From a virus: a DNA stretch of 60,921 bases. Position numbers and translations under genes: made by a program. Positions within the stretch are counted from its first letter, which is position 1, and every line of letters starts with the position of its first letter. Below, one piece after another: positions 1 through 60,921 of this stretch. The notes below the pieces were generated by a model that searched no databases, was not told where the DNA came from, and saw nothing but the letters and a program-made list of their open reading frames with translations. The DNA lies in the IMG/VR virus record IMGVR_UViG_3300029787_000001, positions 130,439 through 191,359 of that record; one strand, written 5' to 3'.

Positions 1-1179
1 GGGTTCAACGGGACAGATATTTTGTCTGCCAATGGTGGCTTAAGTCTCTTTGAATACAATGTTGACAAAAGCGGCAGCACAAAATTTTTGAACACTGGGG
101 CACAGAGGCTTGAAGAGGATGTTGTCTTGCTTGGGACAAATCCCCCAATAATTCCCTATGTTATCAAAGCTGGCAACAAGCAGTTCTTAAAACCAAGTTC
201 CAGAACGCTATCCATAGGAAGCGTTACTGGCAACAGGGCTGGTGGCATTCAAGAAGCCTCAGACGATTATGCCAGGATGAGCATCGGCTCCGTGCTTACA
301 GGCTCTTCTTATGTTATGTCAGCATCTATCACAAGAGAGTTGATGCTCACAGCAGGAGGAAAATCGCAGCCAGTCACCAATGTGTCCAGCACAAACTATC
401 CTCACTACTACTCACTTCGCAACTCCCTTAACTTCTATAGCACACGGTCTCCGCATTATGGAGTGTCGGGCTCCAATTGGAACAAAGACGAACAAGACAT
501 AAACTTGATCTCTGTTCCAAAGATCTTCTATGGATCTCGGATCAAGCCGGGCAGCCTGTCACTCAAGTTCTACATCACCGGCTCCTTGGTCGGAGAACTA
601 AAAGACACAAAGTACAATGGAGAACTAATCCAAGTTGGACCCGCAGGTTCGGTGGGCTCTGGCTCTGTCGCTGGAGTGGCGATGTACGAAGAGGGGTTTG
701 TTTTGCTAACGGGCAGTTGGGACTTGACAAGTGGCGTTTCTTATGGATTCGATTCTTCTACCACCGGCTCATGGACCAGATTCGCCTGTGGCGCTAATGA
801 TGGCATCGATTGCTCAACATCTGCCTCTTTTGATTTCTCCTTCAAAGGACACACAGAGACACAGGTTCTCACAATGTTTGCACATGCCCGACGAGGCGAA
901 ATAAATTATTCCAACAACCCAACCTTTTTAGACTATGGGCAACAAAGGCTACAGGTTACGTCCTCTAATGTCTACATGGAAAGCGATTCTGTGACCATTA
1001 AGAACACAGTCTCTTCAAGTTACACGGGCTTCGACGCACCCTTTGAAAGACAGGTCTATGTGTCGCGCGTTGCTATCTATGACGATGATAAGAAGCTCAT
1101 TGGGATCGCAACCCTCTCGAACCCTGTGCTCAAGAAAGAAGCACAAGATCTGTCATTCAAGTTAAAGCTTGATCTATAA
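1..1179 (+). CDS. Virion structural protein, 5' end cut off
   Basis: The frame is open from the first base, so the gene begins upstream of the window; about 392 residues of its C-terminal part are visible. The sequence is rich in Gly, Ser, Thr and aromatic residues with short beta-type stretches and few charged blocks, as in phage tail or baseplate structural proteins. It ends with a pattern I associate with the C-termini of large structural proteins of T4-like aquatic phages (YVSRVAIYDDDKKLIGIA, then LSFKLKLDL). A TTG at 22 could serve as a start, but no ribosome binding site precedes it and the reading frame continues upstream, so I treat it as internal. The stop overlaps the next start by one base. 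The exact structural role is unknown. Confidence 0.7.
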   Translation, partial: GFNGTDILSANGGLSLFEYNVDKSGSTKFLNTGAQRLEEDVVLLGTNPPIIPYVIKAGNKQFLKPSSRTLSIGSVTGNRAGGIQEASDDYARMSIGSVLTGSSYVMSASITRELMLTAGGKSQPVTNVSSTNYPHYYSLRNSLNFYSTRSPHYGVSGSNWNKDEQDINLISVPKIFYGSRIKPGSLSLKFYITGSLVGELKDTKYNGELIQVGPAGSVGSGSVAGVAMYEEGFVLLTGSWDLTSGVSYGFDSSTTGSWTRFACGANDGIDCSTSASFDFSFKGHTETQVLTMFAHARRGEINYSNNPTFLDYGQQRLQVTSSNVYMESDSVTIKNTVSSSYTGFDAPFERQVYVSRVAIYDDDKKLIGIATLSNPVLKKEAQDLSFKLKLDL

Positions 1180-1520
1180 TGAAGCCGATTGTAATAGTCT
1201 CGCCCCGATTCACAAAGTTAATGTCTATCGTTATAGATGTTTATGCAATCACAATCTTTCCGTTTATAATCTCAAAAGAAAAAATGAGCGACGGCACGCT
1301 TAATCACGAGACCATCCACATCCAACAACAAAAAGAATTGCTCGTGCTTGGTTTTTATCCTCTTTACTTTTTCTATTATCTTTGGGGATTTATAAAATAT
1401 AAAGATAAACAACAAGCCTATTATAGGATACCATTTGAACAAGAAGCTTACGAAAACGAACAAGATTTAAATTATCTAAAAAATCGTAAATTGTATAGCT
1501 GGAGGAAGTTCAAGGTTTGA
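1179..1520 (+). CDS. Small membrane-associated protein with HExxH zinc-metallopeptidase motif
   Basis: This 113-residue protein contains HETIH at residues 43-47, the zinc-binding HExxH of gluzincin-type metallopeptidases, and a later Glu-rich segment (FEQEAYENE) that could supply the third ligand. Between them is a strongly hydrophobic aromatic stretch (LGFYPLYFFYYLWGF), and a second hydrophobic segment lies at about residues 14-32, so it is probably membrane bound. The ATG overlaps the stop of the structural gene (taATG). Nothing in the sequence names the substrate. Either a tiny peptidase acting at the envelope or an inactive relative is possible; the motif is visible but activity is inferred. 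Confidence 0.6.
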   Translation: MKPIVIVSPRFTKLMSIVIDVYAITIFPFIISKEKMSDGTLNHETIHIQQQKELLVLGFYPLYFFYYLWGFIKYKDKQQAYYRIPFEQEAYENEQDLNYLKNRKLYSWRKFKV

Positions 1521-2056
1521 TTTTAGGAATTGACGTTTCGACAAGCATCACAGGCTTTGCGATAACAGACATGGAAGGAAAAATAGCCCTTTCCGAAGCC
1601 TGTGACCTTCGTAGAGACAAGAACTTTTTTTCTAAGTGTCTCACAATAAGAGCAAAAGTTCTAGACATTCTGGAGTCTTATGGCGGCAAAATAGAGCATA
1701 TCTATATTGAGCAACCATTCACGTTTTTTAACTCCGGTGGCTCATCCGGTAAGACTATGGCAGCCCTGCAACGATTCAATGGCGTTGTGTCGTGGATGGT
1801 CTACGAATGTTTTGAGATTCAGCCTGAGTATCTTGGAGCAACCCAGGCACGAAAGCTTGTAGGCATCAAGGTACCGAGAGGTCAAAAAGCCAAGAAGGTT
1901 GTGATGGAGCACTTGCTCGCTACTGAACCAGACTTTACGATTCAGTACACGCACAAGGGGAACCCCAAGCCACAAGAGTTCGACAGAGCCGACGCCCTTG
2001 TCATTGCGAGAGCAGGGCTACAAGACATAGAGAACAAAAGCCTTGCCGCAGGGTGA
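1517..2056 (+). CDS. RuvC-like Holliday junction resolvase
   Basis: The 179-residue protein has the RNase H-fold arrangement of RuvC-family resolvases. The first acidic residue is in GIDVSTSITGFAI (D6), the second in IYIEQP (E65), and a final pair is in FDRADALVIA (D156, D159). Length matches bacterial RuvC (about 170 residues). By family it would cut four-way junctions formed during recombination-dependent replication, clearing branches before packaging, the job done by endonuclease VII in T4. It starts at TTG 1517, overlapping the previous stop by four bases, with GGAGG 12 bases upstream. Its neighbours downstream are replication genes, which fits. Confidence 0.85.
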   Translation: MILGIDVSTSITGFAITDMEGKIALSEACDLRRDKNFFSKCLTIRAKVLDILESYGGKIEHIYIEQPFTFFNSGGSSGKTMAALQRFNGVVSWMVYECFEIQPEYLGATQARKLVGIKVPRGQKAKKVVMEHLLATEPDFTIQYTHKGNPKPQEFDRADALVIARAGLQDIENKSLAAG

Positions 2057-2071
2057 TCATCGTGTTATCCT
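2043..2071 (+). promoter_or_regulatory. Extended -10 sigma70-type promoter before primase
   Basis: TTGCCG (2043-2048), a 17-base spacer ending in TGT (2063-2065), and TATCCT (2066-2071). The -10 box ends only six bases before the primase ATG at 2078, so the transcript would be leaderless or almost so. The box lies over the end of the resolvase gene. Confidence 0.5.
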
Positions 2072-2077
2072 ACAGGC

Positions 2078-3016
2078 ATGAACAAAACTGTAGCAAAGAA
2101 GATTCTTTATGAAACGCTTGGCAACTCTTGGGACAGAGGCTCAGAGCTTCTGTTTGAGTGTCCTGCGTGCGATCATCACAAACGCAAGTTCTCTGTTAAC
2201 TTGGACAAAAATGTTTTTAAGTGTTGGATTTGTGATTATTCTGGTCGCAACATTAGGCGTGTTATTAGGCGCTTTGGTTCCTATACTCAACTACAAAAAT
2301 GGGACCAGATTACAGACCGAACAGATCTATCGAGATTTGATGACCTCTTTAATAACGAGATCGGTGGAGAGGTCGAGGAGAAACTTGAACTCCCAAAAGA
2401 ATTTGTAAGCCTTGCTAATAAGAATCTGCCGCTCTCTGCAAATCGTGCCCTACGTTATCTTGCAGAGCGTGGAATAACAAGGTCGGACATACAACGATGG
2501 AAGATCGGCTTTTGCTATGATGGCGAGTACGGGGGCAGAATCATTGTGCCCTCATTTGGCATGTCAGGTTACCCCAACTACTTTATTGCGCGTTCTTACG
2601 TCGGGCATGGAATGAAATACAAAAACCCACGATCATCGAAGAACGTGGTGTTTAATGATCTATTTACCAATTGGAACGACGACCTTGTTATTGTCGAAGG
2701 AGTATTCGATGCAATTAACGCAGGAAACGCTGTGCCTATCTTGGGGTCTACATTACGCACCGACTCCGACCTACTACGAAAGATTGTACGAAATGACACC
2801 CCGTGCTACATCGCCCTCGATCCTGACGCGGCTAACAAAGAGCGTCGCATTATTCAGACGCTTTTGCGCTACGATGTGGAACTCTATAAAATAGATGTGA
2901 GTGGCTATGATGACGTGGGCGAGATGCCATCAAGTGTCTTCGAGGAACGAAAATCAATTGCAACACCTATTGACAGAGACAATTACGTCCTGCTTGACTT
3001 ACTGTCAGCAGTTTAG
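2078..3016 (+). CDS. DnaG-type DNA primase (zinc finger plus Toprim)
   Basis: Residues 28-52 form a CHC2-like zinc finger (CPAC at 28-31 and CWIC at 49-52), as in bacterial DnaG and the primase half of T7 gp4. The Toprim domain follows: LVIVEGVFDA with catalytic Glu at about 207, then ALDPDA with acidic residues at about 248-250. At 312 residues it has the zinc finger and catalytic core but no helicase domain; the replicative helicase is a separate gene at 55486. It would make RNA primers for lagging-strand synthesis. The ATG has no clear Shine-Dalgarno sequence and is immediately preceded by a promoter, suggesting leaderless translation. Confidence 0.9.
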   Translation: MNKTVAKKILYETLGNSWDRGSELLFECPACDHHKRKFSVNLDKNVFKCWICDYSGRNIRRVIRRFGSYTQLQKWDQITDRTDLSRFDDLFNNEIGGEVEEKLELPKEFVSLANKNLPLSANRALRYLAERGITRSDIQRWKIGFCYDGEYGGRIIVPSFGMSGYPNYFIARSYVGHGMKYKNPRSSKNVVFNDLFTNWNDDLVIVEGVFDAINAGNAVPILGSTLRTDSDLLRKIVRNDTPCYIALDPDAANKERRIIQTLLRYDVELYKIDVSGYDDVGEMPSSVFEERKSIATPIDRDNYVLLDLLSAV

Positions 3017-3024
3017 GAGGTAAC

Positions 3025-3504
3025 GTGAGTGAAGATGTTAAAAACTACATTAACAATGTTTTAGATGAACGCCGCCAAGAGTTTGGCGGCAAAGCTGTGT
3101 GCCCTTTTGCAGCACCTGAGCTTAAAGCAAATAGGCTTATGGTTGCCGAAGTTGGTGACAAAAGCCTGCTAGAACTTATTGATGAACTCGCCACTTCGGA
3201 CTATGAAAGTGCCCTCTTTATAATCAAAAAAGATATACCAGCAGAACAAACAAAAAAATTCCAACATTTTGTTAACAGGTTACTAAGACAAAGAGGTCTC
3301 AAAGATTACAAAAACATTTGCTTCAACCCAAATGATGATGTGGAGATTGAGGGATACAACCCAAGGTCTCTCGCTCCATATTTTATGGTCAATATAGCAG
3401 ACAAGAAGGTGCTATCAAAAGCCCACAGGGCTCTTAAGAAAACAAATTACTACGATAAGTTGCCAGATAAGTATAGAAAGTTCCTTAATCTTAAAGATAA
3501 GTAA
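3025..3504 (+). CDS. Conserved phage protein of unknown function with CPFA motif
   Basis: A 159-residue soluble protein read from a GTG with an ideal ribosome binding site (AGGAGG, four bases before it). Near the N-terminus it has VCPFAAPELKANR, which recalls the CPFA segment of DUF1415-type proteins, followed by alternating alpha/beta segments and a basic C-terminus. It lies eight bases downstream of primase and probably shares its transcript, so a role in DNA metabolism is plausible but unproven. There are no membrane segments and no catalytic motif I can name. Confidence 0.7.
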   Translation: MSEDVKNYINNVLDERRQEFGGKAVCPFAAPELKANRLMVAEVGDKSLLELIDELATSDYESALFIIKKDIPAEQTKKFQHFVNRLLRQRGLKDYKNICFNPNDDVEIEGYNPRSLAPYFMVNIADKKVLSKAHRALKKTNYYDKLPDKYRKFLNLKDK

Positions 3505-3505
3505 A

Positions 3506-3513
3506 CTATTTAT
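3506..3513 (+). promoter_or_regulatory. Late-promoter motif CTATTTAT
   Basis: ACTATTTAT sits just after the stop of the preceding gene and 32 bases before the ATG at 3538. It is one of about a dozen copies in front of virion genes and is isolated here among replication genes. Confidence 0.5.
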
Positions 3514-3537
3514 TGCAAGTTTACGAGGACGCCACCA

Positions 3538-4401
3538 ATGAAACACACCTTTGCAAGACAAAAAGTAAGGCAAATTATTCTTGAAGAGTTACAAGCAGAC
3601 CTTTTAATTGAAAGCACCGCCAACCAAATTCTTGAAGAGGGTGTTCTCGATGCTGTAAAGAATCTAAAAAGCAAATTCTTTCCGAACAAAAGTGACGAAG
3701 AAGTTCAAGATGAATTGGACGAAATAGGAAAAAACCCAGAAACACTTAACACGATGCCCAGAACTAAAAGAATTGGAATTCTATTTTTGGCTGGAATGTT
3801 AGGTGGATTTCTAACTCAAGGTGGCTTTGATTATGAGGCTCTTAGTTCTGCGTCGGCTGCTGATGCTCGAAGAATAGCATCTTCAGTAGACGCCACTTCG
3901 CAGAAGTCGCGAGATGTTCAAAACTTTATGCAAATGGCGTCTGCTGAAGCTGAGAGCGGCGGCGCTTCAACCCCAGAGGACGTAGACGCGGCAATTAAGC
4001 GAATTGTTAGAGACTACATGCAGTCCATAGAAGCTGCCCCCATTTCTCCCGGTCGCGGAATCTTTATTGGTGGAGATGTAAGAAAAGGACCTTTGAAGGG
4101 TTTTGCTTATGTCCCTGCTTCTTCGATTCCAGATGATGAAATCCTGCCCTTTATTGGGGTATCAAAGAAAGATTACGAAACACTATTGAGGGCGACATTC
4201 TTAACCGGCAAAGGTGGCGACCAAAGATTAGAGGATCTCGTCATGGGGCAAGGAAAGAAAGGCTCTTCAGGCTTCTGGGCTTATGACAATAACAGGCTCT
4301 TTCAGGGTTTCCAAGAGGACTCTTCTTATGCTATGCTGCCCCTTGAATGGTCTGTTGCTTACGAGCTTTTGAACAAAAGAAAGAGCAAGGGTCGCCTATA
4401 A
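3538..4401 (+). CDS. Late protein with tag-like N-terminus and one membrane segment
   Basis: The 287-residue protein begins with a basic helix containing QKVRQIILEELQ, which resembles the IIKEE tag found on many proteins near the head genes, including an (I/L)xE site. A hydrophobic segment follows at about residues 76-96 (IGILFLAGMLGGFLTQGGF), then an Ala/Ser-rich region and a C-terminal globular part. It is preceded by its own late-promoter motif although both neighbours are replication genes, so I infer it is a virion or late membrane protein. I do not recognise the C-terminal domain. Confidence 0.65.
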   Translation: MKHTFARQKVRQIILEELQADLLIESTANQILEEGVLDAVKNLKSKFFPNKSDEEVQDELDEIGKNPETLNTMPRTKRIGILFLAGMLGGFLTQGGFDYEALSSASAADARRIASSVDATSQKSRDVQNFMQMASAEAESGGASTPEDVDAAIKRIVRDYMQSIEAAPISPGRGIFIGGDVRKGPLKGFAYVPASSIPDDEILPFIGVSKKDYETLLRATFLTGKGGDQRLEDLVMGQGKKGSSGFWAYDNNRLFQGFQEDSSYAMLPLEWSVAYELLNKRKSKGRL

Positions 4402-4405
4402 CCAC

Positions 4406-4434
4406 TTGACAAAACGCCCTGCCTGTGTTATGTT
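4406..4434 (+). promoter_or_regulatory. Extended -10 sigma70-type promoter for the SbcDC operon
   Basis: TTGACA (4406-4411), a 17-base spacer ending in TGT, and TATGTT (4429-4434). It drives two small membrane-protein genes, SbcDC and the FtsZ-like gene. Confidence 0.7.
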
Positions 4435-4443
4435 ACAAACATA
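4429..4443 (+). promoter_or_regulatory. Inverted repeat TATGT-N5-ACATA, possible operator
   Basis: A perfect five-base inverted repeat with a five-base spacer begins at the first base of the -10 box and runs to the predicted transcription start. The same element in the same phase covers the promoter before thyX at 60249. Confidence 0.4.
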
Positions 4444-4453
4444 GGAGGCATCA

Positions 4454-4546
4454 ATGCTCAAGTTTTGTTTTAACGCTTTGGCAGACGGCATCGTTATGTA
4501 CGCTGGCTGGTTTGTGGGCATCGCTCTCTATAATTTTTGTTTCTAA
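4454..4546 (+). CDS. 30-residue hydrophobic peptide
   Basis: A short frame starting at ATG 4454 with AGGAGG six bases upstream and ending TAA at 4544-4546. The product is almost entirely one hydrophobic helix (for example GIVMYAGWFVGIALYNF), so a single-span membrane peptide is expected. It is the first gene after the promoter at 4406. Too short for similarity-based naming; support is the strong ribosome binding site and the position. Confidence 0.5.
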   Translation: MLKFCFNALADGIVMYAGWFVGIALYNFCF

Positions 4547-4559
4547 ACTGGAGGTAATG

Positions 4560-4769
4560 ATGACAAATGTACTTAAGGCGTGCTTCGCTCTCGCTGTTTT
4601 CATCGGGTTTTACTTTCTTGGCTATGTGACGATGCTGCTTGTGCATACACACTTCGTTCGACCTGACTTGCCAGAACAAACCTTGAGCATTGAAGAATTG
4701 TCCGCTGCATTTGCAGAACAGCACCCTGGTGCCACACCTTGGGAAACTTGCGAACAGGAGGCACCTTGA
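4560..4769 (+). CDS. Small single-span membrane protein
   Basis: About 69 residues from the second of two adjacent ATGs (4557 and 4560). I choose 4560 because GGAGG at 4550-4554 is then five bases away. Residues 5-27 form a transmembrane helix (ACFALAVFIGFYFLGYV and beyond), followed by an acidic tail with two Glu-rich segments. The stop overlaps the TTG start of SbcDC, so the two are probably translationally coupled. Function unknown; membrane anchoring of something made early in infection is one possibility. Confidence 0.6.
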   Translation: MTNVLKACFALAVFIGFYFLGYVTMLLVHTHFVRPDLPEQTLSIEELSAAFAEQHPGATPWETCEQEAP

Positions 4770-7700
4770 AAATAGCTCACATTGCTGATACTCACATTAA
4801 GAATCTGAAGTATCACGAAGACTACCGCGCCTGCTTTGAGCAGATGTACAAAGTCTTGCGAGAGCAAGATGTAGATTGCATTGTTCACTGCGGTGACATT
4901 GCTCACACAAAGACGCAGATCTCTCCAGAGTTTGTAGAGATGGCGTCAGATTTTTTTAGTAATCTCGCAGACATTGCTACGACGTTTATTATTCTTGGCA
5001 ACCACGATGGTAACTTGAAGAATAGCAACCGGCAAGATGCTATTACGCCCATTGTGCAGGCTATTGATAGCCCCAACATTCGTCTTCTAAAGAACTCAGG
5101 CGAAACACCTATAGCAAACAGCAACATAACGCTAAACGTGTTGTCAGTTTTTGATCGAGATAACTGGATTCAACCAACTGATCTCGATAAGGTGAACATC
5201 GCGCTCTATCACGGTGCTATCTCCAACTGTCAGACTGACGCCGGTTGGACGATGGTTCACGGTGAAGACGAGGTTTCTATCTTTGAGTCATTTGATTACG
5301 CCATGCTTGGAGACATTCACAAGCGACAGTTCTTGGATGACGAGAAGAGAGTCTATTATCCTGGCTCTACTATCCAGCAAAACCACGGAGAAAGCAACGA
5401 TAAGGGCTTCTCTATCTGGACTATCGACAGCAAGAATGATTGGGACATCGAGCATTTCACGCTACAGAATCCTCGCCCGTTTATCACGTTAGAACTAACA
5501 CGCACAGGTAAGGTACCCCGCTCTGCGTCTGTCCCAGCAAATGCCCGTCTCCGAATCGTTAGCGACAACAACTTGTCTCTTGATGTGATGAGAAAGGCAG
5601 TTGATGTAGCCCGCCACAAGTTCGGACCAGAGTCTATCTCGTTCCTGAATAGATCTGCTGGTAAGCGCGGTAACGTCGAAGAGATTGCCGATGGCTTGGG
5701 GGCTCAGAATCTACGAGATCCCGAGATTCAGCAGGAGCTAATCTCAGAGTACCTCAAAGACTACCAGATCAAGCCAGCGGCTTTGACTGCCATCTACAAG
5801 CTAAACTCGAAATACAATCAAGAAGTAGAAGCAAAAGAGGATGTAAGCCGTAATGTCAACTGGGAGTTGATAAACTTCGAGTGGTCCAATCTGTTTAATT
5901 ACGGAGAGAGCAATTCTGTTGACTTTCGAAACATAAATGGAATTACCGGCATCTTTGGAAAAAACTTCTCTGGCAAGTCTTCTATTATTGATGCCATCTT
6001 GTTCACGATCTTCGGCACGACCAGCAAGAACGAGCGCAAGAATGTGAACGTTGTAAACCAGAATCGTAATTGTGGCGAAGGCACAGCAACGATTGCGATT
6101 GGCGACAAGAGCTACACAATCCACCGTAAGGTGGAGAAGTACGAAAAGAAGTCGAGAGGCGAGGTAACAATCGAAGCCAAAACTTACCTTGACTTTTCCG
6201 TTTACGATAAGATCTTGAACGAGGCGACCTCCTTAAATGGAACCACTCGCAACCAGACAGATGCAAACATTCGTAAGCACTTTGGCACGATCGATGATTT
6301 CCTCATCTCGTCCATGTCGTCGCAGCATGGCGCCTTAGCATTTATTAACGAGGGCTCAACTAAGCGGAAAGAGATCATTGCTAAATTCCTAGACCTTCAG
6401 TTCTTTGATAAGAAGTTCAAACTCGCCAAGGGCGACGCTCAGGACTCCAAGGCTCTGATTAAAAAGCTACAGGGTCGAGACTACAACAAAGAAATTCAAG
6501 AAGCACAGGACGCCGTTGCAGAGCACAAAGCAGAGATTCTCAAGTCAGAGACAGGCAACCTAAAGCTACAGAAAAAGCTGACCTTTGTAAACGATCACAT
6601 CCACGGGCTTGCCAATAAAATCTCTAACATCCCAACAGATGTGATTGACATCCACGAGGTTCAGTCCGAGATCAAAAAGACAAAAAATAAAATAATTTCT
6701 TTGTCCGATTCTATCATTGATGATGGCAACGCACTACATAGAGAGAGGGCACGCTTTGTAAAAATCTCTAATCTTCTACAAACATTAGATTACGAGACTC
6801 TTACTGGCTCCCTTGTAAGTATTGAAGAAGCCGAGAGGAATCTTCAAGCACATACCCAGAAATTAGAGGTTGCATCCGACAAAAAGAAGTTATTAGAAGA
6901 CATCCCCTGTGGGACAGCTTACCCTGCTTGTAAGTTCATTCGCGATGCCCATGTGGCAACGGCAGTCATTCCTGAAACGGAATCCAAGATTGATGAACTA
7001 GAGAACACACTCTCCAGCTTGAATCCTCAAATTGTGAGAGATCATCTGGACAAGTATCACAAGCTTGAAAGAAAGCAGAACGAAACTGAGAGTCTTATAA
7101 AAGACCTTCAGTTGGGCATTGAGCGCAGAAAGTCTGCTCTTGATAGGCACAACACCTTGATAGAGGAGCTTGCACAAAAGCAGGCTTCCTATAACGACAA
7201 CAAAGAAGCAATTGAAAATCTAGAAAAACTATTAAAGGAGAAAGAAGTTTATGCCCAACAAGCGAAATCCATTGAAGAACAAGCTAAATCGTCTAGCCAG
7301 AAGAAGATTGATCTTTACAAATCTCTCGGCTCAGAAGAACAGCGAATCGAAGACCTCAAAGAAAGAAGATTAGAATTTGAAACAATCCAGGCGGAATACT
7401 CATCGTATGATCTTTTCTTGCGATGCATGCACCCGAATGGGATTGCTTACGACATCATTAAACAGAAGTTGCCTGTAATCAACGAAGAGATTGTAAAGAT
7501 TCTATCGAACGTTGTAGATTTTGAAATCTTTTTTGAGACTACGGGTAACAAGTTTGAAATTTTTATCAAGCACCCAAAGCACGAGGCGCGACCTATTGAG
7601 ATGGCGTCTGGTGCCGAGAAGACTATGGCTGCTATGGCTATTCGTCTTGCCCTGCTGTCTGTTTCATCCCTACCCAAGAGCGACCTGTTCATCTTGGACG

Positions 7701-7876
7701 AGCCTGGAACTGCTTTAGACGAAGAGAATATGGCAGGATTTATTCGGATCTTGGAACTAATTAAAGTGTATTTCAAGAACGTCTTGCTGATTTCTCACCT
7801 TGATTCTCTCAAGGATTGTGTAGACATGCAGATTGTGATTGAGAAAGACAAAGGATTCGCAAAGGTAAATCAATGA
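4766..7876 (+). CDS. Fused SbcD-SbcC (Mre11-Rad50, T4 gp47-gp46) recombination nuclease
   Basis: One 1036-residue chain carries both subunits. The N-terminal 350 residues are an Mre11-type metallophosphoesterase: DTH at 8-10, HCGDIAH near 50 and GNHDG at 78-82. The remainder is a Rad50-type ATPase: Walker A GKNFSGKS at about 398-405, long heptad-rich coiled coils, a zinc hook C715-x6-C722 at the apex, the signature MASGAEKT near 946 and Walker B LFILDEP near 974. It would resect double-strand ends for recombination-dependent replication. In T4 these are separate genes (47 and 46). The start is TTG 4766, chosen because AGGAGG lies five bases upstream and it overlaps the previous stop; an earlier TTG at 4739 adds nine residues without a ribosome binding site. 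Confidence 0.93.
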   Translation: MKIAHIADTHIKNLKYHEDYRACFEQMYKVLREQDVDCIVHCGDIAHTKTQISPEFVEMASDFFSNLADIATTFIILGNHDGNLKNSNRQDAITPIVQAIDSPNIRLLKNSGETPIANSNITLNVLSVFDRDNWIQPTDLDKVNIALYHGAISNCQTDAGWTMVHGEDEVSIFESFDYAMLGDIHKRQFLDDEKRVYYPGSTIQQNHGESNDKGFSIWTIDSKNDWDIEHFTLQNPRPFITLELTRTGKVPRSASVPANARLRIVSDNNLSLDVMRKAVDVARHKFGPESISFLNRSAGKRGNVEEIADGLGAQNLRDPEIQQELISEYLKDYQIKPAALTAIYKLNSKYNQEVEAKEDVSRNVNWELINFEWSNLFNYGESNSVDFRNINGITGIFGKNFSGKSSIIDAILFTIFGTTSKNERKNVNVVNQNRNCGEGTATIAIGDKSYTIHRKVEKYEKKSRGEVTIEAKTYLDFSVYDKILNEATSLNGTTRNQTDANIRKHFGTIDDFLISSMSSQHGALAFINEGSTKRKEIIAKFLDLQFFDKKFKLAKGDAQDSKALIKKLQGRDYNKEIQEAQDAVAEHKAEILKSETGNLKLQKKLTFVNDHIHGLANKISNIPTDVIDIHEVQSEIKKTKNKIISLSDSIIDDGNALHRERARFVKISNLLQTLDYETLTGSLVSIEEAERNLQAHTQKLEVASDKKKLLEDIPCGTAYPACKFIRDAHVATAVIPETESKIDELENTLSSLNPQIVRDHLDKYHKLERKQNETESLIKDLQLGIERRKSALDRHNTLIEELAQKQASYNDNKEAIENLEKLLKEKEVYAQQAKSIEEQAKSSSQKKIDLYKSLGSEEQRIEDLKERRLEFETIQAEYSSYDLFLRCMHPNGIAYDIIKQKLPVINEEIVKILSNVVDFEIFFETTGNKFEIFIKHPKHEARPIEMASGAEKTMAAMAIRLALLSVSSLPKSDLFILDEPGTALDEENMAGFIRILELIKVYFKNVLLISHLDSLKDCVDMQIVIEKDKGFAKVNQ

Positions 7877-9009
7877 ACAATGACGACGAGTTTGGCTTTT
7901 TGCCACCAGCAGAGGCGCCCCCAGCCTTCAACCAAGAAAAGGACCACTTCCACGAAGAAGTAGAAGCGGAAGACTTTGGCATGGTTGAGGACTTCGGATT
8001 ACAGATGGAATACTCTGACGAAGACATGCTACCGGAGAACACAGCCCCATCATCTATAAACGTGGGCTTTGTTGGCGTTGGCGGCGGTGGCAATAAGATG
8101 GCGAACGCCATGATTGAGTTGGGCTTCAACAAGACCCTACTCGTCAACAGCACAGGCAAAGACATTCCTAAGAACGTCGAAGAAGAGCACGTTGTGCTCA
8201 TCCCTGATAGCGACGGCATCGGAAAGAACATCACCTATGGCAAAGAAGTGTTGTCACAGAACGGCGCCGTCGTAGAAGATGCTCTCCGAATTAAGTTTGG
8301 CAAGGTTGACTGGCTGTTTGTTTTTGCAGGCGGTGGCGGTGGCACAGGCTCTTCTGTTGTTGCTCTCCAGCCTGTCTTTGAACGCTACCTACAATCTGTT
8401 CAGGCAAGCGGCAAGGTCGTTTACATTGTCTCTTGGCCAACAGCACAAGAAAATTTAAACCCAACGATAGCCCGCAATGCCCTATCACTTGCTAATGATG
8501 TCACGCCTTATCCACACATCATTCTAGATAACGAGAGAGCCACACGCCTGCTGCGCGGTCGCATAGGAATGCTAGGAATGTATCCAGTTGCAAACACACA
8601 GTTTGCCAAGTCATTCGCACAAATCCTAAAGCTATCTACCGAAGACTCCCCGATTCAGTCATTTGATTCTAAAGACTTGGAGACCTGCTTCAGCAAGGAT
8701 GGTCGCGCCTTTATCGGCTCTACAATGATCAAAGACCCCAACACTGGCAAGCTCGGCACAACTATCATGCATAACTGCATGAACCGCTCTGCTTGTCCTC
8801 CACCCAAGGGCAAGGCGGCAGCAGGATCACTTATCCTCGTAGCAAGTGAAGAGATGGTTGCTGACCCCCGCGTGTCTAAGCACCTTGAATCTGCGATTGC
8901 TTATGTCGGTGGTCGCTGCGAAACACTTTTCTCTGGGGTTTATGTCCGAAAGAATGTCCCCGGATTGATTGCGATACTATCTATGAATGGGATCGAAAAA
9001 GGAAAATAA
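7873..9009 (+). CDS. FtsZ/tubulin-superfamily GTPase
   Basis: After a 60-residue acidic, probably disordered N-terminus, the protein has the tubulin-superfamily nucleotide-binding elements: FVGVGGGGNKM at 66-76 (T1 loop), FAGGGGGTGSS at 151-161 (the GGGTGSG signature, T4 loop) and SFDSKDLE at 263-270, which aligns with the FtsZ T7 loop (NVDFADVR) and keeps the two catalytic Asp residues. It is followed by GRAFIGS as in FtsZ. All elements needed for GTP binding and polymer-coupled hydrolysis are present. Total length of 378 is close to FtsZ. Phage tubulins such as PhuZ position replicating DNA, but this one looks closer to FtsZ. It overlaps SbcDC by four bases, so it is co-expressed with replication genes and sits directly before the head block. 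Confidence 0.9.
   Translation: MNNDDEFGFLPPAEAPPAFNQEKDHFHEEVEAEDFGMVEDFGLQMEYSDEDMLPENTAPSSINVGFVGVGGGGNKMANAMIELGFNKTLLVNSTGKDIPKNVEEEHVVLIPDSDGIGKNITYGKEVLSQNGAVVEDALRIKFGKVDWLFVFAGGGGGTGSSVVALQPVFERYLQSVQASGKVVYIVSWPTAQENLNPTIARNALSLANDVTPYPHIILDNERATRLLRGRIGMLGMYPVANTQFAKSFAQILKLSTEDSPIQSFDSKDLETCFSKDGRAFIGSTMIKDPNTGKLGTTIMHNCMNRSACPPPKGKAAAGSLILVASEEMVADPRVSKHLESAIAYVGGRCETLFSGVYVRKNVPGLIAILSMNGIEKGK
8977..8984 (+). promoter_or_regulatory. Variant late-promoter motif CTATCTAT
   Basis: One mismatch from the consensus, located 34 bases before the ATG at 9011, a spacing like the intergenic copies. It overlaps the end of the FtsZ-like gene and would start the head block. It could be chance. 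Confidence 0.3.
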
Positions 9010-9010
9010 A

Positions 9011-9163
9011 ATGAATTTACTACAAACACTATGGGGCTGGTTAGCCAGCCTATTTGGAAAAAACCCAGCCGCTGCATTGCCGCCCACAGAATCAGAGGGT
9101 GAGTGCTGCGACGAAGAATGTGAGCCAGAAGAAGATTGTTGCGATCATGGAGAATGTGAATAA
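9011..9163 (+). CDS. 50-residue acidic cysteine-rich protein
   Basis: ATG 9011 to TAA 9161-9163, tucked between two genes with a one-base gap before and none after. The N-terminal 16 residues are hydrophobic and amphipathic (NLLQTLWGWLASLFGK). The rest is acidic with six cysteines arranged as two similar units, GECCDEECE and EDCCDHGEC. This could bind a metal or form a disulphide-rich knot next to a membrane. I know of no family for it. The exact fit between neighbours supports it being a gene. Confidence 0.6.
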   Translation: MNLLQTLWGWLASLFGKNPAAALPPTESEGECCDEECEPEEDCCDHGECE

Positions 9164-9616
9164 ATGAAGATAACCAAAGCCAAACTAAAGCAAATCATCA
9201 AAGAAGAGCTTGAAGTAGTCCTCACAAATGAAGAGGTTGAGGAGATGTTTGGCGAAGATGTTCGCGCCCAAGTAGAAGAATCGGAACAGTTCAGAGACCA
9301 GCAGAAGATGGACAGAGCCCAGTCAGTCGCAGGGCAGCAGATGTCTTTTGAGCAATGGGTGTCTGTCGTGTTCAAAATGGGCTACGAGATTGATGATAGT
9401 TCTCCCAATCCTTACGATGCTTGGATGAGTGGTCAACCACCCGAAGAATACGCCAGCATGCAAGAGAAAAAACTCACAAAGCCCGAGAAAAAAGAAAAAG
9501 AGAAAGTAGTTAAAGGCATGAAGAAATCAAAGAGTGATTTTGAAAAGCGCTATGGCGATGACGCCGAAAGCGTAATGTACGCAACGGCGACAAAGATCGC
9601 AAAGGAAAAAAAATGA
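9164..9616 (+). CDS. IIKEE-tag protein with C-terminal basic module
   Basis: Starts MKITKAKLKQIIKEE, the clearest example of the N-terminal tag shared by many small genes here, followed by an acidic helical middle. The C-terminal part (about residues 102-150) is Lys-rich with KSDFEKRYGDDAESVMYAT and ATKIAKEKK, a module I recognise as recurring at the end of small proteins in T4-like aquatic phages but without a known function. No membrane segment. It abuts the cysteine-rich gene and overlaps the next gene by four bases. I infer an internal head protein (see findings). Confidence 0.7.
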   Translation: MKITKAKLKQIIKEELEVVLTNEEVEEMFGEDVRAQVEESEQFRDQQKMDRAQSVAGQQMSFEQWVSVVFKMGYEIDDSSPNPYDAWMSGQPPEEYASMQEKKLTKPEKKEKEKVVKGMKKSKSDFEKRYGDDAESVMYATATKIAKEKK

Positions 9617-9996
9617 AAATCAAAAAATCAGAGCTATTAGCTCTAATCAAAGAAGAGATTATGGCTGAGATGTATGATGATCCAAGAATGGATGATGCGT
9701 ATCCAGAAGTCAGAGAAGCACAAAAGATTGTAGAGATGATCATGGGTATGAGCGGAGGCGACAAAGCAGCCGCTATGCAAATGCTCATGAATGCTATGGG
9801 CATGCTACAGGGCGAAATGGATGTTGCTGCTGAGCCCATGATGGAAGAAACAGAGCTACAAGAAGGTATGGACGCTGAATCTATGCAGATTGTTGCTGAT
9901 GCTGTCCAGAAGATGGCACCGTTAATCGGCGTCATGTCTCTACCAGTTCTCGTTGGTCTTATCTACGAGCAGCTAAAGAACATGGGCGCCAAATGA
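9613..9996 (+). CDS. IIKEE-tag protein, Met-rich acidic
   Basis: A 127-residue protein beginning MKIKKSELLALIKEEI, a variant of the shared tag. The remainder is unusually rich in methionine and acidic residues (MIMGMSGGDKAAAMQMLMN), then ends with a hydrophobic helix, PLIGVMSLPVLVGLIYEQL at about residues 103-121. It is flanked by four-base overlaps on both sides, so translation is coupled along the operon. Possible internal head protein or scaffold component; the C-terminal helix could instead indicate membrane contact. Confidence 0.65.
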   Translation: MKIKKSELLALIKEEIMAEMYDDPRMDDAYPEVREAQKIVEMIMGMSGGDKAAAMQMLMNAMGMLQGEMDVAAEPMMEETELQEGMDAESMQIVADAVQKMAPLIGVMSLPVLVGLIYEQLKNMGAK

Positions 9997-10196
9997 TGAG
10001 CAAAGAGCAGAAACAAGCACTACTTGATAGAGGCATCCAAAAGCTTACATCCCGCAAGCTACTCGTGTGGCTCACTGCCACAGGTCTTATGGCTTGGGGC
10101 GGACTAGAATCGGCAGACTGGGTTATTATCTCTGGTCTTTATCTCGGTGGTCAATCTGTGATTGACGCTATTGTAAAGCTTAAGGGACTTGAGTGA
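9993..10196 (+). CDS. Small membrane protein, candidate holin
   Basis: A 67-residue protein with two hydrophobic segments (about 23-37 and 43-60) separated by LESAD, a short basic N-terminus and a basic C-terminus. This size and hairpin topology is that of class II holins, which make the membrane lesion that times lysis. It is followed at once by two genes with spanin-like topology, which strengthens a lysis role, although the endolysin is far away at 59343. Two adjacent ATGs (9993, 9996) are possible starts; a dual start is common in holins but cannot be shown here. Confidence 0.55.
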   Translation: MMSKEQKQALLDRGIQKLTSRKLLVWLTATGLMAWGGLESADWVIISGLYLGGQSVIDAIVKLKGLE

Positions 10197-10573
10197 AGCA
10201 AAAGATTCTAGCATTCTGCTTAAGACACTGGAAGGAGATCGGGCTTGTCCTGCTCCTTCTTGTTGTGTTTGGTAAAAGCCGCTATGATGTGCGCAACATT
10301 ATCAAGGCACACGAAATTTCACAGCAATCACTAAAGACACAGATAGAAGAACTACAGGGCATCCACGCCGAAGAATTACAGCAGCGTGATGAAGCCCTTG
10401 AAGAATACAGAATAAGAAATGAAAAGCTTGAGATGCGCTATCAAGATGCCCTGATTGATTTGTCAAATGAGATTGACAAAAAGAAGGAGCGTGTTATAAG
10501 AAACTACAGGGAAGATAAAGAAGCCCTTATAGTTCAAATAGAAGACATCTACGGATTCACCTATGTTCCTTAA
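10193..10573 (+). CDS. N-terminal membrane anchor plus coiled coil, candidate inner-membrane spanin
   Basis: GTG start (10193) overlaps the previous stop by four bases. Residues 16-27 are a hydrophobic anchor (IGLVLLLLVVFG) preceded by basic residues, then almost the whole protein is heptad-rich and charged (from about residue 40 to 115). This is the topology of Rz-type i-spanins: anchored in the inner membrane with a periplasmic coiled coil. The next gene overlaps it by 11 bases, as spanin pairs often do. Sequence similarity alone does not prove the assignment. Confidence 0.5.
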   Translation: MKQKILAFCLRHWKEIGLVLLLLVVFGKSRYDVRNIIKAHEISQQSLKTQIEELQGIHAEELQQRDEALEEYRIRNEKLEMRYQDALIDLSNEIDKKKERVIRNYREDKEALIVQIEDIYGFTYVP

Positions 10574-10970
10574 TTTATTATTTATGATCTCGACTGCTGG
10601 CGCAAGCCCAGAGTTTTCTATTGTTGATGAAGGAGCCCCGTCTCCCATAGAGGGCGTTGTCTTCAACCCCGAGGCTTTGTCCGAGGTTCTTACAGCACCA
10701 CAGCGCGTGAAAGAAGAGTGCGAGATCGAATGGACAAGAACACTTGAAATAAAACAAAATGATTTTACTCTTGAGTTGGAGCAACAAGTAATAAGATACA
10801 ACTCCCTCAATAGAAAACACAACTTGATGATAATAGAAAAAGACACCGAGATTGTAGAACTACAGAAGATCGTGAAGAAGCAAGCACCAGCCTATAAATG
10901 GATGTGGTTTGTAGGCGGCGTAGCTCTCGGTGGCGCAACTTACTATGGAATCCAACAGGCGGTTAAATGA
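10563..10970 (+). CDS. Exported protein with C-terminal membrane segment, possible spanin partner
   Basis: 135 residues. The first 14 (MFLNLLFMISTAGA) look like a signal sequence with an Ala-x-Ala type cleavage site. A coiled coil covers about residues 58-108 and a transmembrane helix lies near the C-terminus (WMWFVGGVALGGATYYGI). That is the layout of a u-spanin, but there is no lipobox cysteine, so it is not a standard lipoprotein spanin. Position after a holin-like and an i-spanin-like gene suggests a lysis or envelope role. The ATG lies inside the previous gene, in another frame. Confidence 0.5.
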   Translation: MFLNLLFMISTAGASPEFSIVDEGAPSPIEGVVFNPEALSEVLTAPQRVKEECEIEWTRTLEIKQNDFTLELEQQVIRYNSLNRKHNLMIIEKDTEIVELQKIVKKQAPAYKWMWFVGGVALGGATYYGIQQAVK

Positions 10971-11347
10971 GTAATGACCCAGACTACATTGTTAAAGTAG
11001 AGCAGGCTATCGCCAAGAAGTATGGCGAAGAAGCAATCCAAAATCCCAAAGCAGATTGGGATGAAGAAAAAGAAAAAGTCTATCTTGAACAGATGCGAGA
11101 TCTCTACAAGAAACAAAAGAAAAATGATGAAGCCAACGACAAAGTAGAACTAAATGGAATAAAGGTTTCAAGAAAACTACTTAATAGAGAATCCAAAACA
11201 GGATGCCCTGTTTGTGGTGCCTTTTCGCAATCTACCCGCGATGATGTGTCCCTTGTGAAGTTTAATTGCTGTTACAAGTGTTACATCAAATGGGTAGAAG
11301 GAAGAGAAGAACGTTGGCAAAAAGGATGGCGACCAAATGAAAGCTGA
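10967..11347 (+). CDS. Zinc-ribbon protein of unknown function
   Basis: 126 residues: a charged helical N-terminal half (acidic and Lys-rich) followed by a zinc ribbon made of CPVC at about 80-83 and CCYKC at about 101-105. The C-terminus is Trp/Arg-rich (KWVEGREERWQKGW). It overlaps its neighbours by 4 and 11 bases. A nucleic-acid-binding or assembly-adaptor role fits the fold but nothing more can be said. No tag sequence at the N-terminus, so it may not be a head protein. Confidence 0.65.
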   Translation: MSNDPDYIVKVEQAIAKKYGEEAIQNPKADWDEEKEKVYLEQMRDLYKKQKKNDEANDKVELNGIKVSRKLLNRESKTGCPVCGAFSQSTRDDVSLVKFNCCYKCYIKWVEGREERWQKGWRPNES

Positions 11348-11861
11348 AGAACTACGGGCTTTAATCAGAGAAGTTCTTGCGGAGCAAGACGATAAGATAA
11401 AGTTAAAGACCGGCTCGAAAACACCCCAAGCCCTTAAGGCAGAAATTCTTGACACGATCAAGAACATTGATGTAGATGTAATAAAATCACAAGAGTTGAT
11501 GTTCATCAACCAAATGATAGGGAGAATGTTCCAGCTTGCCGCCCAAGGCGATTTAGTTAGAGGCAAGACTGCCATTCAAAGAGGGTTTGAACTTATGAGC
11601 AAAGGCGTTCCAAAAGAAGAGCCAGAGCAAACCAATGAAGGTCACCAAATGATAGGCGGCATAGAAGATGATGGTCACGAAGTGGAGATGGCTCTTTCTG
11701 ATTTACACAAACTGGAGAAATACGCCCCACAGGTCTCCCAACTTGCTTCACAATATTCTGACCTCCCTGGCTGGGTTCAATCAAAGATTACTCTCGCTGC
11801 TGACTATTTAGGGAAAGTCTACCACTATTTAGATGGCAAGCACAATAAAGGAATGGAATAA
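11337..11861 (+). CDS. Tag-like protein with LPxWVQxKIT helical module
   Basis: The N-terminus MKAEELRALIREVLAEQ is a diverged form of the shared tag with LRA/IRE/LAE sites for a gp21-type protease. The C-terminal 60 residues contain EVEMALSDLHKLEKYAPQ, then LPGWVQSKITLAADYLG, a helical module I have seen repeatedly in aquatic phage proteins of unknown function. 174 residues in all, acidic, no membrane segment. Overlaps the next gene by a single base (taATG). Probable internal or scaffold-associated head protein by inference. Confidence 0.65.
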   Translation: MKAEELRALIREVLAEQDDKIKLKTGSKTPQALKAEILDTIKNIDVDVIKSQELMFINQMIGRMFQLAAQGDLVRGKTAIQRGFELMSKGVPKEEPEQTNEGHQMIGGIEDDGHEVEMALSDLHKLEKYAPQVSQLASQYSDLPGWVQSKITLAADYLGKVYHYLDGKHNKGME

Positions 11862-12409
11862 TGGCTACAGTTTACGAAATCGTTCAGGGCTTATCACAAG
11901 CCGCAGCAAACGCCTACGACGGCGCAATGACTGAAGATGGCGAGCCCATCAAGGCAGGTCTAAAGAGAGAAGAGGGAGACCCGCTAATCGATAAGCGAGT
12001 AATGGATGGCTTCAATGTTAAGTTCCATGGCAACATAATGCGTCTTTCTTACATGTCAGAGGTAACTCTTAAAGAGGTTTACGCTAACGGTTTCGAGTCT
12101 GATGTTGAATCACAGATGGCTGAGATTGTCAAGTTTCTTAAGAAGGAAGCCCGCAAGATTACTGGCTCTACTGTCAAGCTTACTAAAGAGGGTGAGATTG
12201 ACATTCGTGTCGAGAACTCCTCAAGAGTCCGTTCTTGGGTTACAGCCGTTATGGAATACAAAGTCGGTGGTATGGAAGAGGCTGCTATCGTAGGCGAAGC
12301 AACCGAAGACAAGCTCGCCGCCGGGTGGCAAAAGTTTATGTCCCAGGGCGGTCTTGGAACACGCCCCCCTAACGATAAGAGACCAAAAAACTCGGGAGAA
12401 AAAAAATGA
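11861..12409 (+). CDS. Conserved protein upstream of terminase, unknown function
   Basis: 182 residues with a compact alpha/beta composition: an Ala-rich start (YEIVQGLSQAAANAYDG), a central beta-rich part, a basic helix (AEIVKFLKKEARKITGS) and a disordered Lys/Pro/Gly tail. No catalytic or metal-binding motif is apparent. Its place between tag proteins and just before large terminase suggests a head or packaging function. Two copies of CTATTTAG occur within the end of the preceding gene, one of them 36 bases before this start, but these also encode Tyr-Leu and may be coincidence. Confidence 0.6.
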   Translation: MATVYEIVQGLSQAAANAYDGAMTEDGEPIKAGLKREEGDPLIDKRVMDGFNVKFHGNIMRLSYMSEVTLKEVYANGFESDVESQMAEIVKFLKKEARKITGSTVKLTKEGEIDIRVENSSRVRSWVTAVMEYKVGGMEEAAIVGEATEDKLAAGWQKFMSQGGLGTRPPNDKRPKNSGEKK

Positions 12410-12675
12410 AGATAACAAAAGAAAGACTAAAAAAGATTATCAAAGAAGAGATGAATTCTCTTTCCTATGGTGATGAGTTAGGTTCAACAGAACCACAATA
12501 CGACACAGGAATGCGTAGCCCAGAGCAGAAATTAATTCATGCCCTTGCCGCTCGTGCTAGATTAGATCAAATGACCGACCAACAGATTGAAGAACTAGCA
12601 GCCGGTGATCAAGAAGTGATGCAACTAATTCAAGACATGATGGCAAACCAAATGCTTGACAATCCAAGAATGTAA
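12406..12675 (+). CDS. IIKEE-tag protein, 89 residues
   Basis: Begins MKITKERLKKIIKEEM, a near-perfect copy of the shared tag. The remaining 73 residues are acidic and helical with several Met and Gln residues (TDQQIEELAAGDQEVMQLI) and end NPRM. Overlaps the previous gene by four bases and lies 10 bases before large terminase. Small terminase is often found just before the large one, but I see no DNA-binding motif, so I do not call it that. Candidate internal head or scaffold-associated protein. Confidence 0.65.
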   Translation: MKITKERLKKIIKEEMNSLSYGDELGSTEPQYDTGMRSPEQKLIHALAARARLDQMTDQQIEELAAGDQEVMQLIQDMMANQMLDNPRM

Positions 12676-12685
12676 AGTAAGATGA

Positions 12686-14266
12686 ATGCCAAGATTAACG
12701 AAAAAGCAGATACTCAAAGAAGTCGTTAAGTGTGGTAAAGACCCCTCTTACTTCCTCAAAAACTATGCCCGCATCTCTCACCCGATGCATGGGCTTATGT
12801 TGTTTAAGACCTACGATTATCAGGATGTCTTACTAAACGAATTTAACGACTATCGCTTTAACATTATCAATAAAGGTCGCCAGCTAGGAATCTCAACGAT
12901 TACGGCTGGCTACATTGTTTGGATGATGTTGTTTCACAGAGACAAAGCCATCCTTGTTATGGCTACCAAGTTTGAAACAGCAGGCAACTTGGTTCGCAAA
13001 GTCAAAAACATAATGAAGAACCTTCCTGACTGGATCAGGATTGCTAGCATCACCACCGACAACCGCACATCTTTTGAGTTGTCCAATGGTTCTTCAATCA
13101 AGGCTGCTTCAACATCGGGCGACGCTGGTCGCTCTGAGGCTCTGTCCCTGCTTGTTCTTGATGAGGCAGCACACATTGAGGGTCTAGAAGATCTCTGGAC
13201 TGGTCTCTACCCAACGCTATCTACTGGTGGTCGCTGCATTGCAATCTCAACACCAAATGGTGTTGGCAACTGGTTCCACAAAACTTGCGTAGGTGCCGAG
13301 AGCAATGATAATAATTTCAAACTCACGACACTTATGTGGGACGTTCACCCGGAAAGAGATGAAGAATGGTTTAAGAAAGAAACCAAGAACATGTCCAAAA
13401 GACAAATCGCACAGGAGTTGGAGTGCAACTTCAATACTTCAGGCGAGACAGTTGTCGATCCATCAGCGATTGAATGGATGATGTCCATGGTAAAAGAACC
13501 AAAGCATAGAACTGGCTTTGATAGAAACTTTTGGATTTGGGAAGAGCACGATCCAACCTGCAATTATCTTATCGCTGCTGACGTTGCAAGAGGTGACGGT
13601 GCTGATAGCTCCACATTTCACATTTTAAAATTAGAAACGATGGAGATCATTGGAGAGTATCAGGGCAAACCTACACCCGATCTCTATGCCAACATGCTCA
13701 ATCAGGTTGGACGAGAGTTCGGCAATGCCATGATGGTAGTCGAGAATAATTCAATCGGTTACACCGTCATAGACAAGCTTATAGAGTATGCTTATCCTAA
13801 TCTTTATTATTCCATTAAGTCTACACATGAATATATCGACCAGCACTTAGGGGAACACCGCACCGGAACTATCGCGGGTTTCTCTACAACAAGCAAGACT
13901 AGACCCCTCATTGTTGCTAAGTTAGAAGAGTTTATAAGAAACAAACTAATTAAAACGTATTCTTCACGTTTGGCAAATGAATTTAGAACATTTATTTGGA
14001 ACAACGGGAAGCCACAAGCAATGCGAGGGTATAATGATGACTTGGTGATGGCTCTTGCGATTTGTTGCTGGGTCAGAGACACGGCAATCCAGTCGAATTC
14101 CAGAGACCTTAATTACCAAAAAGCTTTTGTTGACGCTATTATGACTTCCAAAACCACCTTGAACACCCAGATAAGGGGACAAATTGGCTACACAGGAGAA
14201 GATCAAACTAGTAAAATGAACGAAGCAAAAAATCTATATTCCCAATATATGTGGATAATAAAGTGA
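12686..14266 (+). CDS. terL: Terminase large subunit (T4 gp17 type)
   Basis: The packaging motor ATPase-nuclease. The ATPase domain has Walker A KGRQLGIST at 63-71 and Walker B LLVLDEAAH at 155-163, followed by the coupling motif ISTPNG. The C-terminal RNase H-like nuclease has its acidic residues in LIAADVARGDGADSS, VVENNSIG and GYNDDLVMALA. 526 residues, close to T4 gp17 (610) and typical of phage large terminases. It would dock on the portal to pump DNA and cut the concatemer at headful. Portal follows after eight bases. No separate small terminase is recognisable nearby. Confidence 0.95.
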   Translation: MPRLTKKQILKEVVKCGKDPSYFLKNYARISHPMHGLMLFKTYDYQDVLLNEFNDYRFNIINKGRQLGISTITAGYIVWMMLFHRDKAILVMATKFETAGNLVRKVKNIMKNLPDWIRIASITTDNRTSFELSNGSSIKAASTSGDAGRSEALSLLVLDEAAHIEGLEDLWTGLYPTLSTGGRCIAISTPNGVGNWFHKTCVGAESNDNNFKLTTLMWDVHPERDEEWFKKETKNMSKRQIAQELECNFNTSGETVVDPSAIEWMMSMVKEPKHRTGFDRNFWIWEEHDPTCNYLIAADVARGDGADSSTFHILKLETMEIIGEYQGKPTPDLYANMLNQVGREFGNAMMVVENNSIGYTVIDKLIEYAYPNLYYSIKSTHEYIDQHLGEHRTGTIAGFSTTSKTRPLIVAKLEEFIRNKLIKTYSSRLANEFRTFIWNNGKPQAMRGYNDDLVMALAICCWVRDTAIQSNSRDLNYQKAFVDAIMTSKTTLNTQIRGQIGYTGEDQTSKMNEAKNLYSQYMWIIK

Positions 14267-14274
14267 GAAACTAA

Positions 14275-16275
14275 ATGGCACAAAGAAATCCAAAGCAAGG
14301 CAAGAATCCAGCAAACAGAGGCTCCCAATTATTTCAGTCTCTTACACGGCTATTTTCGGGACCTATCATTAGCTATCGATCAGAGTCTGGTCGCAAAATT
14401 CGTAGACAACATCTTGATAAGTATTCTACAAAATTTAAATCTGCTTCCGGGCAGCAGTTCAAGAAGCAGAGCTACAATCCTTTGGACACCATTGCTGCCA
14501 ATGCGATTGGCAATCAACGCCGCGCAGAGCGCTACATCGACTTTGATCAAATGGAATACACCCCAGAGTTAGCCTCCGCTCTTGACATTTATGCAGACGA
14601 GATGACTACATTCTCTGCTCTATCTCCGATGTTAAATATCAAATGTCGCAATGAAGAAATCAAAGCAGTTCTGAATATTTTGTACCATAATGTGATGAGC
14701 ATCGAGCACAATCTTTTTGGCTGGTGTCGCACGATGTGCAAGTATGGCGATTTCATTTTATATCTTGACATTGACGATAAAATTGGAATCCAATCAACAA
14801 TTGCTATTCCTCTGCAAGAAGTTGAGAGACTTGAAGGTCTAGATGCCACAAATCCGAATTATGTACAATATCAGTGGAACTCTGCTGGAATGACTTTCGA
14901 GAACTGGCAGATTGCTCACTTCCGCATTCTTGGCAACGATAAATACTCCCCTTATGGAACCTCTGTTCTTGAGCCAGCCCGACGCATTTGGCGCCAACTA
15001 ACACTCATGGAAGACGCGATGATGGCTTACCGCATTGTTCGCTCTTCTGAGCGAAAGGTTTTCAAGATTGATGTGGGTGCTGTCCCGCCGCAGGAAGTAG
15101 AACAATTTATGCAGAACATTGTAACTAAGCTTAAGCGCCACACGATCGTTGATAAAGATACCGGACGCATCGACCTACGTTACAATCCGATGTCTATCGA
15201 AGAAGACTATTACATCCCAGTTCGTGCTGGGTCTGTGACCGACATTCAAAGCCTTGCAGGTGGGCAAAACACAACTGCAATTGACGATGTCAAGTATCTT
15301 CGTGACAAGCTCTTTTCAGCGATAAAGATTCCACAGGCTTATCTAACGATGGGCGAAGGAGCGCAGGAAGACAAGACCACGCTTGCGACCAAAGACATTC
15401 GTTTCGCTCGCACCATTCAAAGATTACAACGCTCTGTGCTTCATGAACTAGAGAAGATTGGAATTGTCCATCTCTACACTCTTGGCTACAGAGGCGAGGA
15501 TCTTATAAACTTCAAGCTTGCTCTTAACAACCCAAGCAAGATTGCAGAGCTACAAGAACTCGAACACTGGAAGACCAAGTTTGATATTGCTGCGTCCGCA
15601 ACAGAAGGCTTCTTTTCTCGTCGCTGGGTTGCCGATAACATCTTTGGCATGTCCCACGAAGAGTTCCTTCGCAACCAGCGCGAAATGTTCTATGATCGCA
15701 AACACGATACAGCACTTGAAAGTGTTGCCGAAGCAGCCGCAGGCGGTGGCGAAGGTGGTGGTGACGCCGGAGGTCTTGACCTTGGCGGTGGCGACGAGGG
15801 CGGCTTAGATCTTGGTGGCGATGAAGGAGGCGGTGATCTAGACCTCGGTGGCGATGAGGGCGGTGGTGATGAAGGTGGGGGTGACGAAAGCGCACTTCTA
15901 GCAGAGCCTCCGGGTTCTCGCAACTCTCCGCGCCTAGCCAAGTCACTTGGCAAGCGCGCAAGAACAGGAGACAAATACACAACCAAGGGCGCAAAGGGTA
16001 AAGTTTACCAAAAGGTGGCAACTGACAAAAGACCACAAGGTGCTAGAACTCGCAATTATGCAGGCGTCCCCACCCCCGAAATGAACACCTATCGAACGAA
16101 CAATCTTGGCGCTTCAGAGTTAAGATCACTATCAAGAGGCATTTATGAAGAGCAAGACCCTAATTACTTGCGAGACCAAGAGGAAGAGCAATCTCTTCTA
16201 GAGGTCGATAGTTCAGTTAAAATGCTTATCGAAGGTCTAGAAATAAAGACAACGGAGAACGATAATGAAGAATAA
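14275..16275 (+). CDS. gp20: Portal protein (T4 gp20 type) with Gly/Asp-rich extension
   Basis: The 666-residue protein matches the T4 gp20 portal over about residues 40-470: conserved stretches include LDIYADEMTT, KYGDFILYLD, PYGTSVLEPARR and IKIPQAYLTMG. It forms the dodecameric ring for DNA entry and neck attachment and nucleates head assembly. Compared with T4 gp20 (524 residues) it has about 140 additional C-terminal residues: a low-complexity Gly/Asp tract at about 490-538, then a basic segment with many Arg/Lys, and an acidic end. It lies between terminase and the head-assembly genes as expected, and overlaps the next gene by 11 bases. Confidence 0.95.
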   Translation: MAQRNPKQGKNPANRGSQLFQSLTRLFSGPIISYRSESGRKIRRQHLDKYSTKFKSASGQQFKKQSYNPLDTIAANAIGNQRRAERYIDFDQMEYTPELASALDIYADEMTTFSALSPMLNIKCRNEEIKAVLNILYHNVMSIEHNLFGWCRTMCKYGDFILYLDIDDKIGIQSTIAIPLQEVERLEGLDATNPNYVQYQWNSAGMTFENWQIAHFRILGNDKYSPYGTSVLEPARRIWRQLTLMEDAMMAYRIVRSSERKVFKIDVGAVPPQEVEQFMQNIVTKLKRHTIVDKDTGRIDLRYNPMSIEEDYYIPVRAGSVTDIQSLAGGQNTTAIDDVKYLRDKLFSAIKIPQAYLTMGEGAQEDKTTLATKDIRFARTIQRLQRSVLHELEKIGIVHLYTLGYRGEDLINFKLALNNPSKIAELQELEHWKTKFDIAASATEGFFSRRWVADNIFGMSHEEFLRNQREMFYDRKHDTALESVAEAAAGGGEGGGDAGGLDLGGGDEGGLDLGGDEGGGDLDLGGDEGGGDEGGGDESALLAEPPGSRNSPRLAKSLGKRARTGDKYTTKGAKGKVYQKVATDKRPQGARTRNYAGVPTPEMNTYRTNNLGASELRSLSRGIYEEQDPNYLRDQEEEQSLLEVDSSVKMLIEGLEIKTTENDNEE

Positions 16276-17095
16276 ACACAACAAGAAGCGCAACACAGCC
16301 TTTGTTTTCGAGGCTTTGGCTCGTGAAGCCACTGTTGCCATCATAAAGGGAGACAACGAAAGAAAAGAAAAAGTTGTCTCTATTGTGCGCAAGCACTTCA
16401 CTAACGACTCGTTGTTGAAGAAAGATCTTGAATGCTACCGCTCACTCTATGAAAACCAAAATCTAGATGAGCCAACTAGCAAGAAAATCATGGAAGCCGC
16501 GTTGGCAGCTAAGCGCCTTATTGATCCAGATGGATTGTTCAAGCAACAGACTGAAATTATAAATGACATCAATAAAGAGCTAGAGCCAAAGACTTTCAAT
16601 AACTTTGTTCCAAACTATAAGTCACTGGCGACAATAGCTAAGATGTTTAACACAAATTCCCCCAAGCAATCGGTAATGCTTGAATCAAAAATTGTTAAAG
16701 GAATGACTGAAACGATTGAGGCTCAAGCCCTTGAGACAATCGATTCACTTACTTTTACTACTTTTACGAAGAAGTTCAACGAAAAGTACGGAAACTCCTT
16801 ATTAGAAGAGCAAAAGAATCTTCTAAACAATTACATTTCATCATTCTCCCACGATGATCTTGAGACCAAAATCTACCTCAACAGAGAACTTGGTAGATTA
16901 AAGCAGTCACTATCTGAGGCAGTCAGCGCAGAAGAAATTGCAAATGACCCTGAGATGATTCGCAAGACAAATGCCGTGAGAGAAAAGCTTGACAACTTAT
17001 CGAAAGAAACAAGCTTAAACGAATCTACCCTGTTGACTATCTTAAAGACGCAGGAGTTAGTAAAGGAAATCTACGACGATGCCAGTAACAGTTAG
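16265..17095 (+). CDS. Conserved head-block protein, unknown function
   Basis: 276 residues, mostly helical and charged, starting with a Lys/Asn-rich segment (MKNKHNKKRNTAFVFEALAR). The pattern KRNTAxxFEAL at the N-terminus is conserved in proteins next to the portal of T4-like aquatic phages, as I recall, but no function is established. No membrane segment or catalytic motif. Overlaps portal by 11 bases and the next gene by 17. A scaffold-like or portal-associated role is possible given location and helical composition. Confidence 0.6.
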   Translation: MKNKHNKKRNTAFVFEALAREATVAIIKGDNERKEKVVSIVRKHFTNDSLLKKDLECYRSLYENQNLDEPTSKKIMEAALAAKRLIDPDGLFKQQTEIINDINKELEPKTFNNFVPNYKSLATIAKMFNTNSPKQSVMLESKIVKGMTETIEAQALETIDSLTFTTFTKKFNEKYGNSLLEEQKNLLNNYISSFSHDDLETKIYLNRELGRLKQSLSEAVSAEEIANDPEMIRKTNAVREKLDNLSKETSLNESTLLTILKTQELVKEIYDDASNS

Positions 17096-17654
17096 AATTG
17101 TCCCAATCCCAGAACCAGTTAAGGTTACAATAAAGCCGAAATCACCCCCTCCTACTGTAACACTTGAGCTTGACATCCGTAAGTCGCTCAGTGGTGATCT
17201 CATGATCTTTGATCATAACGACCTAGACATTGTTCTTTCTGGCAAAGACAAAAAAATTACTGCATTTCCAAAGCAGACAATGACCGACTTCACCTACGGA
17301 GCACAGAATAGATTATTTGCACACCTAGCTCGCAAAGGCATTGTTATGCCAGAGTCAATCCAGGGTGGCTCTTATTATGGTGCCATGGAAGCACAGCTAC
17401 AAGAAGTCGCAGATGGTAAGTTAAACGCTGCCAAGTTTGCCCTTGTAAGCATCGAAAGGTTTATCAAAGAAGAGAAACCTTACTATGATAATGTTGAGAC
17501 AATTGTAGCCGGCGTTGAAGATGAATACACTGACCCTGATAAGACCGATTCAACAGAACTCGGCGAAGTCCCGCAACGCGACGAACAGGGCTCCATTCGC
17601 CCTGGCTATGGTAGAGGAAGCTCTTACACCATGTCTTACATGTACACAATCTAG
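17079..17654 (+). CDS. Conserved head-block protein, unknown function
   Basis: 191 residues. The first 40 are Pro/Val/Lys-rich beta-type sequence, then a central part with SGDLMIFDHNDLDIVLSGKD and FPKQTMTDFTYGAQNRLF, and an acidic Gly/Tyr-rich tail. It starts inside the previous gene (17-base overlap). The neighbours are portal on one side and prohead protease on the other, so a virion or assembly role is likely. I cannot name a family. Confidence 0.6.
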   Translation: MPVTVRIVPIPEPVKVTIKPKSPPPTVTLELDIRKSLSGDLMIFDHNDLDIVLSGKDKKITAFPKQTMTDFTYGAQNRLFAHLARKGIVMPESIQGGSYYGAMEAQLQEVADGKLNAAKFALVSIERFIKEEKPYYDNVETIVAGVEDEYTDPDKTDSTELGEVPQRDEQGSIRPGYGRGSSYTMSYMYTI

Positions 17655-17663
17655 GAGCCCATT

Positions 17664-18122
17664 ATGTCAAAAAAAATGAAAGTCATAATGGAAAGCTGGG
17701 ACAAATTTGTTTTGCAAGAGGCTCCTCTTGAGACAGTCGGAGATCTAAGAAAGCTTATTAAAACTCATAGAGCCAAAGAGGCTGGCAAGGAATTGGGTAA
17801 GAAAGCCGCTGAAGCAGCAATAGAGCAAATCCCAGTTGTTAGCAACATCTTTTCGCTTTGGAAAGGCGCCCAAGATGCCAAAGAAATTGTAGGCAAGCTA
17901 TACGGTGCTGAAGATTCTTTTAAATCAGCGACCGGCTTAGACAGGCTAAACGTCGATGATGACGTATCTAAGATTGTAGATGACCCAATCGAGGTGGCAT
18001 TTATCAATGATCTACTGAAAGCAATGGAAGACATGGATGATCTAGCTCCAATTCCAGATGTCAATGATGAGCTTCAAAAATACTTAGCTGACAAATTTAA
18101 CAGCAATCAGGTCAAGAAATAA
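17664..18122 (+). CDS. Head-block protein with a second type of N-terminal tag
   Basis: The N-terminus reads KVIMESWDKFVLQEAP, like the T4 internal-protein capsid-targeting peptide (MKTYQEFIAEA) in having a short basic start, an aromatic helix and an (L/I)xE site (LQE) before Ala. The middle is Ala/Lys-rich and helical, and the C-terminus is acidic with LAPIPDVNDELQKYLADKF, a motif I have also seen in other aquatic phage proteins. 152 residues, good ribosome binding site (AGGAG). I infer it is carried into the prohead and processed by the protease encoded 1.2 kb downstream. Confidence 0.65.
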   Translation: MSKKMKVIMESWDKFVLQEAPLETVGDLRKLIKTHRAKEAGKELGKKAAEAAIEQIPVVSNIFSLWKGAQDAKEIVGKLYGAEDSFKSATGLDRLNVDDDVSKIVDDPIEVAFINDLLKAMEDMDDLAPIPDVNDELQKYLADKFNSNQVKK

Positions 18123-18464
18123 ATGGAACTTCTATTATTCGTCCTCATAGCCTACGGACTAACACAAATTTTAGTCTATAGCGACATGCCCATAATAAAA
18201 AAACTAAGACCTCACAAGGAATCCTACAAGGGTTATGGCAAGGTTTTTCACTGCCCCATGTGCATGGGTTTTCACGTCGGTTGGTTTTTGCTCCTTCTTT
18301 CTCCTTGGACCGAACTATTTACGTTTGACGCTACAATAGTCAATGCTTTTCTATTTGGTTGTCTTTCATCTGCTACCTCCTATGTTCTAAACATGGTGTT
18401 TTCAGATGAAGGAATTCAAATAAAGCATAATTACAAGCATGACACTTTTTTCACAGAGGAATAA
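18123..18464 (+). CDS. Membrane protein with CPMC motif (DUF1360-like)
   Basis: 113 residues with hydrophobic segments at about 3-20, 54-70 and 80-100. Between the first two is HCPMCMGFHVGWF, the Cys-x2-Cys-x-Gly-Phe pattern of DUF1360-like small membrane proteins found in Gram-positive bacteria and in some phages. Function of that family is unknown. It begins directly after the previous stop. A membrane protein inside a head block is unusual; assembly at the membrane or superinfection exclusion are possibilities only. Confidence 0.6.
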   Translation: MELLLFVLIAYGLTQILVYSDMPIIKKLRPHKESYKGYGKVFHCPMCMGFHVGWFLLLLSPWTELFTFDATIVNAFLFGCLSSATSYVLNMVFSDEGIQIKHNYKHDTFFTEE

Positions 18465-18467
18465 AAA

Positions 18468-18734
18468 ATGAAAATCACCAAAGAAACACTAAAGCAAATA
18501 ATCAAAGAAGAGTTTGAGGCAATGCAAGGCGCAGAACTTGCAGAGGACGACGATCCCTACGGACAAAAGGGTGTCAAACCATCCAATGTTACCCGTGAGA
18601 TGAATAGAGACTTAAACAATGCTCTCTATAATTTTATTGTAGGTTACAAGAAAGATGGCTGGGATGTCTTCAGAGTAGTCGAGATGGTTAACGATATGGT
18701 AAAGCGCGCCGCCGAAATGGCAGAGAAGGCTTAA
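18468..18734 (+). CDS. IIKEE-tag protein, 88 residues
   Basis: Begins MKITKETLKQIIKEEF, a close match to the copies at 9164 and 12406. After an acidic linker (AEDDDPYGQ) the rest forms amphipathic helices with KKDGWDVFRVVEMVNDMVK. No membrane segment. Small and soluble, lying between portal and prohead protease; candidate internal head protein. It has a ribosome binding site (GAGGA) overlapping the end of the membrane-protein gene. Confidence 0.65.
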   Translation: MKITKETLKQIIKEEFEAMQGAELAEDDDPYGQKGVKPSNVTREMNRDLNNALYNFIVGYKKDGWDVFRVVEMVNDMVKRAAEMAEKA

Positions 18735-18799
18735 TGAACAACTTTCTACTATCTAAATGGGGACTACAACCAGTACGTCGTTGCTGTAAGGGCTCCTAA
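18734..18799 (+). CDS. Possible 21-residue peptide
   Basis: An ATG overlapping the previous stop by one base (taATG) opens a 21-codon frame ending TAA at 18797-18799, with two Trp/Cys-containing clusters (WGLQPVRRCC). The tight overlap is the style of real genes here, but there is no similarity evidence and the frame is very short. A GCGGG/CCCGC hairpin follows at 18805-18819 before the next ribosome binding site. Confidence 0.2.
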   Translation: MNNFLLSKWGLQPVRRCCKGS

Positions 18800-18833
18800 C
18801 TCGCGCGGGTAACGCCCGCCCAAAGGAATAAAC

Positions 18834-19319
18834 ATGGAAACTACAAAACAAAGAATTAAAGAAATTCTTAAAGAAGAAATAGACTCCGCAATCAATGAGC
18901 AGCGCCCACCTCTGCCGCCACCGCCTCCTAGGCGTCCGGCGCAAAAACCAGCCAGAAAGTTGCCACCCCCGCCACCTAGATCTAAGGCTTCTAAATCAGC
19001 CAGAAGACCACCACCCCCTCCAAAAAAGACTCAAGGCAGTGCCGATGAGAAGACTTTTGACCGCTTTACCAAACTGCTTCATAAAGTAATCGTTAGGGGA
19101 TTGGGCTCAGAAGCATCCGAAAGAGATATTCTAGAAGCTTTAATTTACTTTATGAATGAAGCCGGCGCGGGCATTCCGCGCGGTGGCAGAAATCCAGAAA
19201 AATCAATCGGAAACTGGTTTGACTCTACTGATCAAGATGTCACCAAGGTTCTTAGAACAACCTTTGTTAAAGCCACTAAAGGAATTAAAGCTTATAAACA
19301 GCAAATGAGAAAAAGATGA
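18834..19319 (+). CDS. Tag protein with proline-rich linker and basic C-terminus
   Basis: Begins METTKQRIKEILKEEI, a variant of the shared tag with LKE/IKE sites. Residues 24-69 are a striking Pro/Arg/Lys tract with runs of five or six prolines (LPPPPPRRPAQ, then PPPPPRSK and PPPPPKKT). A helical basic domain follows (about 75-161) ending QQMRKR. Net charge is strongly positive, as in T4 internal proteins that enter with DNA. It ends in a four-base overlap with the prohead protease gene, tying the two in expression. The specific function of the C-terminal domain is unknown. Confidence 0.7.
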   Translation: METTKQRIKEILKEEIDSAINEQRPPLPPPPPRRPAQKPARKLPPPPPRSKASKSARRPPPPPKKTQGSADEKTFDRFTKLLHKVIVRGLGSEASERDILEALIYFMNEAGAGIPRGGRNPEKSIGNWFDSTDQDVTKVLRTTFVKATKGIKAYKQQMRKR

Positions 19320-19915
19320 AACTACTAAGAGAATTTTACGAACTATGCGACGGAGGAATCTGTCACGATCTTTTGACCGAAGACGAAAAGAGGCAGGTTG
19401 CCGAAGGTGCGACTTTTCTTACGGGCAAGCTACAAGAAGCCGATGTCCAAAATGGAAATGGTCGCGTTTACCCTTTTAAGGTTTTAGCCCGAGAGGTCCA
19501 GAACTACGAAAAGCTAGTAAAAGAAAACAGAGCACTCGGCGAACTAGACCACCCCGATGATTCAGTCATTAACCTAAAAAACGCATCCCACATGGTCACA
19601 GCTATTTGGATGGAAGACAAAGCTGTTATGGGCAAGGTAAAGGTTCTTAACACCCCGTCAGGACAGGTTCTTAAGTCTCTTGTGGAATCGGGCGTCAAGC
19701 TTGGCATCTCCTCTCGTGGCATGGGCTCTGTGTCTGAAGCTGCTGGCAATGTCGTTGTCCAAGAAGACTTCCAGCTTATTTGTTTTGACTTTGTATCCGA
19801 GCCCTCAACCCCGAATGCATTTATGATGCGAGAAGCAAAAGAGTTTAACAACAAAGTGTTTACGAAAGCAGATCGCATTAACAGATTACTCAACGAAGTA
19901 TTGAAGGAACAATGA
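19316..19915 (+). CDS. gp21: Prohead core protease (T4 gp21 type, S77)
   Basis: 199 residues with the gp21 catalytic elements: GELDHPDD (His79) and LGISSRGMG (Ser132/133), the His and Ser of the herpesvirus-like assemblin fold; T4 gp21 is 212 residues. The family matures the prohead by cutting scaffold, capsid and internal proteins after Glu in (L/I)xE contexts and then digests itself; this protein has its own LTE and LKE sites near the ends. It sits in the middle of the tagged-protein cluster and overlaps tag proteins on both sides by four bases. In T4 it is directly followed by scaffold and capsid genes; here a 9.5-kb stretch intervenes. Confidence 0.93.
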   Translation: MKLLREFYELCDGGICHDLLTEDEKRQVAEGATFLTGKLQEADVQNGNGRVYPFKVLAREVQNYEKLVKENRALGELDHPDDSVINLKNASHMVTAIWMEDKAVMGKVKVLNTPSGQVLKSLVESGVKLGISSRGMGSVSEAAGNVVVQEDFQLICFDFVSEPSTPNAFMMREAKEFNNKVFTKADRINRLLNEVLKEQ

Positions 19916-20343
19916 ACAAATCACAACTCAAGAAGCTAATCAAGCCAGTCGTAAAAGAGTGCATCCAAGAAGTCCTCATAGAAGAGGGTCTTCTTACTGA
20001 GGTCGTGTCTCAAGTTACAGCCGGCTTAGCTAAGCAGCCAATTGTAGAAAACAAGCCAAAGAAAATAGACAACAACCTATTTAATGAAGACTTGCAAATG
20101 CAACGCAAGTCCCGAGAGGCGAACAAGAAACTACAAGAGCATCGCAGAAAGTTGCTAGACTCAATTGGTGAAGGTGCCTACAACGGCGTAGATTTGTTTG
20201 AGGGCACCGAGCCCATGAAAAACTCATCATCGCCCGGCGGCGCGCACAGACCAGATGTCCTCGGCGACGATCCCAACGATGCAGGCGTAGATATCTCTTC
20301 CCTCATGGGACAAGCAGGCAAAGTTTGGCAAGCCATTAAATAG
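19912..20343 (+). CDS. Tag-like head-block protein
   Basis: 143 residues beginning MNKSQLKKLIKPVVKECIQE followed by VLIEEGLL, a longer, diverged version of the shared tag with several (L/I)xE sites. The middle is basic and helical, and the C-terminal part has DLFEGTEPMKNSSSPGG and PNDAGVDISSLMG. It overlaps the protease by four bases, as T4 scaffold genes follow gp21, but the main scaffold is recognisable at 29439, so this is more likely an accessory core or internal protein. Confidence 0.65.
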   Translation: MNKSQLKKLIKPVVKECIQEVLIEEGLLTEVVSQVTAGLAKQPIVENKPKKIDNNLFNEDLQMQRKSREANKKLQEHRRKLLDSIGEGAYNGVDLFEGTEPMKNSSSPGGAHRPDVLGDDPNDAGVDISSLMGQAGKVWQAIK

Positions 20344-20351
20344 GAATAACA

Positions 20352-20600
20352 ATGAGCAGAAGAAAGGGCGCTAACGTTGCTGTAAAGGCAAGAGAGTGTC
20401 GTGGGAACCACGACAAGATGATCCGCAAGTTTATCAAGAAGTGCAAAAAAGCCAAGATAATAGAGCAGATTAGAGATAGAAGATATTTTAAAAAACCTTC
20501 CGATGCAAAGCGCCACGCAAAGCAGGCAGCAATTCGCAGACAGAAGCGCGATGTTGCCAAGCAAAAGGCTAAAGAGGCACGCCGCGAAAGAAATAGTTGA
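20352..20600 (+). CDS. rpsU: Ribosomal protein bS21-like
   Basis: 82 residues, very basic. It aligns throughout with bacterial bS21: VKARECRGNHDKMIRKFIKK corresponds to the bS21 start, then CKKAKIIEQIRDRRYFKKPS to the central helix with the conserved RRxxxxKPS, followed by the Lys/Arg tail. bS21 binds the 30S platform next to the anti-Shine-Dalgarno region and is one of the ribosomal proteins known to be carried by phages, where replacement of the host protein is the proposed use. It lies at the end of the head block, just before a late-promoter motif. Confidence 0.88.
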   Translation: MSRRKGANVAVKARECRGNHDKMIRKFIKKCKKAKIIEQIRDRRYFKKPSDAKRHAKQAAIRRQKRDVAKQKAKEARRERNS

Positions 20601-20602
20601 GA

Positions 20603-20610
20603 CTATTTAT
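20603..20610 (+). promoter_or_regulatory. Late-promoter motif CTATTTAT
   Basis: GACTATTTAT directly after the bS21 stop, 37 bases before the ATG at 20640; starts the fibre cassette. Confidence 0.55.
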
Positions 20611-20639
20611 TTACGACTATGTAAAAACGGAGGTTTCTT

Positions 20640-21059
20640 ATGTCTAACTTTATCAAGTCCTACCAAGCGAATGTAGGACTGAATCACACACCAGCCTATC
20701 AGGTCAGCGGAAGGCCATTCGCGACTGGCTCTGTTAATGTTGCCGTATCGACTAAGGTTGATTTTCCATATTTAACAAGGTGGTTTCAAGTTATCAACAA
20801 AGGAACAACTCCAGTTAATGTCGGCTTTTCTAGCGCAGGAGTAACTAACTTACCAGCAGGCGGAACAAACTTCATTGCAGTTGATGCTAGTAGCTCTAGC
20901 GGCTATGGAAAGAGCGATGTTTATGAAATAAAAATATCAGAGCTTTGGCTTTCAGGGTCTACATCTATTGATGTTATCGCAGGTCTAACAACTGTTCCTA
21001 TAGAGAGGGCAACGGTTGCCAAGGGACCTAGCTTCTCAGGTTCTGTTGGGGTGGGTTGA
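20640..21059 (+). CDS. Small virion structural protein
   Basis: 139 residues, beta-rich, low in charge, with Ser/Gly/Thr repeats (SAGVTNLPAGGTNF, SSSSGYGKSD) and a Gly-rich end. It has a good ribosome binding site (CGGAGG) and a late-promoter motif. Composition and position at the head of the fibre genes suggest a capsid- or fibre-associated structural protein. I cannot align it to a named family. Confidence 0.6.
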   Translation: MSNFIKSYQANVGLNHTPAYQVSGRPFATGSVNVAVSTKVDFPYLTRWFQVINKGTTPVNVGFSSAGVTNLPAGGTNFIAVDASSSSGYGKSDVYEIKISELWLSGSTSIDVIAGLTTVPIERATVAKGPSFSGSVGVG

Positions 21060-21062
21060 TAA

Positions 21063-21692
21063 ATGGCTCAGTTTGGATGGGCATATGTAAACTGTGATGA
21101 TAGTAGCGGCGCCAGCAACGGCGTTCGTTATGTTTCTGGTTCTGTTGTAACAGCCTCCTCTACATTTATTTATGATGTGGACGCCGCCAAGGTTACTCTA
21201 GACGGAAATCTCGAAGTCAATGGCGCAATCACCGCCAGCTTCTTCGTGATAGATCAGACAGAAGTTCTCTCTGGTTCTACAATTTTCGGCAACACCACAG
21301 ACGACACCCACCAGATAACTGGCTCATTATTTGTAGGACCCTCTTCTAGCGCACCAATTTTCAAAGTTGACTCTTTTACAAGCCAATCTGTTACTGCCGG
21401 CTTTAGAGTCTCTTACTTGTCTATTAGTGGATCTGGGTTAACTTCGTCAAACCTTAACTACATTATTGGGGTTACTGGATCCGGCACCATAGAGTTCAGG
21501 ATTCACTCTGCCTCAGTCGCCGGTGCAGGCGGAATCCTATTGGTGAAGGATGAATCGACTTCTCGATCGGGTCCAATCACACTCTCTGCCTCCAGCGGAG
21601 ACACAATTGATGGTGACTCATCTTATGAGATTTCTGGCTCTAGCCCTGCTATCTCGCTTTACTCCAATGGCTCTAACTGGTTTGTATTCTAA
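21063..21692 (+). CDS. Fibre-type structural protein with shared C-terminal beta module
   Basis: 209 residues rich in Ser, Thr, Gly and Val. The N-terminal half has short beta repeats (VTLDGNLEVNGAITASFF) like phage tail fibres. The last 85 residues form a module shared with the next genes: a stretch containing LLVKDES, then SASSGDTIDG, then ISLYSNGSNWFVF at the very end. That ending (aromatic-F-aromatic/V-F) is common to three neighbouring fibre genes. Probably a tail fibre or head-fibre component. Three-base gap from the preceding gene. Confidence 0.65.
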   Translation: MAQFGWAYVNCDDSSGASNGVRYVSGSVVTASSTFIYDVDAAKVTLDGNLEVNGAITASFFVIDQTEVLSGSTIFGNTTDDTHQITGSLFVGPSSSAPIFKVDSFTSQSVTAGFRVSYLSISGSGLTSSNLNYIIGVTGSGTIEFRIHSASVAGAGGILLVKDESTSRSGPITLSASSGDTIDGDSSYEISGSSPAISLYSNGSNWFVF

Positions 21693-21707
21693 AATAGGAG
21701 ATTTGTA

Positions 21708-22913
21708 ATGGCTTACAACGCTCTTACCGGAACAGTTATAGCAAACAGAGATCCGGTCTTTGCCCCAAGTTCAAACGGCGGATCTCACTCAAACGCTATT
21801 CATGGCGAGTTTCATGGCGAAGGTATGTACCTTCAAAATGTTGCTCGCGTAGTAGCAAACGACATAAATGATTATCTCGTTACCCTTGGTAATCAAGAAC
21901 AAAGTTTGGTCGGAGAGCCAAATCTAAGATTTAATGGTTCTCGCCTTTATGTAAATGCGCCAGTAACTGCATCTGCATTACATCTTACTAATCTGCCTGA
22001 TCTTGATAATCCCGATGCAACAGTGTTGCTGGCTATAGATGAAAACGGAAACGTTTTTAAAAGCAGTCCAACACCAACTAGTGGACCTCTCTATTCCATT
22101 CAGTTTGAGGGCAACAACAATAGCATCACTGGATCGTCTAGTTTTATTTTTAATCCACTATCATCCAGCCTCTATGTGTCTGGAGCTATCAGTGGCTCAG
22201 CAATGCAGCTAAGTGGGCTTAGTCAAAGCCCGAACCCAGAAAACACAACATTGATTGCAATCGATGATGATGGCAATTTGTTTAAAAGCACCCCGCCCCC
22301 ATCGGTAGGACCAATCTATTCACTGCAATTTGAAAACGACAACAACAGCGTGAGCGGATCTGATAAGTTTACTTATAACCCAGGCGCTAATCAGGTCAAC
22401 CTAAGCGGCAATCTAATAATTTCAGGAAACATTACAGCCCACACGTTCGACATTATCCACACAGACATTGTTGAAATCGATGCCTCTGGTTCTACATTTT
22501 TTGGAAATAGTAACGATGATGTTCATGCTCGCACCGGGTCGCTTTCTATCCTGTCTTCATCTGCGGAGCAATTTGGCGTAGATGTAGAAAACAAGATTAC
22601 AACAATCAACACGGGCATCGTTCTGAACAGAGTGGCGATCACCACCAATTACACAGCCAAAAAGTCAAATTACATTATAGGGGCAGACTCCACAAGTAAT
22701 CCGATAACGGTAACACTACCCGACGCCAGCACCTTATCTAGTGGACATGCGTTTATTGTAAAAGACGAAGGGGGCGCCGCTTACGCAAATAGCATAACGA
22801 TTTCAGCGTCAGGATCACAAAAAATTAATAACTCAAATACAGCAGTTTTGGAAGTGCCCTATTCATCTATCCAACTTTATTGCAACGGCACCAGTGGATT
22901 CTTTATTTTCTAA
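21708..22913 (+). CDS. Fibre-type structural protein with internal duplication
   Basis: 401 residues with an internal repeat: two units, each with ITGSSSFIFNP- or VSGSDKFTYNP-like beta segments preceded by LLAIDENGNVFKSSP and LIAIDDDGNLFKSTP. The C-terminal module (SGHAFIVKDEGG, then ISASGSQKINN, then IQLYCNGTSGFFIF) matches the neighbours. Good ribosome binding site (GGAG). Likely a trimeric fibre subunit. Receptor binding is inferred from type and context, not from a motif. Confidence 0.68.
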   Translation: MAYNALTGTVIANRDPVFAPSSNGGSHSNAIHGEFHGEGMYLQNVARVVANDINDYLVTLGNQEQSLVGEPNLRFNGSRLYVNAPVTASALHLTNLPDLDNPDATVLLAIDENGNVFKSSPTPTSGPLYSIQFEGNNNSITGSSSFIFNPLSSSLYVSGAISGSAMQLSGLSQSPNPENTTLIAIDDDGNLFKSTPPPSVGPIYSLQFENDNNSVSGSDKFTYNPGANQVNLSGNLIISGNITAHTFDIIHTDIVEIDASGSTFFGNSNDDVHARTGSLSILSSSAEQFGVDVENKITTINTGIVLNRVAITTNYTAKKSNYIIGADSTSNPITVTLPDASTLSSGHAFIVKDEGGAAYANSITISASGSQKINNSNTAVLEVPYSSIQLYCNGTSGFFIF

Positions 22914-22935
22914 TTTCCACTAATGCTCTAAGTTC

Positions 22936-22943
22936 CTATTTAT
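22936..22943 (+). promoter_or_regulatory. Late-promoter motif CTATTTAT
   Basis: In the 88-base gap before the long fibre gene, 66 bases from its ATG. Confidence 0.5.
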
Positions 22944-23001
22944 GAGTGCATAAGCAGGACTACGCTCCTGTTTATCTTACGACATTATAGGAGGATTTTA
23001 T

Positions 23002-25953
23002 ATGTCTAATTACGTTCCCGCAAAGGGTACTCAGGATCCACTCTGGAAGGGTGGTGGTCTTGAGGTTTCCGGTTCAGGCGTCTTGCGCGTTTCTGGTACT
23101 GGTACAAATGGTGAGGATATCCATCAGGATTTCCAAGATCACCTTGGTATTACTTCCGTTGAGACTCGTCTCTCTCTAGCAGAGGATGAGGAAGCTGCTG
23201 ACATGCTCTCTCTCGACACTCGCATTTCTACTCTAGATTCAGAGCAGGATGCCGATCAAGCTTCTCTTGATCTTCGCATCTCTACTCTAGATTCAGAGCA
23301 GGACGCTGATCAAGCTTCGCTCGATCTCCGCGTTTCTAACGAAGAAGATGCCCGTGTTGCTGGCGATGCTTCACTCACAACCCGTCTTTCTGACGAAGAG
23401 GATGTTCGCGCTGCCGCAATCACCTCTAACGATGCTGCTCACGTCTCTATTGACACCCGCATCTCTACTCTCGACTCCGAGCAAGACGCTGATCAGGTTT
23501 CACTTGACGCACGCATCTCCGCTCTAGACTCTGAGCAAGATGCTGAGCAGGCTTCTATCGACACCCGCATTAGCGCACTTGACTCTGAGCAAGACGCCGA
23601 GCAGGTTTCTATGGATGCCCGCATGGGCGACGTTGAAGGTAACCTTTCTGCTGAGGTTTCTACCACCAACTCTGAGATGACTTCAATGCAGACTCGCGTC
23701 TCCAATGAAGAAGATGCTCGTGTTGCTGGTGATGCTTCACTCACAACCCGCCTAAGCTCCGAAGAATCTCTAGCTCTCGCTGAGTTCGCTTCTGTTGACC
23801 TCCGTGTCTCTGCCCTCGACAGCGAGCAGGATGCCGATCAGGCTTCTCTCGATGTAAGAGTTGGCGCTGAAGAAACCGCTCGTGGTGCTGCTGATGCTTC
23901 ACTCACAACTCGTGTTAGCGACGAAGAGGACAACCGTGCTGCTGCAATCACTGCTGAAGCTTCTAGCCGTCTCTCTGGCGATGCTTCTGTAGGGGTCGTC
24001 ATGGCTGCTGCTGATGCCTCTCTCAAGTCACTCTACGAGGCTGCCGATGTTTCTCTCACAACTCGTGTTAGCAACGAAGAAGACAACCGTGCTGCTGCAA
24101 TCACAGCCGAAGCTTCTAGTCGCCTCTCTGGTGATGTTTCTGTCAAGGCTCTCCTTGATGCTGAGATCGCTGCTACCAACACTGACGTTGGTTCCCTAGA
24201 CACCCGCGTTGGCAACGAAGAAGGCGCCCGTGCTGCTGCTGACGGTTCTCTACAGACTCGCTTCTCTGACGCTGACTCTGTTGAGATTTCTGTCCGCGCT
24301 TCTGCTGACGCTTCTATCGTCGCTATGCACGAAGCTGATGAGGCTTCTATCAACACCCGCATTGGTAACGAAGAAGGCGCCCGCGCTACTGCTGATGGTT
24401 CTCTAACCACACGCCTAAGCGCTCAGGAGTCTAAGGAAGTTGCTGATGTTGGCTCTATCGACACCCGCGTTAGCGCTCTCGATTCAGAGCAAGACGCCGA
24501 TCAGGTCTCCATTGATTCACGCATTGGCGATCTAGAAGGCAACTTCTCCGCTGAAGTTTCTGTCACTAACTCTGAGGTCGCTTCTGTCGATGTCCGTGTT
24601 TCTGCACTAGATTCTGAGCAAGATGCTGACCAAGCTTCACTTGACCTTCGCGTTTCTAACGAAGAAGACGCTCGTGTTGCTGCTGATGCTTCTTTGACAA
24701 CGCGCCTATCTTCTGAAGAGTCTCTAGCACTTGCTGAGTTCGCTTCTGTAGACCTTCGCGTTTCTGCTCTAGATTCTGAGCAAGATGCTGATCAGGCTTC
24801 TCTAGACACCCGTGTTGGTAATGAAGAAGGCGCTCGCGCCGCTGCCGATACTTCTATCGTAGCTCGCTTCTCTGACGCTGATTCTGCTGAGGTCTCTGCG
24901 CGTCTCTCCGGTGATGCTTCTGTCAAGGCTCTTCTTGACGCTGAGATTGCTGCAACCAACACTGACGTTGGTTCTCTTGACACCCGCGTTGGTGCTGAAG
25001 AGGGCGCACGCGCCGCTGCTGACGGTTCTCTAACTACACGCCTATCTTCTGAAGAGTCCCTAGCTCTCGCTGAGTTCGCTTCTGTTGACGTTCGCGTCTC
25101 CGCACTTGATAGTGAGCAGGATGCTGATCAGGCTTCACTTGACCTCCGCGTTTCTAACGAAGAGGACAACCGTGTCGCTGCTGACGGTTCTCTAACCACG
25201 CGCCTATCTACCGCTGAGTCTATGGTTGCTTCTTCTGATGCTTCCCTAGCTGTTGTAGACGGTTCTCTAGAGGTCCGCATTAGCTCACAAGAGTCCAAGG
25301 AAGTAGCTGACGTTGGTTCTCTCGATTCTCGTGTTTCTGCACTTGACTCTGAGCAGGACGCTGAGCAGGCTTCTCTAGACACCCGCATTAGCACACTTGA
25401 CTCTGAGCAAGACGCTGATCAGGTCTCTATTGATTCACGCATCGTTGACCTAGAGGGCAACTTCTCTGCTGAGGTTTCTACCACTAACTCCGAGGTGTCT
25501 TCTGTTGACGTTCGCGTCACAGCACTCGATAGTGAGCAGGATGCCGATCAAGCTTCACTTGACCTCCGCGTTTCTAATGAAGAAGACGCTCGTTCTGCTG
25601 CTGATACTTCTCTCACCTCACGTCTAAGTGTTGAAGAGTCTGCTCGTGCATCTGCCGACAGTGCCCTTCTCGCAGAGATGAAGGATATTGAGCGTATCGC
25701 TGGCGCGACACTCGGCGCTTCTAACAAGCACCACATCGTTGCTAACGCTTCTGGTCAGACCTTCACCCTACCTGCTGCTCCAAGCGAGGGTGATTTCTGG
25801 TTCATTAAGAACCACGACGGTGTTGACGCTACCTGCATTATTGCTGGTAACGGTAACATGATCGACGGTCAGGCTAGCATCACTCTAGACGTTCCAAACG
25901 TTGCCATCAAGGTCGTTTACGACTCTGCTACCGGCGGCTGGTTCATCTTCTGA
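23002..25953 (+). CDS. Long coiled-coil tail fibre with 18-residue repeat
   Basis: 983 residues. After a short N-terminal region (about 1-50), nearly 800 residues are built from an 18-residue unit such as SALDSEQDADQASLDLRV or SNEEDARVAADASLTTRL; I count 13 copies of the LDSEQDA type. Eighteen residues equal a hendecad plus a heptad (11+7, five turns), as expected of a long trimeric coiled coil. The C-terminal 90 residues form the beta module shared with neighbouring genes, ending GGWFIF. Repeats at protein level use varied synonymous codons. It would be a rod-shaped fibre with a small head. It starts after AGGAGG and is followed by a strong terminator. Confidence 0.85.
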   Translation: MSNYVPAKGTQDPLWKGGGLEVSGSGVLRVSGTGTNGEDIHQDFQDHLGITSVETRLSLAEDEEAADMLSLDTRISTLDSEQDADQASLDLRISTLDSEQDADQASLDLRVSNEEDARVAGDASLTTRLSDEEDVRAAAITSNDAAHVSIDTRISTLDSEQDADQVSLDARISALDSEQDAEQASIDTRISALDSEQDAEQVSMDARMGDVEGNLSAEVSTTNSEMTSMQTRVSNEEDARVAGDASLTTRLSSEESLALAEFASVDLRVSALDSEQDADQASLDVRVGAEETARGAADASLTTRVSDEEDNRAAAITAEASSRLSGDASVGVVMAAADASLKSLYEAADVSLTTRVSNEEDNRAAAITAEASSRLSGDVSVKALLDAEIAATNTDVGSLDTRVGNEEGARAAADGSLQTRFSDADSVEISVRASADASIVAMHEADEASINTRIGNEEGARATADGSLTTRLSAQESKEVADVGSIDTRVSALDSEQDADQVSIDSRIGDLEGNFSAEVSVTNSEVASVDVRVSALDSEQDADQASLDLRVSNEEDARVAADASLTTRLSSEESLALAEFASVDLRVSALDSEQDADQASLDTRVGNEEGARAAADTSIVARFSDADSAEVSARLSGDASVKALLDAEIAATNTDVGSLDTRVGAEEGARAAADGSLTTRLSSEESLALAEFASVDVRVSALDSEQDADQASLDLRVSNEEDNRVAADGSLTTRLSTAESMVASSDASLAVVDGSLEVRISSQESKEVADVGSLDSRVSALDSEQDAEQASLDTRISTLDSEQDADQVSIDSRIVDLEGNFSAEVSTTNSEVSSVDVRVTALDSEQDADQASLDLRVSNEEDARSAADTSLTSRLSVEESARASADSALLAEMKDIERIAGATLGASNKHHIVANASGQTFTLPAAPSEGDFWFIKNHDGVDATCIIAGNGNMIDGQASITLDVPNVAIKVVYDSATGGWFIF
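23210..25660 (+). repeat. Tandem and dispersed coding repeats (18 codons) within the fibre gene
   Basis: The 54-base unit encoding the 18-residue coiled-coil segment recurs through this interval, sometimes tandem (two or three copies together), sometimes alternating with other units. Larger blocks are also duplicated; for example the block encoding LSSEESLALAEFASVD occurs three times. In-frame throughout; not a CRISPR. Confidence 0.85.
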
Positions 25954-25975
25954 TAACTGCTTAGTGTAACTCTAA

Positions 25976-26010
25976 GGGGGCACCTTTTCGAAGGTGCCCC
26001 CTTTTCGTTT
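25976..26010 (+). terminator. Rho-independent terminator after the long fibre
   Basis: An 11-bp GC-rich stem (25976-25986 with 25991-26001) with a TTCG tetraloop, followed by TTTTCGTTTT. Confidence 0.92.
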
Positions 26011-26037
26011 TGTTGGTTCTCAAACAGATTCGTGCTA

Positions 26038-26045
26038 CTATTTAT
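26038..26045 (+). promoter_or_regulatory. Late-promoter motif CTATTTAT
   Basis: TACTATTTAT between the terminator and the glycosyltransferase gene, 33 bases before its ATG. With a terminator just upstream, this gene needs its own promoter. Confidence 0.55.
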
Positions 26046-26070
26046 CATTGCTTACGCTGGAGGGCAAAAA

Positions 26071-27174
26071 ATGAAAATAAGCAAGAATGTTAAAATTGGC
26101 ATTACAAGCAAATGTGATGAAAACCTATTTGGGAATGGACTGAACCAAAATGTCTGGTTTCTTTATAGACTATTACAGGGCGCTGGGTACGACGTAAATC
26201 TAGTGTCCGAATCAAGCAAGCATTATGGCAAGAAACTAATAACCCATAACATTCAACAACTGACTGCTGAAAACATCAAAGAGTACGACATGATTATGGA
26301 GTGTGCTTTTGCTCTTGAGCACAAAGCCTCTGAAGCTCTATTAAGATCGGGAGGCGTGCGAATTGGAATTCAATATGGCAATCGACTCCTGATCGATTTA
26401 GAAAACATGTTGTTTAAACCAGAGAATAGTGGAATTGGAAAAAAAGACATTCATGAAATCTGGTGTTCTCCACACTTTGAATTCTCAATCCCAGCCCTTG
26501 AAATCTTAGAAAAAACAGAGATGCATGTATGTCCCTATGTGTGGAGCCCTGATGTTGTTACCCACACTTACATAAATCACAAGGTTGATCCGTTCTTTAA
26601 TCCATCGACTAACATAAACAACATTTCTTTCTTTGAGCCCAATCTCAACATTGTCAAGTCTTGTATGATTCCATGCATTATAGTCGAAGATCTCTACAAT
26701 AGAAGACCAGAACTAGTAGGAGATGTCTATAATTTTGGCGCCCTTAAACTTGAAAAGCACAAAACTTTTCTCACGATGTTGAGCAAGCTAAACATCAAGA
26801 AAGATAAGAAAATTTCTTTTGAAGGTCGCTATAAGTTAGTGTGGGCTCTTCATAAGCAATTCGCAGGCACAATTGTCAGCCATCATTGGATGAATGGTTT
26901 GAATTACTTACAGCTTGAGGCAATGTATTTTGGAACACCGATTGTCCACAACTCAGAGTTCTTCAAAGAGCATGGCTATTACTATCCAGAATGGGATGCG
27001 AAAAAGGGGTCTGCCCAGCTTCAACGTGCTATTGAAACTCATAAAGGAGTCTATCTCAAAGAACGTGAAAGAGATAGAGAAAAACTGTGGCAATTTCATC
27101 CCGACAACCCTAAGAACATCCTGGGTTATTCTGAGTTAATCGAAAATGCTCTCGCAAAGCATTTGAAGAAATAA
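26071..27174 (+). CDS. DUF2827-like putative glycosyltransferase
   Basis: 367 residues from ATG 26071, preceded by GGAGGG; the frame is open further upstream but only through the promoter region. It resembles DUF2827 proteins, a GT-B-like glycosyltransferase group: an N-terminal IGITSKCDENLFGNGLNQN segment with the asparagine-rich NGLNQN, an intermediate CSPHFEFS with VCPYVWSPD, and a C-terminal nucleotide-sugar-type site with HHWMNGLNYLQLEAMYFGTP, which resembles the ExxAxGxP end of GT-B folds. It could glycosylate the adjacent fibres or a host surface structure. Substrate unknown. It is transcribed separately, between the long fibre and the next fibre gene. Confidence 0.75.
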   Translation: MKISKNVKIGITSKCDENLFGNGLNQNVWFLYRLLQGAGYDVNLVSESSKHYGKKLITHNIQQLTAENIKEYDMIMECAFALEHKASEALLRSGGVRIGIQYGNRLLIDLENMLFKPENSGIGKKDIHEIWCSPHFEFSIPALEILEKTEMHVCPYVWSPDVVTHTYINHKVDPFFNPSTNINNISFFEPNLNIVKSCMIPCIIVEDLYNRRPELVGDVYNFGALKLEKHKTFLTMLSKLNIKKDKKISFEGRYKLVWALHKQFAGTIVSHHWMNGLNYLQLEAMYFGTPIVHNSEFFKEHGYYYPEWDAKKGSAQLQRAIETHKGVYLKERERDREKLWQFHPDNPKNILGYSELIENALAKHLKK

Positions 27175-27184
27175 ATAAACAAAA

Positions 27185-27192
27185 CTATTTAT
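27185..27192 (+). promoter_or_regulatory. Late-promoter motif CTATTTAT
   Basis: AACTATTTAT, 27 bases before the ATG at 27212. Confidence 0.55.
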
Positions 27193-27211
27193 TGTGAAAA
27201 AAGGGGCATAG

Positions 27212-28324
27212 ATGGCTTATAACATTTTAAAAGATGATGTAGAGTTCAGTGGCGTAAACCTGGGCAACATCGAAGACATGATTAACGATCATGCAAATCA
27301 GTCAGTCGGCGGCGTCAAGACGTTTACCAGCACAGTCACAGCTTCAGCAGGTGTCTCTGCCTCCGTCTATTACGGCAACGGTGCTAATTTATCTGGAATC
27401 TCAGTTACGCCGGGCGGCGTTGATAGATCCATCCAGTTTCATACAGCTAGTGCTCTGTCTGGCAACGCTAATTTTATTTTTGATGGCTCCAACGTTACCC
27501 TTACAGGAGAGCTTTCAGCATCGTTTATTTCGGGCTCTGGCGCGAACATTTTCAACTTAACACCTGCCAACATAAATGGCACGCTAAATGCAAATCAAAT
27601 AAACTTGGGTCAAGGATTAGAAGACGACTCCAACAACATTAGAATTAAATTAGATAGCACCCCTGGCATCGCACGCGCCAACAGCGGAATCAAAATCGAT
27701 GTTGACTCGCTATCCTCTGCTGGTTCTTTGGCAGATGCTGACATTCTTTTGGTGGACAAATCAGGTAATAAAAAAACTACAGCCGTTGCAATTTACAATT
27801 ATGTAAACGGGAAATTGTCAATCCCAACAGTCGCCGGCTCCAACACTCAAATCCAAATTAATGATTCTGGAGATCTTGGGGCAAGCGCTAATTTAACATT
27901 CAATTCAACTTCCAACACCCTCGCCACCACAACGATTTCGTGTTCTGCAAACATATCGGCTTCTGCATTTATTGGGGATGGTTCACAACTACAAAACGTA
28001 GGCGGGCAAAACGCTTACAACAGCTTTACAGCTAATTATACTGTAGCCTCTAGCCACGATCTTATGGGAATTGTCACAACTGGCTCAGCGATAACGGCGT
28101 CATTGCCAGCAGCGTCCACTTTGAGCGCAGGAAGAAGATTTACTTTTAAAGATGTCAGCGGCAGTTGTTCTGGCTCAAACCACATAGTTATTAGTGCTAG
28201 CGCTTACTCCTCCGCAGGTGACCGAATTGACGGACAAGGAGTTGTAAAAATTCAAGCCGGCTTTGGTGCTATCACGATTGCTTCTGACGGTGTTGCAAGC
28301 TACTTCATAGTGAGTACGAGCTAA
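27212..28324 (+). CDS. Fibre-type structural protein
   Basis: 370 residues. The N-terminus has an Asn/Asp-rich helix, then repeated Ser/Ala/Gly beta segments of the type VTASAGVSASVYYGNGANLS and SASAFIGDGSQLQNV, a common motif in fibre proteins of aquatic phages. The C-terminal part is a diverged copy of the module in the neighbouring fibres (ITASLPAASTLSAGRRFTFK, then DRIDGQG), ending FIVSTS. Probable side fibre or whisker-type structural protein. It overlaps the next start by one base. Confidence 0.65.
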   Translation: MAYNILKDDVEFSGVNLGNIEDMINDHANQSVGGVKTFTSTVTASAGVSASVYYGNGANLSGISVTPGGVDRSIQFHTASALSGNANFIFDGSNVTLTGELSASFISGSGANIFNLTPANINGTLNANQINLGQGLEDDSNNIRIKLDSTPGIARANSGIKIDVDSLSSAGSLADADILLVDKSGNKKTTAVAIYNYVNGKLSIPTVAGSNTQIQINDSGDLGASANLTFNSTSNTLATTTISCSANISASAFIGDGSQLQNVGGQNAYNSFTANYTVASSHDLMGIVTTGSAITASLPAASTLSAGRRFTFKDVSGSCSGSNHIVISASAYSSAGDRIDGQGVVKIQAGFGAITIASDGVASYFIVSTS

Positions 28325-29088
28325 TGGCTTCTTTAGTCTCAGGCTCTAATCAATGGACTCTAGTGACAGATGTGACAGATTTTTCTTCTGTAGCAACCGC
28401 TTATGTGGATCTGACCGACACATCTACTTGGACGCAGGTTGATGTAAACTCTGACATTAAAACTTTGGCAGCCAGTGGAAGCAACTTTAATAGAATCACA
28501 ATGAACGCAATGACCGGCAGCACCAATAATTGTTGGATTGCTGGCTCTACTTGCGATGCACCTAGGTGGCACACACCTCTTTTCACAACGGACGCCACAG
28601 GACAGGATGTTCGACTTACTAGCAACGACACATTTCTTCTTGCAATAAAGTTGGAACGTGGCACTATCACCGACTCTTGGAATGCGAATGTTATTGCTGG
28701 AGTTTGCGCAGATCCTACCTCCGCAACTCTCAACACCATAGATGGCTGTGGCGCATCGTTTATTAATACTGCCACGGCGGTTCCTGATTATGGAGTTTGG
28801 ACTGGGAATAGCTCACAGCATGCTGGAGATAACGACGCTGCGGGTTGTTTTGTAGGATGCATCATGGCGTCGGGACTTGCCCAGTCAACATCAGTTGTCT
28901 TTGAGTCAGACGGAACGTTCAACAATAGAGCCAGCAAAAATAACACAAAAAATGCCATGAGCGCAGATATAGACCTATTTTTAATAGTCGGCGTTGGCAC
29001 TAGAGGCACTGGCGATGCTGTTTTGGAAGATGAAGACACATCATTTAGAATACAATACAAGGCTATAAAACTTAGCCCACTAGCATAA
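28324..29088 (+). CDS. Structural protein of unknown role, Cys-containing
   Basis: 254 residues, beta-rich, low charge, with many Thr/Ser/Asn and six cysteines (as in NNCWIAGSTC and GCFVGCIM), more than its neighbours. It starts at the stop of the fibre gene (taATG) and so is coupled to it, suggesting a complex with that fibre, such as a receptor-binding tip or fibre chaperone. No family recognised. Confidence 0.55.
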   Translation: MASLVSGSNQWTLVTDVTDFSSVATAYVDLTDTSTWTQVDVNSDIKTLAASGSNFNRITMNAMTGSTNNCWIAGSTCDAPRWHTPLFTTDATGQDVRLTSNDTFLLAIKLERGTITDSWNANVIAGVCADPTSATLNTIDGCGASFINTATAVPDYGVWTGNSSQHAGDNDAAGCFVGCIMASGLAQSTSVVFESDGTFNNRASKNNTKNAMSADIDLFLIVGVGTRGTGDAVLEDEDTSFRIQYKAIKLSPLA

Positions 29089-29097
29089 GGAGAAGTC

Positions 29098-29337
29098 ATG
29101 AGTAGCAAAATAGATTATCAACAGGTTAGCCTAAACTCAGTTTCGGGATTAGACACAGATGGCAACCCATTTGTTGAAGAATGTTACATCATCCCTCTTA
29201 TCATTCCACTATCTGAAGTAGCTTCTCTATTAAGTGGCTACGACGAAACAGATGCAAGTAGTCCAAATATAGAAACAAGTCGCTCTTTAGCTCGTTTAGT
29301 TCTTGCCGCTCTAGAGGCGAAAGTAGACGAAGGGTAG
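29098..29337 (+). CDS. Small protein of unknown function at the end of the fibre cassette
   Basis: 79 residues, acidic; a hydrophobic patch (CYIIPLIIPLSEVASLL) in the middle and a helical C-terminal part. It has AAGGAG eight bases upstream of the ATG. Could be a small virion protein or an assembly factor for the preceding structural protein. The 100 bases after it contain no gene but carry the next late-promoter motif. Confidence 0.5.
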   Translation: MSSKIDYQQVSLNSVSGLDTDGNPFVEECYIIPLIIPLSEVASLLSGYDETDASSPNIETSRSLARLVLAALEAKVDEG

Positions 29338-29397
29338 AGTCTGTTGGCGTTTATGAGCCCTCGACAACAAACTACCTGCTTTTAGTTCAATTACATA

Positions 29398-29405
29398 CTA
29401 TTTAA
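29398..29405 (+). promoter_or_regulatory. Late-promoter motif CTATTTAA
   Basis: TACTATTTAA, 41 bases before the scaffold ATG; starts the capsid operon. Confidence 0.5.
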
Positions 29406-29438
29406 TTTGAAAAACCATCATCATAGGAGTTTTTGTTA

Positions 29439-30764
29439 ATGTCCTCGTTATTAGAACAAGCAATCGTAGACGCCAAGGCGTTGAAGGAAGCCGCAATGAA
29501 AAATGCGGAAGCCACAATCATAGACAAGTATTCAGAAGAAGTCAAGTCAACCCTCAACCAGCTATTAGAGCAGGATGAACTTGCAGACCTTATGGGTGGA
29601 GAAGGCGCGCCCTCTCCTGATGCTGAAGACACAATGGACGAGGAAGTCGAGAAAGACGAAATTGCCGAAGGTGTTCCAGACTCATTCACAGAAGACGTTG
29701 CTGAGCTAGGTGGCGTAAACGAAGGCGACGAAGCGACCGTCACCGTAGACTTTGCAGAGCTTGCTGAAGCTCTCAAGGAACTTCGTGAAAATGACGAAAA
29801 CGACACTCTTGAAGAAGCTGACGAAGAGACCCTTGAAGAAGCTGTCGAAGAGACAGTAGACGAAGAGATTGAGCTTGGCGAAGACTCCATCATGGAGATG
29901 GTTGCCTCTATGCTTGGCTCTGCTGCCGAAGAAGAGGCTGACGCTGATCAGATGCAAATGGCTGGTCTTGAAGAGGCAGGCGTAGAAGGAAGAATAGATT
30001 GGGATGGTTTCCGATTCGCACTTCAGCGTGGCTCCGGTGGAGCTTGGATGAGAGAAAACATGCCCGATCTTGATCACGAAGTGATGAAGAAGCTCAGGGA
30101 CATGATCGACGCAGGAGCCGCTAATAGTTCGCTACAAGACACTTATGAAAGAGCATCTGGTGGTCTTGAAGAAGGCGAAGGAGAAGATCTTTACGAAGAA
30201 CTCTCCGACGATCTCCTCGACGCAATCGTAGAAAAACTTACCGTAGACATGGGTGCTTCGCTCTCTGGTTGGGCTGGTCGTTCCTCTGAGGACACCAAGC
30301 ACCAGATGGAGCTTGAGTTGGCGAAACGCCGCAGCACCGACATGGAAGAAGAACTAGAGGCGCTCAAGCAAGCGCAAGAAGAGCTAGTGTTCGAAAACAA
30401 GAAACTTAAAAAGAATTTGGCTAACTACCAAGAAGTAGTTAGTTCACTTAAGGAGAGTGTGCAGGATGTAAATCTTAGTAATGCACGACTCCTTTACACC
30501 AACCGCACGCTAGGAAATACCTCCCTGAATGAGCGACAAAAACAAAGAATTGTCGAAGCGATTTCTAAGGCTGCTTCGGTTGAGGAAGCGAAGACAATAC
30601 ACGAGACCCTTCAAAGCACAGTGGCGTCCACTCCCACGAGAGGACCACAATCACTAAGCGAAGCTATCACCCGTCCAACTTCCATTATCCGTGCATCTCG
30701 TAAGGAACAGCCAAAGGCTGATCCACTTACTACGAGAATGCGTAAACTAGCAGGTATTAATTAA
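29439..30764 (+). CDS. gp22: Prohead core scaffold (T4 gp22 type)
   Basis: 441 residues from ATG 29439 with TAGGAG upstream. Very acidic, with long Glu/Asp tracts (about 65-165), a central Gly/Trp segment (about 180-215) and a strong coiled coil near 285-345 (MEEELEALKQAQEELVFENK). It lies directly before the major capsid gene. This position, acidity and coiled coil match T4 gp22, the core around which the capsid forms and which gp21 degrades; many LxE sites are present. It ends with a Lys/Arg-rich tail (TTRMRKLAGIN) that could bind the capsid shell. Pairwise identity to T4 gp22 would be low, so the call rests on context and composition. Confidence 0.8.
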   Translation: MSSLLEQAIVDAKALKEAAMKNAEATIIDKYSEEVKSTLNQLLEQDELADLMGGEGAPSPDAEDTMDEEVEKDEIAEGVPDSFTEDVAELGGVNEGDEATVTVDFAELAEALKELRENDENDTLEEADEETLEEAVEETVDEEIELGEDSIMEMVASMLGSAAEEEADADQMQMAGLEEAGVEGRIDWDGFRFALQRGSGGAWMRENMPDLDHEVMKKLRDMIDAGAANSSLQDTYERASGGLEEGEGEDLYEELSDDLLDAIVEKLTVDMGASLSGWAGRSSEDTKHQMELELAKRRSTDMEEELEALKQAQEELVFENKKLKKNLANYQEVVSSLKESVQDVNLSNARLLYTNRTLGNTSLNERQKQRIVEAISKAASVEEAKTIHETLQSTVASTPTRGPQSLSEAITRPTSIIRASRKEQPKADPLTTRMRKLAGIN

Positions 30765-30790
30765 ATCAAATTTAAGGAGGATTTATAATT

Positions 30791-32671
30791 ATGTCTAATA
30801 TACTAGAAAGACTCACCGAGGGTGTAGTCAACCGTGACATGCGTGCAGAGTCCCACGCTCTTCTATCTAAGTGGAAGAAAACTGGTCTTCTAGAGGGTCT
30901 TGACAGCGAGCGTCAGCAGAACACCATGTCTCGTCTCCTCGAAAACCAAGCCAAGGAGCTACTCCGCGAGAGCACCACCATGTCAAGCAATGCTGTTGAT
31001 GGTTTCGCTGCTGTTGCTTTCCCCATTGTTCGCCGCGTTTTCGCTGGTCTTATCGCCAACGATCTCGTCAGTGTTCAGCCAATGAGCCTACCCAGTGGTC
31101 TCATTTTCTTCCTAGACTTTACCTTCTCTAGCGAGCTAGGCGAAGCCGGCTCTCAGGCTGCACGTCTTGGTAACGTTGCCGAGAAGTCTGTTTATGGCAC
31201 CGACAAGGTTGGTTCTGGTATCCAAACTGGTGTTGACCTTACTGACGCTCGTGGCGCAGACCTTTCTGGTCCTCGTACCATCGGTGGCGCTGGTTATGCC
31301 TATGGCTCTGACCAGGGAAACAACCTTATTCTTGCTGCGTCCACTGCCACTGTTGCTCAGGTAAAGGCTACCTTTACCCTTGATGGTAGCGTAAGTGCGC
31401 CAAACAAGAAGCTTATTGACTTCGATCCAGACCTCTTGGCTTCAACTGACTCCACCCTTGGTGTTGTCGTTCTTGACATTGAGGAAGACAAGTTTACAAG
31501 CCCCGACCTTGAAAACATGGCTGCCTTCTCTTTTGAGGAGATTGCTGCTGGTGCTGTTAACGCTGGTAACAACATCTGTACCATGCTGAATGGCATTACT
31601 AGCTTCACCGTCGCTGACGGCGAAATTGGTGCTCTCTCACAAGTTAGAAGACTTACCCGTACTGTGTCTGCTGCTGACGCCGCTACTACCGACAAGGCAA
31701 TTAGATTCTTTATTGTTCTAACAATCGCAGATGTCACTGCTTACGCTGCTGGTCAGACCGGTAACGCTGGTGCTCTTGCTGCCGGTAGCGACAGTGTGCC
31801 TAAGCTTGTCTACCCAGAGCGTGACCAGTTCACTTCCTCTGGTGATCCAATCGGTGTTATCGATGGTTACTCATTTGGTCTTGAGGGCTCTAGTGACATC
31901 CCTGAGATTGACATCAAGGTCGATTCTATCGCAGTTACCGCTCAGACCAAGAAGCTTAAGGCTAAGTGGACTCCAGAGCTTGGTCAGGACCTCAACGCAT
32001 ACCACAACTTGGATGCAGAGGTCGAGCTTACTTCAATCCTCTCCGAGCAGATTGCTCTTGAGATTGACCGTGAGATCCTTGCTGATCTAGTCAAGGGCGC
32101 TACCGCAGCTACCCGCTACTGGTCACGCGCTCCCGGTCTCTTCGTTGACGTTAACGGTAACGAGCTAGGCGCTGCTTCTGCGGCTCCTGACTTCACCGGC
32201 ACCGTCTCCGAGTGGTACGAGACTCTCGTTGAGACAATCAATGATGTCTCCGCACAGATTCACCGCAAGACTCTACGTGGTGGTGCTAACTTCGTCGTCT
32301 GCGGACCAGAAGTTGCCAACATCCTTGAGTTCACCGCTGGCTTCCGTGCAAGCGTCACTCACGACGATGAGAAGGGCTCTATCGGCGCACTCCGCACCGG
32401 CTCACTAAGCAAGAAGTTTGATGTCATTGTTGACCCCTACTTCCTCCGCAACGTGGTCCTCGTCGGTCGTCGCGGTGCTTCTTTCCTCGAAAGCGGCTAT
32501 GTCTACGCACCTTACGTGCCACTACAGACTACTCCCACAATCTTCGGACCAGAAGACTTCGTGCCACGTAAGGGTGTTATGACCCGCTACGCGAAGAAGA
32601 TGGTTCGTCCAGATATGTACGGTCTAGTCGTCGTCCGTGGTCTCCTAGGTGAGCAAGGCGCTTCTTCCTGA
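30791..32671 (+). CDS. gp23: Major capsid protein (T4 gp23 type)
   Basis: 626 residues (T4 gp23 has 521). The diagnostic stretch after the propeptide, VAFPIVRRVFAGLIANDLVS then VQPMSLPSGLIFFLDFTF, matches gp23 of T4-like phages; the C-terminal half with LQTTPTIFGPEDFVPRKGVM is also typical. The first 60 residues are charged and helical and end ELLRE before STTMSSNAVDG, fitting a gp21 cut after (L/I)xE and a propeptide of about the same length as in T4 (65). Extra length lies in the middle (about 130-370), consistent with an insertion domain. Forms the capsid lattice on the scaffold. AGGAGG precedes the ATG by about ten bases. Confidence 0.95.
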   Translation: MSNILERLTEGVVNRDMRAESHALLSKWKKTGLLEGLDSERQQNTMSRLLENQAKELLRESTTMSSNAVDGFAAVAFPIVRRVFAGLIANDLVSVQPMSLPSGLIFFLDFTFSSELGEAGSQAARLGNVAEKSVYGTDKVGSGIQTGVDLTDARGADLSGPRTIGGAGYAYGSDQGNNLILAASTATVAQVKATFTLDGSVSAPNKKLIDFDPDLLASTDSTLGVVVLDIEEDKFTSPDLENMAAFSFEEIAAGAVNAGNNICTMLNGITSFTVADGEIGALSQVRRLTRTVSAADAATTDKAIRFFIVLTIADVTAYAAGQTGNAGALAAGSDSVPKLVYPERDQFTSSGDPIGVIDGYSFGLEGSSDIPEIDIKVDSIAVTAQTKKLKAKWTPELGQDLNAYHNLDAEVELTSILSEQIALEIDREILADLVKGATAATRYWSRAPGLFVDVNGNELGAASAAPDFTGTVSEWYETLVETINDVSAQIHRKTLRGGANFVVCGPEVANILEFTAGFRASVTHDDEKGSIGALRTGSLSKKFDVIVDPYFLRNVVLVGRRGASFLESGYVYAPYVPLQTTPTIFGPEDFVPRKGVMTRYAKKMVRPDMYGLVVVRGLLGEQGASS

Positions 32672-32697
32672 TAAGTAAGCCCACTTACTAAACCTAA

Positions 32698-32730
32698 GCC
32701 CCCTGCCCTGTGCAGGGGGCTTTTGTTTTT
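32698..32730 (+). terminator. Rho-independent terminator after the capsid gene
   Basis: GCCCCCTGC (32698-32706) pairs with GCAGGGGGC (32712-32720) around a five-base loop, followed by TTTTGTTTTT. Confidence 0.92.
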
Positions 32731-32736
32731 ATAATA

Positions 32737-32744
32737 CTATTTAA
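32737..32744 (+). promoter_or_regulatory. Late-promoter motif CTATTTAA
   Basis: TACTATTTAA directly after the terminator, 137 bases before the decoration gene; gives it an unusually long leader. Confidence 0.5.
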
Positions 32745-32774
32745 AGTAACTTGAAATATTCTCCTCTGGGCGAG

Positions 32775-32819
32775 GCCACTGCTCTTAGAAAGTTTTATTA
32801 CCGAGGTGGCTGGTAATAA
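32775..32819 (+). promoter_or_regulatory. Possible pseudoknot in the leader of the decoration gene
   Basis: TTATTACC (32795-32802) pairs perfectly with GGTAATAA (32812-32819), and the nine-base loop contains GTGGC (32806-32810), which can pair with GCCAC at 32775-32779. This is an H-type pseudoknot arrangement in the 130-base untranslated leader. Role unknown. Confidence 0.4.
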
Positions 32820-32873
32820 TTCATTGGATAGGACAAGTTATTGCAATAATATAATCATAAAGGAGAAAATATT

Positions 32874-33446
32874 ATGGGAAGTAGAAGATTAGGAGTCAAA
32901 AGACTCAACGCCTTGGCTCTACAAGGACAGGGTGTTACCTCACCCCTTCAGCCCGGTGTATCCGGTTCTGTCGGTCATCGTAAAATTATGAAGAGCGGCA
33001 ACGAAATCACAACCGAGATTTACGTTGATCTCGGTTCATCAGCAGGTGCTTTGGTACAGCCCGGCACTAATGGCTTAGTCATTGGTAACGGCGATAATGC
33101 ACAAAACGCATACCTAACACAAGTTACTACTGCCGAAAACGGTATTGTTACACTAGTTGAGATGACTTGTGTTGAGTCACCTACTGGCGGTGACACTGAC
33201 ATTGATTTGTCACGTTCTGATACTGCACTTGCATTTTCCGGTTCAACAAACATCGCTTCAGTGATTGACGCTGGTGCAGCAGCTATTGGTGCAGAGGACG
33301 CCGCAGAGCTTGATAACAACGCTCTCGCTGATCAGTATCTTTACCTTACTTTTGGTGGCTCCACCGATGGTGCTGCTGGAACAACTTACACTGCTGGCAA
33401 GTTCCTCATCAGACTTTACGGTCACGCCGTACCAGACGATCTATAG
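32874..33446 (+). CDS. Capsid decoration or abundant virion protein
   Basis: 190 residues: a basic N-terminus (MGSRRLGVKRLNALALQ) followed by a beta-rich, Thr/Ala/Gly-rich, acidic body. This N-terminal GSRRLGxKRL pattern is, as I recall, found in proteins immediately after the capsid gene of T4-like aquatic phages. It has its own promoter, a structured leader, a good ribosome binding site (AAGGAG) and a terminator after the next gene, which all suggest high expression. A surface protein of the capsid is the best guess; no experimental family tie is visible. Confidence 0.65.
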   Translation: MGSRRLGVKRLNALALQGQGVTSPLQPGVSGSVGHRKIMKSGNEITTEIYVDLGSSAGALVQPGTNGLVIGNGDNAQNAYLTQVTTAENGIVTLVEMTCVESPTGGDTDIDLSRSDTALAFSGSTNIASVIDAGAAAIGAEDAAELDNNALADQYLYLTFGGSTDGAAGTTYTAGKFLIRLYGHAVPDDL

Positions 33447-33456
33447 GGAGTTATAA

Positions 33457-33645
33457 ATGTCTAGAAAAAAAGCATTGAGACGTTTAATATCTCGTAAAAA
33501 GGCTGCCGAAGTTAAAGCACCTGCCAAGGCTCCCGCCAAGGCTCCTGCCAAGACAAAAGCACCCGCCAAGGCTCCTGCCAAGGCAAAAGCACCTGCTAAG
33601 CCCCGCGCGAGGACTGCTACAAAGAAGGTTGCTCAGTCAGAGTAA
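33457..33645 (+). CDS. H1-like Ala/Lys/Pro repeat protein
   Basis: 62 residues made mostly of repeats APAK and KAPAK, like the C-terminal tail of histone H1 and bacterial H1-like proteins, preceded by a basic helix (SRKKALRRLISRKKA). Net charge is strongly positive. Such tails bind and condense DNA without sequence preference. It follows the decoration gene by ten bases in the same transcript and is ended by a terminator. It could enter the head with DNA or act on host or phage DNA late in infection. The ribosome binding site is GGGAG. Confidence 0.75.
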   Translation: MSRKKALRRLISRKKAAEVKAPAKAPAKAPAKTKAPAKAPAKAKAPAKPRARTATKKVAQSE

Positions 33646-33663
33646 ATCAAACTAAAGTTTGTT

Positions 33664-33698
33664 GCCCCCTCATCTAACAAGGTGAGGGGGCTTTTGTT
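33664..33698 (+). terminator. Rho-independent terminator after the H1-like gene
   Basis: GCCCCCTCA (33664-33672) pairs with TGAGGGGGC (33683-33691) around a ten-base loop, followed by TTTTGTTT. Confidence 0.9.
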
Positions 33699-33708
33699 TG
33701 CCTTTTCA

Positions 33709-33716
33709 CTATTTAC
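33709..33716 (+). promoter_or_regulatory. Late-promoter motif CTATTTAC
   Basis: CACTATTTAC directly after the terminator, 29 bases before the next ATG; starts the neck genes. Confidence 0.55.
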
Positions 33717-33737
33717 TACGAACAGGAGGCTCTATGA

Positions 33738-35018
33738 ATGCCCACAAACTTACAACCCCTTTCCCAAACAAGTGCGATAATTCTATCGCAGACCGGAACT
33801 ATCGGTGATGTAGCAGCCGCAGTCCCTTTCGGCGTCTACAACGGCTCAGAATATTTCTTAAGCGGAGCAGCAAAGCAAGTAGACTTTGTTTATAAAAGAT
33901 TGGGTGGCGATGTTGTAGACATTGAGTTAACAGACTCAAATGTTTATGCCGCTTATGAAGAGGCGGTTTTAGAATACTCTTACATCCTTAACATTCATCA
34001 AGGGAAAAACATTCTTCCTGATGCCCTTGGAAAGATAACAGGCACGTTTGATCATAAGGGCGATTCTCTTTCTGGTCCGTCTGGCACCAACTTACAATAC
34101 CCTAAGGTTACCCTGTCTTACGCCAATAAGGTTGGGGACGCCGTAGCTACCATGGCTGGATTCGGTGGGACAACACCAATTTATTCTGCTTCTTTTACTA
34201 CAGTCAAGAGTCAGCAAGATTATGATCTACAGACAATTATTTCTGGTGCTTCTGCTACCGGACTCGACGACACAGGTGGAGCCGTAGACTATGCTGGAAA
34301 AGTTGGAGACTCAAGGATAATCATCGATAAGGTTTTTTATCGCTCTCCAATCGCTATGTGGCGCTTCTATGGCTATTATGGTGGGGGTATGGGCGTTGTT
34401 GGCAATTATTCCTCCTACGGACAATACGCGGACGATTCTACATTTGAAATTATCCCAACTTGGCAAAACAAACTACAAGCAATAATGTATGAAGACTCCC
34501 TTTACACTAGAACTTCACACTATTCTTATGAAATCTTTGATAACAAGTTAAGGCTTTACCCGACCCCTCGCGGAGAGGACAACTTTGCTGGATACTTGAA
34601 CCGCATCTGGGTTCGCTTCCGCATTGTCGATAACTCTTGGGGCGAGAATGGAGACATAAACACAGGTGTCGAAGGCGTCAACAACATTAGCACACTCCCG
34701 TTTGATAACATTCCTTACGAAAACATCAACTCTATGGGTAAGCAGTGGATTCGCAACTATGCTTTGGCACTATGCAAAGAAATGTTAGGACAGATTCGCG
34801 GCAAGTTCCAGACTGTTCCAATCCCTGGCGAGTCTGTTACCCTTAATTACTCTGCGCTTCTATCCGAGGCACAAAAAGAAAAAGACGATCTTCGACAGAA
34901 GTTGACAGACATGTTGAAGGAAATCGAATACACAGAGCTTTCCAAAAAAGAACAAGAGAAGGTCACGGCAGCAGAAGAAACTCTTCGTCGCTCTCCGCTA
35001 CCCATCTTCGTAGGATAA
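33738..35018 (+). CDS. Neck-region structural protein
   Basis: 426 residues from ATG 33738 (AGGAGG eight bases upstream; an ATG at 33734 opens only a short frame). The body contains an aromatic/Gly segment (MWRFYGYYGGGMGVVGNYSS), and the C-terminal 70 residues are helical and charged. It is the first gene after the capsid operon and before the tail sheath, the place of head-completion and neck proteins (T4 gp13/gp14) in related genomes. Direct similarity to gp13 cannot be judged by eye, so this is a positional assignment. Confidence 0.6.
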   Translation: MPTNLQPLSQTSAIILSQTGTIGDVAAAVPFGVYNGSEYFLSGAAKQVDFVYKRLGGDVVDIELTDSNVYAAYEEAVLEYSYILNIHQGKNILPDALGKITGTFDHKGDSLSGPSGTNLQYPKVTLSYANKVGDAVATMAGFGGTTPIYSASFTTVKSQQDYDLQTIISGASATGLDDTGGAVDYAGKVGDSRIIIDKVFYRSPIAMWRFYGYYGGGMGVVGNYSSYGQYADDSTFEIIPTWQNKLQAIMYEDSLYTRTSHYSYEIFDNKLRLYPTPRGEDNFAGYLNRIWVRFRIVDNSWGENGDINTGVEGVNNISTLPFDNIPYENINSMGKQWIRNYALALCKEMLGQIRGKFQTVPIPGESVTLNYSALLSEAQKEKDDLRQKLTDMLKEIEYTELSKKEQEKVTAAEETLRRSPLPIFVG

Positions 35019-35022
35019 TTAA

Positions 35023-35514
35023 ATGTCAGATAACGAATGGTCCAGACCAACAGCCCCACCTCCTCCATTATTTCTTGGAGAAAAAGAGCGCAATCTTGTC
35101 AAGCAAGTCAATGATGAACTTGTAGAAAAGGTCATTGGACAACAGATTCTTTATTACCCCATTGACATGGAAGCCACGAACTTTCATGAACTATACGGCG
35201 AAGCTGTAGAAAAAACTTACCTTCCCCCAATAAGAGTTTATGCTCTTGTAAAATTTGATGAAGAGGGGTCATCATATCTCGACTCTGTTGGAATTGATGG
35301 GATGTCACAGATAACAGTCCATTTCCATAGAAGAAGGTTGACAGAAGACCAAGATCTTTTTGTTCGTGAAGGAGACTTCGTTCTCTATGGTGAGAGATAC
35401 TACGAGATTGTAAAGACCTCATCCTCTAGAAAACTTTTTGGTCAAGTAAACCAAACATTTGAAATCTCTGCTACATGCAAGAGAGCACGCAAGGGACTAT
35501 TCGATGCTACCTGA
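35023..35514 (+). CDS. Neck or head-tail connector protein (gp14 position)
   Basis: 163 residues with an N-terminal Pro-rich segment (RPTAPPPPLFLGEKERNLVK), then a conserved block containing VIGQQILYYPIDMEATNFHE and LPPIRVYALVKFDEE, and HFHRRRLTEDQDLFVREGDF. This block is, to my knowledge, conserved in neck proteins of T4-like aquatic phages. It may join the portal-terminator region to the tail. It lies four bases after the preceding gene and overlaps the next by 11 bases. Confidence 0.6.
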   Translation: MSDNEWSRPTAPPPPLFLGEKERNLVKQVNDELVEKVIGQQILYYPIDMEATNFHELYGEAVEKTYLPPIRVYALVKFDEEGSSYLDSVGIDGMSQITVHFHRRRLTEDQDLFVREGDFVLYGERYYEIVKTSSSRKLFGQVNQTFEISATCKRARKGLFDAT

Positions 35515-36391
35515 TAACTTTGATTTTGCACAGCTACCTGATGACAGGAAAGACTTTACTCTTGAAGAGATAGGCATGTTGGGTTCTCGCATAGAGGACA
35601 TTGATTATGCGATAACCTCTTGGCTGAAAGAAGATTTAGATCTTACAACAATGACCAACGAGGGCTACAAAAGAGTGCCAGTTCTATGGCAAACACCAGA
35701 ACGCGCGTTTCAGATTAAAAATAATCATGACTTAAGACATCCAGTAGATGATGGTGGAGGAGTCATAACTCTCCCTGTCGTGACAGTAGAGAGAACAGCA
35801 ATAACAAAAGATCCATCAAGAAAAGGTGGTTATCAAGCTCAAATTTTCTCTGATAAGCGCAATGGTCGCACTGGCAGAATGACAATCGCCAAAAGAATCA
35901 AGCAAGATAAGACACGTAACTTTGCGGTAGTTGGTAACACTCGCACAAACACATCAGGAGATAGGCAGAAATACTTTCCTAGAGTAAACAAGAAGGTTGT
36001 TATCGAAACGCTATCCATCCCTATTCCAATTTATGTCAACCTCGACTACAAGATAATAGTTAAAACAGAATACCAACAGCAGATGAATGATCTTACGCAA
36101 CCATTCATGACAAGGACAGGTCAAATAAACTCCTTCGTAATGCGTCGAAACGGGCACCTCTACGAAGCTTTCATTGACCAGGGATTTAGCCAAAGCAACA
36201 ACGTAGCTAACCTTGGAGAGGATGAAAGGCAGTTTACTAGCGAGGTAAACATTAAGGTTCTAGGTTATCTAATCGGCGAAGGAAACAGCGATGACAGACC
36301 TATTGTTACGAAAGAAGAAAGCATAGTAGAGGTGACTTTTCCAAGAGAAACCGTCGTCCCTGCGGGCAACGATAACTTTTTAATAGACTAA
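35504..36391 (+). CDS. Tail completion or sheath-stabilising protein (gp15 position)
   Basis: 295 residues, starting at ATG 35504 (MLPDNFDFAQLPDD) rather than at an upstream non-ATG within the previous gene. Mixed alpha/beta sequence, with SIPIPIYVNLDYKIIVKTEY in the middle and a beta-rich C-terminus. Located just before the tail sheath, as T4 gp15 is relative to tail genes, and of similar size (T4 gp15 has 272 residues). No diagnostic motif; positional assignment. Confidence 0.55.
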   Translation: MLPDNFDFAQLPDDRKDFTLEEIGMLGSRIEDIDYAITSWLKEDLDLTTMTNEGYKRVPVLWQTPERAFQIKNNHDLRHPVDDGGGVITLPVVTVERTAITKDPSRKGGYQAQIFSDKRNGRTGRMTIAKRIKQDKTRNFAVVGNTRTNTSGDRQKYFPRVNKKVVIETLSIPIPIYVNLDYKIIVKTEYQQQMNDLTQPFMTRTGQINSFVMRRNGHLYEAFIDQGFSQSNNVANLGEDERQFTSEVNIKVLGYLIGEGNSDDRPIVTKEESIVEVTFPRETVVPAGNDNFLID

Positions 36392-36424
36392 GCACATCCT
36401 GAAGTCTCTTTGGAACTAGTGCTA

Positions 36425-36432
36425 CTATTTAC
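36425..36432 (+). promoter_or_regulatory. Late-promoter motif CTATTTAC
   Basis: TACTATTTAC, 60 bases before the sheath ATG. Confidence 0.5.
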
Positions 36433-36444
36433 ATTATGATTAAC

Positions 36445-36460
36445 GATGCTATTTAGCATC
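36445..36460 (+). promoter_or_regulatory. Palindrome containing a second late-type motif
   Basis: GATGCT-ATTT-AGCATC is a perfect six-base inverted repeat; it contains CTATTTAG (36449-36456), 36 bases before the sheath ATG. It may be a second promoter copy, an RNA hairpin or a protein-binding site. Confidence 0.35.
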
Positions 36461-36484
36461 ACTTTATAAAGAGAGGTCTAAAGA

Positions 36485-39280
36485 ATGTCAGTAAAAAGCT
36501 TTAAATTTGTGTCTCCCGGCGTGTTTATCAACGAGATTGATAACTCTTTCCGCCCTCGCACACCAGAAAACATCGGACCAGTAGTCATTGGACGCGCTGC
36601 TAGAGGTCCTGCCATGCAGCCAATTAGGGTTGAGTCATACTCTGAGTTTGTTGAGGTGTTTGGCGATACAGTGCCCGGAAATGCGGGCGGTGATGTTTAT
36701 CGTTACGGTAACTACCAGACTCCAATGTATGGTACATATGCCGCCAAGGCTTTCTTAAATTCTAACGTTGCGCCCCTTACTTATATTCGCCTACTGGGTA
36801 CACAAAACGCAAACGCTACCACCGCAGGACAGGCAGGCTGGGAAACAACCGATTCTCCTGCTACCACACTTGCAAGTAACGGTGGTGCTTACGGTCTTTG
36901 GATATTTAAAGATTCTGATAAGGCTGCCAACGTTTTGGGAACTGGACAGTTAGCTGCCATTTGGTACCTTGATGATGCATCTACAATTCTTCTATCTGGC
37001 GCTTTTTCAGGTGATTCATCAAACGTGACTGCTTCTGTTGGTTCTGTTATCAGCGTTAACAGTAACAACAACTACGTGATACAGGTTACCTCATCAGGCG
37101 TATCTGAAAAGTTTGAATTCAACTTCCGACTTGGTGATAGTAAGTTCGCTAGAGGCGTATTTAATACCAACCCACAACTTGGAAATGTAAACGCTAGTAG
37201 CTTTTACGATGCTACACTAGAAAAGAAGTATTTCCTTGGTGAAACTTTCGAACAAGAATTGGTAGATGCCGGATTAACAACTACCGGCACCAGCGCCATT
37301 GTTCTACCAATAGCACAAGCAGATGTGACCACTATTGGACCACACAAGAATCGTTTTGGGACCCTAGAGGCAGAAACTGGATTTATCCTTGGTCAAGACC
37401 TCGGCGAGGCAGCCTCCTACAGTGCCGAGAACGCGCAACAACTGTTCCGCTTTATCGGTCGAGGTCATGGCGAGTGGCTAAATAAGAATGTCAAAATTTC
37501 AATCGAGAATGTGAGACCATCAACCACCAGAACTTCTGATTATGGAACCTTCTCGGTTGTCCTTAGATCTCTAAATGATACTGATTCTAGAGTTTCTGTT
37601 ATTGAACGATTCGATAATCTAAATCTAGATCCAACTTCCGAGAACTTTATTGCAAGAAGAATTGGCAATATGTACATGGAGTGGAATGAATCTGAGCGCA
37701 GAATACGTCACTATGGTGAATACCCCAACCTATCTAAATTTGTTAGAGTAGAGATGAACGAAGCCGTCGAAGACGGCGGGGCAGATGCTAAATACCTTCC
37801 GTTTGGTTACCAAGGTCCCAAGAAGTATGCTGATGTTTCAAGCTGGTCTGGTGGCGCGTTAACCGCCTCTGATTATATTTACTCTGGTTCTGTTTTTGGT
37901 CTACCAACTCTGGGCTATCTTGCCACAAGTAGTGCAGGTACCAATTTAACTACTGCTTCCTTTGCCTTCCCAAGCGTAAGGTTGCGTCTTAGCTCTTCTG
38001 ACGGCGGACTGCCAGACCAGAAGAACGCTTACTTTGGTATGCAAACTACTCAAACTTCTGGCGGTACACTTCCTGATGCTTCCGTTGCAGAACCACACAG
38101 ATATTGGCCCGGTACTACCGAAGTTTCTTATTACTTCAGTCTTGACGACGTTGTTGTAAATGCTGATGGCTCGTCTTACTACGAAAGCGGTTCTCGCGCT
38201 ACGGGCGACAGTCGCACCGCGACAAGTGGCTCTGATTTCTTGATTGAGGACGATGGCTACAATCGCTTTACTGCCCCACTATACGGCGGATTCGACGGAT
38301 TTGATATCTTTAAGCCCGACCCAATGTTTAATGATGGTATGGGAAGCAACCAGCTTACAGATTATCGCCAAAACACTTATCGCCGCGCCATTGATACAAT
38401 CGCAGATCCTGAGTTTGTTGACATGAACCTTCTATCAGTCCCCGGTCTTACTAATACCGGACTCACTACCCATATGATTGACGTTTGTGAAGAACGAGCA
38501 GACGCAATGGCACTCATAGACCTACCAAATGTCTACAAGCCATTCGCCGAAGGCAATGTAAGTAACCGCCGCGACAGAGTAACAGGCAACGCCACTCAGA
38601 CTGCCCAAAATCTTCGCACAAGGCAGATTGATTCTTCTTACGGTGCTACTTTCTTCCCTTGGGTACAGACACAGGACGCACCAAGTGGACAGCTACTTTG
38701 GATTCCGCCCTCCGTTGCTATGATGGGCGTACTCGCAAGCTCTGAAAGACAATCTCAAGTATGGTTCGCGCCCGCTGGCTTCAACCGTGGAGGTCTTTCT
38801 GACGGTGCTGCCGGTATTCCGGTCTCTAATGTTACTCAGCGACTAACTTCTAAGGAGCGTGATACACTGTATGAAGCACGAATCAACCCGATTGCTTCCT
38901 TCCCAAGCAGCGGTATTGTAGTCTTCGGTCAGAAGACCCTACAAGAACGCTCCTCAGCCCTCGATAGAATCAATGTTCGTAGACTTGTTATCTACCTTAA
39001 GAAGCAAATCTCAATTCTATCTACCCAGATTCTATTCGAGCAGAACGTACAGGCTACTTGGAACCGCTTTAAGGGTCTAGTCGAGCCGTTCCTAGCTAAC
39101 GTCAAGGTTCAGTTCGGTATCTCTGATTACCGTCTCATCCTCGACGAGAGCACAACAACCCCTGACCTAGTTGATCAGAACATTATGTATGCCAAGATTA
39201 TGGTCAAGCCCGCCCGCGCTATTGAATACATCGCAATTGACTTTGTGGTGGCTTCTACCGGCGCATCATTTGACGATTGA
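36485..39280 (+). CDS. gp18: Contractile tail sheath protein (T4 gp18 type)
   Basis: 931 residues. N-terminal SPGVFINEIDNSF and GPVVIGRAARGP are typical of T4-like sheath proteins, and the C-terminal third is highly characteristic (SALDRINVRRLVIYLKKQIS, ILFEQNVQATWNRFKGLVEP, then PARAIEYIAIDFVV). Longer than T4 gp18 (659 residues); the extra length falls in the middle (about 90-650), consistent with surface insertion domains. This gene establishes the contractile-tail morphology. It is followed by the tail tube gene. Confidence 0.95.
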   Translation: MSVKSFKFVSPGVFINEIDNSFRPRTPENIGPVVIGRAARGPAMQPIRVESYSEFVEVFGDTVPGNAGGDVYRYGNYQTPMYGTYAAKAFLNSNVAPLTYIRLLGTQNANATTAGQAGWETTDSPATTLASNGGAYGLWIFKDSDKAANVLGTGQLAAIWYLDDASTILLSGAFSGDSSNVTASVGSVISVNSNNNYVIQVTSSGVSEKFEFNFRLGDSKFARGVFNTNPQLGNVNASSFYDATLEKKYFLGETFEQELVDAGLTTTGTSAIVLPIAQADVTTIGPHKNRFGTLEAETGFILGQDLGEAASYSAENAQQLFRFIGRGHGEWLNKNVKISIENVRPSTTRTSDYGTFSVVLRSLNDTDSRVSVIERFDNLNLDPTSENFIARRIGNMYMEWNESERRIRHYGEYPNLSKFVRVEMNEAVEDGGADAKYLPFGYQGPKKYADVSSWSGGALTASDYIYSGSVFGLPTLGYLATSSAGTNLTTASFAFPSVRLRLSSSDGGLPDQKNAYFGMQTTQTSGGTLPDASVAEPHRYWPGTTEVSYYFSLDDVVVNADGSSYYESGSRATGDSRTATSGSDFLIEDDGYNRFTAPLYGGFDGFDIFKPDPMFNDGMGSNQLTDYRQNTYRRAIDTIADPEFVDMNLLSVPGLTNTGLTTHMIDVCEERADAMALIDLPNVYKPFAEGNVSNRRDRVTGNATQTAQNLRTRQIDSSYGATFFPWVQTQDAPSGQLLWIPPSVAMMGVLASSERQSQVWFAPAGFNRGGLSDGAAGIPVSNVTQRLTSKERDTLYEARINPIASFPSSGIVVFGQKTLQERSSALDRINVRRLVIYLKKQISILSTQILFEQNVQATWNRFKGLVEPFLANVKVQFGISDYRLILDESTTTPDLVDQNIMYAKIMVKPARAIEYIAIDFVVASTGASFDD

Positions 39281-39285
39281 TAAAC

Positions 39286-39301
39286 GGGGGCTTTTGCCCC
39301 C
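39286..39301 (+). terminator. Short GC hairpin after the sheath gene
   Basis: GGGGGC (39286-39291) pairs with GCCCCC (39296-39301) around TTTT. There is no T-tract, so it may be a weak terminator or a processing or stabilising hairpin. Confidence 0.5.
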
Positions 39302-39306
39302 ACCCA

Positions 39307-39314
39307 CTACTTAC
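39307..39314 (+). promoter_or_regulatory. Variant late-promoter motif CTACTTAC
   Basis: One mismatch from consensus, 33 bases before the tail tube ATG. Confidence 0.4.
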
Positions 39315-39339
39315 TTATGAAAACAGGAGAACCTAACAA

Positions 39340-39927
39340 ATGCCATTCTGGTCAACCAACTTCGGTCAAGATACAACACTAAAAGATCCAAAGCGCAAAC
39401 ATCGCTTTACTGTGGAGTTCCAAGGAATCAACGCAGCCCAAGGTGGAGCCCTATTATGGTACGCCAAGACAGCTACGAAGCCCGGCTTCAATGTCAACGC
39501 TGCTGAGCACAAATACCTTGGTCACACCTTCTACTACCCAGGAAATGTAACTTGGGAACAGGTAACAGTTACCTTAGTAGACCCGGTTGACCCAGATGTC
39601 ACTGCTACTTTTGCTGACATCATGGTTGCTTCTGGCTACACTCCACCAACCGACGCTAACTCCCTAGGCACCGTTTCTAAGGCAAAGGCTACAGGCGCTC
39701 TTGGAACCGTCCTAATCACTCAGCTTGATGGTGACGGCAACCCAGTAGAGTCTTGGACCCTATGGAATGCTTTCATGACAAGCCTAAAGCAAGACGACCT
39801 TGACTACACAAGTGATGAACTATCTACAACAACCGTAGAGCTTCGCTTTGACTGGGCAAGAGTAGAGACTCTAAACAACTCTTCTGCTGTCAATGGTTCT
39901 GGTGGCAACGAGTTCTTCAAAGCCTAA
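39340..39927 (+). CDS. gp19: Tail tube protein (T4 gp19 type)
   Basis: 195 residues (T4 gp19 has 163). Conserved features include DPKRKHRFTVEFQG near the start, ATKPGFNV, then HKYLGHTFYYPGNVTWEQVT, which is diagnostic for gp19-like tubes, and ELRFDWARVE towards the end. It forms the inner tube inside the sheath. Directly follows the sheath gene as in T4. AGGAGA is upstream of the ATG. Confidence 0.93.
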   Translation: MPFWSTNFGQDTTLKDPKRKHRFTVEFQGINAAQGGALLWYAKTATKPGFNVNAAEHKYLGHTFYYPGNVTWEQVTVTLVDPVDPDVTATFADIMVASGYTPPTDANSLGTVSKAKATGALGTVLITQLDGDGNPVESWTLWNAFMTSLKQDDLDYTSDELSTTTVELRFDWARVETLNNSSAVNGSGGNEFFKA

Positions 39928-39955
39928 TAAGACAATATAAAACGAGAGGTGTAAA

Positions 39956-40780
39956 TTGTCAAGAAATCAGGATCGCCTAGGCGGCGTTCAACAGCCTGAT
40001 ACGAGCCCTCCACCCCAACAAGGTGGTGGGGGTTTCTCGTTTGTAGTCCCCACAGAGTTTGTGGATCTGCCCTCACAGGGGCGTTTCTATGCACAGGGAC
40101 ATCCGTTACACGGACAAGACTCTATTGAAATCAAACAGATGACTGCCAAAGAAGAAGACATTCTCACTTCGAGAACACTTCTAAAGAAAGGCGTCGCACT
40201 TGACAAACTAATTGAAAGTCTTATTACAAACAAGACAATCGATCCTTCTACTTTGCTAATTGGTGATCGCAATGCGATTATTATCGCTGCTAGAGTTTCT
40301 GGCTATGGCAACGATTATAGAACTAGTGTTCAATGTCCTGCCTGTGAAGAAAAGCAAAATTATGGATTTGATCTAAACTCTGCAAGTATTGTTTATGGCG
40401 AGACAAGAGAAGACTTGGCGGTTACAGACAACGGCAATGGAACAATCACTTGTGTTCTACCCAAGACACAGATTACAGTTGTTGCTAGGTTGCTAACAGG
40501 TCGAGAAGAGAAAGCTCTACTTAATCTAGGCAATAACAAGGGCTTGATTTCAGGGCAACTACAATCCATTGTGGTGAGTGCCAACGGTGACTCTTCCGCG
40601 CAAGCTATAGACTATGTTGCGAACAACCTTCCATCCTTCGATTCTCGTCATCTCAGAATGGTTATAAAGATGGCTACTCCTAATGTTGATCTAACTCAGC
40701 AGTTCTCTTGCGATGCTTGTGGGCATACACAGGAGATGGAGGTGCCGCTCACTGCGGACTTTTTTTGGCCTGACCGATGA
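39956..40780 (+). CDS. gp26: Baseplate hub assembly protein (T4 gp26-like)
   Basis: 274 residues, read from TTG 39956 with GAGAGG upstream. It has a Pro/Gln/Gly-rich start, then the conserved FVDLPSQGRFYAQGHPL, IEIKQMTAKEEDIL and LIGDRNAIIIAARVSGYG of the T4 baseplate-protein family (gp26 related). Two CxxC pairs (CPAC near 124-127, CDAC near 253-256) form a probable zinc site. Ends LTADFFWPDR at 40780. A run of seven T (40760-40766) just before the stop could allow a shift into the next frame, which overlaps by 68 bases. It lies in the position of tail assembly chaperones before the tape measure. Confidence 0.85.
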   Translation: MSRNQDRLGGVQQPDTSPPPQQGGGGFSFVVPTEFVDLPSQGRFYAQGHPLHGQDSIEIKQMTAKEEDILTSRTLLKKGVALDKLIESLITNKTIDPSTLLIGDRNAIIIAARVSGYGNDYRTSVQCPACEEKQNYGFDLNSASIVYGETREDLAVTDNGNGTITCVLPKTQITVVARLLTGREEKALLNLGNNKGLISGQLQSIVVSANGDSSAQAIDYVANNLPSFDSRHLRMVIKMATPNVDLTQQFSCDACGHTQEMEVPLTADFFWPDR

Positions 40781-41018
40781 ATACAACGAGGGAGTTTATG
40801 AAGAAATTTTCTTCCTCAAGTATAACGGCGGTTGGAGTTTTTCGGAGGCTTACAGCCTACCTCTAGGGTTGAGAAGATGGTTTGTTCAGCGGACCATTAA
40901 ACAGCTTGAGATGGAATCAGAAGCAATTAAGAAAGCCTCTAAAGGAAATTCAAACTCTTCCTATCAAGAATTGTCCCCGTCCAATCAACCGCCTATTCCA
41001 AAAGAATACGCTAGATGA
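40713..41018 (+). CDS. Frame-shifted extension or separate small baseplate protein
   Basis: The frame could start at ATG 40713 (101 residues), but the first 17 residues are the out-of-frame reading of the gp26-like C-terminus and look unnatural, and no ribosome binding site precedes the ATG. The sensible part begins near 40767: GLTDEYNEGVYEEIFFLKYN and SEAYSLPLGLRRWFVQR, then a coiled coil. This resembles the segment that follows the FFWP-type ending in related proteins. A +1 or -2 shift at the T-run, or a one-base error in it, would fuse it to the gp26-like protein. Confidence 0.6.
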   Translation: MLVGIHRRWRCRSLRTFFGLTDEYNEGVYEEIFFLKYNGGWSFSEAYSLPLGLRRWFVQRTIKQLEMESEAIKKASKGNSNSSYQELSPSNQPPIPKEYAR

Positions 41019-41022
41019 CTTA

Positions 41023-41050
41023 GGGCTCCTTCGGGAGCCCTTGCTTTTTG
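41023..41050 (+). terminator. Rho-independent terminator before the tape measure gene
   Basis: GGGCTCC (41023-41029) pairs with GGAGCCC (41034-41040) around a TTCG tetraloop, followed by TTGCTTTTTG. Confidence 0.88.
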
Positions 41051-41059
41051 CATGGATGG

Positions 41060-41067
41060 CTATTTAT
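41060..41067 (+). promoter_or_regulatory. Late-promoter motif CTATTTAT
   Basis: GGCTATTTAT between a terminator and the tape measure ATG, 26 bases before the start. Confidence 0.55.
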
Positions 41068-41085
41068 AGGGAGAGGTGACTTTAG

Positions 41086-43182
41086 ATGGCACGTGGTCCA
41101 AAACAGTTAAAAAATGCCTTTGAAGCTTTAGCGAAACAGATCGAGGCTTTAACTGAAATTAACAAAAAGCTACTTAAAGAGACTCTTGTTGCTAATGAAA
41201 AAGTTGCCGACTCACAAGCAAAGACAAACAAAAATCTGCAAGAAGAGATAGCTAAAAGGCGACTAGTTTTAGAATCGCAAATAGCCCAAACCGCAGAAAC
41301 TAAAAAGCAAGCAGAAGAGGCGGGAAGATACGCCGAAAAACAAAGACTTCTTGGCGAGTATTATTCTCAAACAATTGAAAATTTGCAAGAAGAAATCCGC
41401 CTAAGAAAAGAAAATGGTGAAGGCGTTGATGAACTTGTAAAAAAATTAGAAGAAGCCAAAAAGGGTCAAGAGAATCTAAACAAAGAAACCGAAAAAGGCA
41501 CCAAGAGTATAGAGAAGTATTCAGGTATGCTCAAGAGCGCCCTTAAAGGCGATCTAAAGAGTGTTCTATCTGGTGTAGGAAAAGACTTTATAAAGAATAA
41601 CAAATTTATTCAAAAACAAATGGGCAACCTTGAGGGCGAAATGGCCAAAATGGGCAGCAAAGGAAGCTTGGCTGTTGCCGGCTTTGCAGCAGGAATGGTC
41701 GGTGCGGCTGCCTCAATAAAGCTTTTGAAAGCAGAGTTCGATCTTGCCCTTGAGATAGAAAATGTACGCAGGGAGTTTATGAAGACTACTGGTGCTACGC
41801 AAGAATTTTCAATGTCTATCATAGAAGCAGGTAAAGCTACTAGAGCTTTCGATAGAGACATGAAGAAAGCATTTGAAGCCTCCAAGGCTCTAAGAACTGG
41901 CTTCACTGATTTCACAATGGTTAATAGTAGGGAAAGAGGAGAAATTCAAAACACCACCACAGTTTTGACCGCTTTGGGTATTGCAGGCGCAGACGTTGCG
42001 AAAGGATTACAGCTTTCGACAAAGGCTCTCGGCGAGACCGCAACAGGTTCGGCACAAACACAGCTTGAACTAAACGCTTTGGCAAGAGACATCGGCGTCG
42101 CACCGGCGAAGATGGCTGCCGACTTTGCTGCCGCAGGTCCTCAACTTGCGAAGTTGGGTCGTGATGGTACTAAGGCATTCAAAGACTTATCTGTCGCCGC
42201 CAAGATCACAGGTCTTGAGGTCAGTAGACTTCTCGCTATTACCGAAAAATTCGATACTTTTGAAGGCGCTGCTACACAAGCAGGTAAGCTAAACGCGGCA
42301 TTGGGCGGCAACTTTGTGAACGCCATGGAGTTGATGACTGCAACTGATCCAGTCGAGCGCTTTGAAATGATGAGAGATTCTATTCTTGATGCTGGTTTAG
42401 CATTCGATGACATGACTTACTATCAGAGTAAGTTCTATGCTGATGCAATGGGGCTGCAAGACGTAAGTGAGTTGGCTCTCGTTCTTTCAGGTAACATGGA
42501 TTCCCTAAACGGAGAAATAGGAAAGACATCTGCTGACTACGAAAATGCAGCCAAGATGGCAGCAGATTTTCAATCAGTCCAAGATCAATTAAAAAATGCT
42601 CTTTATTCACTGCTGCCTGTTATCACTCCGCTTGTTGAATCAATAGGGGAGTTTGCTGTCGTATTTGCTGATTTTGTTACTACCTATGGAGATGAGATAA
42701 GGATGTTCCTTGGTCTGGTGCTCGTTTCACTTGGCGCGATGGCAATTGCAGCAGTGGCAACTCTTGGTCCTATCATGGCGGTCATAAGCGCCATAGCAGG
42801 ATTGATTTCTATAGTTACTGGCTTAAGACTAGCTTTCTTTGTTGATAGTGATTCTCCAACATTGTTTGATGGATTGCTTGAGACAGCAGGCAGGTTTGAT
42901 AAACTAACCGGAGCTACCAAAAAGTTCGGTGTAGAAACAGAAGACGCTACAACCTCTGTTGGAAAAATGAGAGGCTCAATGAACAAAGCGGCAACCGGTA
43001 GGGCAGGTGCCCAAACAATTGCTAATAGCAATGTAATGTCGAGCGCAGTCGATAATGCAGTGAACAACACGACAAACAACTATGGTCAGCAAGGCAGTCA
43101 GAACATCATCGTAGAACTCGACGGTAAGAAGGTCGGCGAAGGCGTGATGGGTAAATTTGCTAGAAGCGCGGCTATGGTATAG
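41086..43182 (+). CDS. Tail tape measure protein
   Basis: 698 residues. The first 170 are long charged coiled coil (for example EALTEINKKLLKETLVANEK), then an Ala/Gly-rich, phage-tail-tape-measure-like central domain (about 195-510) with VAAKITGLEVSRL and LNAALGGNFVNAMELM. A long hydrophobic region follows at about 538-585 (FLGLVLVSLGAMAIAAVATL) and a Gly/Asn-rich tail. Such hydrophobic segments may insert into the host membrane during DNA ejection. At about 1.5 angstrom per residue the length predicts a tail near 105 nm. Lies after the gp26-like gene and before baseplate genes. Confidence 0.9.
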   Translation: MARGPKQLKNAFEALAKQIEALTEINKKLLKETLVANEKVADSQAKTNKNLQEEIAKRRLVLESQIAQTAETKKQAEEAGRYAEKQRLLGEYYSQTIENLQEEIRLRKENGEGVDELVKKLEEAKKGQENLNKETEKGTKSIEKYSGMLKSALKGDLKSVLSGVGKDFIKNNKFIQKQMGNLEGEMAKMGSKGSLAVAGFAAGMVGAAASIKLLKAEFDLALEIENVRREFMKTTGATQEFSMSIIEAGKATRAFDRDMKKAFEASKALRTGFTDFTMVNSRERGEIQNTTTVLTALGIAGADVAKGLQLSTKALGETATGSAQTQLELNALARDIGVAPAKMAADFAAAGPQLAKLGRDGTKAFKDLSVAAKITGLEVSRLLAITEKFDTFEGAATQAGKLNAALGGNFVNAMELMTATDPVERFEMMRDSILDAGLAFDDMTYYQSKFYADAMGLQDVSELALVLSGNMDSLNGEIGKTSADYENAAKMAADFQSVQDQLKNALYSLLPVITPLVESIGEFAVVFADFVTTYGDEIRMFLGLVLVSLGAMAIAAVATLGPIMAVISAIAGLISIVTGLRLAFFVDSDSPTLFDGLLETAGRFDKLTGATKKFGVETEDATTSVGKMRGSMNKAATGRAGAQTIANSNVMSSAVDNAVNNTTNNYGQQGSQNIIVELDGKKVGEGVMGKFARSAAMV

Positions 43183-43193
43183 GAGAGTAAAAG

Positions 43194-44213
43194 ATGGCAC
43201 AAAAACTATTTGATGTAAGAAAATACCAAGATGAATTACCAACACTCGTAGATGGTTCCGATTCGCTCGCAAACCAAAGAGAAATGGTTATCTCGTTTCG
43301 TCATGAGCCCTCTGGGAGGAGTGTGTTTTTCAAGGCTTTTATAATAGCTTTTACCGAAACTTACAATTCCAACTTTACCCCAACAGAGGCATTTGGCAGA
43401 ACAGATCCAATCTATCAGTACAAGAACACGACAAGAAAAATCTCGTTGACTTTTGAAGTTCTCGCTGCAAGTGAGGGAGAAGCTTACGAAAATCTTGGAA
43501 GAGTCTCAGCCCTTGAGCAAATGCTCTATGCTTCTTACACCGGAGACTCCAGCAATGCCTTAAACATGACCCAGTCGCCTCTCATAAGAATGAAAGTGAT
43601 GAACTTGTTGCAGAAAAGTTCTACTTCATTTTCAGATAGTATTGATGACCTTATAGCAGCCGGCGATGTTGATAGTGAAAAAGAATTCTTTATTCAATAT
43701 CAATCAACTTCGGAATCAGATCGAGGAATACTCGGAATTATTGATAATCTTTCGGTTAATCACAACATTGTTGGTGATGACGGTGTTTTTCACAAAGGAA
43801 TCAATACGATTCTTCCCAAAAACATTGAACTAAGCCTTGGATTCTCTCCTATTCACGAAACAACTATAGGCTGGGGAGATAATAATCAACAAACAAACAA
43901 TCTATTTCCTTACGGAGTCAAAACAAACGAAAACATTCTACTTGGCTCTCCGGCTAACGTACTACCAGCTTACAAAGAACAAGTTGAAAAAGAGAAAGCA
44001 GAGGAGCAAGCAAGAAAAGTAAGACAGCAACAGTTTGATAACGCAGAGGCTCGCTACGGAGGTGTCTTGGGAGATCTGCGACTCAATAGAGATGAGAGGA
44101 GAATGACCAGAGGCAACCAGCGCGCTGCGGACAGGCTACAAGGTTTGGCAGATGTTTCAGACTATGAAGCAGGCTCAGGAGAATTTAATTTTGACGAAGG
44201 ATTCATAGAATGA
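43194..44213 (+). CDS. Baseplate or tail-tube-cap protein
   Basis: 339 residues, with a well-conserved pattern in the first half: FKAFIIAFTETYNSNFTP, FGRTDPIYQYKNTTRKISLT and LIRMKVMNLLQ. These are typical of a protein next to the tape measure in T4-like aquatic phages, thought to be a tube initiator/cap like gp48 or gp54. The C-terminal 80 residues are charged and low in complexity (KEKAEEQARKVRQQQ). Overlaps the next gene by four bases. The exact T4 counterpart is uncertain. Confidence 0.65.
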   Translation: MAQKLFDVRKYQDELPTLVDGSDSLANQREMVISFRHEPSGRSVFFKAFIIAFTETYNSNFTPTEAFGRTDPIYQYKNTTRKISLTFEVLAASEGEAYENLGRVSALEQMLYASYTGDSSNALNMTQSPLIRMKVMNLLQKSSTSFSDSIDDLIAAGDVDSEKEFFIQYQSTSESDRGILGIIDNLSVNHNIVGDDGVFHKGINTILPKNIELSLGFSPIHETTIGWGDNNQQTNNLFPYGVKTNENILLGSPANVLPAYKEQVEKEKAEEQARKVRQQQFDNAEARYGGVLGDLRLNRDERRMTRGNQRAADRLQGLADVSDYEAGSGEFNFDEGFIE

Positions 44214-44551
44214 GCGACATCAAAAATTTTACATCACAAACAATCATAAACGACACAGACTTCTACAGAGAGTTGCGTGAGCGCAGAGGTGTAAAACAAA
44301 TAGAACAATTTACAACACCACGCTTAAGGCAACCAACAGTCTCCGACAGAATGAGACTAAAGACCTCCACACACATCTGGAAATACGGAGATAGATTTTA
44401 TAATCTCGCACACCAATACTACGGCGACGCCCGCTATTGGTGGGTTATTGCTTGGTTCAACGGCATCCCCACAGAAGCCGAAGCAAACACAGGGGATGTG
44501 CTTGAGATTCCATTAGACATCAGCGAAGCTTTGCTGGTCTTGGGGGCGTGA
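44210..44551 (+). CDS. gp53: LysM-like baseplate wedge protein (T4 gp53 type)
   Basis: 113 residues. The C-terminal half is a LysM-like fold: TSTHIWKYGDRFYNLAHQYY then RYWWVIAWFNG and GDVLEIPLD. T4 gp53 contains a LysM-like domain and links wedge to hub, and the pattern of Tyr/Trp and the IP-x-D end are typical. LysM in structural proteins serves assembly rather than peptidoglycan binding. It is translationally coupled to the upstream baseplate gene. Confidence 0.82.
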   Translation: MSDIKNFTSQTIINDTDFYRELRERRGVKQIEQFTTPRLRQPTVSDRMRLKTSTHIWKYGDRFYNLAHQYYGDARYWWVIAWFNGIPTEAEANTGDVLEIPLDISEALLVLGA

Positions 44552-44554
44552 TAG

Positions 44555-47500
44555 ATGGCTGAAAAAGTCGAAAAATGTTCTTATATAGCGACTTATCCCG
44601 ACCTTGATGATAGGCTCAGCGAAGCCTTGCAAGAGATCGATAGTAACGGCAATAGCCGTTGCTCTGAGCTTGCAAAATGTTCTACATCTTTAGCGAAGCA
44701 AATAGAAAATTACTATGGACTTGGAAGCACAACAGAATATATAAACGGGATCCTCACGGCTGTCGTCAACGACTATCAGTACGAAAATTTAGAATATTTT
44801 AAATCTGTTCTTTTTGAAGAAATAGGCTTCTCAAGAACTCAATCGTTTAATACCTTTGTTTTTGAAGATGAAATTACTCAGGATTTAAAAAAAGAGTTTT
44901 CTCAGGCCCGTAGATTAAAGGGCATTGTAGATGAGCAAAATGATGGTAAATCGTTCCGTTACCAAGCACTCAGAGATAAAACACAAAAAGCTGTAGATGA
45001 ACTGGAGAGCGGCAGGAGCCCACAGCAATTAAGTAAATTGGAAATAAAGACTCTTAAGTCAATTTTGGTAAGTTTAGATAATACTGTTAAATTATTAAAA
45101 AACATTAAGCGTTGCGCTAAATTTATTGTAAAAACTGAGGGAGAAATACAATTTGCTATTAGAAGAGACATAAGAAGTAGAACTAGCGTTATTGATATGG
45201 CTCTAGGCACTCAAGATCCCGAAGACGCTAAAAAAAATGCTGCTGGATATAAAGCACTAAACGAAGGCGTAGGCAAAGGAATTATTTTTGCCGACAAAGC
45301 AATCTACCAAGAACAATGTTTTCTCCTTTCTCAATTAACTTCTTTGATCGCGCTAAAAAGAAAAAACCACATTTCACGACTCCCCTATGTCCCAGCAGTC
45401 TCTGCTGTCAGAGGCACTTCTGAGAAAGAGGAGGCTGAACAAAAGACTGAACCGATTAATAGCAACGCGCCAATTTTAATCTATGATGAACCATTTGGCT
45501 TTATCAATAGATTAACGCAGGCACCCCACTCCAGAGAGTTATTTAACCTCACAACAGATAAACTGTCTTCCCTTGTTCCAACGATAAAACTTTACAAAGT
45601 CCAAACTGATCCGGGCACCGGCAAGGATGTTGGCTATGTTGAGATAAAATTTGACACAAACCCCGCCGTCAAATCCTACGCTGGTGGCAAGAGTGCCCTC
45701 GATTTATTTAGAAACAGCAAAAAGCGTGGCGTCGGTGTTGGACTCAAAGACTTTAATTTCACTTTCCACGGATCAGACCCCTTTGCTGCCAAGAAGGCAA
45801 TTCAAGCGAAGCTGAGCATTTTTGCTACAAGCTTTGGAGACTTGATTCAAGATAGAAGAGGAGACTACACAGCAGTTGCAGAAAGCTTCAATAATCAGTT
45901 GCCATTGGCAAATTACAAGTTTGCTGATCTTGCTCTTAAGACTGGTCGGACACCTGATGACTTGAGGACAAAAATGAGCGAGATTCAAAAAGATAATCTC
46001 GATAAGCTGAATTTTAGATTAAAGGTTGTTATGGGTTGGGCAATTCCTCAAAACTATCTCCCAACTTTTACCAAACAAGAAAAAGAAGCGGTAAATGATT
46101 CTTTTATAAACATAAATCTAACCCCAACAACGCACGAATTCTCTTTTGATGAGATGGGTGGTGTTGGTTTTGACATCAATTATCTTGCCTACATAGAAGA
46201 TTATTTCAACAACTCGATGTTCAATATTTTTAGTTCTAAAGGGATCGAAGGTAACAGGATAGGCAGAAAGCTGTTTTATGAATTTCTCGCTAATGAAAAG
46301 TGTGAGGCTGATGACATCTCCAAAGCTAAAGAAGTGGATGCAAATTTCATTCAACAAGAGAAAGCACAAAGCTTCGCAAGAATAACATCACAGCTAAGTG
46401 GACAAAAGAAAATTCTTTATTACAATCTCAGCTACGAGCAGATTTCTACTTTTTTGCAAACTGGTAGGCTAGCTGGAGGGATTCCAAAACCCACCAATGA
46501 TAATGGACCGAATGTTCAAAAACTAAGAGATCAATTCAAGACTGCAATTGAAAATTCGGGAGCGGAAGGTGATAGCATTATACAAGGATTACAAGTTTCC
46601 CTGGTTTCTACCTCAAGAGACTCAAATAAAATTTCCTTTTTCTACATTTCTGATTTAATTGATGTGATTATGCAAAACATCGAAGAGTCACTAGAAAAAC
46701 TCACAAGTGACTTTAAGAAAGGGGATAAAAGTGCATTAAACTATTATAACAAAATCTCTGGAACTGGTCCTAATTTTAATAAAATTAAACAAGAATACAA
46801 TAATTTCTTAGATCAATTAACTTCTTCAGAAGTTGTAAATTATAATGACGGCTCATCAGCCACCATAACAAAAAAGACTTCGATAGTCAAAGAAATTGAA
46901 AAGCTTATGAAAGCCAAAGAACAATTTAAAAAATTGAGAATTGTTCTTGGACCAATGGAGGTTAAAGATCCGTTTGACGAAAACAAAATGAGCTTCTGTT
47001 CCATTGGGGACATCCCAATTTCTCTTAACTATTTTACAGAATTCTTGACTGAAAAGGTCTTGAGCAAAGATCAAGCCTACTACCCCATAACAAACTTCAT
47101 AAAAGACATTACGAATGAATTGATTCGCAATTTTATAAATAATGATAGTTGTTTCTCTTTTAACACTAAACAACGAGTTAGGCTCAATAGTTCTGTGATA
47201 AGTGGTTTTAATGATTCCAACATACCTGCGGAATATGGTGACGACATCACTTACTACATAGACACACACAATGATCCAACCACCAAAGAAGAGTTTATGG
47301 CTCAATATGGTGTTGGCAATATATTCAATTTGAGTGATCCCAAGGCAAGAAGAATAAAGCCAGTAATAAATGTCTCAGGTCCATCACGTCTGCCAATTGA
47401 TGTCGCACAACCAGATAGAGAAGTTAACTACTATGTTTTTTATGCCGGACGCGCCTATCCAGCAGGAAAGATGCGGGGAAACGAAGAAGAAGATGCAAGA

Positions 47501-48061
47501 GATGGAATCTTTCATTACATCTTGGGCAAAGATCGAGGGATTGTAAAGAATATCTCTCTTGACAGAACAGATATGACTGGGCTGAAGGAGCTTCGTTTTG
47601 AGCAAGAAGGTTTTGATGGTCTAACACAATTGCGAGAAGTCTACAACGCCAACATCGACTGTCTATTGAACATGCACACTTTCCCTGGGACGTATATCTA
47701 TGTAGATCCTGCGGGATTCTCTCCAGAGATGAGAAAAGATGAGAATGGTAACGACTTCACACAGTTTGGAATTGGCGGCTATTACATGATCACCAGATCA
47801 GAACACTCCATAGGTCCCGGTAAAGCAGACACCAAGATTACCGCTAAATGGGTCGCTGACACTGGAGGTGGAAATGAAGATCTTAATAACAAAAAGCCAG
47901 TCGTAAGTGATGCAGAAGATAAACCAAAGAAATGCGCCACCTCAAGACGAAAAACTTCTTTAAATACCAATAATCCTTCTAATACCGGAAGTAAAGCAGT
48001 GAATGAAATAAATAAGAGAACTGGTGGGACTGGGTTTATATTCGAAGCGGGTAAAGCATAA
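44555..48061 (+). CDS. Large baseplate structural protein, hub-like C-terminus
   Basis: 1168 residues, the largest protein in the window. Helical, charged N-terminal 250 residues; mixed middle; a C-terminal domain from about 960 with RELRFEQEGFDG-like and GTYIYVDPAGFSPEM (about 1045), FGIGGYYMITRSEHSIGPGK and a final Ser/Asn-rich tail. This C-terminal pattern resembles hub proteins where a tube-like fold is built into the baseplate. I cannot identify a lysozyme or peptidase domain. It overlaps the next gene by one base. The name is a general one. Confidence 0.6.
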   Translation: MAEKVEKCSYIATYPDLDDRLSEALQEIDSNGNSRCSELAKCSTSLAKQIENYYGLGSTTEYINGILTAVVNDYQYENLEYFKSVLFEEIGFSRTQSFNTFVFEDEITQDLKKEFSQARRLKGIVDEQNDGKSFRYQALRDKTQKAVDELESGRSPQQLSKLEIKTLKSILVSLDNTVKLLKNIKRCAKFIVKTEGEIQFAIRRDIRSRTSVIDMALGTQDPEDAKKNAAGYKALNEGVGKGIIFADKAIYQEQCFLLSQLTSLIALKRKNHISRLPYVPAVSAVRGTSEKEEAEQKTEPINSNAPILIYDEPFGFINRLTQAPHSRELFNLTTDKLSSLVPTIKLYKVQTDPGTGKDVGYVEIKFDTNPAVKSYAGGKSALDLFRNSKKRGVGVGLKDFNFTFHGSDPFAAKKAIQAKLSIFATSFGDLIQDRRGDYTAVAESFNNQLPLANYKFADLALKTGRTPDDLRTKMSEIQKDNLDKLNFRLKVVMGWAIPQNYLPTFTKQEKEAVNDSFININLTPTTHEFSFDEMGGVGFDINYLAYIEDYFNNSMFNIFSSKGIEGNRIGRKLFYEFLANEKCEADDISKAKEVDANFIQQEKAQSFARITSQLSGQKKILYYNLSYEQISTFLQTGRLAGGIPKPTNDNGPNVQKLRDQFKTAIENSGAEGDSIIQGLQVSLVSTSRDSNKISFFYISDLIDVIMQNIEESLEKLTSDFKKGDKSALNYYNKISGTGPNFNKIKQEYNNFLDQLTSSEVVNYNDGSSATITKKTSIVKEIEKLMKAKEQFKKLRIVLGPMEVKDPFDENKMSFCSIGDIPISLNYFTEFLTEKVLSKDQAYYPITNFIKDITNELIRNFINNDSCFSFNTKQRVRLNSSVISGFNDSNIPAEYGDDITYYIDTHNDPTTKEEFMAQYGVGNIFNLSDPKARRIKPVINVSGPSRLPIDVAQPDREVNYYVFYAGRAYPAGKMRGNEEEDARDGIFHYILGKDRGIVKNISLDRTDMTGLKELRFEQEGFDGLTQLREVYNANIDCLLNMHTFPGTYIYVDPAGFSPEMRKDENGNDFTQFGIGGYYMITRSEHSIGPGKADTKITAKWVADTGGGNEDLNNKKPVVSDAEDKPKKCATSRRKTSLNTNNPSNTGSKAVNEINKRTGGTGFIFEAGKA

Positions 48062-49239
48062 TGTCAACATTTTATAAAGAAAACAACAATGAAACCTCTC
48101 TGGAGTTATTTAACAAAAAACTTGTCTATAAATCTGCTGTTGTTGAAGCAGGCTATCCAAATCTTATAGATTTTAACTTTGCTGAAAAGGCTCTTTATGG
48201 AAAAGTTAATAGGAGATACATCCCAATAGTTGTTAATTCAAGCTTGATAACGTTTAAAAACTTCACAAATACAGGTAATCCAAGACAAAACTTACAGGCA
48301 ATAGGTTTTGTCGTAGATGCTTTTGAAGCATTATCACAGCAGTTTAAGAAAGCAGAACAATCAGGCAATATTTATTCTAACGATCCTAACCTTACCAATC
48401 TAAAAGTCTACAAAAGTTATAAAGACAACAACATAAGTTATGATGAATATCAAAAAAACTTTATTAAAGCTCTAAAACAAAATCTAAATATCAATAATAT
48501 TCAAAACTTTCAAACATTCATAAAAGAACTCCTATCAACAGTCACTATAGTAACAAGAACTTTTCCGATGTCAATGCCAGCCTACACAAAAAGCAGGATA
48601 AATAGTCTTACAAATAGTGGACTTGCGCTTGAGATTGCTGACGCACCCTACGACAACGATGATCAAAAAATAAATGAATTTGTCAACAGCAAAAATTGGA
48701 ACTTTTATGTAAATGCTTGTAATTCTTATGGCTTCATGATCGACATCAATGCCCCTTGGAGATTAATAGCCGACCTTGACTCTGAAGCCATGATGGGCTA
48801 TGCTAGTGCTTATGGATTTAGAGGCACCGATGAAATCTTGGGTTTGGGGTTTTTAGCAACTCATAATAGATTTTATAATCAACTGCCCCAACAGCTATTG
48901 AGACTCTACAACGAAATGATTCCAACACACATTCCAACATCTGATGAGTGTGGTTCAAAGATAATAGTTACTGAACGCTACACACTTCAATCATTGCAGC
49001 AAAAGTTTTCTAATGACTTCTTCTTGAAATTCTATTTCAACCTTAGATTCTCAGAAGAAGAGACTCGCTTCAGTGAAGCGGAGAGACAAAAAATAATCAC
49101 AGATTGTCTGCAACTTTCAAGATCAACAGACAACCGCACCGCACTCGGAACTTTCGAGCGCTATGTGAACCAACCATTTGACTACAGAGGATCCTTGAGT
49201 TACCTTGTCAAGGCACAGAGACTTAGAGAGGACACATGA
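48061..49239 (+). CDS. Structural protein at the end of the tail module
   Basis: 392 residues. Conserved-looking segments include NFAEKALYGKVNRRYIPIVV near the start and ACNSYGFMIDINAPWRLIAD near 220-240, which I recall from large T4-like phages of aquatic origin, function unknown. Tyr/Asn-rich, no membrane segment. It starts at the previous stop (taATG) and overlaps the DNA polymerase gene by four bases, making it the last virion gene before the replication block. Confidence 0.55.
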   Translation: MSTFYKENNNETSLELFNKKLVYKSAVVEAGYPNLIDFNFAEKALYGKVNRRYIPIVVNSSLITFKNFTNTGNPRQNLQAIGFVVDAFEALSQQFKKAEQSGNIYSNDPNLTNLKVYKSYKDNNISYDEYQKNFIKALKQNLNINNIQNFQTFIKELLSTVTIVTRTFPMSMPAYTKSRINSLTNSGLALEIADAPYDNDDQKINEFVNSKNWNFYVNACNSYGFMIDINAPWRLIADLDSEAMMGYASAYGFRGTDEILGLGFLATHNRFYNQLPQQLLRLYNEMIPTHIPTSDECGSKIIVTERYTLQSLQQKFSNDFFLKFYFNLRFSEEETRFSEAERQKIITDCLQLSRSTDNRTALGTFERYVNQPFDYRGSLSYLVKAQRLREDT

Positions 49240-50426
49240 TTTTTCAGACACTTGACGACAAGTCAGAGTGTATTGGGGTTTATGTTGATGGGAAGCTGCA
49301 TTTTGATAGCTTTCCTGACGAGCTTACCAAGACTTGGAAGTACACAGGTTCCGTTCAGGATCCTGGCATAGAATACGCTTGGCTCTACACTGGCGGTAAG
49401 AACCTTCAGGAAGCTTGCCCAGAGGATCTAAAGCAAGAACTGGACGAAGTTCAAAAGACATTCAAAGCCTATTTGCTTTCGTTCAGAATAGCACGAATAA
49501 ACTTGCGGCAGAACTGCTTCTTTGATTTAGTTCCAGAAGACTTTTTGATGGAGTTCTGTGAGGTTCGTAATAAGATTACGAAGCATGTCTTTGATACTTA
49601 TGAACAGCCAGAGAACTACACTCAGCTAGACAGCATCTACAAGTTGATTCACAAGATCAAATACCAAAAACTCAATGTCAACGTAGACGGCTGTCGCCAT
49701 CTTATGACCAGCACAAGCGACCGTGCCGACATCAAAAACATTGTAAAAAATAAGCCACACTATGTGAACTACAATCTTTTTGGAACGGTTACAGGGCGCC
49801 TTACGACGCTCAAAGACAGCAATCCAATCCTAACTATGAAAGCGAAATTCAGAGAAATTATCAAACCAACAAATGACTGGTTTGTTTCCTTTGACTATAA
49901 CGGCGCAGAAGTGAGGACGTTCTTGTCACTCTCAGGTCATGAACAGCCTCAGGAAGACATTCACACTTGGAACATGAGACATCTTTATGGCGGCTCTCCG
50001 GTGGATCGTGATGAAGCTAAGGTTAGATTCTTCGCCACTCTCTATAATGTGAATGACATGTCTCTGAATGGATCCGTTTACAGCCGTGAAGGAGTCCTCT
50101 CTAAGTTCTATAAAGATGGGAAGGTCAGCACACCAACTGGCAGGCACATTAAGGTAGATCAGCGTAGGGCATTGAGCTATCTCATCCAGAGCACAACATC
50201 TGACTTGACTCTCGATCGTGCTGTAGCCTTAGATAATGTCCTTATGGGCACAAAATCAAAGGTTGCATTTATCGTCCATGATGAGATTGTTCTTGACATC
50301 GCAGAAGAAGATAAAGAGAAGGTCCCAGAACTGAAAGCAATTTTTGAGAATAACAAATTAGGAAAATTCATGGCTAATGTCAAAGCTGGCAAGGACTATG
50401 GAAATCTGAAGGGTCTAAATCTATGA
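49236..50426 (+). CDS. Compact family A DNA polymerase without exonuclease domain
   Basis: 396 residues (E. coli Pol I Klenow is about 600, T7 gp5 704). Motifs present: TVTGRLTT near 184-191; motif A FVSFDYNGAEVR with catalytic D220; motif B R258-x3-K262-x3-F266-x3-Y270 (the O helix); motif C VHDE 347-350. No 3'-5' exonuclease signature is seen in the first 130 residues. Distances between motifs A-B and B-C are shorter than in Pol I. All residues for catalysis are present, so it is probably active. In T4 replication uses a family B polymerase, so this is a mosaic replisome. It overlaps the structural gene upstream and has no promoter of its own that I can see. Confidence 0.9.
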   Translation: MIFQTLDDKSECIGVYVDGKLHFDSFPDELTKTWKYTGSVQDPGIEYAWLYTGGKNLQEACPEDLKQELDEVQKTFKAYLLSFRIARINLRQNCFFDLVPEDFLMEFCEVRNKITKHVFDTYEQPENYTQLDSIYKLIHKIKYQKLNVNVDGCRHLMTSTSDRADIKNIVKNKPHYVNYNLFGTVTGRLTTLKDSNPILTMKAKFREIIKPTNDWFVSFDYNGAEVRTFLSLSGHEQPQEDIHTWNMRHLYGGSPVDRDEAKVRFFATLYNVNDMSLNGSVYSREGVLSKFYKDGKVSTPTGRHIKVDQRRALSYLIQSTTSDLTLDRAVALDNVLMGTKSKVAFIVHDEIVLDIAEEDKEKVPELKAIFENNKLGKFMANVKAGKDYGNLKGLNL

Positions 50427-51286
50427 TCTCTTTAATAGGCATAGGCGATGCAGGCTGCAATGTGGTTTCTCTGTTTGAGAATCACAAAGAATACAATTGT
50501 TTCTTCTTCTCAGGGGAGCAAGAAAACACGAAGTGGACGAGAAAACTACCAAAAGCGAATAAACCAGAAGATTGTGAGGAACAGGCACCAAAACTATCTT
50601 CTTACAAAACACTTACGGCAGTTCAAGATAGAGTTCAAGTGTTTCTTTGCGGGTCTTCATTCTCCGCAAACTATACACTTGCGATTTTGCAACAAATAAG
50701 AGATAAGAAGATAGACATCTTCTACATCAAGCCTGATGTCGATCTTTTGATTGGAGATGTGAGGCTGCAAGAGCGAGCCATTTTCGGGATTCTACAGGAA
50801 TACACCAGATCGGGTCTATTCAGCAGCTTCACCACTTTTTCTAACCCGGCAATTGAAAAGACAATAGGCGAAATCCCAATAAAAAAATACTTTGAGACAA
50901 TCAATAAAAGTATTTATTATGCGGTCCATTACTTGAACGTCTTTGATCACACAACGCCACTTGTGGGCAACCTTTCCAAGCCCTCAGAAGTGCAGAGAAT
51001 TCGCTCTGTAGGCATTGTCTCAGTTGACAAACTAACTGAAAATTGGTACTACAAATTGCGAGAAGATCGCGATGTAGCATACTATTTATGTATAGCATCA
51101 GAACGTCTTGAGACGGATGGAAAGCTCCACTCCCGAGTGGTTGAGAACCTAAAGAATAAACCCCGCAACGCATTTAAAAATGTCACCTATGGCATCTATG
51201 AATCGCCTTACGAAACGGACTTTGGATTCTGTGTAGCTCACACGAATTTCGTTCAAGAACAGAGAACGCTTGACAGCGTAAGCTAA
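50423..51286 (+). CDS. Degenerate FtsZ/tubulin-like protein
   Basis: 287 residues. The N-terminus ISLIGIGDAGCNVV matches the FtsZ T1 loop (IGVGGAGCNAV). At 74-85 FLCGSSFSANYT stands where FtsZ has GGGTGTG and keeps only one of the glycines, and no NxDxxD element is clear, so GTP hydrolysis is doubtful. The spacing between the two sites and the alternating alpha/beta pattern fit the fold. It overlaps the polymerase gene by four bases. With the intact GTPase at 7873 it could form a copolymer pair, or be a cap or regulator. Family placement is tentative. Confidence 0.6.
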   Translation: MISLIGIGDAGCNVVSLFENHKEYNCFFFSGEQENTKWTRKLPKANKPEDCEEQAPKLSSYKTLTAVQDRVQVFLCGSSFSANYTLAILQQIRDKKIDIFYIKPDVDLLIGDVRLQERAIFGILQEYTRSGLFSSFTTFSNPAIEKTIGEIPIKKYFETINKSIYYAVHYLNVFDHTTPLVGNLSKPSEVQRIRSVGIVSVDKLTENWYYKLREDRDVAYYLCIASERLETDGKLHSRVVENLKNKPRNAFKNVTYGIYESPYETDFGFCVAHTNFVQEQRTLDSVS

Positions 51287-51345
51287 ATGCGCTAAACTAC
51301 AGATGAGCAAGGGGAAGCTCTCAAACCCCCCAAAAATAAATACTC

Positions 51346-51374
51346 TTGACAGGCTATGATCAGAGTGTTACATT
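51346..51374 (+). promoter_or_regulatory. Extended -10 sigma70-type promoter for SSB
   Basis: TTGACA (51346-51351), 17-base spacer ending in TGT, TACATT (51369-51374). A second possible -10 (TATACT, 51396-51401) lies nearer the gene but lacks a good -35. Confidence 0.6.
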
Positions 51375-51425
51375 CAGATAGTAAGGAACGCTTGCTATAC
51401 TTTACCCAACAACAAGGAGATTATT

Positions 51426-52193
51426 ATGGGAATCAACATGGAACTAATGCGGAAGAAGCTTGCCGCACTTAGAGGAAACGGAAAGAGTGACAAGGCTAGT
51501 GTCTGGTTCAAGCCAGAAGAGGGCGATACAGACGTGCGTATCGTCCCAACATCGGACGGAGATCCACTTAAGGAGGTCTTCTTCCACTATAACATCGAAG
51601 GACATCGCGGAGGCGTTATGTGCCCGAAGCGCAACTTCGGTGAGCATTGCCCAATCTGTGAATTTGCGTCACAGCTATGGCGCGATGGAACTGACAACAA
51701 TGACGAGGAGACCAAGAAGCTTGCTAAGTCTCTCTTCGTTCGCAATCGCTACTTCTCGCCCGTGGTAGTTCGCGGTCTTGAGTCCGAAGGTGTCAAGGTT
51801 TATGGCTATGGAAAGCAGGCTTATGAGCTTCTGCTTGGCTACATCCTCGACCCAGAGTATGGCGACATTACGGATCCCGAAGGCGGTACCGACATTACTA
51901 TTACTTACACGAAGCCCACCACCCCAGGCGCTTATCCAAAGACCAACATGAAGATGCGTCGCAACACGAGCACTCTTCTACAGGACAAGGACGCAATCCC
52001 GGGACTGCTTCAGGGAATGCCCGACATTGACTCACTATTCACGCGACATAGTAGCGACGAGGTGGGTGCAATTCTTGACGGAATGCTCTCTGGCGATAAG
52101 TCGGCTGAGGGTCGCTCGAAGGAGACGACTCAGTACAACCAGAGCGGCAAGTCGAGCGTAGATAAGGCATTCAACGATCTGATGACTGGCTAG
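51426..52193 (+). CDS. gp32: Single-stranded DNA-binding protein (T4 gp32 type)
   Basis: 255 residues. The zinc site has the spacing H54-x11-C66-x8-C75-x2-C78, close to H64-x12-C77-x9-C87-x2-C90 of T4 gp32. The basic N-terminus (MELMRKKLAALRGNGK) corresponds to the cooperativity region, and an OB-type core follows. The acidic C-terminal tail is short. It would coat single strands during replication and load UvsX. Transcribed from its own promoter and ended by a strong terminator, consistent with high expression. AAGGAG precedes ATG 51426. Confidence 0.9.
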   Translation: MGINMELMRKKLAALRGNGKSDKASVWFKPEEGDTDVRIVPTSDGDPLKEVFFHYNIEGHRGGVMCPKRNFGEHCPICEFASQLWRDGTDNNDEETKKLAKSLFVRNRYFSPVVVRGLESEGVKVYGYGKQAYELLLGYILDPEYGDITDPEGGTDITITYTKPTTPGAYPKTNMKMRRNTSTLLQDKDAIPGLLQGMPDIDSLFTRHSSDEVGAILDGMLSGDKSAEGRSKETTQYNQSGKSSVDKAFNDLMTG

Positions 52194-52216
52194 TAAAAGC
52201 TCAAAAGCTCCAGTCG

Positions 52217-52246
52217 CCCCCACCCCTAAAAAGGTGGGGGTTTTTT
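52217..52246 (+). terminator. Rho-independent terminator after SSB
   Basis: CCCCCACC (52217-52224) pairs with GGTGGGGG (52233-52240) around an eight-base loop, followed by six T. Confidence 0.93.
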
Positions 52247-52247
52247 G

Positions 52248-52276
52248 TTGCGCCTTTCGTTGTTGTGTGTTATAAT
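52248..52276 (+). promoter_or_regulatory. Extended -10 sigma70-type promoter for uvsX
   Basis: TTGCGC (52248-52253), 17-base spacer ending in TGT, consensus TATAAT (52271-52276). The transcript would begin near 52283 with a GAGC-TTCG-GCTC hairpin (52284-52295), followed by an A-rich leader of about 50 bases. Confidence 0.65.
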
Positions 52277-52346
52277 TACTTCTGAGCTTCGGCTCATAAA
52301 TTAAAAAAAATAAAGAAAAGAAAAGCTAAAAAATAAGGAGAATTAT

Positions 52347-53480
52347 ATGGCTAAAAAGAAAGAAGTCAAAGCCGGTCGCGTAGATATGAGCGCGATGCGA
52401 GCAATGATAAACAAGAAGGCTGGGCGCAATGTTGCTCACGACCTGAGAGAAGACAATCCAACATCAGTAAAGCAGTGGATTCCAACAGGATCACGCTGGC
52501 TTGACTCAATTGTTTGTAAGGGGAAGTATGCCGGCATCCCTGTCGGTAAGGTAACAGAGCTAGCTGGTCTGGAGGCAACAGGAAAATCCTTCCTTGCCGC
52601 CCAGTGTGCTGCAAATGCTCAGAAGATGGGAATTGGAGTAATCTACTTTGATTCTGAGTCTGCGATTGATCCAACCTTCTTGGAGAAGGCTGGCTGCGAT
52701 CTAGGCTCAATGATGTATGTTCAGGCTCAATCCGTAGAGTTTGTGCTTGAGACTATAGAAGATCTATTGGGAGCAACAGATAGCCAACTATTGTTTATTT
52801 GGGACTCTCTGGCATTCACGCCGTCAGTCTCAGATGTAGCGGGTGACTTCAACCCTCAATCATCAGTAGCAACCAAGGCTCGTATTCTTGCGAAGGCGAT
52901 GTCAAAGTTGGTCATTCCACTCGCAGATAAGAAGGCAACGTTCCTTGTTCTCAATCAGTTGAAGACCAATATCCCACATGGACCGATGGCACGACAGATT
53001 GCGATGACGACGCCATACATCACCCCCGGTGGAAAGGCTATGCACTACGCTTACTCACTTCGTATCTGGCTTACAGGTCGCAAGAGCAAGGCGGCTTATG
53101 TGCTTGATGAGAATGGTTTCCGTATTGGCTCAGAAGTCAAGGTCAAGCTTGAAAAGTCTCGCTTTGGAACCCAGGGCAGAACTTGTACGTTCCGTATCTT
53201 ATGGGGAACTGATCCGATTGGTGTGCAGGACGCAGAGTCATGGTTTGAGGCTCTCAAGGGCTTTATGACTGTTGCTGGTTCATGGTACACACTTGAGCAC
53301 AATGGTTATTCCAAGAAGTTCCAGCCCAGCAAATGGGTTGACACCTTGAATGGTGACCCTGAGTTCAAGCAGCACGTAATGGATTTTATGGATGAGGTTG
53401 TAGTCCAGAAGTTTGACAAGAGAGAAGGCGAAGCATCAGACTTCTATGAAGTAGATGAAAAAATAAATAAAGCGTCTTGA
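52347..53480 (+). CDS. uvsX: UvsX/RecA-type recombinase
   Basis: 377 residues (T4 UvsX has 391). Walker A GLEATGKS at 74-81, Walker B LLFIWDSLAF near 151-160, and the adenine- and DNA-binding loops with NQLKTNIPHGP and ITPGGKAMHYAYSLRIWL. It lines up with UvsX more than with bacterial RecA in length and in the C-terminal region (WFEALKGFMTVAG). It would pair DNA strands for recombination-dependent replication initiated by SbcDC-processed ends. AAGGAG precedes the ATG, after an A-rich leader. Confidence 0.93.
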   Translation: MAKKKEVKAGRVDMSAMRAMINKKAGRNVAHDLREDNPTSVKQWIPTGSRWLDSIVCKGKYAGIPVGKVTELAGLEATGKSFLAAQCAANAQKMGIGVIYFDSESAIDPTFLEKAGCDLGSMMYVQAQSVEFVLETIEDLLGATDSQLLFIWDSLAFTPSVSDVAGDFNPQSSVATKARILAKAMSKLVIPLADKKATFLVLNQLKTNIPHGPMARQIAMTTPYITPGGKAMHYAYSLRIWLTGRKSKAAYVLDENGFRIGSEVKVKLEKSRFGTQGRTCTFRILWGTDPIGVQDAESWFEALKGFMTVAGSWYTLEHNGYSKKFQPSKWVDTLNGDPEFKQHVMDFMDEVVVQKFDKREGEASDFYEVDEKINKAS

Positions 53481-53505
53481 CATAGCGCCTCCACCCTGTT
53501 AGATT
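53477..53505 (+). promoter_or_regulatory. Extended -10 sigma70-type promoter for the exonuclease gene
   Basis: TTGACA (53477-53482) at the uvsX stop codon, 17-base spacer ending in TGT, TAGATT (53500-53505). Transcription would start near 53512, immediately before GGAGG. Confidence 0.65.
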
Positions 53506-53517
53506 ATGGGGTGGAGG
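53488..53517 (+). promoter_or_regulatory. Hairpin that can hide the exonuclease ribosome binding site
   Basis: CCTCCACCC (53488-53496) is complementary to GGGTGGAGG (53509-53517), whose last five bases are the Shine-Dalgarno sequence of the gene at 53524. Readthrough RNA from uvsX would contain both arms; RNA from the local promoter would lack the first. Confidence 0.6.
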
Positions 53518-53523
53518 TAACCT

Positions 53524-54489
53524 ATGAAACGTGTGCTCGTAATTGACGCCCTCAATATGTTTTTGAGGGCGTTTATCGTTGACCCCAGCCTGTCTCAGCA
53601 TGGACAACCAATAGGCGGAATCAAGGGATCTATAAAAATCTTACAGAAGCTTGTGAGGATAACACAACCAAATGAGATTGTCATCTGTTGGGATGGACCA
53701 AATGGTTCTCAGAAGCGCAAAGCTCTCAACTCTGGCTACAAACAAGGCAGGAAGCCTCTGCGTCTCAATCGTTCTGTTCACAATCTGACAGAGAACGAGG
53801 AATTGCAGAATAAAGTCTGGCAACAAATGCAGATTATTGAATACCTAAATCAAATGCCAATCATCCAGCTTATTCTTGAAAGAGTAGAGGCTGATGACAT
53901 CATCTCTTATGTCTGCAATTCTGGGCACTATAAAGGTTGGCAAAAAGTTATCGTCTCAAACGACAAAGACTTTTTGCAGCTTTGCGATGACGAGACGGTG
54001 GTCTACCGTCCAACGACAGACAAGATTGAAACCAAAAAAACTGTGATTGAAACAATGGGAGTTCATCCAACAAACATGGCTCTTGCTCGTGCGATGGACG
54101 GTGATGCTAGCGACAATCTTCCTGGCGTTAATCGTGTCGGAATGAAGACGATTGCTACCAAGCTTCCGTTTATGAAAGAAGAGCGAACTGTGACAATTGA
54201 TGAGCTACTAGATTACTGTGAGAACATAGACTCAAAACTAAAAGTTTATAAAAACATCACAGAGTCAAAAGCACTTATCGAACACAACTACCAGATGATG
54301 CAGCTTTATTCTCCTCTTATCTCAGTACAAGGCAAACAGACTATCGACTATGCACTTGAAAACTTTGAATGCGACTTTAACAAGACTGAACTGCTGAGAC
54401 TTATGATGAAGGATGGCTTTGGAGAGCTTAACTGGGAAGAACTAAAAACATTCTTGAATAAGATTTCAAGGGAATGCAATGAGAGATGA
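53524..54489 (+). CDS. rnh: 5'-3' exonuclease / RNase H-type flap nuclease
   Basis: 321 residues, length close to T4 RNase H (305). FEN-family acidic motifs in order: LVIDALNMF (D8), VICWDGPNG, ERVEADDIIS, SNDKDFLQL and GDASDNLPGVNRVGMKT (the helix-hairpin-helix region). It would remove RNA primers and flaps from Okazaki fragments. It also supplies the 5' nuclease missing from the small polymerase. The start has GGAGG six bases upstream and is subject to the hairpin described at 53488. Confidence 0.9.
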   Translation: MKRVLVIDALNMFLRAFIVDPSLSQHGQPIGGIKGSIKILQKLVRITQPNEIVICWDGPNGSQKRKALNSGYKQGRKPLRLNRSVHNLTENEELQNKVWQQMQIIEYLNQMPIIQLILERVEADDIISYVCNSGHYKGWQKVIVSNDKDFLQLCDDETVVYRPTTDKIETKKTVIETMGVHPTNMALARAMDGDASDNLPGVNRVGMKTIATKLPFMKEERTVTIDELLDYCENIDSKLKVYKNITESKALIEHNYQMMQLYSPLISVQGKQTIDYALENFECDFNKTELLRLMMKDGFGELNWEELKTFLNKISRECNER

Positions 54490-54491
54490 TA

Positions 54492-54499
54492 CTATTTAC
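54492..54499 (+). promoter_or_regulatory. Late-promoter motif CTATTTAC inside the replication block
   Basis: TACTATTTAC, 24 bases before the ATG at 54516. It is the only intergenic copy of the motif in the replication block from 49.2 kb to the end, and precedes two basic proteins with IKEE motifs. Confidence 0.55.
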
Positions 54500-54515
54500 T
54501 ACCGAGGTGTAGTAA

Positions 54516-55061
54516 ATGGAAGAACTCTACGAATTTGATGAAGACTCTCTCAACGAAGAAGAGGCTGATCTAGAAGAAAAGAAAAAGAAATCTAAGGGTA
54601 AGAAGGATGCTTGTTATCACAAGGTCCGCGCCCGCTATGATGTGTGGCCATCTGCTTATGCAAGTGGTGCTCTAGTTAAGTGCCGCAAGGTCGGGGCTGC
54701 AAACTGGGGCAACAAGTCCAAGAAGAAAGAGAGTATAGAGTTTGACGATCATTTACTTCAGGTTATCAAAGAGGAGTATGCGGCAGTTCTAGCCGAAAAA
54801 AAAAAGTTAACGGCTAAGCCTTCTTCCGAGAGTAGTCTTAAAGACTGGTTTGGTCGGAAAGGTGCTCCAGGCAAGAAGGGCGGCTGGGTTGATTGCAACA
54901 CTTGCCGCAAGGATAAGAAGACAGGAAAGAAGAAGTGCTCACCTTGCGGGCGCTCAGGCGACGAAAAGAGATCGAAGTACCCTTCATGTAGACCTACCCC
55001 CGGCGCATGTGGCAAGAGGGGTAAGTGGGGTAAGAAATCAAAGGGAGGCAAGAAAGGATGA
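54516..55061 (+). CDS. Basic two-module protein with internal IKEE motif (DUF5872-like)
   Basis: 181 residues. Acidic start, Lys run, then a module with CYHKVRARYDVWPSAYASG and KVGAANWGNKSKK (about 32-70), like DUF5872 proteins of large phages and giant viruses. At about 77-92 lies DDHLLQVIKEEYAAVLAE, the tag motif in an internal position. The second half (about 108-181) is Lys/Gly/Cys-rich: WVDCNTCRKDKKTGKKK, CSPCGRSGDEKRSKYPSC, then a KGGKK end. The two modules look like separate proteins joined at a tag. It has a late promoter and overlaps a tag protein by four bases. Candidate DNA-binding internal head protein. Confidence 0.7.
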   Translation: MEELYEFDEDSLNEEEADLEEKKKKSKGKKDACYHKVRARYDVWPSAYASGALVKCRKVGAANWGNKSKKKESIEFDDHLLQVIKEEYAAVLAEKKKLTAKPSSESSLKDWFGRKGAPGKKGGWVDCNTCRKDKKTGKKKCSPCGRSGDEKRSKYPSCRPTPGACGKRGKWGKKSKGGKKG

Positions 55062-55387
55062 AGCTTACAGAATCACATGTCAGACAGGTAATCAAAGAAG
55101 AATACGAAGCTCTGCTCGAAGAAGAGAAAAAGAAAAAGTCCGCCAAGGACAAGATGAAGTGTAACTCCCCCCGCCGAATCCGCAAGGGCGAGGCTGGTCA
55201 TGGCAAGAAGAAGTTTGTTGTCAAGGCTTGCGATGGCGGAACTGAAAAGATTATCCGTTATGGAGATGCAGGTCTGAAGATCAAGCGTAAGCAGAAGGGT
55301 CGCAGAAAGAACTTCCGCGCCCGCCACAATTGTGACAATCCCGGTTCAAAGTTGAAAGCACGCTACTGGTCCTGCAAGAACTGGTAG
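55058..55387 (+). CDS. Basic IKEE-tag protein
   Basis: 109 residues starting MKLTESHVRQVIKEEYEALL, closely matching the internal motif of the gene before it at DNA level as well. The rest is highly basic with a conserved-looking pattern: KCNSPRRIRKGEAGHGKKK, VKACDGGTEKIIRYGD, RRKNFRARHNCDNPG and KARYWSCKNW. This module recurs in T4-like aquatic phages with no assigned function, as I recall. The four cysteines may bind a metal. The high positive charge and late promoter suggest packaging with DNA in the head. Confidence 0.72.
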   Translation: MKLTESHVRQVIKEEYEALLEEEKKKKSAKDKMKCNSPRRIRKGEAGHGKKKFVVKACDGGTEKIIRYGDAGLKIKRKQKGRRKNFRARHNCDNPGSKLKARYWSCKNW

Positions 55388-55432
55388 AAATAGTTAGTCA
55401 TCGTCAAGAGTAGAAAATAATCCTAACTCGCC

Positions 55433-55460
55433 TTGACTTTTAAGCTGGGTGCGTTATATT
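55433..55460 (+). promoter_or_regulatory. Sigma70-type promoter for the helicase operon
   Basis: TTGACT (55433-55438), 16-base spacer, TATATT (55455-55460). Unlike the other early promoters its spacer is 16 bases and ends in CGT rather than TGT. Confidence 0.55.
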
Positions 55461-55485
55461 TAGTAGTGCGAGACCCAGGAGCATC

Positions 55486-56883
55486 ATGCTTGCACACAAG
55501 GCAGACTTTGGAAGGTACGGAAAGTCCTTCCAAGAAGGGTTGGTTCAACTCATTTTTGAGGACCGACCCTTTGCAGATCAGATAACTGAAGTTTTAGACG
55601 TTGAGTTTCTAGAGCTTGAATACCTTCGCACATTTGTTGCGAAGATAGTCCATTACAGGACAAAGTACGGAAAGCACCCATCCACCAACGCGATGATTTC
55701 CATACTTCGGACAGAACTTGACCGAGAGACCGAAGTTACACAACAGCAGGTTCGTGATTACTTTGCAAGAGTCCACACAAATGAGATTGCGGACGACATA
55801 GATTACATTAAGGAGACTTCTCTCGACTTCTGCCGCAAACAAAAGCTAAAAGAAGCTATGATGAAGTCTGTCAACTTACTACAGACTTGTTCTTTTGATG
55901 AGATTTCAAAAGTAATCAATGATGCCCTCAAGTTGGGCTCTGAGAATAACTTTGGTCACGACTTCCTCGCAGACTTTGAGGAAAGATACAAGCCCAAGTT
56001 CAGGCTTCCAGTAACAACAGGATGGAAAGAGATTGACACTATCACAAGTGGCGGACTTGGTAGAAATGAGCTTGGCGTCGTCATTGCTCCTACTGGGGCA
56101 GGTAAGTCTATGGCTCTTGTTCACCTTGGATCTCAAGCTATCAAAGAGGGCAAGACAGTTATTCACTATACTCTGGAGTTGCAGGATACGGTTGTTGCTT
56201 GTCGCTATGATTCTTGCATCACAAAGTATCCTCTATCAGACCTCACGAATTTCAAAGATGAAATTTATGAAGAGATCAAGGATCTTGACGGGACACTAAT
56301 CGTCAAAGAGTACCCAACCAAGTCAGCGTCCACGAACACAATCAAGGCACATCTTGCCCGTCTAGTAAAGAGGGGCATAGAGCCCGGTCTAATCATCGTA
56401 GACTACGCAGATTTGTTGCGCCCCGTGGTAGTCCGAAAAGAAAAGAGGACGGAACTGGAGTCAATCTATGAGGAGCTACGAGGACTTTCCAATGAGATGA
56501 ACTGTCCAGTTTGGACAGCCTCTCAGACCAATCGGTCTGGACTCAATGCAGAGGTTGTTACAATGGAGCAGATCTCAGAGGCATTCAATAAGTGCTTTGT
56601 GGCTGACTTCATTTGCACTCTATCTCGCACAATTGAAGATAAGCAGAACAACAGAGCCAAGATGTTCATTGCCAAGAATCGCAACGGACCCGATGGCATC
56701 GTCTATGATCTGTTTATGGACACCTCTTGCGTCAACATCAAAATGTTGCCTAAGTCAGTTATTCCTTCTGGCATAGGACCTAACATCTCAGCATCCCCTG
56801 TGGCTGTTGGACCGAAGGAACAAAAAGAAATTCTAAAGAATAAGTACGATAAATTTAAGCAACTAAGGAGCAACAACAAATGA
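55486..56883 (+). CDS. gp41: Replicative DNA helicase (DnaB / T4 gp41 type)
   Basis: 465 residues (T4 gp41 has 475). An N-terminal helical domain (about 1-160), then the RecA-like motor: LGRNELGVVIAPTGAGKS with Walker A at 201-208, HYTLELQDTVVACRYDS, Walker B LIIVDYADLLRP, and VWTASQTNRSG, the DnaB H3-H4 region. It would form the hexameric ring moving on the lagging-strand template, working with the primase at 2078. Own early promoter; the next gene overlaps by four bases. Confidence 0.93.
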   Translation: MLAHKADFGRYGKSFQEGLVQLIFEDRPFADQITEVLDVEFLELEYLRTFVAKIVHYRTKYGKHPSTNAMISILRTELDRETEVTQQQVRDYFARVHTNEIADDIDYIKETSLDFCRKQKLKEAMMKSVNLLQTCSFDEISKVINDALKLGSENNFGHDFLADFEERYKPKFRLPVTTGWKEIDTITSGGLGRNELGVVIAPTGAGKSMALVHLGSQAIKEGKTVIHYTLELQDTVVACRYDSCITKYPLSDLTNFKDEIYEEIKDLDGTLIVKEYPTKSASTNTIKAHLARLVKRGIEPGLIIVDYADLLRPVVVRKEKRTELESIYEELRGLSNEMNCPVWTASQTNRSGLNAEVVTMEQISEAFNKCFVADFICTLSRTIEDKQNNRAKMFIAKNRNGPDGIVYDLFMDTSCVNIKMLPKSVIPSGIGPNISASPVAVGPKEQKEILKNKYDKFKQLRSNNK

Positions 56884-58841
56884 GAACACACATTCGTAGA
56901 TTTAAACTTTCAGACACGTTCATCGAGCATTATAAGGATCGTGAAGTCCCATGGGGACCTCTCGGCTATGTAACTTTCAAGCGCACCTATGCCCGTCGCT
57001 TAAGTGAGTTTGATGAGAACGCAACTGGAACGGAGGAATGGTACCAGACCTGCCGCCGCGTCATTGAGGGCATGTTTGAGATGCAGAAGCAGCACGTCTA
57101 CAAGCTTGGTCTTGAGTGGAATGATGCCAAGTCACAAAAGACTGCAAAAGATGCTTACGAGCGCCTGTTTACACTAAAGTGGACACCCCCTGGGCGTGGG
57201 CTCTGGATGATGGGGACCAAGTTTGTGAACGAACGCACAGCCGCAGGACTATTCAACTGCGCCTTCCGTTCCACGAGAGAGATAGGCACCAAGGGTGGTT
57301 ACCTGTTCTCTTGGATGATGGACGCTCTCATGCTGGGCATTGGCGTTGGTTTCGACACTCTTGGCGCTGGCACCTTGACAGTGCAGCAGCCAGAATCTAC
57401 AAATGAAAATTTTGTAATTCCTGACTCTCGCGAAGGCTGGGTCGATTCAGTAAAAATTCTATTGAATGGCTTCTTTTATGGCGCTAAGGTTCCCACCTTC
57501 GACTATTCAGCGATTCGCCCCTATGGCGCCCCCATTCACGGCTTTGGTGGAACATCAAGCGGTTCAGGTCCCCTGAAAGAGCTTCATGATAGCCTAACTG
57601 AACTCTACACCGCACGAATTGGAAAGCCAATCACCTCTGTAGATATTGTAGATACCGAGAACCTGATTGGTCGCTGTGTTGTTGCAGGAAATGTTCGTCG
57701 TTCTGCCGCCCTTGCGCTTGGAAACCACGAAGATCTTGACTACCTCCAGATGAAGAACGATCCAGAGAAGCTCGCCCACCACCGCTGGGGTTCCAACAAT
57801 TCTTTCCACGCTATCGTAGGTCAGGACTATTCTTGGCATGCTGAACAGTCGCAGAAGAATGGAGAGCCCGGCTACATCTGGCTTGATAACGCCAGAACCC
57901 GTGGTCGCTTTGCCGATCCTCCTCGCGATGATGACAAAAACGTCATGGGCTTTAACCCTTGTGTCGAGCAGCAGCTAGAAGATGCTGAGTTGTGCTGTCT
58001 TGTTGAGACTTTCCCAGCTAAGCACGAAACTTACGAAGATTACCTCGCAACACTAAAGATTGCTTACCTTTACGGCAAGACTGTCACTCTTGCGAACACT
58101 CACTGGGCTGAGACCAACGCTAAGATGCTCAAGAACCGTCGTATTGGACTTTCTCAGTCTGGCGTTGTTCAGGCTTTTAATAAGTTTGGTCGTCGCAAGC
58201 TGATGGAGTGGTGCGATAGCGCCTACGAACATGTTAAAACACTTGACGCAAAGTATTCTGATTGGCTGTGTATTCCGAAGTCTGTTAGAATGACTAGCAT
58301 CAAGCCTTCTGGAACTGTCTCGCTATTGAACGGCTCTACGCCGGGCATTCACTACCCCGAGGATGAGTTCTACATCCGTCGCATTCGCTTTGCCGCCGAC
58401 AGCGACATGCTGCCGGCTCTTGAAGAAGCCGGCTACAAGATTGAGCCAGACCATTACTCACCAAACACTATGTGCGTTGAGTTCCCGGTCCACGAAGAGC
58501 ATTTTGTCAAGGGCAAGAGAGAGATTACTATGTGGGAACAACTTGAGATTGCAGCGCAATACCAGCATTACTGGGCTGACAACTCTGTTTCCATCACAGT
58601 CACATTCAAGCCAGAAGAAGCAGAACACCTCAAGACTGCTCTTGAGATGTATGAAACGCGACTTAAGGCTGTGTCCTTTCTTCGCTATGAAGAGACTGGC
58701 TATGTTCAGGCTCCTTACGAGCCAATCTCTCAAGAGCAATTTGAAGAGATGTCCAAGAGCATCACCCCCGTTCAGCGCTTTGCGACTGACGAGGGCGGCG
58801 CAGGCACTAAGTTCTGCGACTCAGACCACTGCGAACTATAG
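56880..58841 (+). CDS. nrdJ: Adenosylcobalamin-dependent class II ribonucleotide reductase
   Basis: 653 residues, close to the monomeric ribonucleoside-triphosphate reductases. Catalytic motif FNPCVEQ (N359, C361, E363: the NxCxE of class II enzymes). RCVVAGNVRRSAALALGN is typical of the monomeric form, IGLSQSGVVQ and KPSGTVSLLNGSTPGIHYPE are conserved, and the C-terminal redox pair is C646-x4-C651. It converts ribonucleotides to deoxyribonucleotides using B12, so no small subunit or oxygen is needed. With ThyX it raises DNA precursor supply. Co-transcribed with helicase. Confidence 0.93.
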   Translation: MRTHIRRFKLSDTFIEHYKDREVPWGPLGYVTFKRTYARRLSEFDENATGTEEWYQTCRRVIEGMFEMQKQHVYKLGLEWNDAKSQKTAKDAYERLFTLKWTPPGRGLWMMGTKFVNERTAAGLFNCAFRSTREIGTKGGYLFSWMMDALMLGIGVGFDTLGAGTLTVQQPESTNENFVIPDSREGWVDSVKILLNGFFYGAKVPTFDYSAIRPYGAPIHGFGGTSSGSGPLKELHDSLTELYTARIGKPITSVDIVDTENLIGRCVVAGNVRRSAALALGNHEDLDYLQMKNDPEKLAHHRWGSNNSFHAIVGQDYSWHAEQSQKNGEPGYIWLDNARTRGRFADPPRDDDKNVMGFNPCVEQQLEDAELCCLVETFPAKHETYEDYLATLKIAYLYGKTVTLANTHWAETNAKMLKNRRIGLSQSGVVQAFNKFGRRKLMEWCDSAYEHVKTLDAKYSDWLCIPKSVRMTSIKPSGTVSLLNGSTPGIHYPEDEFYIRRIRFAADSDMLPALEEAGYKIEPDHYSPNTMCVEFPVHEEHFVKGKREITMWEQLEIAAQYQHYWADNSVSITVTFKPEEAEHLKTALEMYETRLKAVSFLRYEETGYVQAPYEPISQEQFEEMSKSITPVQRFATDEGGAGTKFCDSDHCEL

Positions 58842-58849
58842 GAAATGAA

Positions 58850-59092
58850 ATGAATTTTAATCACCTGTTCGATGACAAGGAGCTACGACTTGCTAATAAA
58901 AATAGCAAGTGCGATCAGTGTCATTGGCTGCCAGCATCCGAAGGGCAAGCAAGCGCAGCCAAAAACATAGCAGTTCAGATGTATTGCAAGAACTGTAACA
59001 GCAGAACGCATATTTTTATGCCACTTAGCGAATACAACAAACACCAAAAGGTTATAACCCAGGAGGTAAACCGTGTTAAGACCAGTAAATAG
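58850..59092 (+). CDS. Small zinc-finger protein
   Basis: 80 residues with two CxxC pairs, CDQC near 21-24 and CKNC near 46-49, forming a zinc ribbon. Charged, with no other feature. It lies eight bases after the reductase and overlaps the co-chaperonin gene by 20 bases, where its C-terminal codons also carry the next ribosome binding site. Function unknown; nucleic acid or protein binding are possible. Confidence 0.6.
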   Translation: MNFNHLFDDKELRLANKNSKCDQCHWLPASEGQASAAKNIAVQMYCKNCNSRTHIFMPLSEYNKHQKVITQEVNRVKTSK

Positions 59093-59342
59093 ACACATTC
59101 TAGTAGACTATAGTCCGCCACAAGAGAAGACAGACTCAGGCATCTTATTGCCAGATGATTACAAGGCTCCAGAGGAGAATCACATCATAGTAGAAGTCTT
59201 GAGTGTGGCTGCCGATGTATCGTTTAATTGCGAAAAGGGTGATAAAATCGTAATCGATAAGAAAATGTTAGAAGAATTAAGCGTCGAACATTCTACTTAT
59301 TACACGATTTTAGAGAACTATGTAATAGGAGTAATTGAATAA
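59073..59342 (+). CDS. GroES-like co-chaperonin
   Basis: 89 residues from GTG 59073, with AGGAGG six bases upstream. RPVNRHILVDYSPPQEKTDS, then GILLPDDY, matches the GroES start (RPLxDRVxV...EEKTxGGIxLP). GDKIVIDKK and a terminal YVIGVIE follow in the GroES order. The mobile-loop region EKTDSGILLP is present, which docks on GroEL. T4 needs gp31, a GroES replacement, to fold its capsid protein, and a similar role is likely for this enlarged capsid protein. Confidence 0.85.
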   Translation: MLRPVNRHILVDYSPPQEKTDSGILLPDDYKAPEENHIIVEVLSVAADVSFNCEKGDKIVIDKKMLEELSVEHSTYYTILENYVIGVIE

Positions 59343-60236
59343 ATGGACAAAGACTTTTACAATCAGTCATCTGCCGCTAAGCTCGGATGGGAGCCAACTT
59401 GGTTCGGAGAAAAGCATTTTGATGACAAGCTTGTAAGAGCCATCAAGCGTTTTCAAAAGCGCTATGGGGTGAAGGCTGATGGGCTTTGCGGTCCATCTAC
59501 CTTCCGCCGTCTTTGGGTCGAAAGGCAAGAGAACATTGATGATCACAAGCCTGAAGACCCCATTTACTCAAATTACATTGTTTACAATGGAGAGTTTACC
59601 CCTATCAAATGGAATAAACTTATCCTATGGTCCGAGCGCGGCGGTCTTGCCGCCCGCTCTGGTACCTACTATGATTACACAGGCAGACCACAGCGCGACG
59701 TTAAGTTGTTCGTCAACCATTGGGATGTTTGTTTGTCTTCAACACAATGCCAAAAGGTTTTAGATAAGCGCGGGATTTCTGTTCATTTTCTTATCGACAA
59801 TGACGGCACAATCTATCAGACACTTGACCTACAGCACGCCGCATTCCACGCTGGCAATGTAAACCGCAAGTCTGTTGGCGTTGAGATCACAAATGCTTAT
59901 TATCCCAAATACCAGAGCGCCTATGTTCGCAAAGGATTTGGCGAGAGACCTTTGGTTGAGGGCGCCTGGGTTCACAAGAGCGAACTAGACCCATTCTTGG
60001 GCTTTTATCCAGTTCAGATAGAGGCTCTCAAGGCTCTATGGGCTGCTGTCCACAATGCTTGCGATGTTCCATTTGAAACCCCATTAAATCAATTCGATAA
60101 AACCTCCACAGCCTACGAACAGGCTTGGACTTATGGCAAGGAGCGTGGATTTGTCAGTCATTACCACGTTAACAAGAAGAAGATTGACTGCGCAGGGCTA
60201 GACATAAAAACTTTGCTTGAAGAACTTGACGACTAG
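59343..60236 (+). CDS. N-acetylmuramoyl-L-alanine amidase endolysin with peptidoglycan-binding domain
   Basis: 297 residues. About 15-60 form a PG_binding_1 domain (KRFQKRYGVKADGLCGPST). The Amidase_2 domain follows, with probable zinc ligands H126 (FVNHWDV), H275 and C283 (H-x7-C, as H122/C130 in T7 lysozyme), and IDNDGTIYQTLDLQHAAFHA is characteristic. It cleaves the amide bond between muramic acid and the stem peptide at lysis. No signal peptide, so it needs a holin. It begins directly after the co-chaperonin stop and has no late motif of its own. Confidence 0.92.
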   Translation: MDKDFYNQSSAAKLGWEPTWFGEKHFDDKLVRAIKRFQKRYGVKADGLCGPSTFRRLWVERQENIDDHKPEDPIYSNYIVYNGEFTPIKWNKLILWSERGGLAARSGTYYDYTGRPQRDVKLFVNHWDVCLSSTQCQKVLDKRGISVHFLIDNDGTIYQTLDLQHAAFHAGNVNRKSVGVEITNAYYPKYQSAYVRKGFGERPLVEGAWVHKSELDPFLGFYPVQIEALKALWAAVHNACDVPFETPLNQFDKTSTAYEQAWTYGKERGFVSHYHVNKKKIDCAGLDIKTLLEELDD

Positions 60237-60254
60237 TCTTGCATTTGTTATGTT
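60226..60254 (+). promoter_or_regulatory. Extended -10 sigma70-type promoter for thyX
   Basis: TTGACG (60226-60231), 17-base spacer ending in TGT, TATGTT (60249-60254). The -35 box overlaps the end of the amidase gene. Confidence 0.65.
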
Positions 60255-60263
60255 ATAGACATA
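60249..60263 (+). promoter_or_regulatory. Inverted repeat TATGT-N5-ACATA, possible operator
   Basis: Same element and same phase relative to the -10 box as at 4429; here flanking bases extend the pairing to GTTATG/CATAAC. Confidence 0.4.
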
Positions 60264-60274
60264 ACGGAGAACAA

Positions 60275-60921
60275 ATGTACGAGAAGTCAATCGAGATTTA
60301 TGGCGACGGTATCGGTCGCGTTGACTATGTAAGCCACATGGGTGACGACCTTACCGTCGTAAACTCTGCCCGAGTATCATTCGGTGTGGAAAAGGAAGAA
60401 CTAGATGGAAGAGACAAAAGACTCATCAACTACCTCATCAAGCATAGGCACACTAGCACACTGGAACATAATCTTGTTACTTTCCGTTTTAGTGTACCTC
60501 TGTATGTGCGTTCTCAACACCACCGTCACAGAACTTGGTCTTATAATGAAATTTCTCGCCGCTACACTGATGTAAACATCAAGTTCTACGAGCCCCAAGG
60601 ATTCAGAACACAGCACAAGAGCAACCGACAGGCAAGCAATGCCGAAGAGTTGATTGATCCAGAAGTTGAGTGGGGCGGTTATGCGCCAATGCCAGCCTCA
60701 CATCTTGTTGGGATACATAATGAAAAATCTCTAGACTTATTTGACAGCCTTATCGAAGCAGGCGTTTGCCGAGAACAAGCCCGTGGAGTTCTACCACAGA
60801 ACCTCTACACCGAATACTACGGCACAGTGAATCTGTCTAACCTCTTGAAGTTCATTGACCTTCGCACACACGAAGGCGCACAATGGGAGATCCAAAAGGT
60901 TGCCGAGGCTTGCTTGGAGAT
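60275..60921 (+). CDS. thyX: Flavin-dependent thymidylate synthase ThyX, 3' end cut off
   Basis: ATG 60275 with CGGAGA upstream opens a frame that runs off the window after about 215 codons. The diagnostic ThyX motif RHR-x7-S is exact: R84 H85 R86 ... S94 in the segment QHHRHRTWSYNEISRRYTD. A His-rich substrate-binding region (IKHRHTSTLEHNLVTF) precedes it. It makes dTMP from dUMP using FAD and methylenetetrahydrofolate, independent of the classical ThyA. It works with the class II reductase upstream and has its own early promoter. Confidence 0.95.
   Translation, partial: MYEKSIEIYGDGIGRVDYVSHMGDDLTVVNSARVSFGVEKEELDGRDKRLINYLIKHRHTSTLEHNLVTFRFSVPLYVRSQHHRHRTWSYNEISRRYTDVNIKFYEPQGFRTQHKSNRQASNAEELIDPEVEWGGYAPMPASHLVGIHNEKSLDLFDSLIEAGVCREQARGVLPQNLYTEYYGTVNLSNLLKFIDLRTHEGAQWEIQKVAEACLE

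Follow-up and report, generated by a model that had tools for sequence, protein, structure and literature searches.

We find that at least 18 otherwise unrelated proteins of a single, uncultured T4-like phage begin with one of two short tags, A (consensus MKITKxxLKxIIKEEL) or B (consensus MKLLLENWRKFLxE), and that these tags are very probably capsid-targeting propeptides of a T4-type head. The argument draws on what can be read directly from the sequence: the tags and the ends of their conservation, the cleavage motif found there, a gp21-type protease in the same genome and the interchange of tags on homologous cargo.

Two tag families in one phage genome

The window, that is, the whole stretch of DNA analysed here, comprises 60,921 nucleotides and corresponds to bases 130439-191359 of a 191,359-base IMG/VR virus record; the remainder of the record was analysed too, and positions in the full record are given as genome coordinates. 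Position matrices built from N-termini and trained on this phage alone detected nine genes for each tag: tag A at genome 55959, 61258, 61479, 139602, 140051, 142844, 148906, 149272 and 185496, and tag B at genome 1496, 58136, 58828, 59466, 60122, 60585, 64898, 71052 and 148114. All 18 genes score at least 30, with the next natural start at 11; the best score among N-termini shuffled in 20 rounds was 12.5, and leave-one-out scores of the tagged genes ranged from 17 to 48 (lowest 16.9). Where two tags share residues, the codons frequently differ, at 3-8 positions per pair, implying that the tag copies are not recent. The two families are linked by one run at genome 58136-61700, in which five B genes are followed by two A genes.

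A sequence-only reading of the window had placed tag A at the start of six genes, and each of these assignments is upheld, with matrix scores of at least 34 compared to at most 12.5 for shuffled sequences (leave-one-out, 17-48). All on the plus strand, they are 9164..9616 (tag at 9164-9223, MKITKAKLKQIIKEELEVVL), whose protein ends in a basic 'YATATK' module; the Met-rich 9613..9996 (MKIKKSELLALIKEEI); 12406..12675 (MKITKERLKKIIKEEM); 18468..18734 (MKITKETLKQIIKEEF); the proline-rich 18834..19319; and 55058..55387 (MKLTESHVRQVIKEEYEALLEE), which carries a Lys-rich module (phrog_7595). That the proteins behind tag A are unrelated was likewise borne out. The proposed tag set was real but incomplete: three further tag-A genes lie beyond the window (genome 55959, 61258 and 61479), and the whole tag-B family had been overlooked, including its single member inside the window, 17676..18122 (+; MKVIMESWDKFVLQE|A).

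The weaker copies fared less well. Diverged tags suggested for 11337, 19912 and 3538 score between -12 and -32 in the register proposed and are not significant on their own. The diverged tag of 11337..11861 (+; MKAEELRALIREVLAEQ) stays below significance itself, but distant homologues carry canonical or near-canonical versions (L209, MKISKQKLKQIILEELEEV; L173). The possible one in 3538..4401 (+; ..RQKVRQIILEELQADLLIE) reaches a score of 14 with a shifted register only and has no homologue among the relatives, and the conserved gene 3' of the protease (19912..20343, +; N-terminus MNKSQLKKLIKPVVKECIQEVLIEE) shows no significant tag match. In 54516..55061 (+), a tag-A-like linker between two basic modules (DDHLLQVIKEEYAAVLAE, residues ~77-94), taken to be an internal tag copy, scores only 11, which is at noise level. 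The apparent clustering of tags around the protease proved to be an effect of the window: the protease lies at 150 kb of the genome, the remaining tag-A genes and all but one of the nine tag-B genes at 1.5 kb and 56-71 kb.

Tag anatomy and the T4-type head

Tag anatomy was derived from 386 non-redundant tag-A and 68 tag-B N-termini, in which conservation falls to background past residue ~22 (A) or ~15 (B). Both tags end in the gp21 motif (L/I)xE. In tag A, the IKE at residue 14 is near-invariant (97%); in tag B, the motif ends at residue 14 in 85% of the sequences (n=68). A second hydrophobic-x-E, ending at residue 21 or 22, is present in 47.9% of tag-A sequences as compared to 6.1% of shuffles (maximum 10.4% in 2000 shuffles); G, A, Q and S predominate at the next position. 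This peak lies outside both the matrix and the search pattern and is thus not built in. Such a second site is missing from residues 19-26 in ~36% of tag-A proteins, so the position of the cut would not be uniform. The propeptide reading of the tag consequently stands in refined form, with two tag classes and, in tag A, a cut that probably often falls at the second (I/L)xE, ~7-8 residues past IKE; in the proline-rich protein encoded at 18834, the predicted cut is INE|QRPP (ISE|QRPP in L141).

How close are the tags to the targeting sequence of T4? The latter, MKTYQEFIAE, was mapped with suppressor mutants, which assigned residues 4 and 7 to targeting and residues 8 and 10 to processing (PMC9026906); the T4 internal proteins IPII and IPIII start with MKTYQEFIAEA. 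The spacing W8-x-x-F11-L12-x-E14 of tag B equals the Y4-x-x-F7-I8-x-E10 of T4, with W8 present in 97% and F/Y11 in 84% of the 68 tag-B proteins; the best classification of tag B is as a capsid-targeting sequence of the T4 type. Tag A, with L8, I11 and I12, contains zero aromatics. Lacking the aromatic targeting residues of T4, it falls into a separate sequence class, and our best reading is that tag A behaves like a capsid-targeting sequence yet forms a class that is new. Blind clustering of N-termini, which recovered the T4 internal proteins as a positive control, showed that immuto, a cultured Flavobacterium phage, has tag families too (MKKSQLRQIIKEAL and MENFDLKKFLVE); in RM378 and Mel-JY01, searching for N-terminal families yielded nothing above control.

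The window encodes a T4-type head, comprising a gp17-type large terminase (12686..14266, +), a portal, a gp21-type prohead protease (19316..19915, +; PF03420, E=5e-29; phrog_207), a prohead core or scaffold protein (29433..30764, +; C-terminus RMRKLAGI; assigned by position and homologues) and a gp23-type major capsid protein (30791..32671, +; phrog_138, 1e-69). The capsid protein has a predicted cleavage site, LLRE|(A/S), at residue 60 that is conserved in 10 of 10 aligned sequences; at residue 22 of the protease itself lies another conserved site, LLTE|(D/E). Both predicted sites are of the (L/I)xE kind, the kind cut by gp21 in T4 (PMC9026906).

Distribution and exchange of the tags

Beyond this phage, the matrices trained on it picked up tag A on seven further phage contigs, which carry between 1 and 36 such genes; three of the seven also have tag B. 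Tagged gene sets vary widely among related phages. Some tag-A phages exceed 240 kb. In line with the proposed tie to a gp21-type protease, PF03420 was found in 20 of the 26 tag-A contigs of at least 90 kb (22 of which have a homologue of the large terminase) and, among tag-A contigs of 30-82 kb, in 16 of 27, the latter versus 0 of 23 random contigs. Part of this co-occurrence stems from common descent. Among the six large tag-A contigs without PF03420, four also lack the terminase and one, G026, has it at the extreme contig end; these five fragments probably lack the head module. The sole real exception is G005, where gp21 and gp23 were undetectable despite the presence of terminase and portal, and which has a single, weaker tag. 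Random viral loci totalling 845 kb contained neither tag, tag A was absent from the cultured phages searched, and a text search of the literature for the tag returned no relevant paper. Nor is tag A widespread in bacteria: its pattern occurred on six contigs in five MAGs (two of them with PF03420, the others matched on contigs <16 kb) among ~85,000 prokaryote genomes, too few for a general bacterial feature.

With the tags removed, cargo proteins carrying different tags turn out to be homologous. L115 (tag A) and L076 (tag B) share 75% identity over the 52 aa directly behind the tags (E=2e-27); L086 and L365 (tag A) are 67% and 59% identical to L077 (tag B), the former value over 60 aa (E=2e-23); and L031 (tag A) is 38% identical to L103 (tag B) over 168 aa (E=4e-28). 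The cargo family of 9613, tag A in the window, matches a tag-B cargo in L209. Together, these natural exchanges suggest that tags A and B are probably interchangeable on cargo, as address labels would be, given that two unrelated sequences swap at the front of the same protein. The basis for this is comparative.

Tags also occur inside proteins. In G020, one SAM lyase ORF has an N-terminal tag B and an in-frame internal tag A, the latter preceding a module that in L058 is a separate tag-A protein; the internal segment of 54516 is similar to this internal tag A, albeit weaker. A further candidate A/B swap, A409/B73, was rejected, as both belong to one ORF, the tag-A Met being internal to the G020 SAM lyase ORF. 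In cyanophage GC119 proteins, the modules of 9164, 54516 and genome 60585 are joined in one chain.

These observations bear on two alternatives. The same N-terminus on many unrelated proteins, at times in gene runs, would also be expected of exchangeable gene starts that spread by recombination, perhaps favouring translation, and have no targeting role. We consider this most improbable, since it is the amino acids that are conserved while codons vary, conservation ends at a protease motif, two unrelated tags swap on the same cargo, and in-frame copies are found internally (the G020 SAM lyase ORF; 54516). Alternatively, the tags could be an address for another site in the cell, for instance a compartment or filament made by the phage, their (I/L)xE endings being incidental. 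A tubulin/FtsZ-like gene just upstream of 9164 (7873-9009; PF00091, 1.4e-7) and the genome size of some tag-A phages (>240 kb) would be compatible with such an address, which we nonetheless deem very unlikely: it accounts neither for the second (I/L)xE at the boundary of conservation nor for the T4 spacing of tag B or the detection of T4-like-tagged cargo in virions, and most carriers have T4-type heads.

Cargo, virion data and known systems

Published virion data speak to the T4-like class of tags. For the T4-like cyanophage S-CREM2, a virion proteome is available (Table 3 in PMC10665884); T4-style N-termini are found on a SAM hydrolase (MKDFDSFLEE; PF23780, 2e-19), a kinase (VKRFDAFLTEE), a cytidylyltransferase (MKNFSSFLTEA), gp13 and gp136. 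All five S-CREM2 proteins with the motif starting by residue 9 were detected in virions. Within the first 32 residues, the motif occurs in 7 of 50 detected versus 3 of 178 undetected proteins (p=0.001) and in 6 of 25 non-structural detected proteins (p=1e-4), p-values that are optimistic because the motif was picked after the proteins had been seen; internal control segments had it in 0 of 137. The data concern T4-like tags and come without N-terminal peptides, and the authors consider co-purification possible (PMC10665884). In S-SZBM1, the detected cytidylyltransferase begins MRFRQFIIEA; its two neighbours, proteins 191 and 192, with perfect T4-like N-termini, are absent from the 30 proteins detected in this phage.

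The SAM lyase of the present phage (genome 1496; PF23780, 8e-11) itself carries tag B, starting MKKVITEWKEFLTE|S. Its homologues in six of seven other phages have WxxF(L/I/V)xE or a version differing at one residue, with SSLSR usually coming next, and the seventh, from Mel-JY01, has FKQYILGE|SSLSR. As cargo, a SAM lyase fits early counter-restriction. The tagged cargo further includes a NUDIX enzyme, for which a search for relatives found none; a PADLOC search found nothing. For the kinase-like cargo (L429) and the 71052 family, PDB sequence searches returned nothing meaningful and structure prediction gave unusable models (mean pLDDT 35). The kinase label of genome 59466 reflects only how we interpret its motifs; for 71052, an assignment as ADP-ribosyltransferase finds no support (empty PDB search; model mean pLDDT 35).

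How might the tags work? The tag—in A probably an amphipathic helix of ~16-22 residues, in B ~14 residues long—would bind the prohead core as the head assembles and carry the cargo in. The gp21-type protease (19316) would then cut after (I/L/V)xE at the tag end (for A at IKE, at the site behind it or at both; for B at FLxE), and the cargo thereby freed would stay with the packaged DNA and enter the host with it. We infer each of these steps, core binding, cleavage, packaging and injection; injection appears plausible, with the SAM lyase as the strongest candidate. The claim that the tag is a capsid-targeting propeptide on head cargo gains support from the gp21-type protease in the same genomes, from conservation ending at (I/L)xE and from A/B exchange on homologous cargo, and is also backed by the virion detection of a SAM lyase with a T4-like sequence in a related phage. 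We regard it as likely that these candidate propeptides direct packaging and are cleaved off.

A narrower role is conceivable, in which the tags target assembly components only, which are cut in the prohead core and largely lost or kept as structural pieces, with few if any injected effectors. Several tagged genes of the window do lie among head genes and encode small, acidic or Met-rich proteins without enzymatic domains, and the core proteins of T4 are for the most part cut into pieces that leave (PMC9026906). We nevertheless think this unlikely: a SAM lyase and a NUDIX enzyme are odd cargo for a scaffold, a SAM hydrolase and a kinase are present in S-CREM2 virions, and which genes are tagged varies widely from one related phage to the next.

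What would follow if the tags are targeting codes? Without virion proteomics, it is hard to establish which phage proteins reach the host together with the DNA; sequence would then suffice to list what abundant uncultured marine phages inject, SAM lyase and other counter-defence enzymes included. Tag A, with as many as 36 occurrences in a genome, would add a new signal for packaging proteins into phage heads, and natural tag exchange would make the long-standing question of the binding partner of the T4 targeting sequence testable with two unrelated ligands. We give even chances to the broadest version, in which the same virions rely on two sequence-unrelated codes for capsid targeting, tag A next to the T4-type one, and marine T4-like phages use both, in part as N-terminal tags and in part as internal linkers in polyprotein-like cargo, to load tens of different proteins per head, amounting to a large set of injected effectors readable from sequence alone.

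The closest known system is the T4 targeting sequence on IPI, IPII, IPIII and Alt, which is cut by gp21. Shared with it are a short N-terminal propeptide on unrelated proteins, the (L/I)xE end, a gp21-type protease and a gp23-type capsid; tag A differs in its lack of aromatics, its Leu/Ile amphipathic pattern, the frequent presence of two cleavage motifs and its use on up to 36 genes of a genome, versus about four in T4. The virion enzymes of S-CREM2 (SAM hydrolase, APH-like kinase, cytidylyltransferase and a Cas9-like protein) resemble the present case in the (W/F)xxF(L)xE N-terminus of the SAM lyase, a motif that S-CREM2 gp12-gp14, gp154 and gp136 likewise bear, but their tags are of the T4-style MKxFxxFLxE type and not tag A. 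A T4-GC119 structural protein has the basic modules of 9164, 54516 and genome 60585, one version with an internal WRQDLDE segment before the module; it is a single long multi-module protein in place of several tagged ones. In phiKZ and SPN3US, a small residue and not I/L stands three before the cut, where both tags have I, L, V or M, and these phages are not known to have a shared N-terminal tag of the A or B kind. Like the system proposed here, these phages have internal or ejected head proteins that are cut by a diverged gp21 homologue, with propeptides containing several cut sites (PMC9026906).

A scaffold-like ending at the N-terminus of immuto proteins

Within the window, the core (scaffold) protein ends in RMxxLAGI (30740-30764), as does its counterpart in Mel-JY01, and variants of this C-terminal ending occur in immuto and RM378. 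A similar motif, ..F(K/R)RMQ(F/K)LAGIITES, stands at the start of two immuto proteins (L412, 10132-10596). These N-termini perhaps mimic the scaffold tail.

Tagged genes and their neighbours

Outside the window, seven tagged genes, five with tag B followed by two with tag A, lie in unbroken succession (genome positions 58136-61700). Their functions are mostly unassigned, and the product of gene 59466 looks kinase-like only by eye. In the window, a plus-strand Tubulin/FtsZ-like gene (7873-9009; PF00091, 1.4e-7, narrowly below the cut-off) adjoins the first tag-A gene on its upstream side. The head module includes a ribosomal protein S21 homologue (20352-20600, plus strand; PF01165, 2e-9), and Mel-JY01 has an annotated S21 at the equivalent location. 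A DUF2827 gene (26032-27174, plus strand; PF10933, 3e-69) is flanked by tail/fibre-like genes on one side and head genes on the other.

Targeting-like sequences in S-CREM2 and T4

Residues 19-25 of the Cas9-like gp12 of S-CREM2 (locus L416, 7704-10313, minus strand), a protein detected in virions, form a motif that resembles a targeting sequence, FASFMAE|A. In T4, the N-terminus of a 54-residue ORF (MKTFKEFIKED; NC_000866, 18966-19130, minus strand) groups with the IPI-IPIII targeting sequences upon N-terminal clustering; this ORF may encode an additional T4 internal protein.
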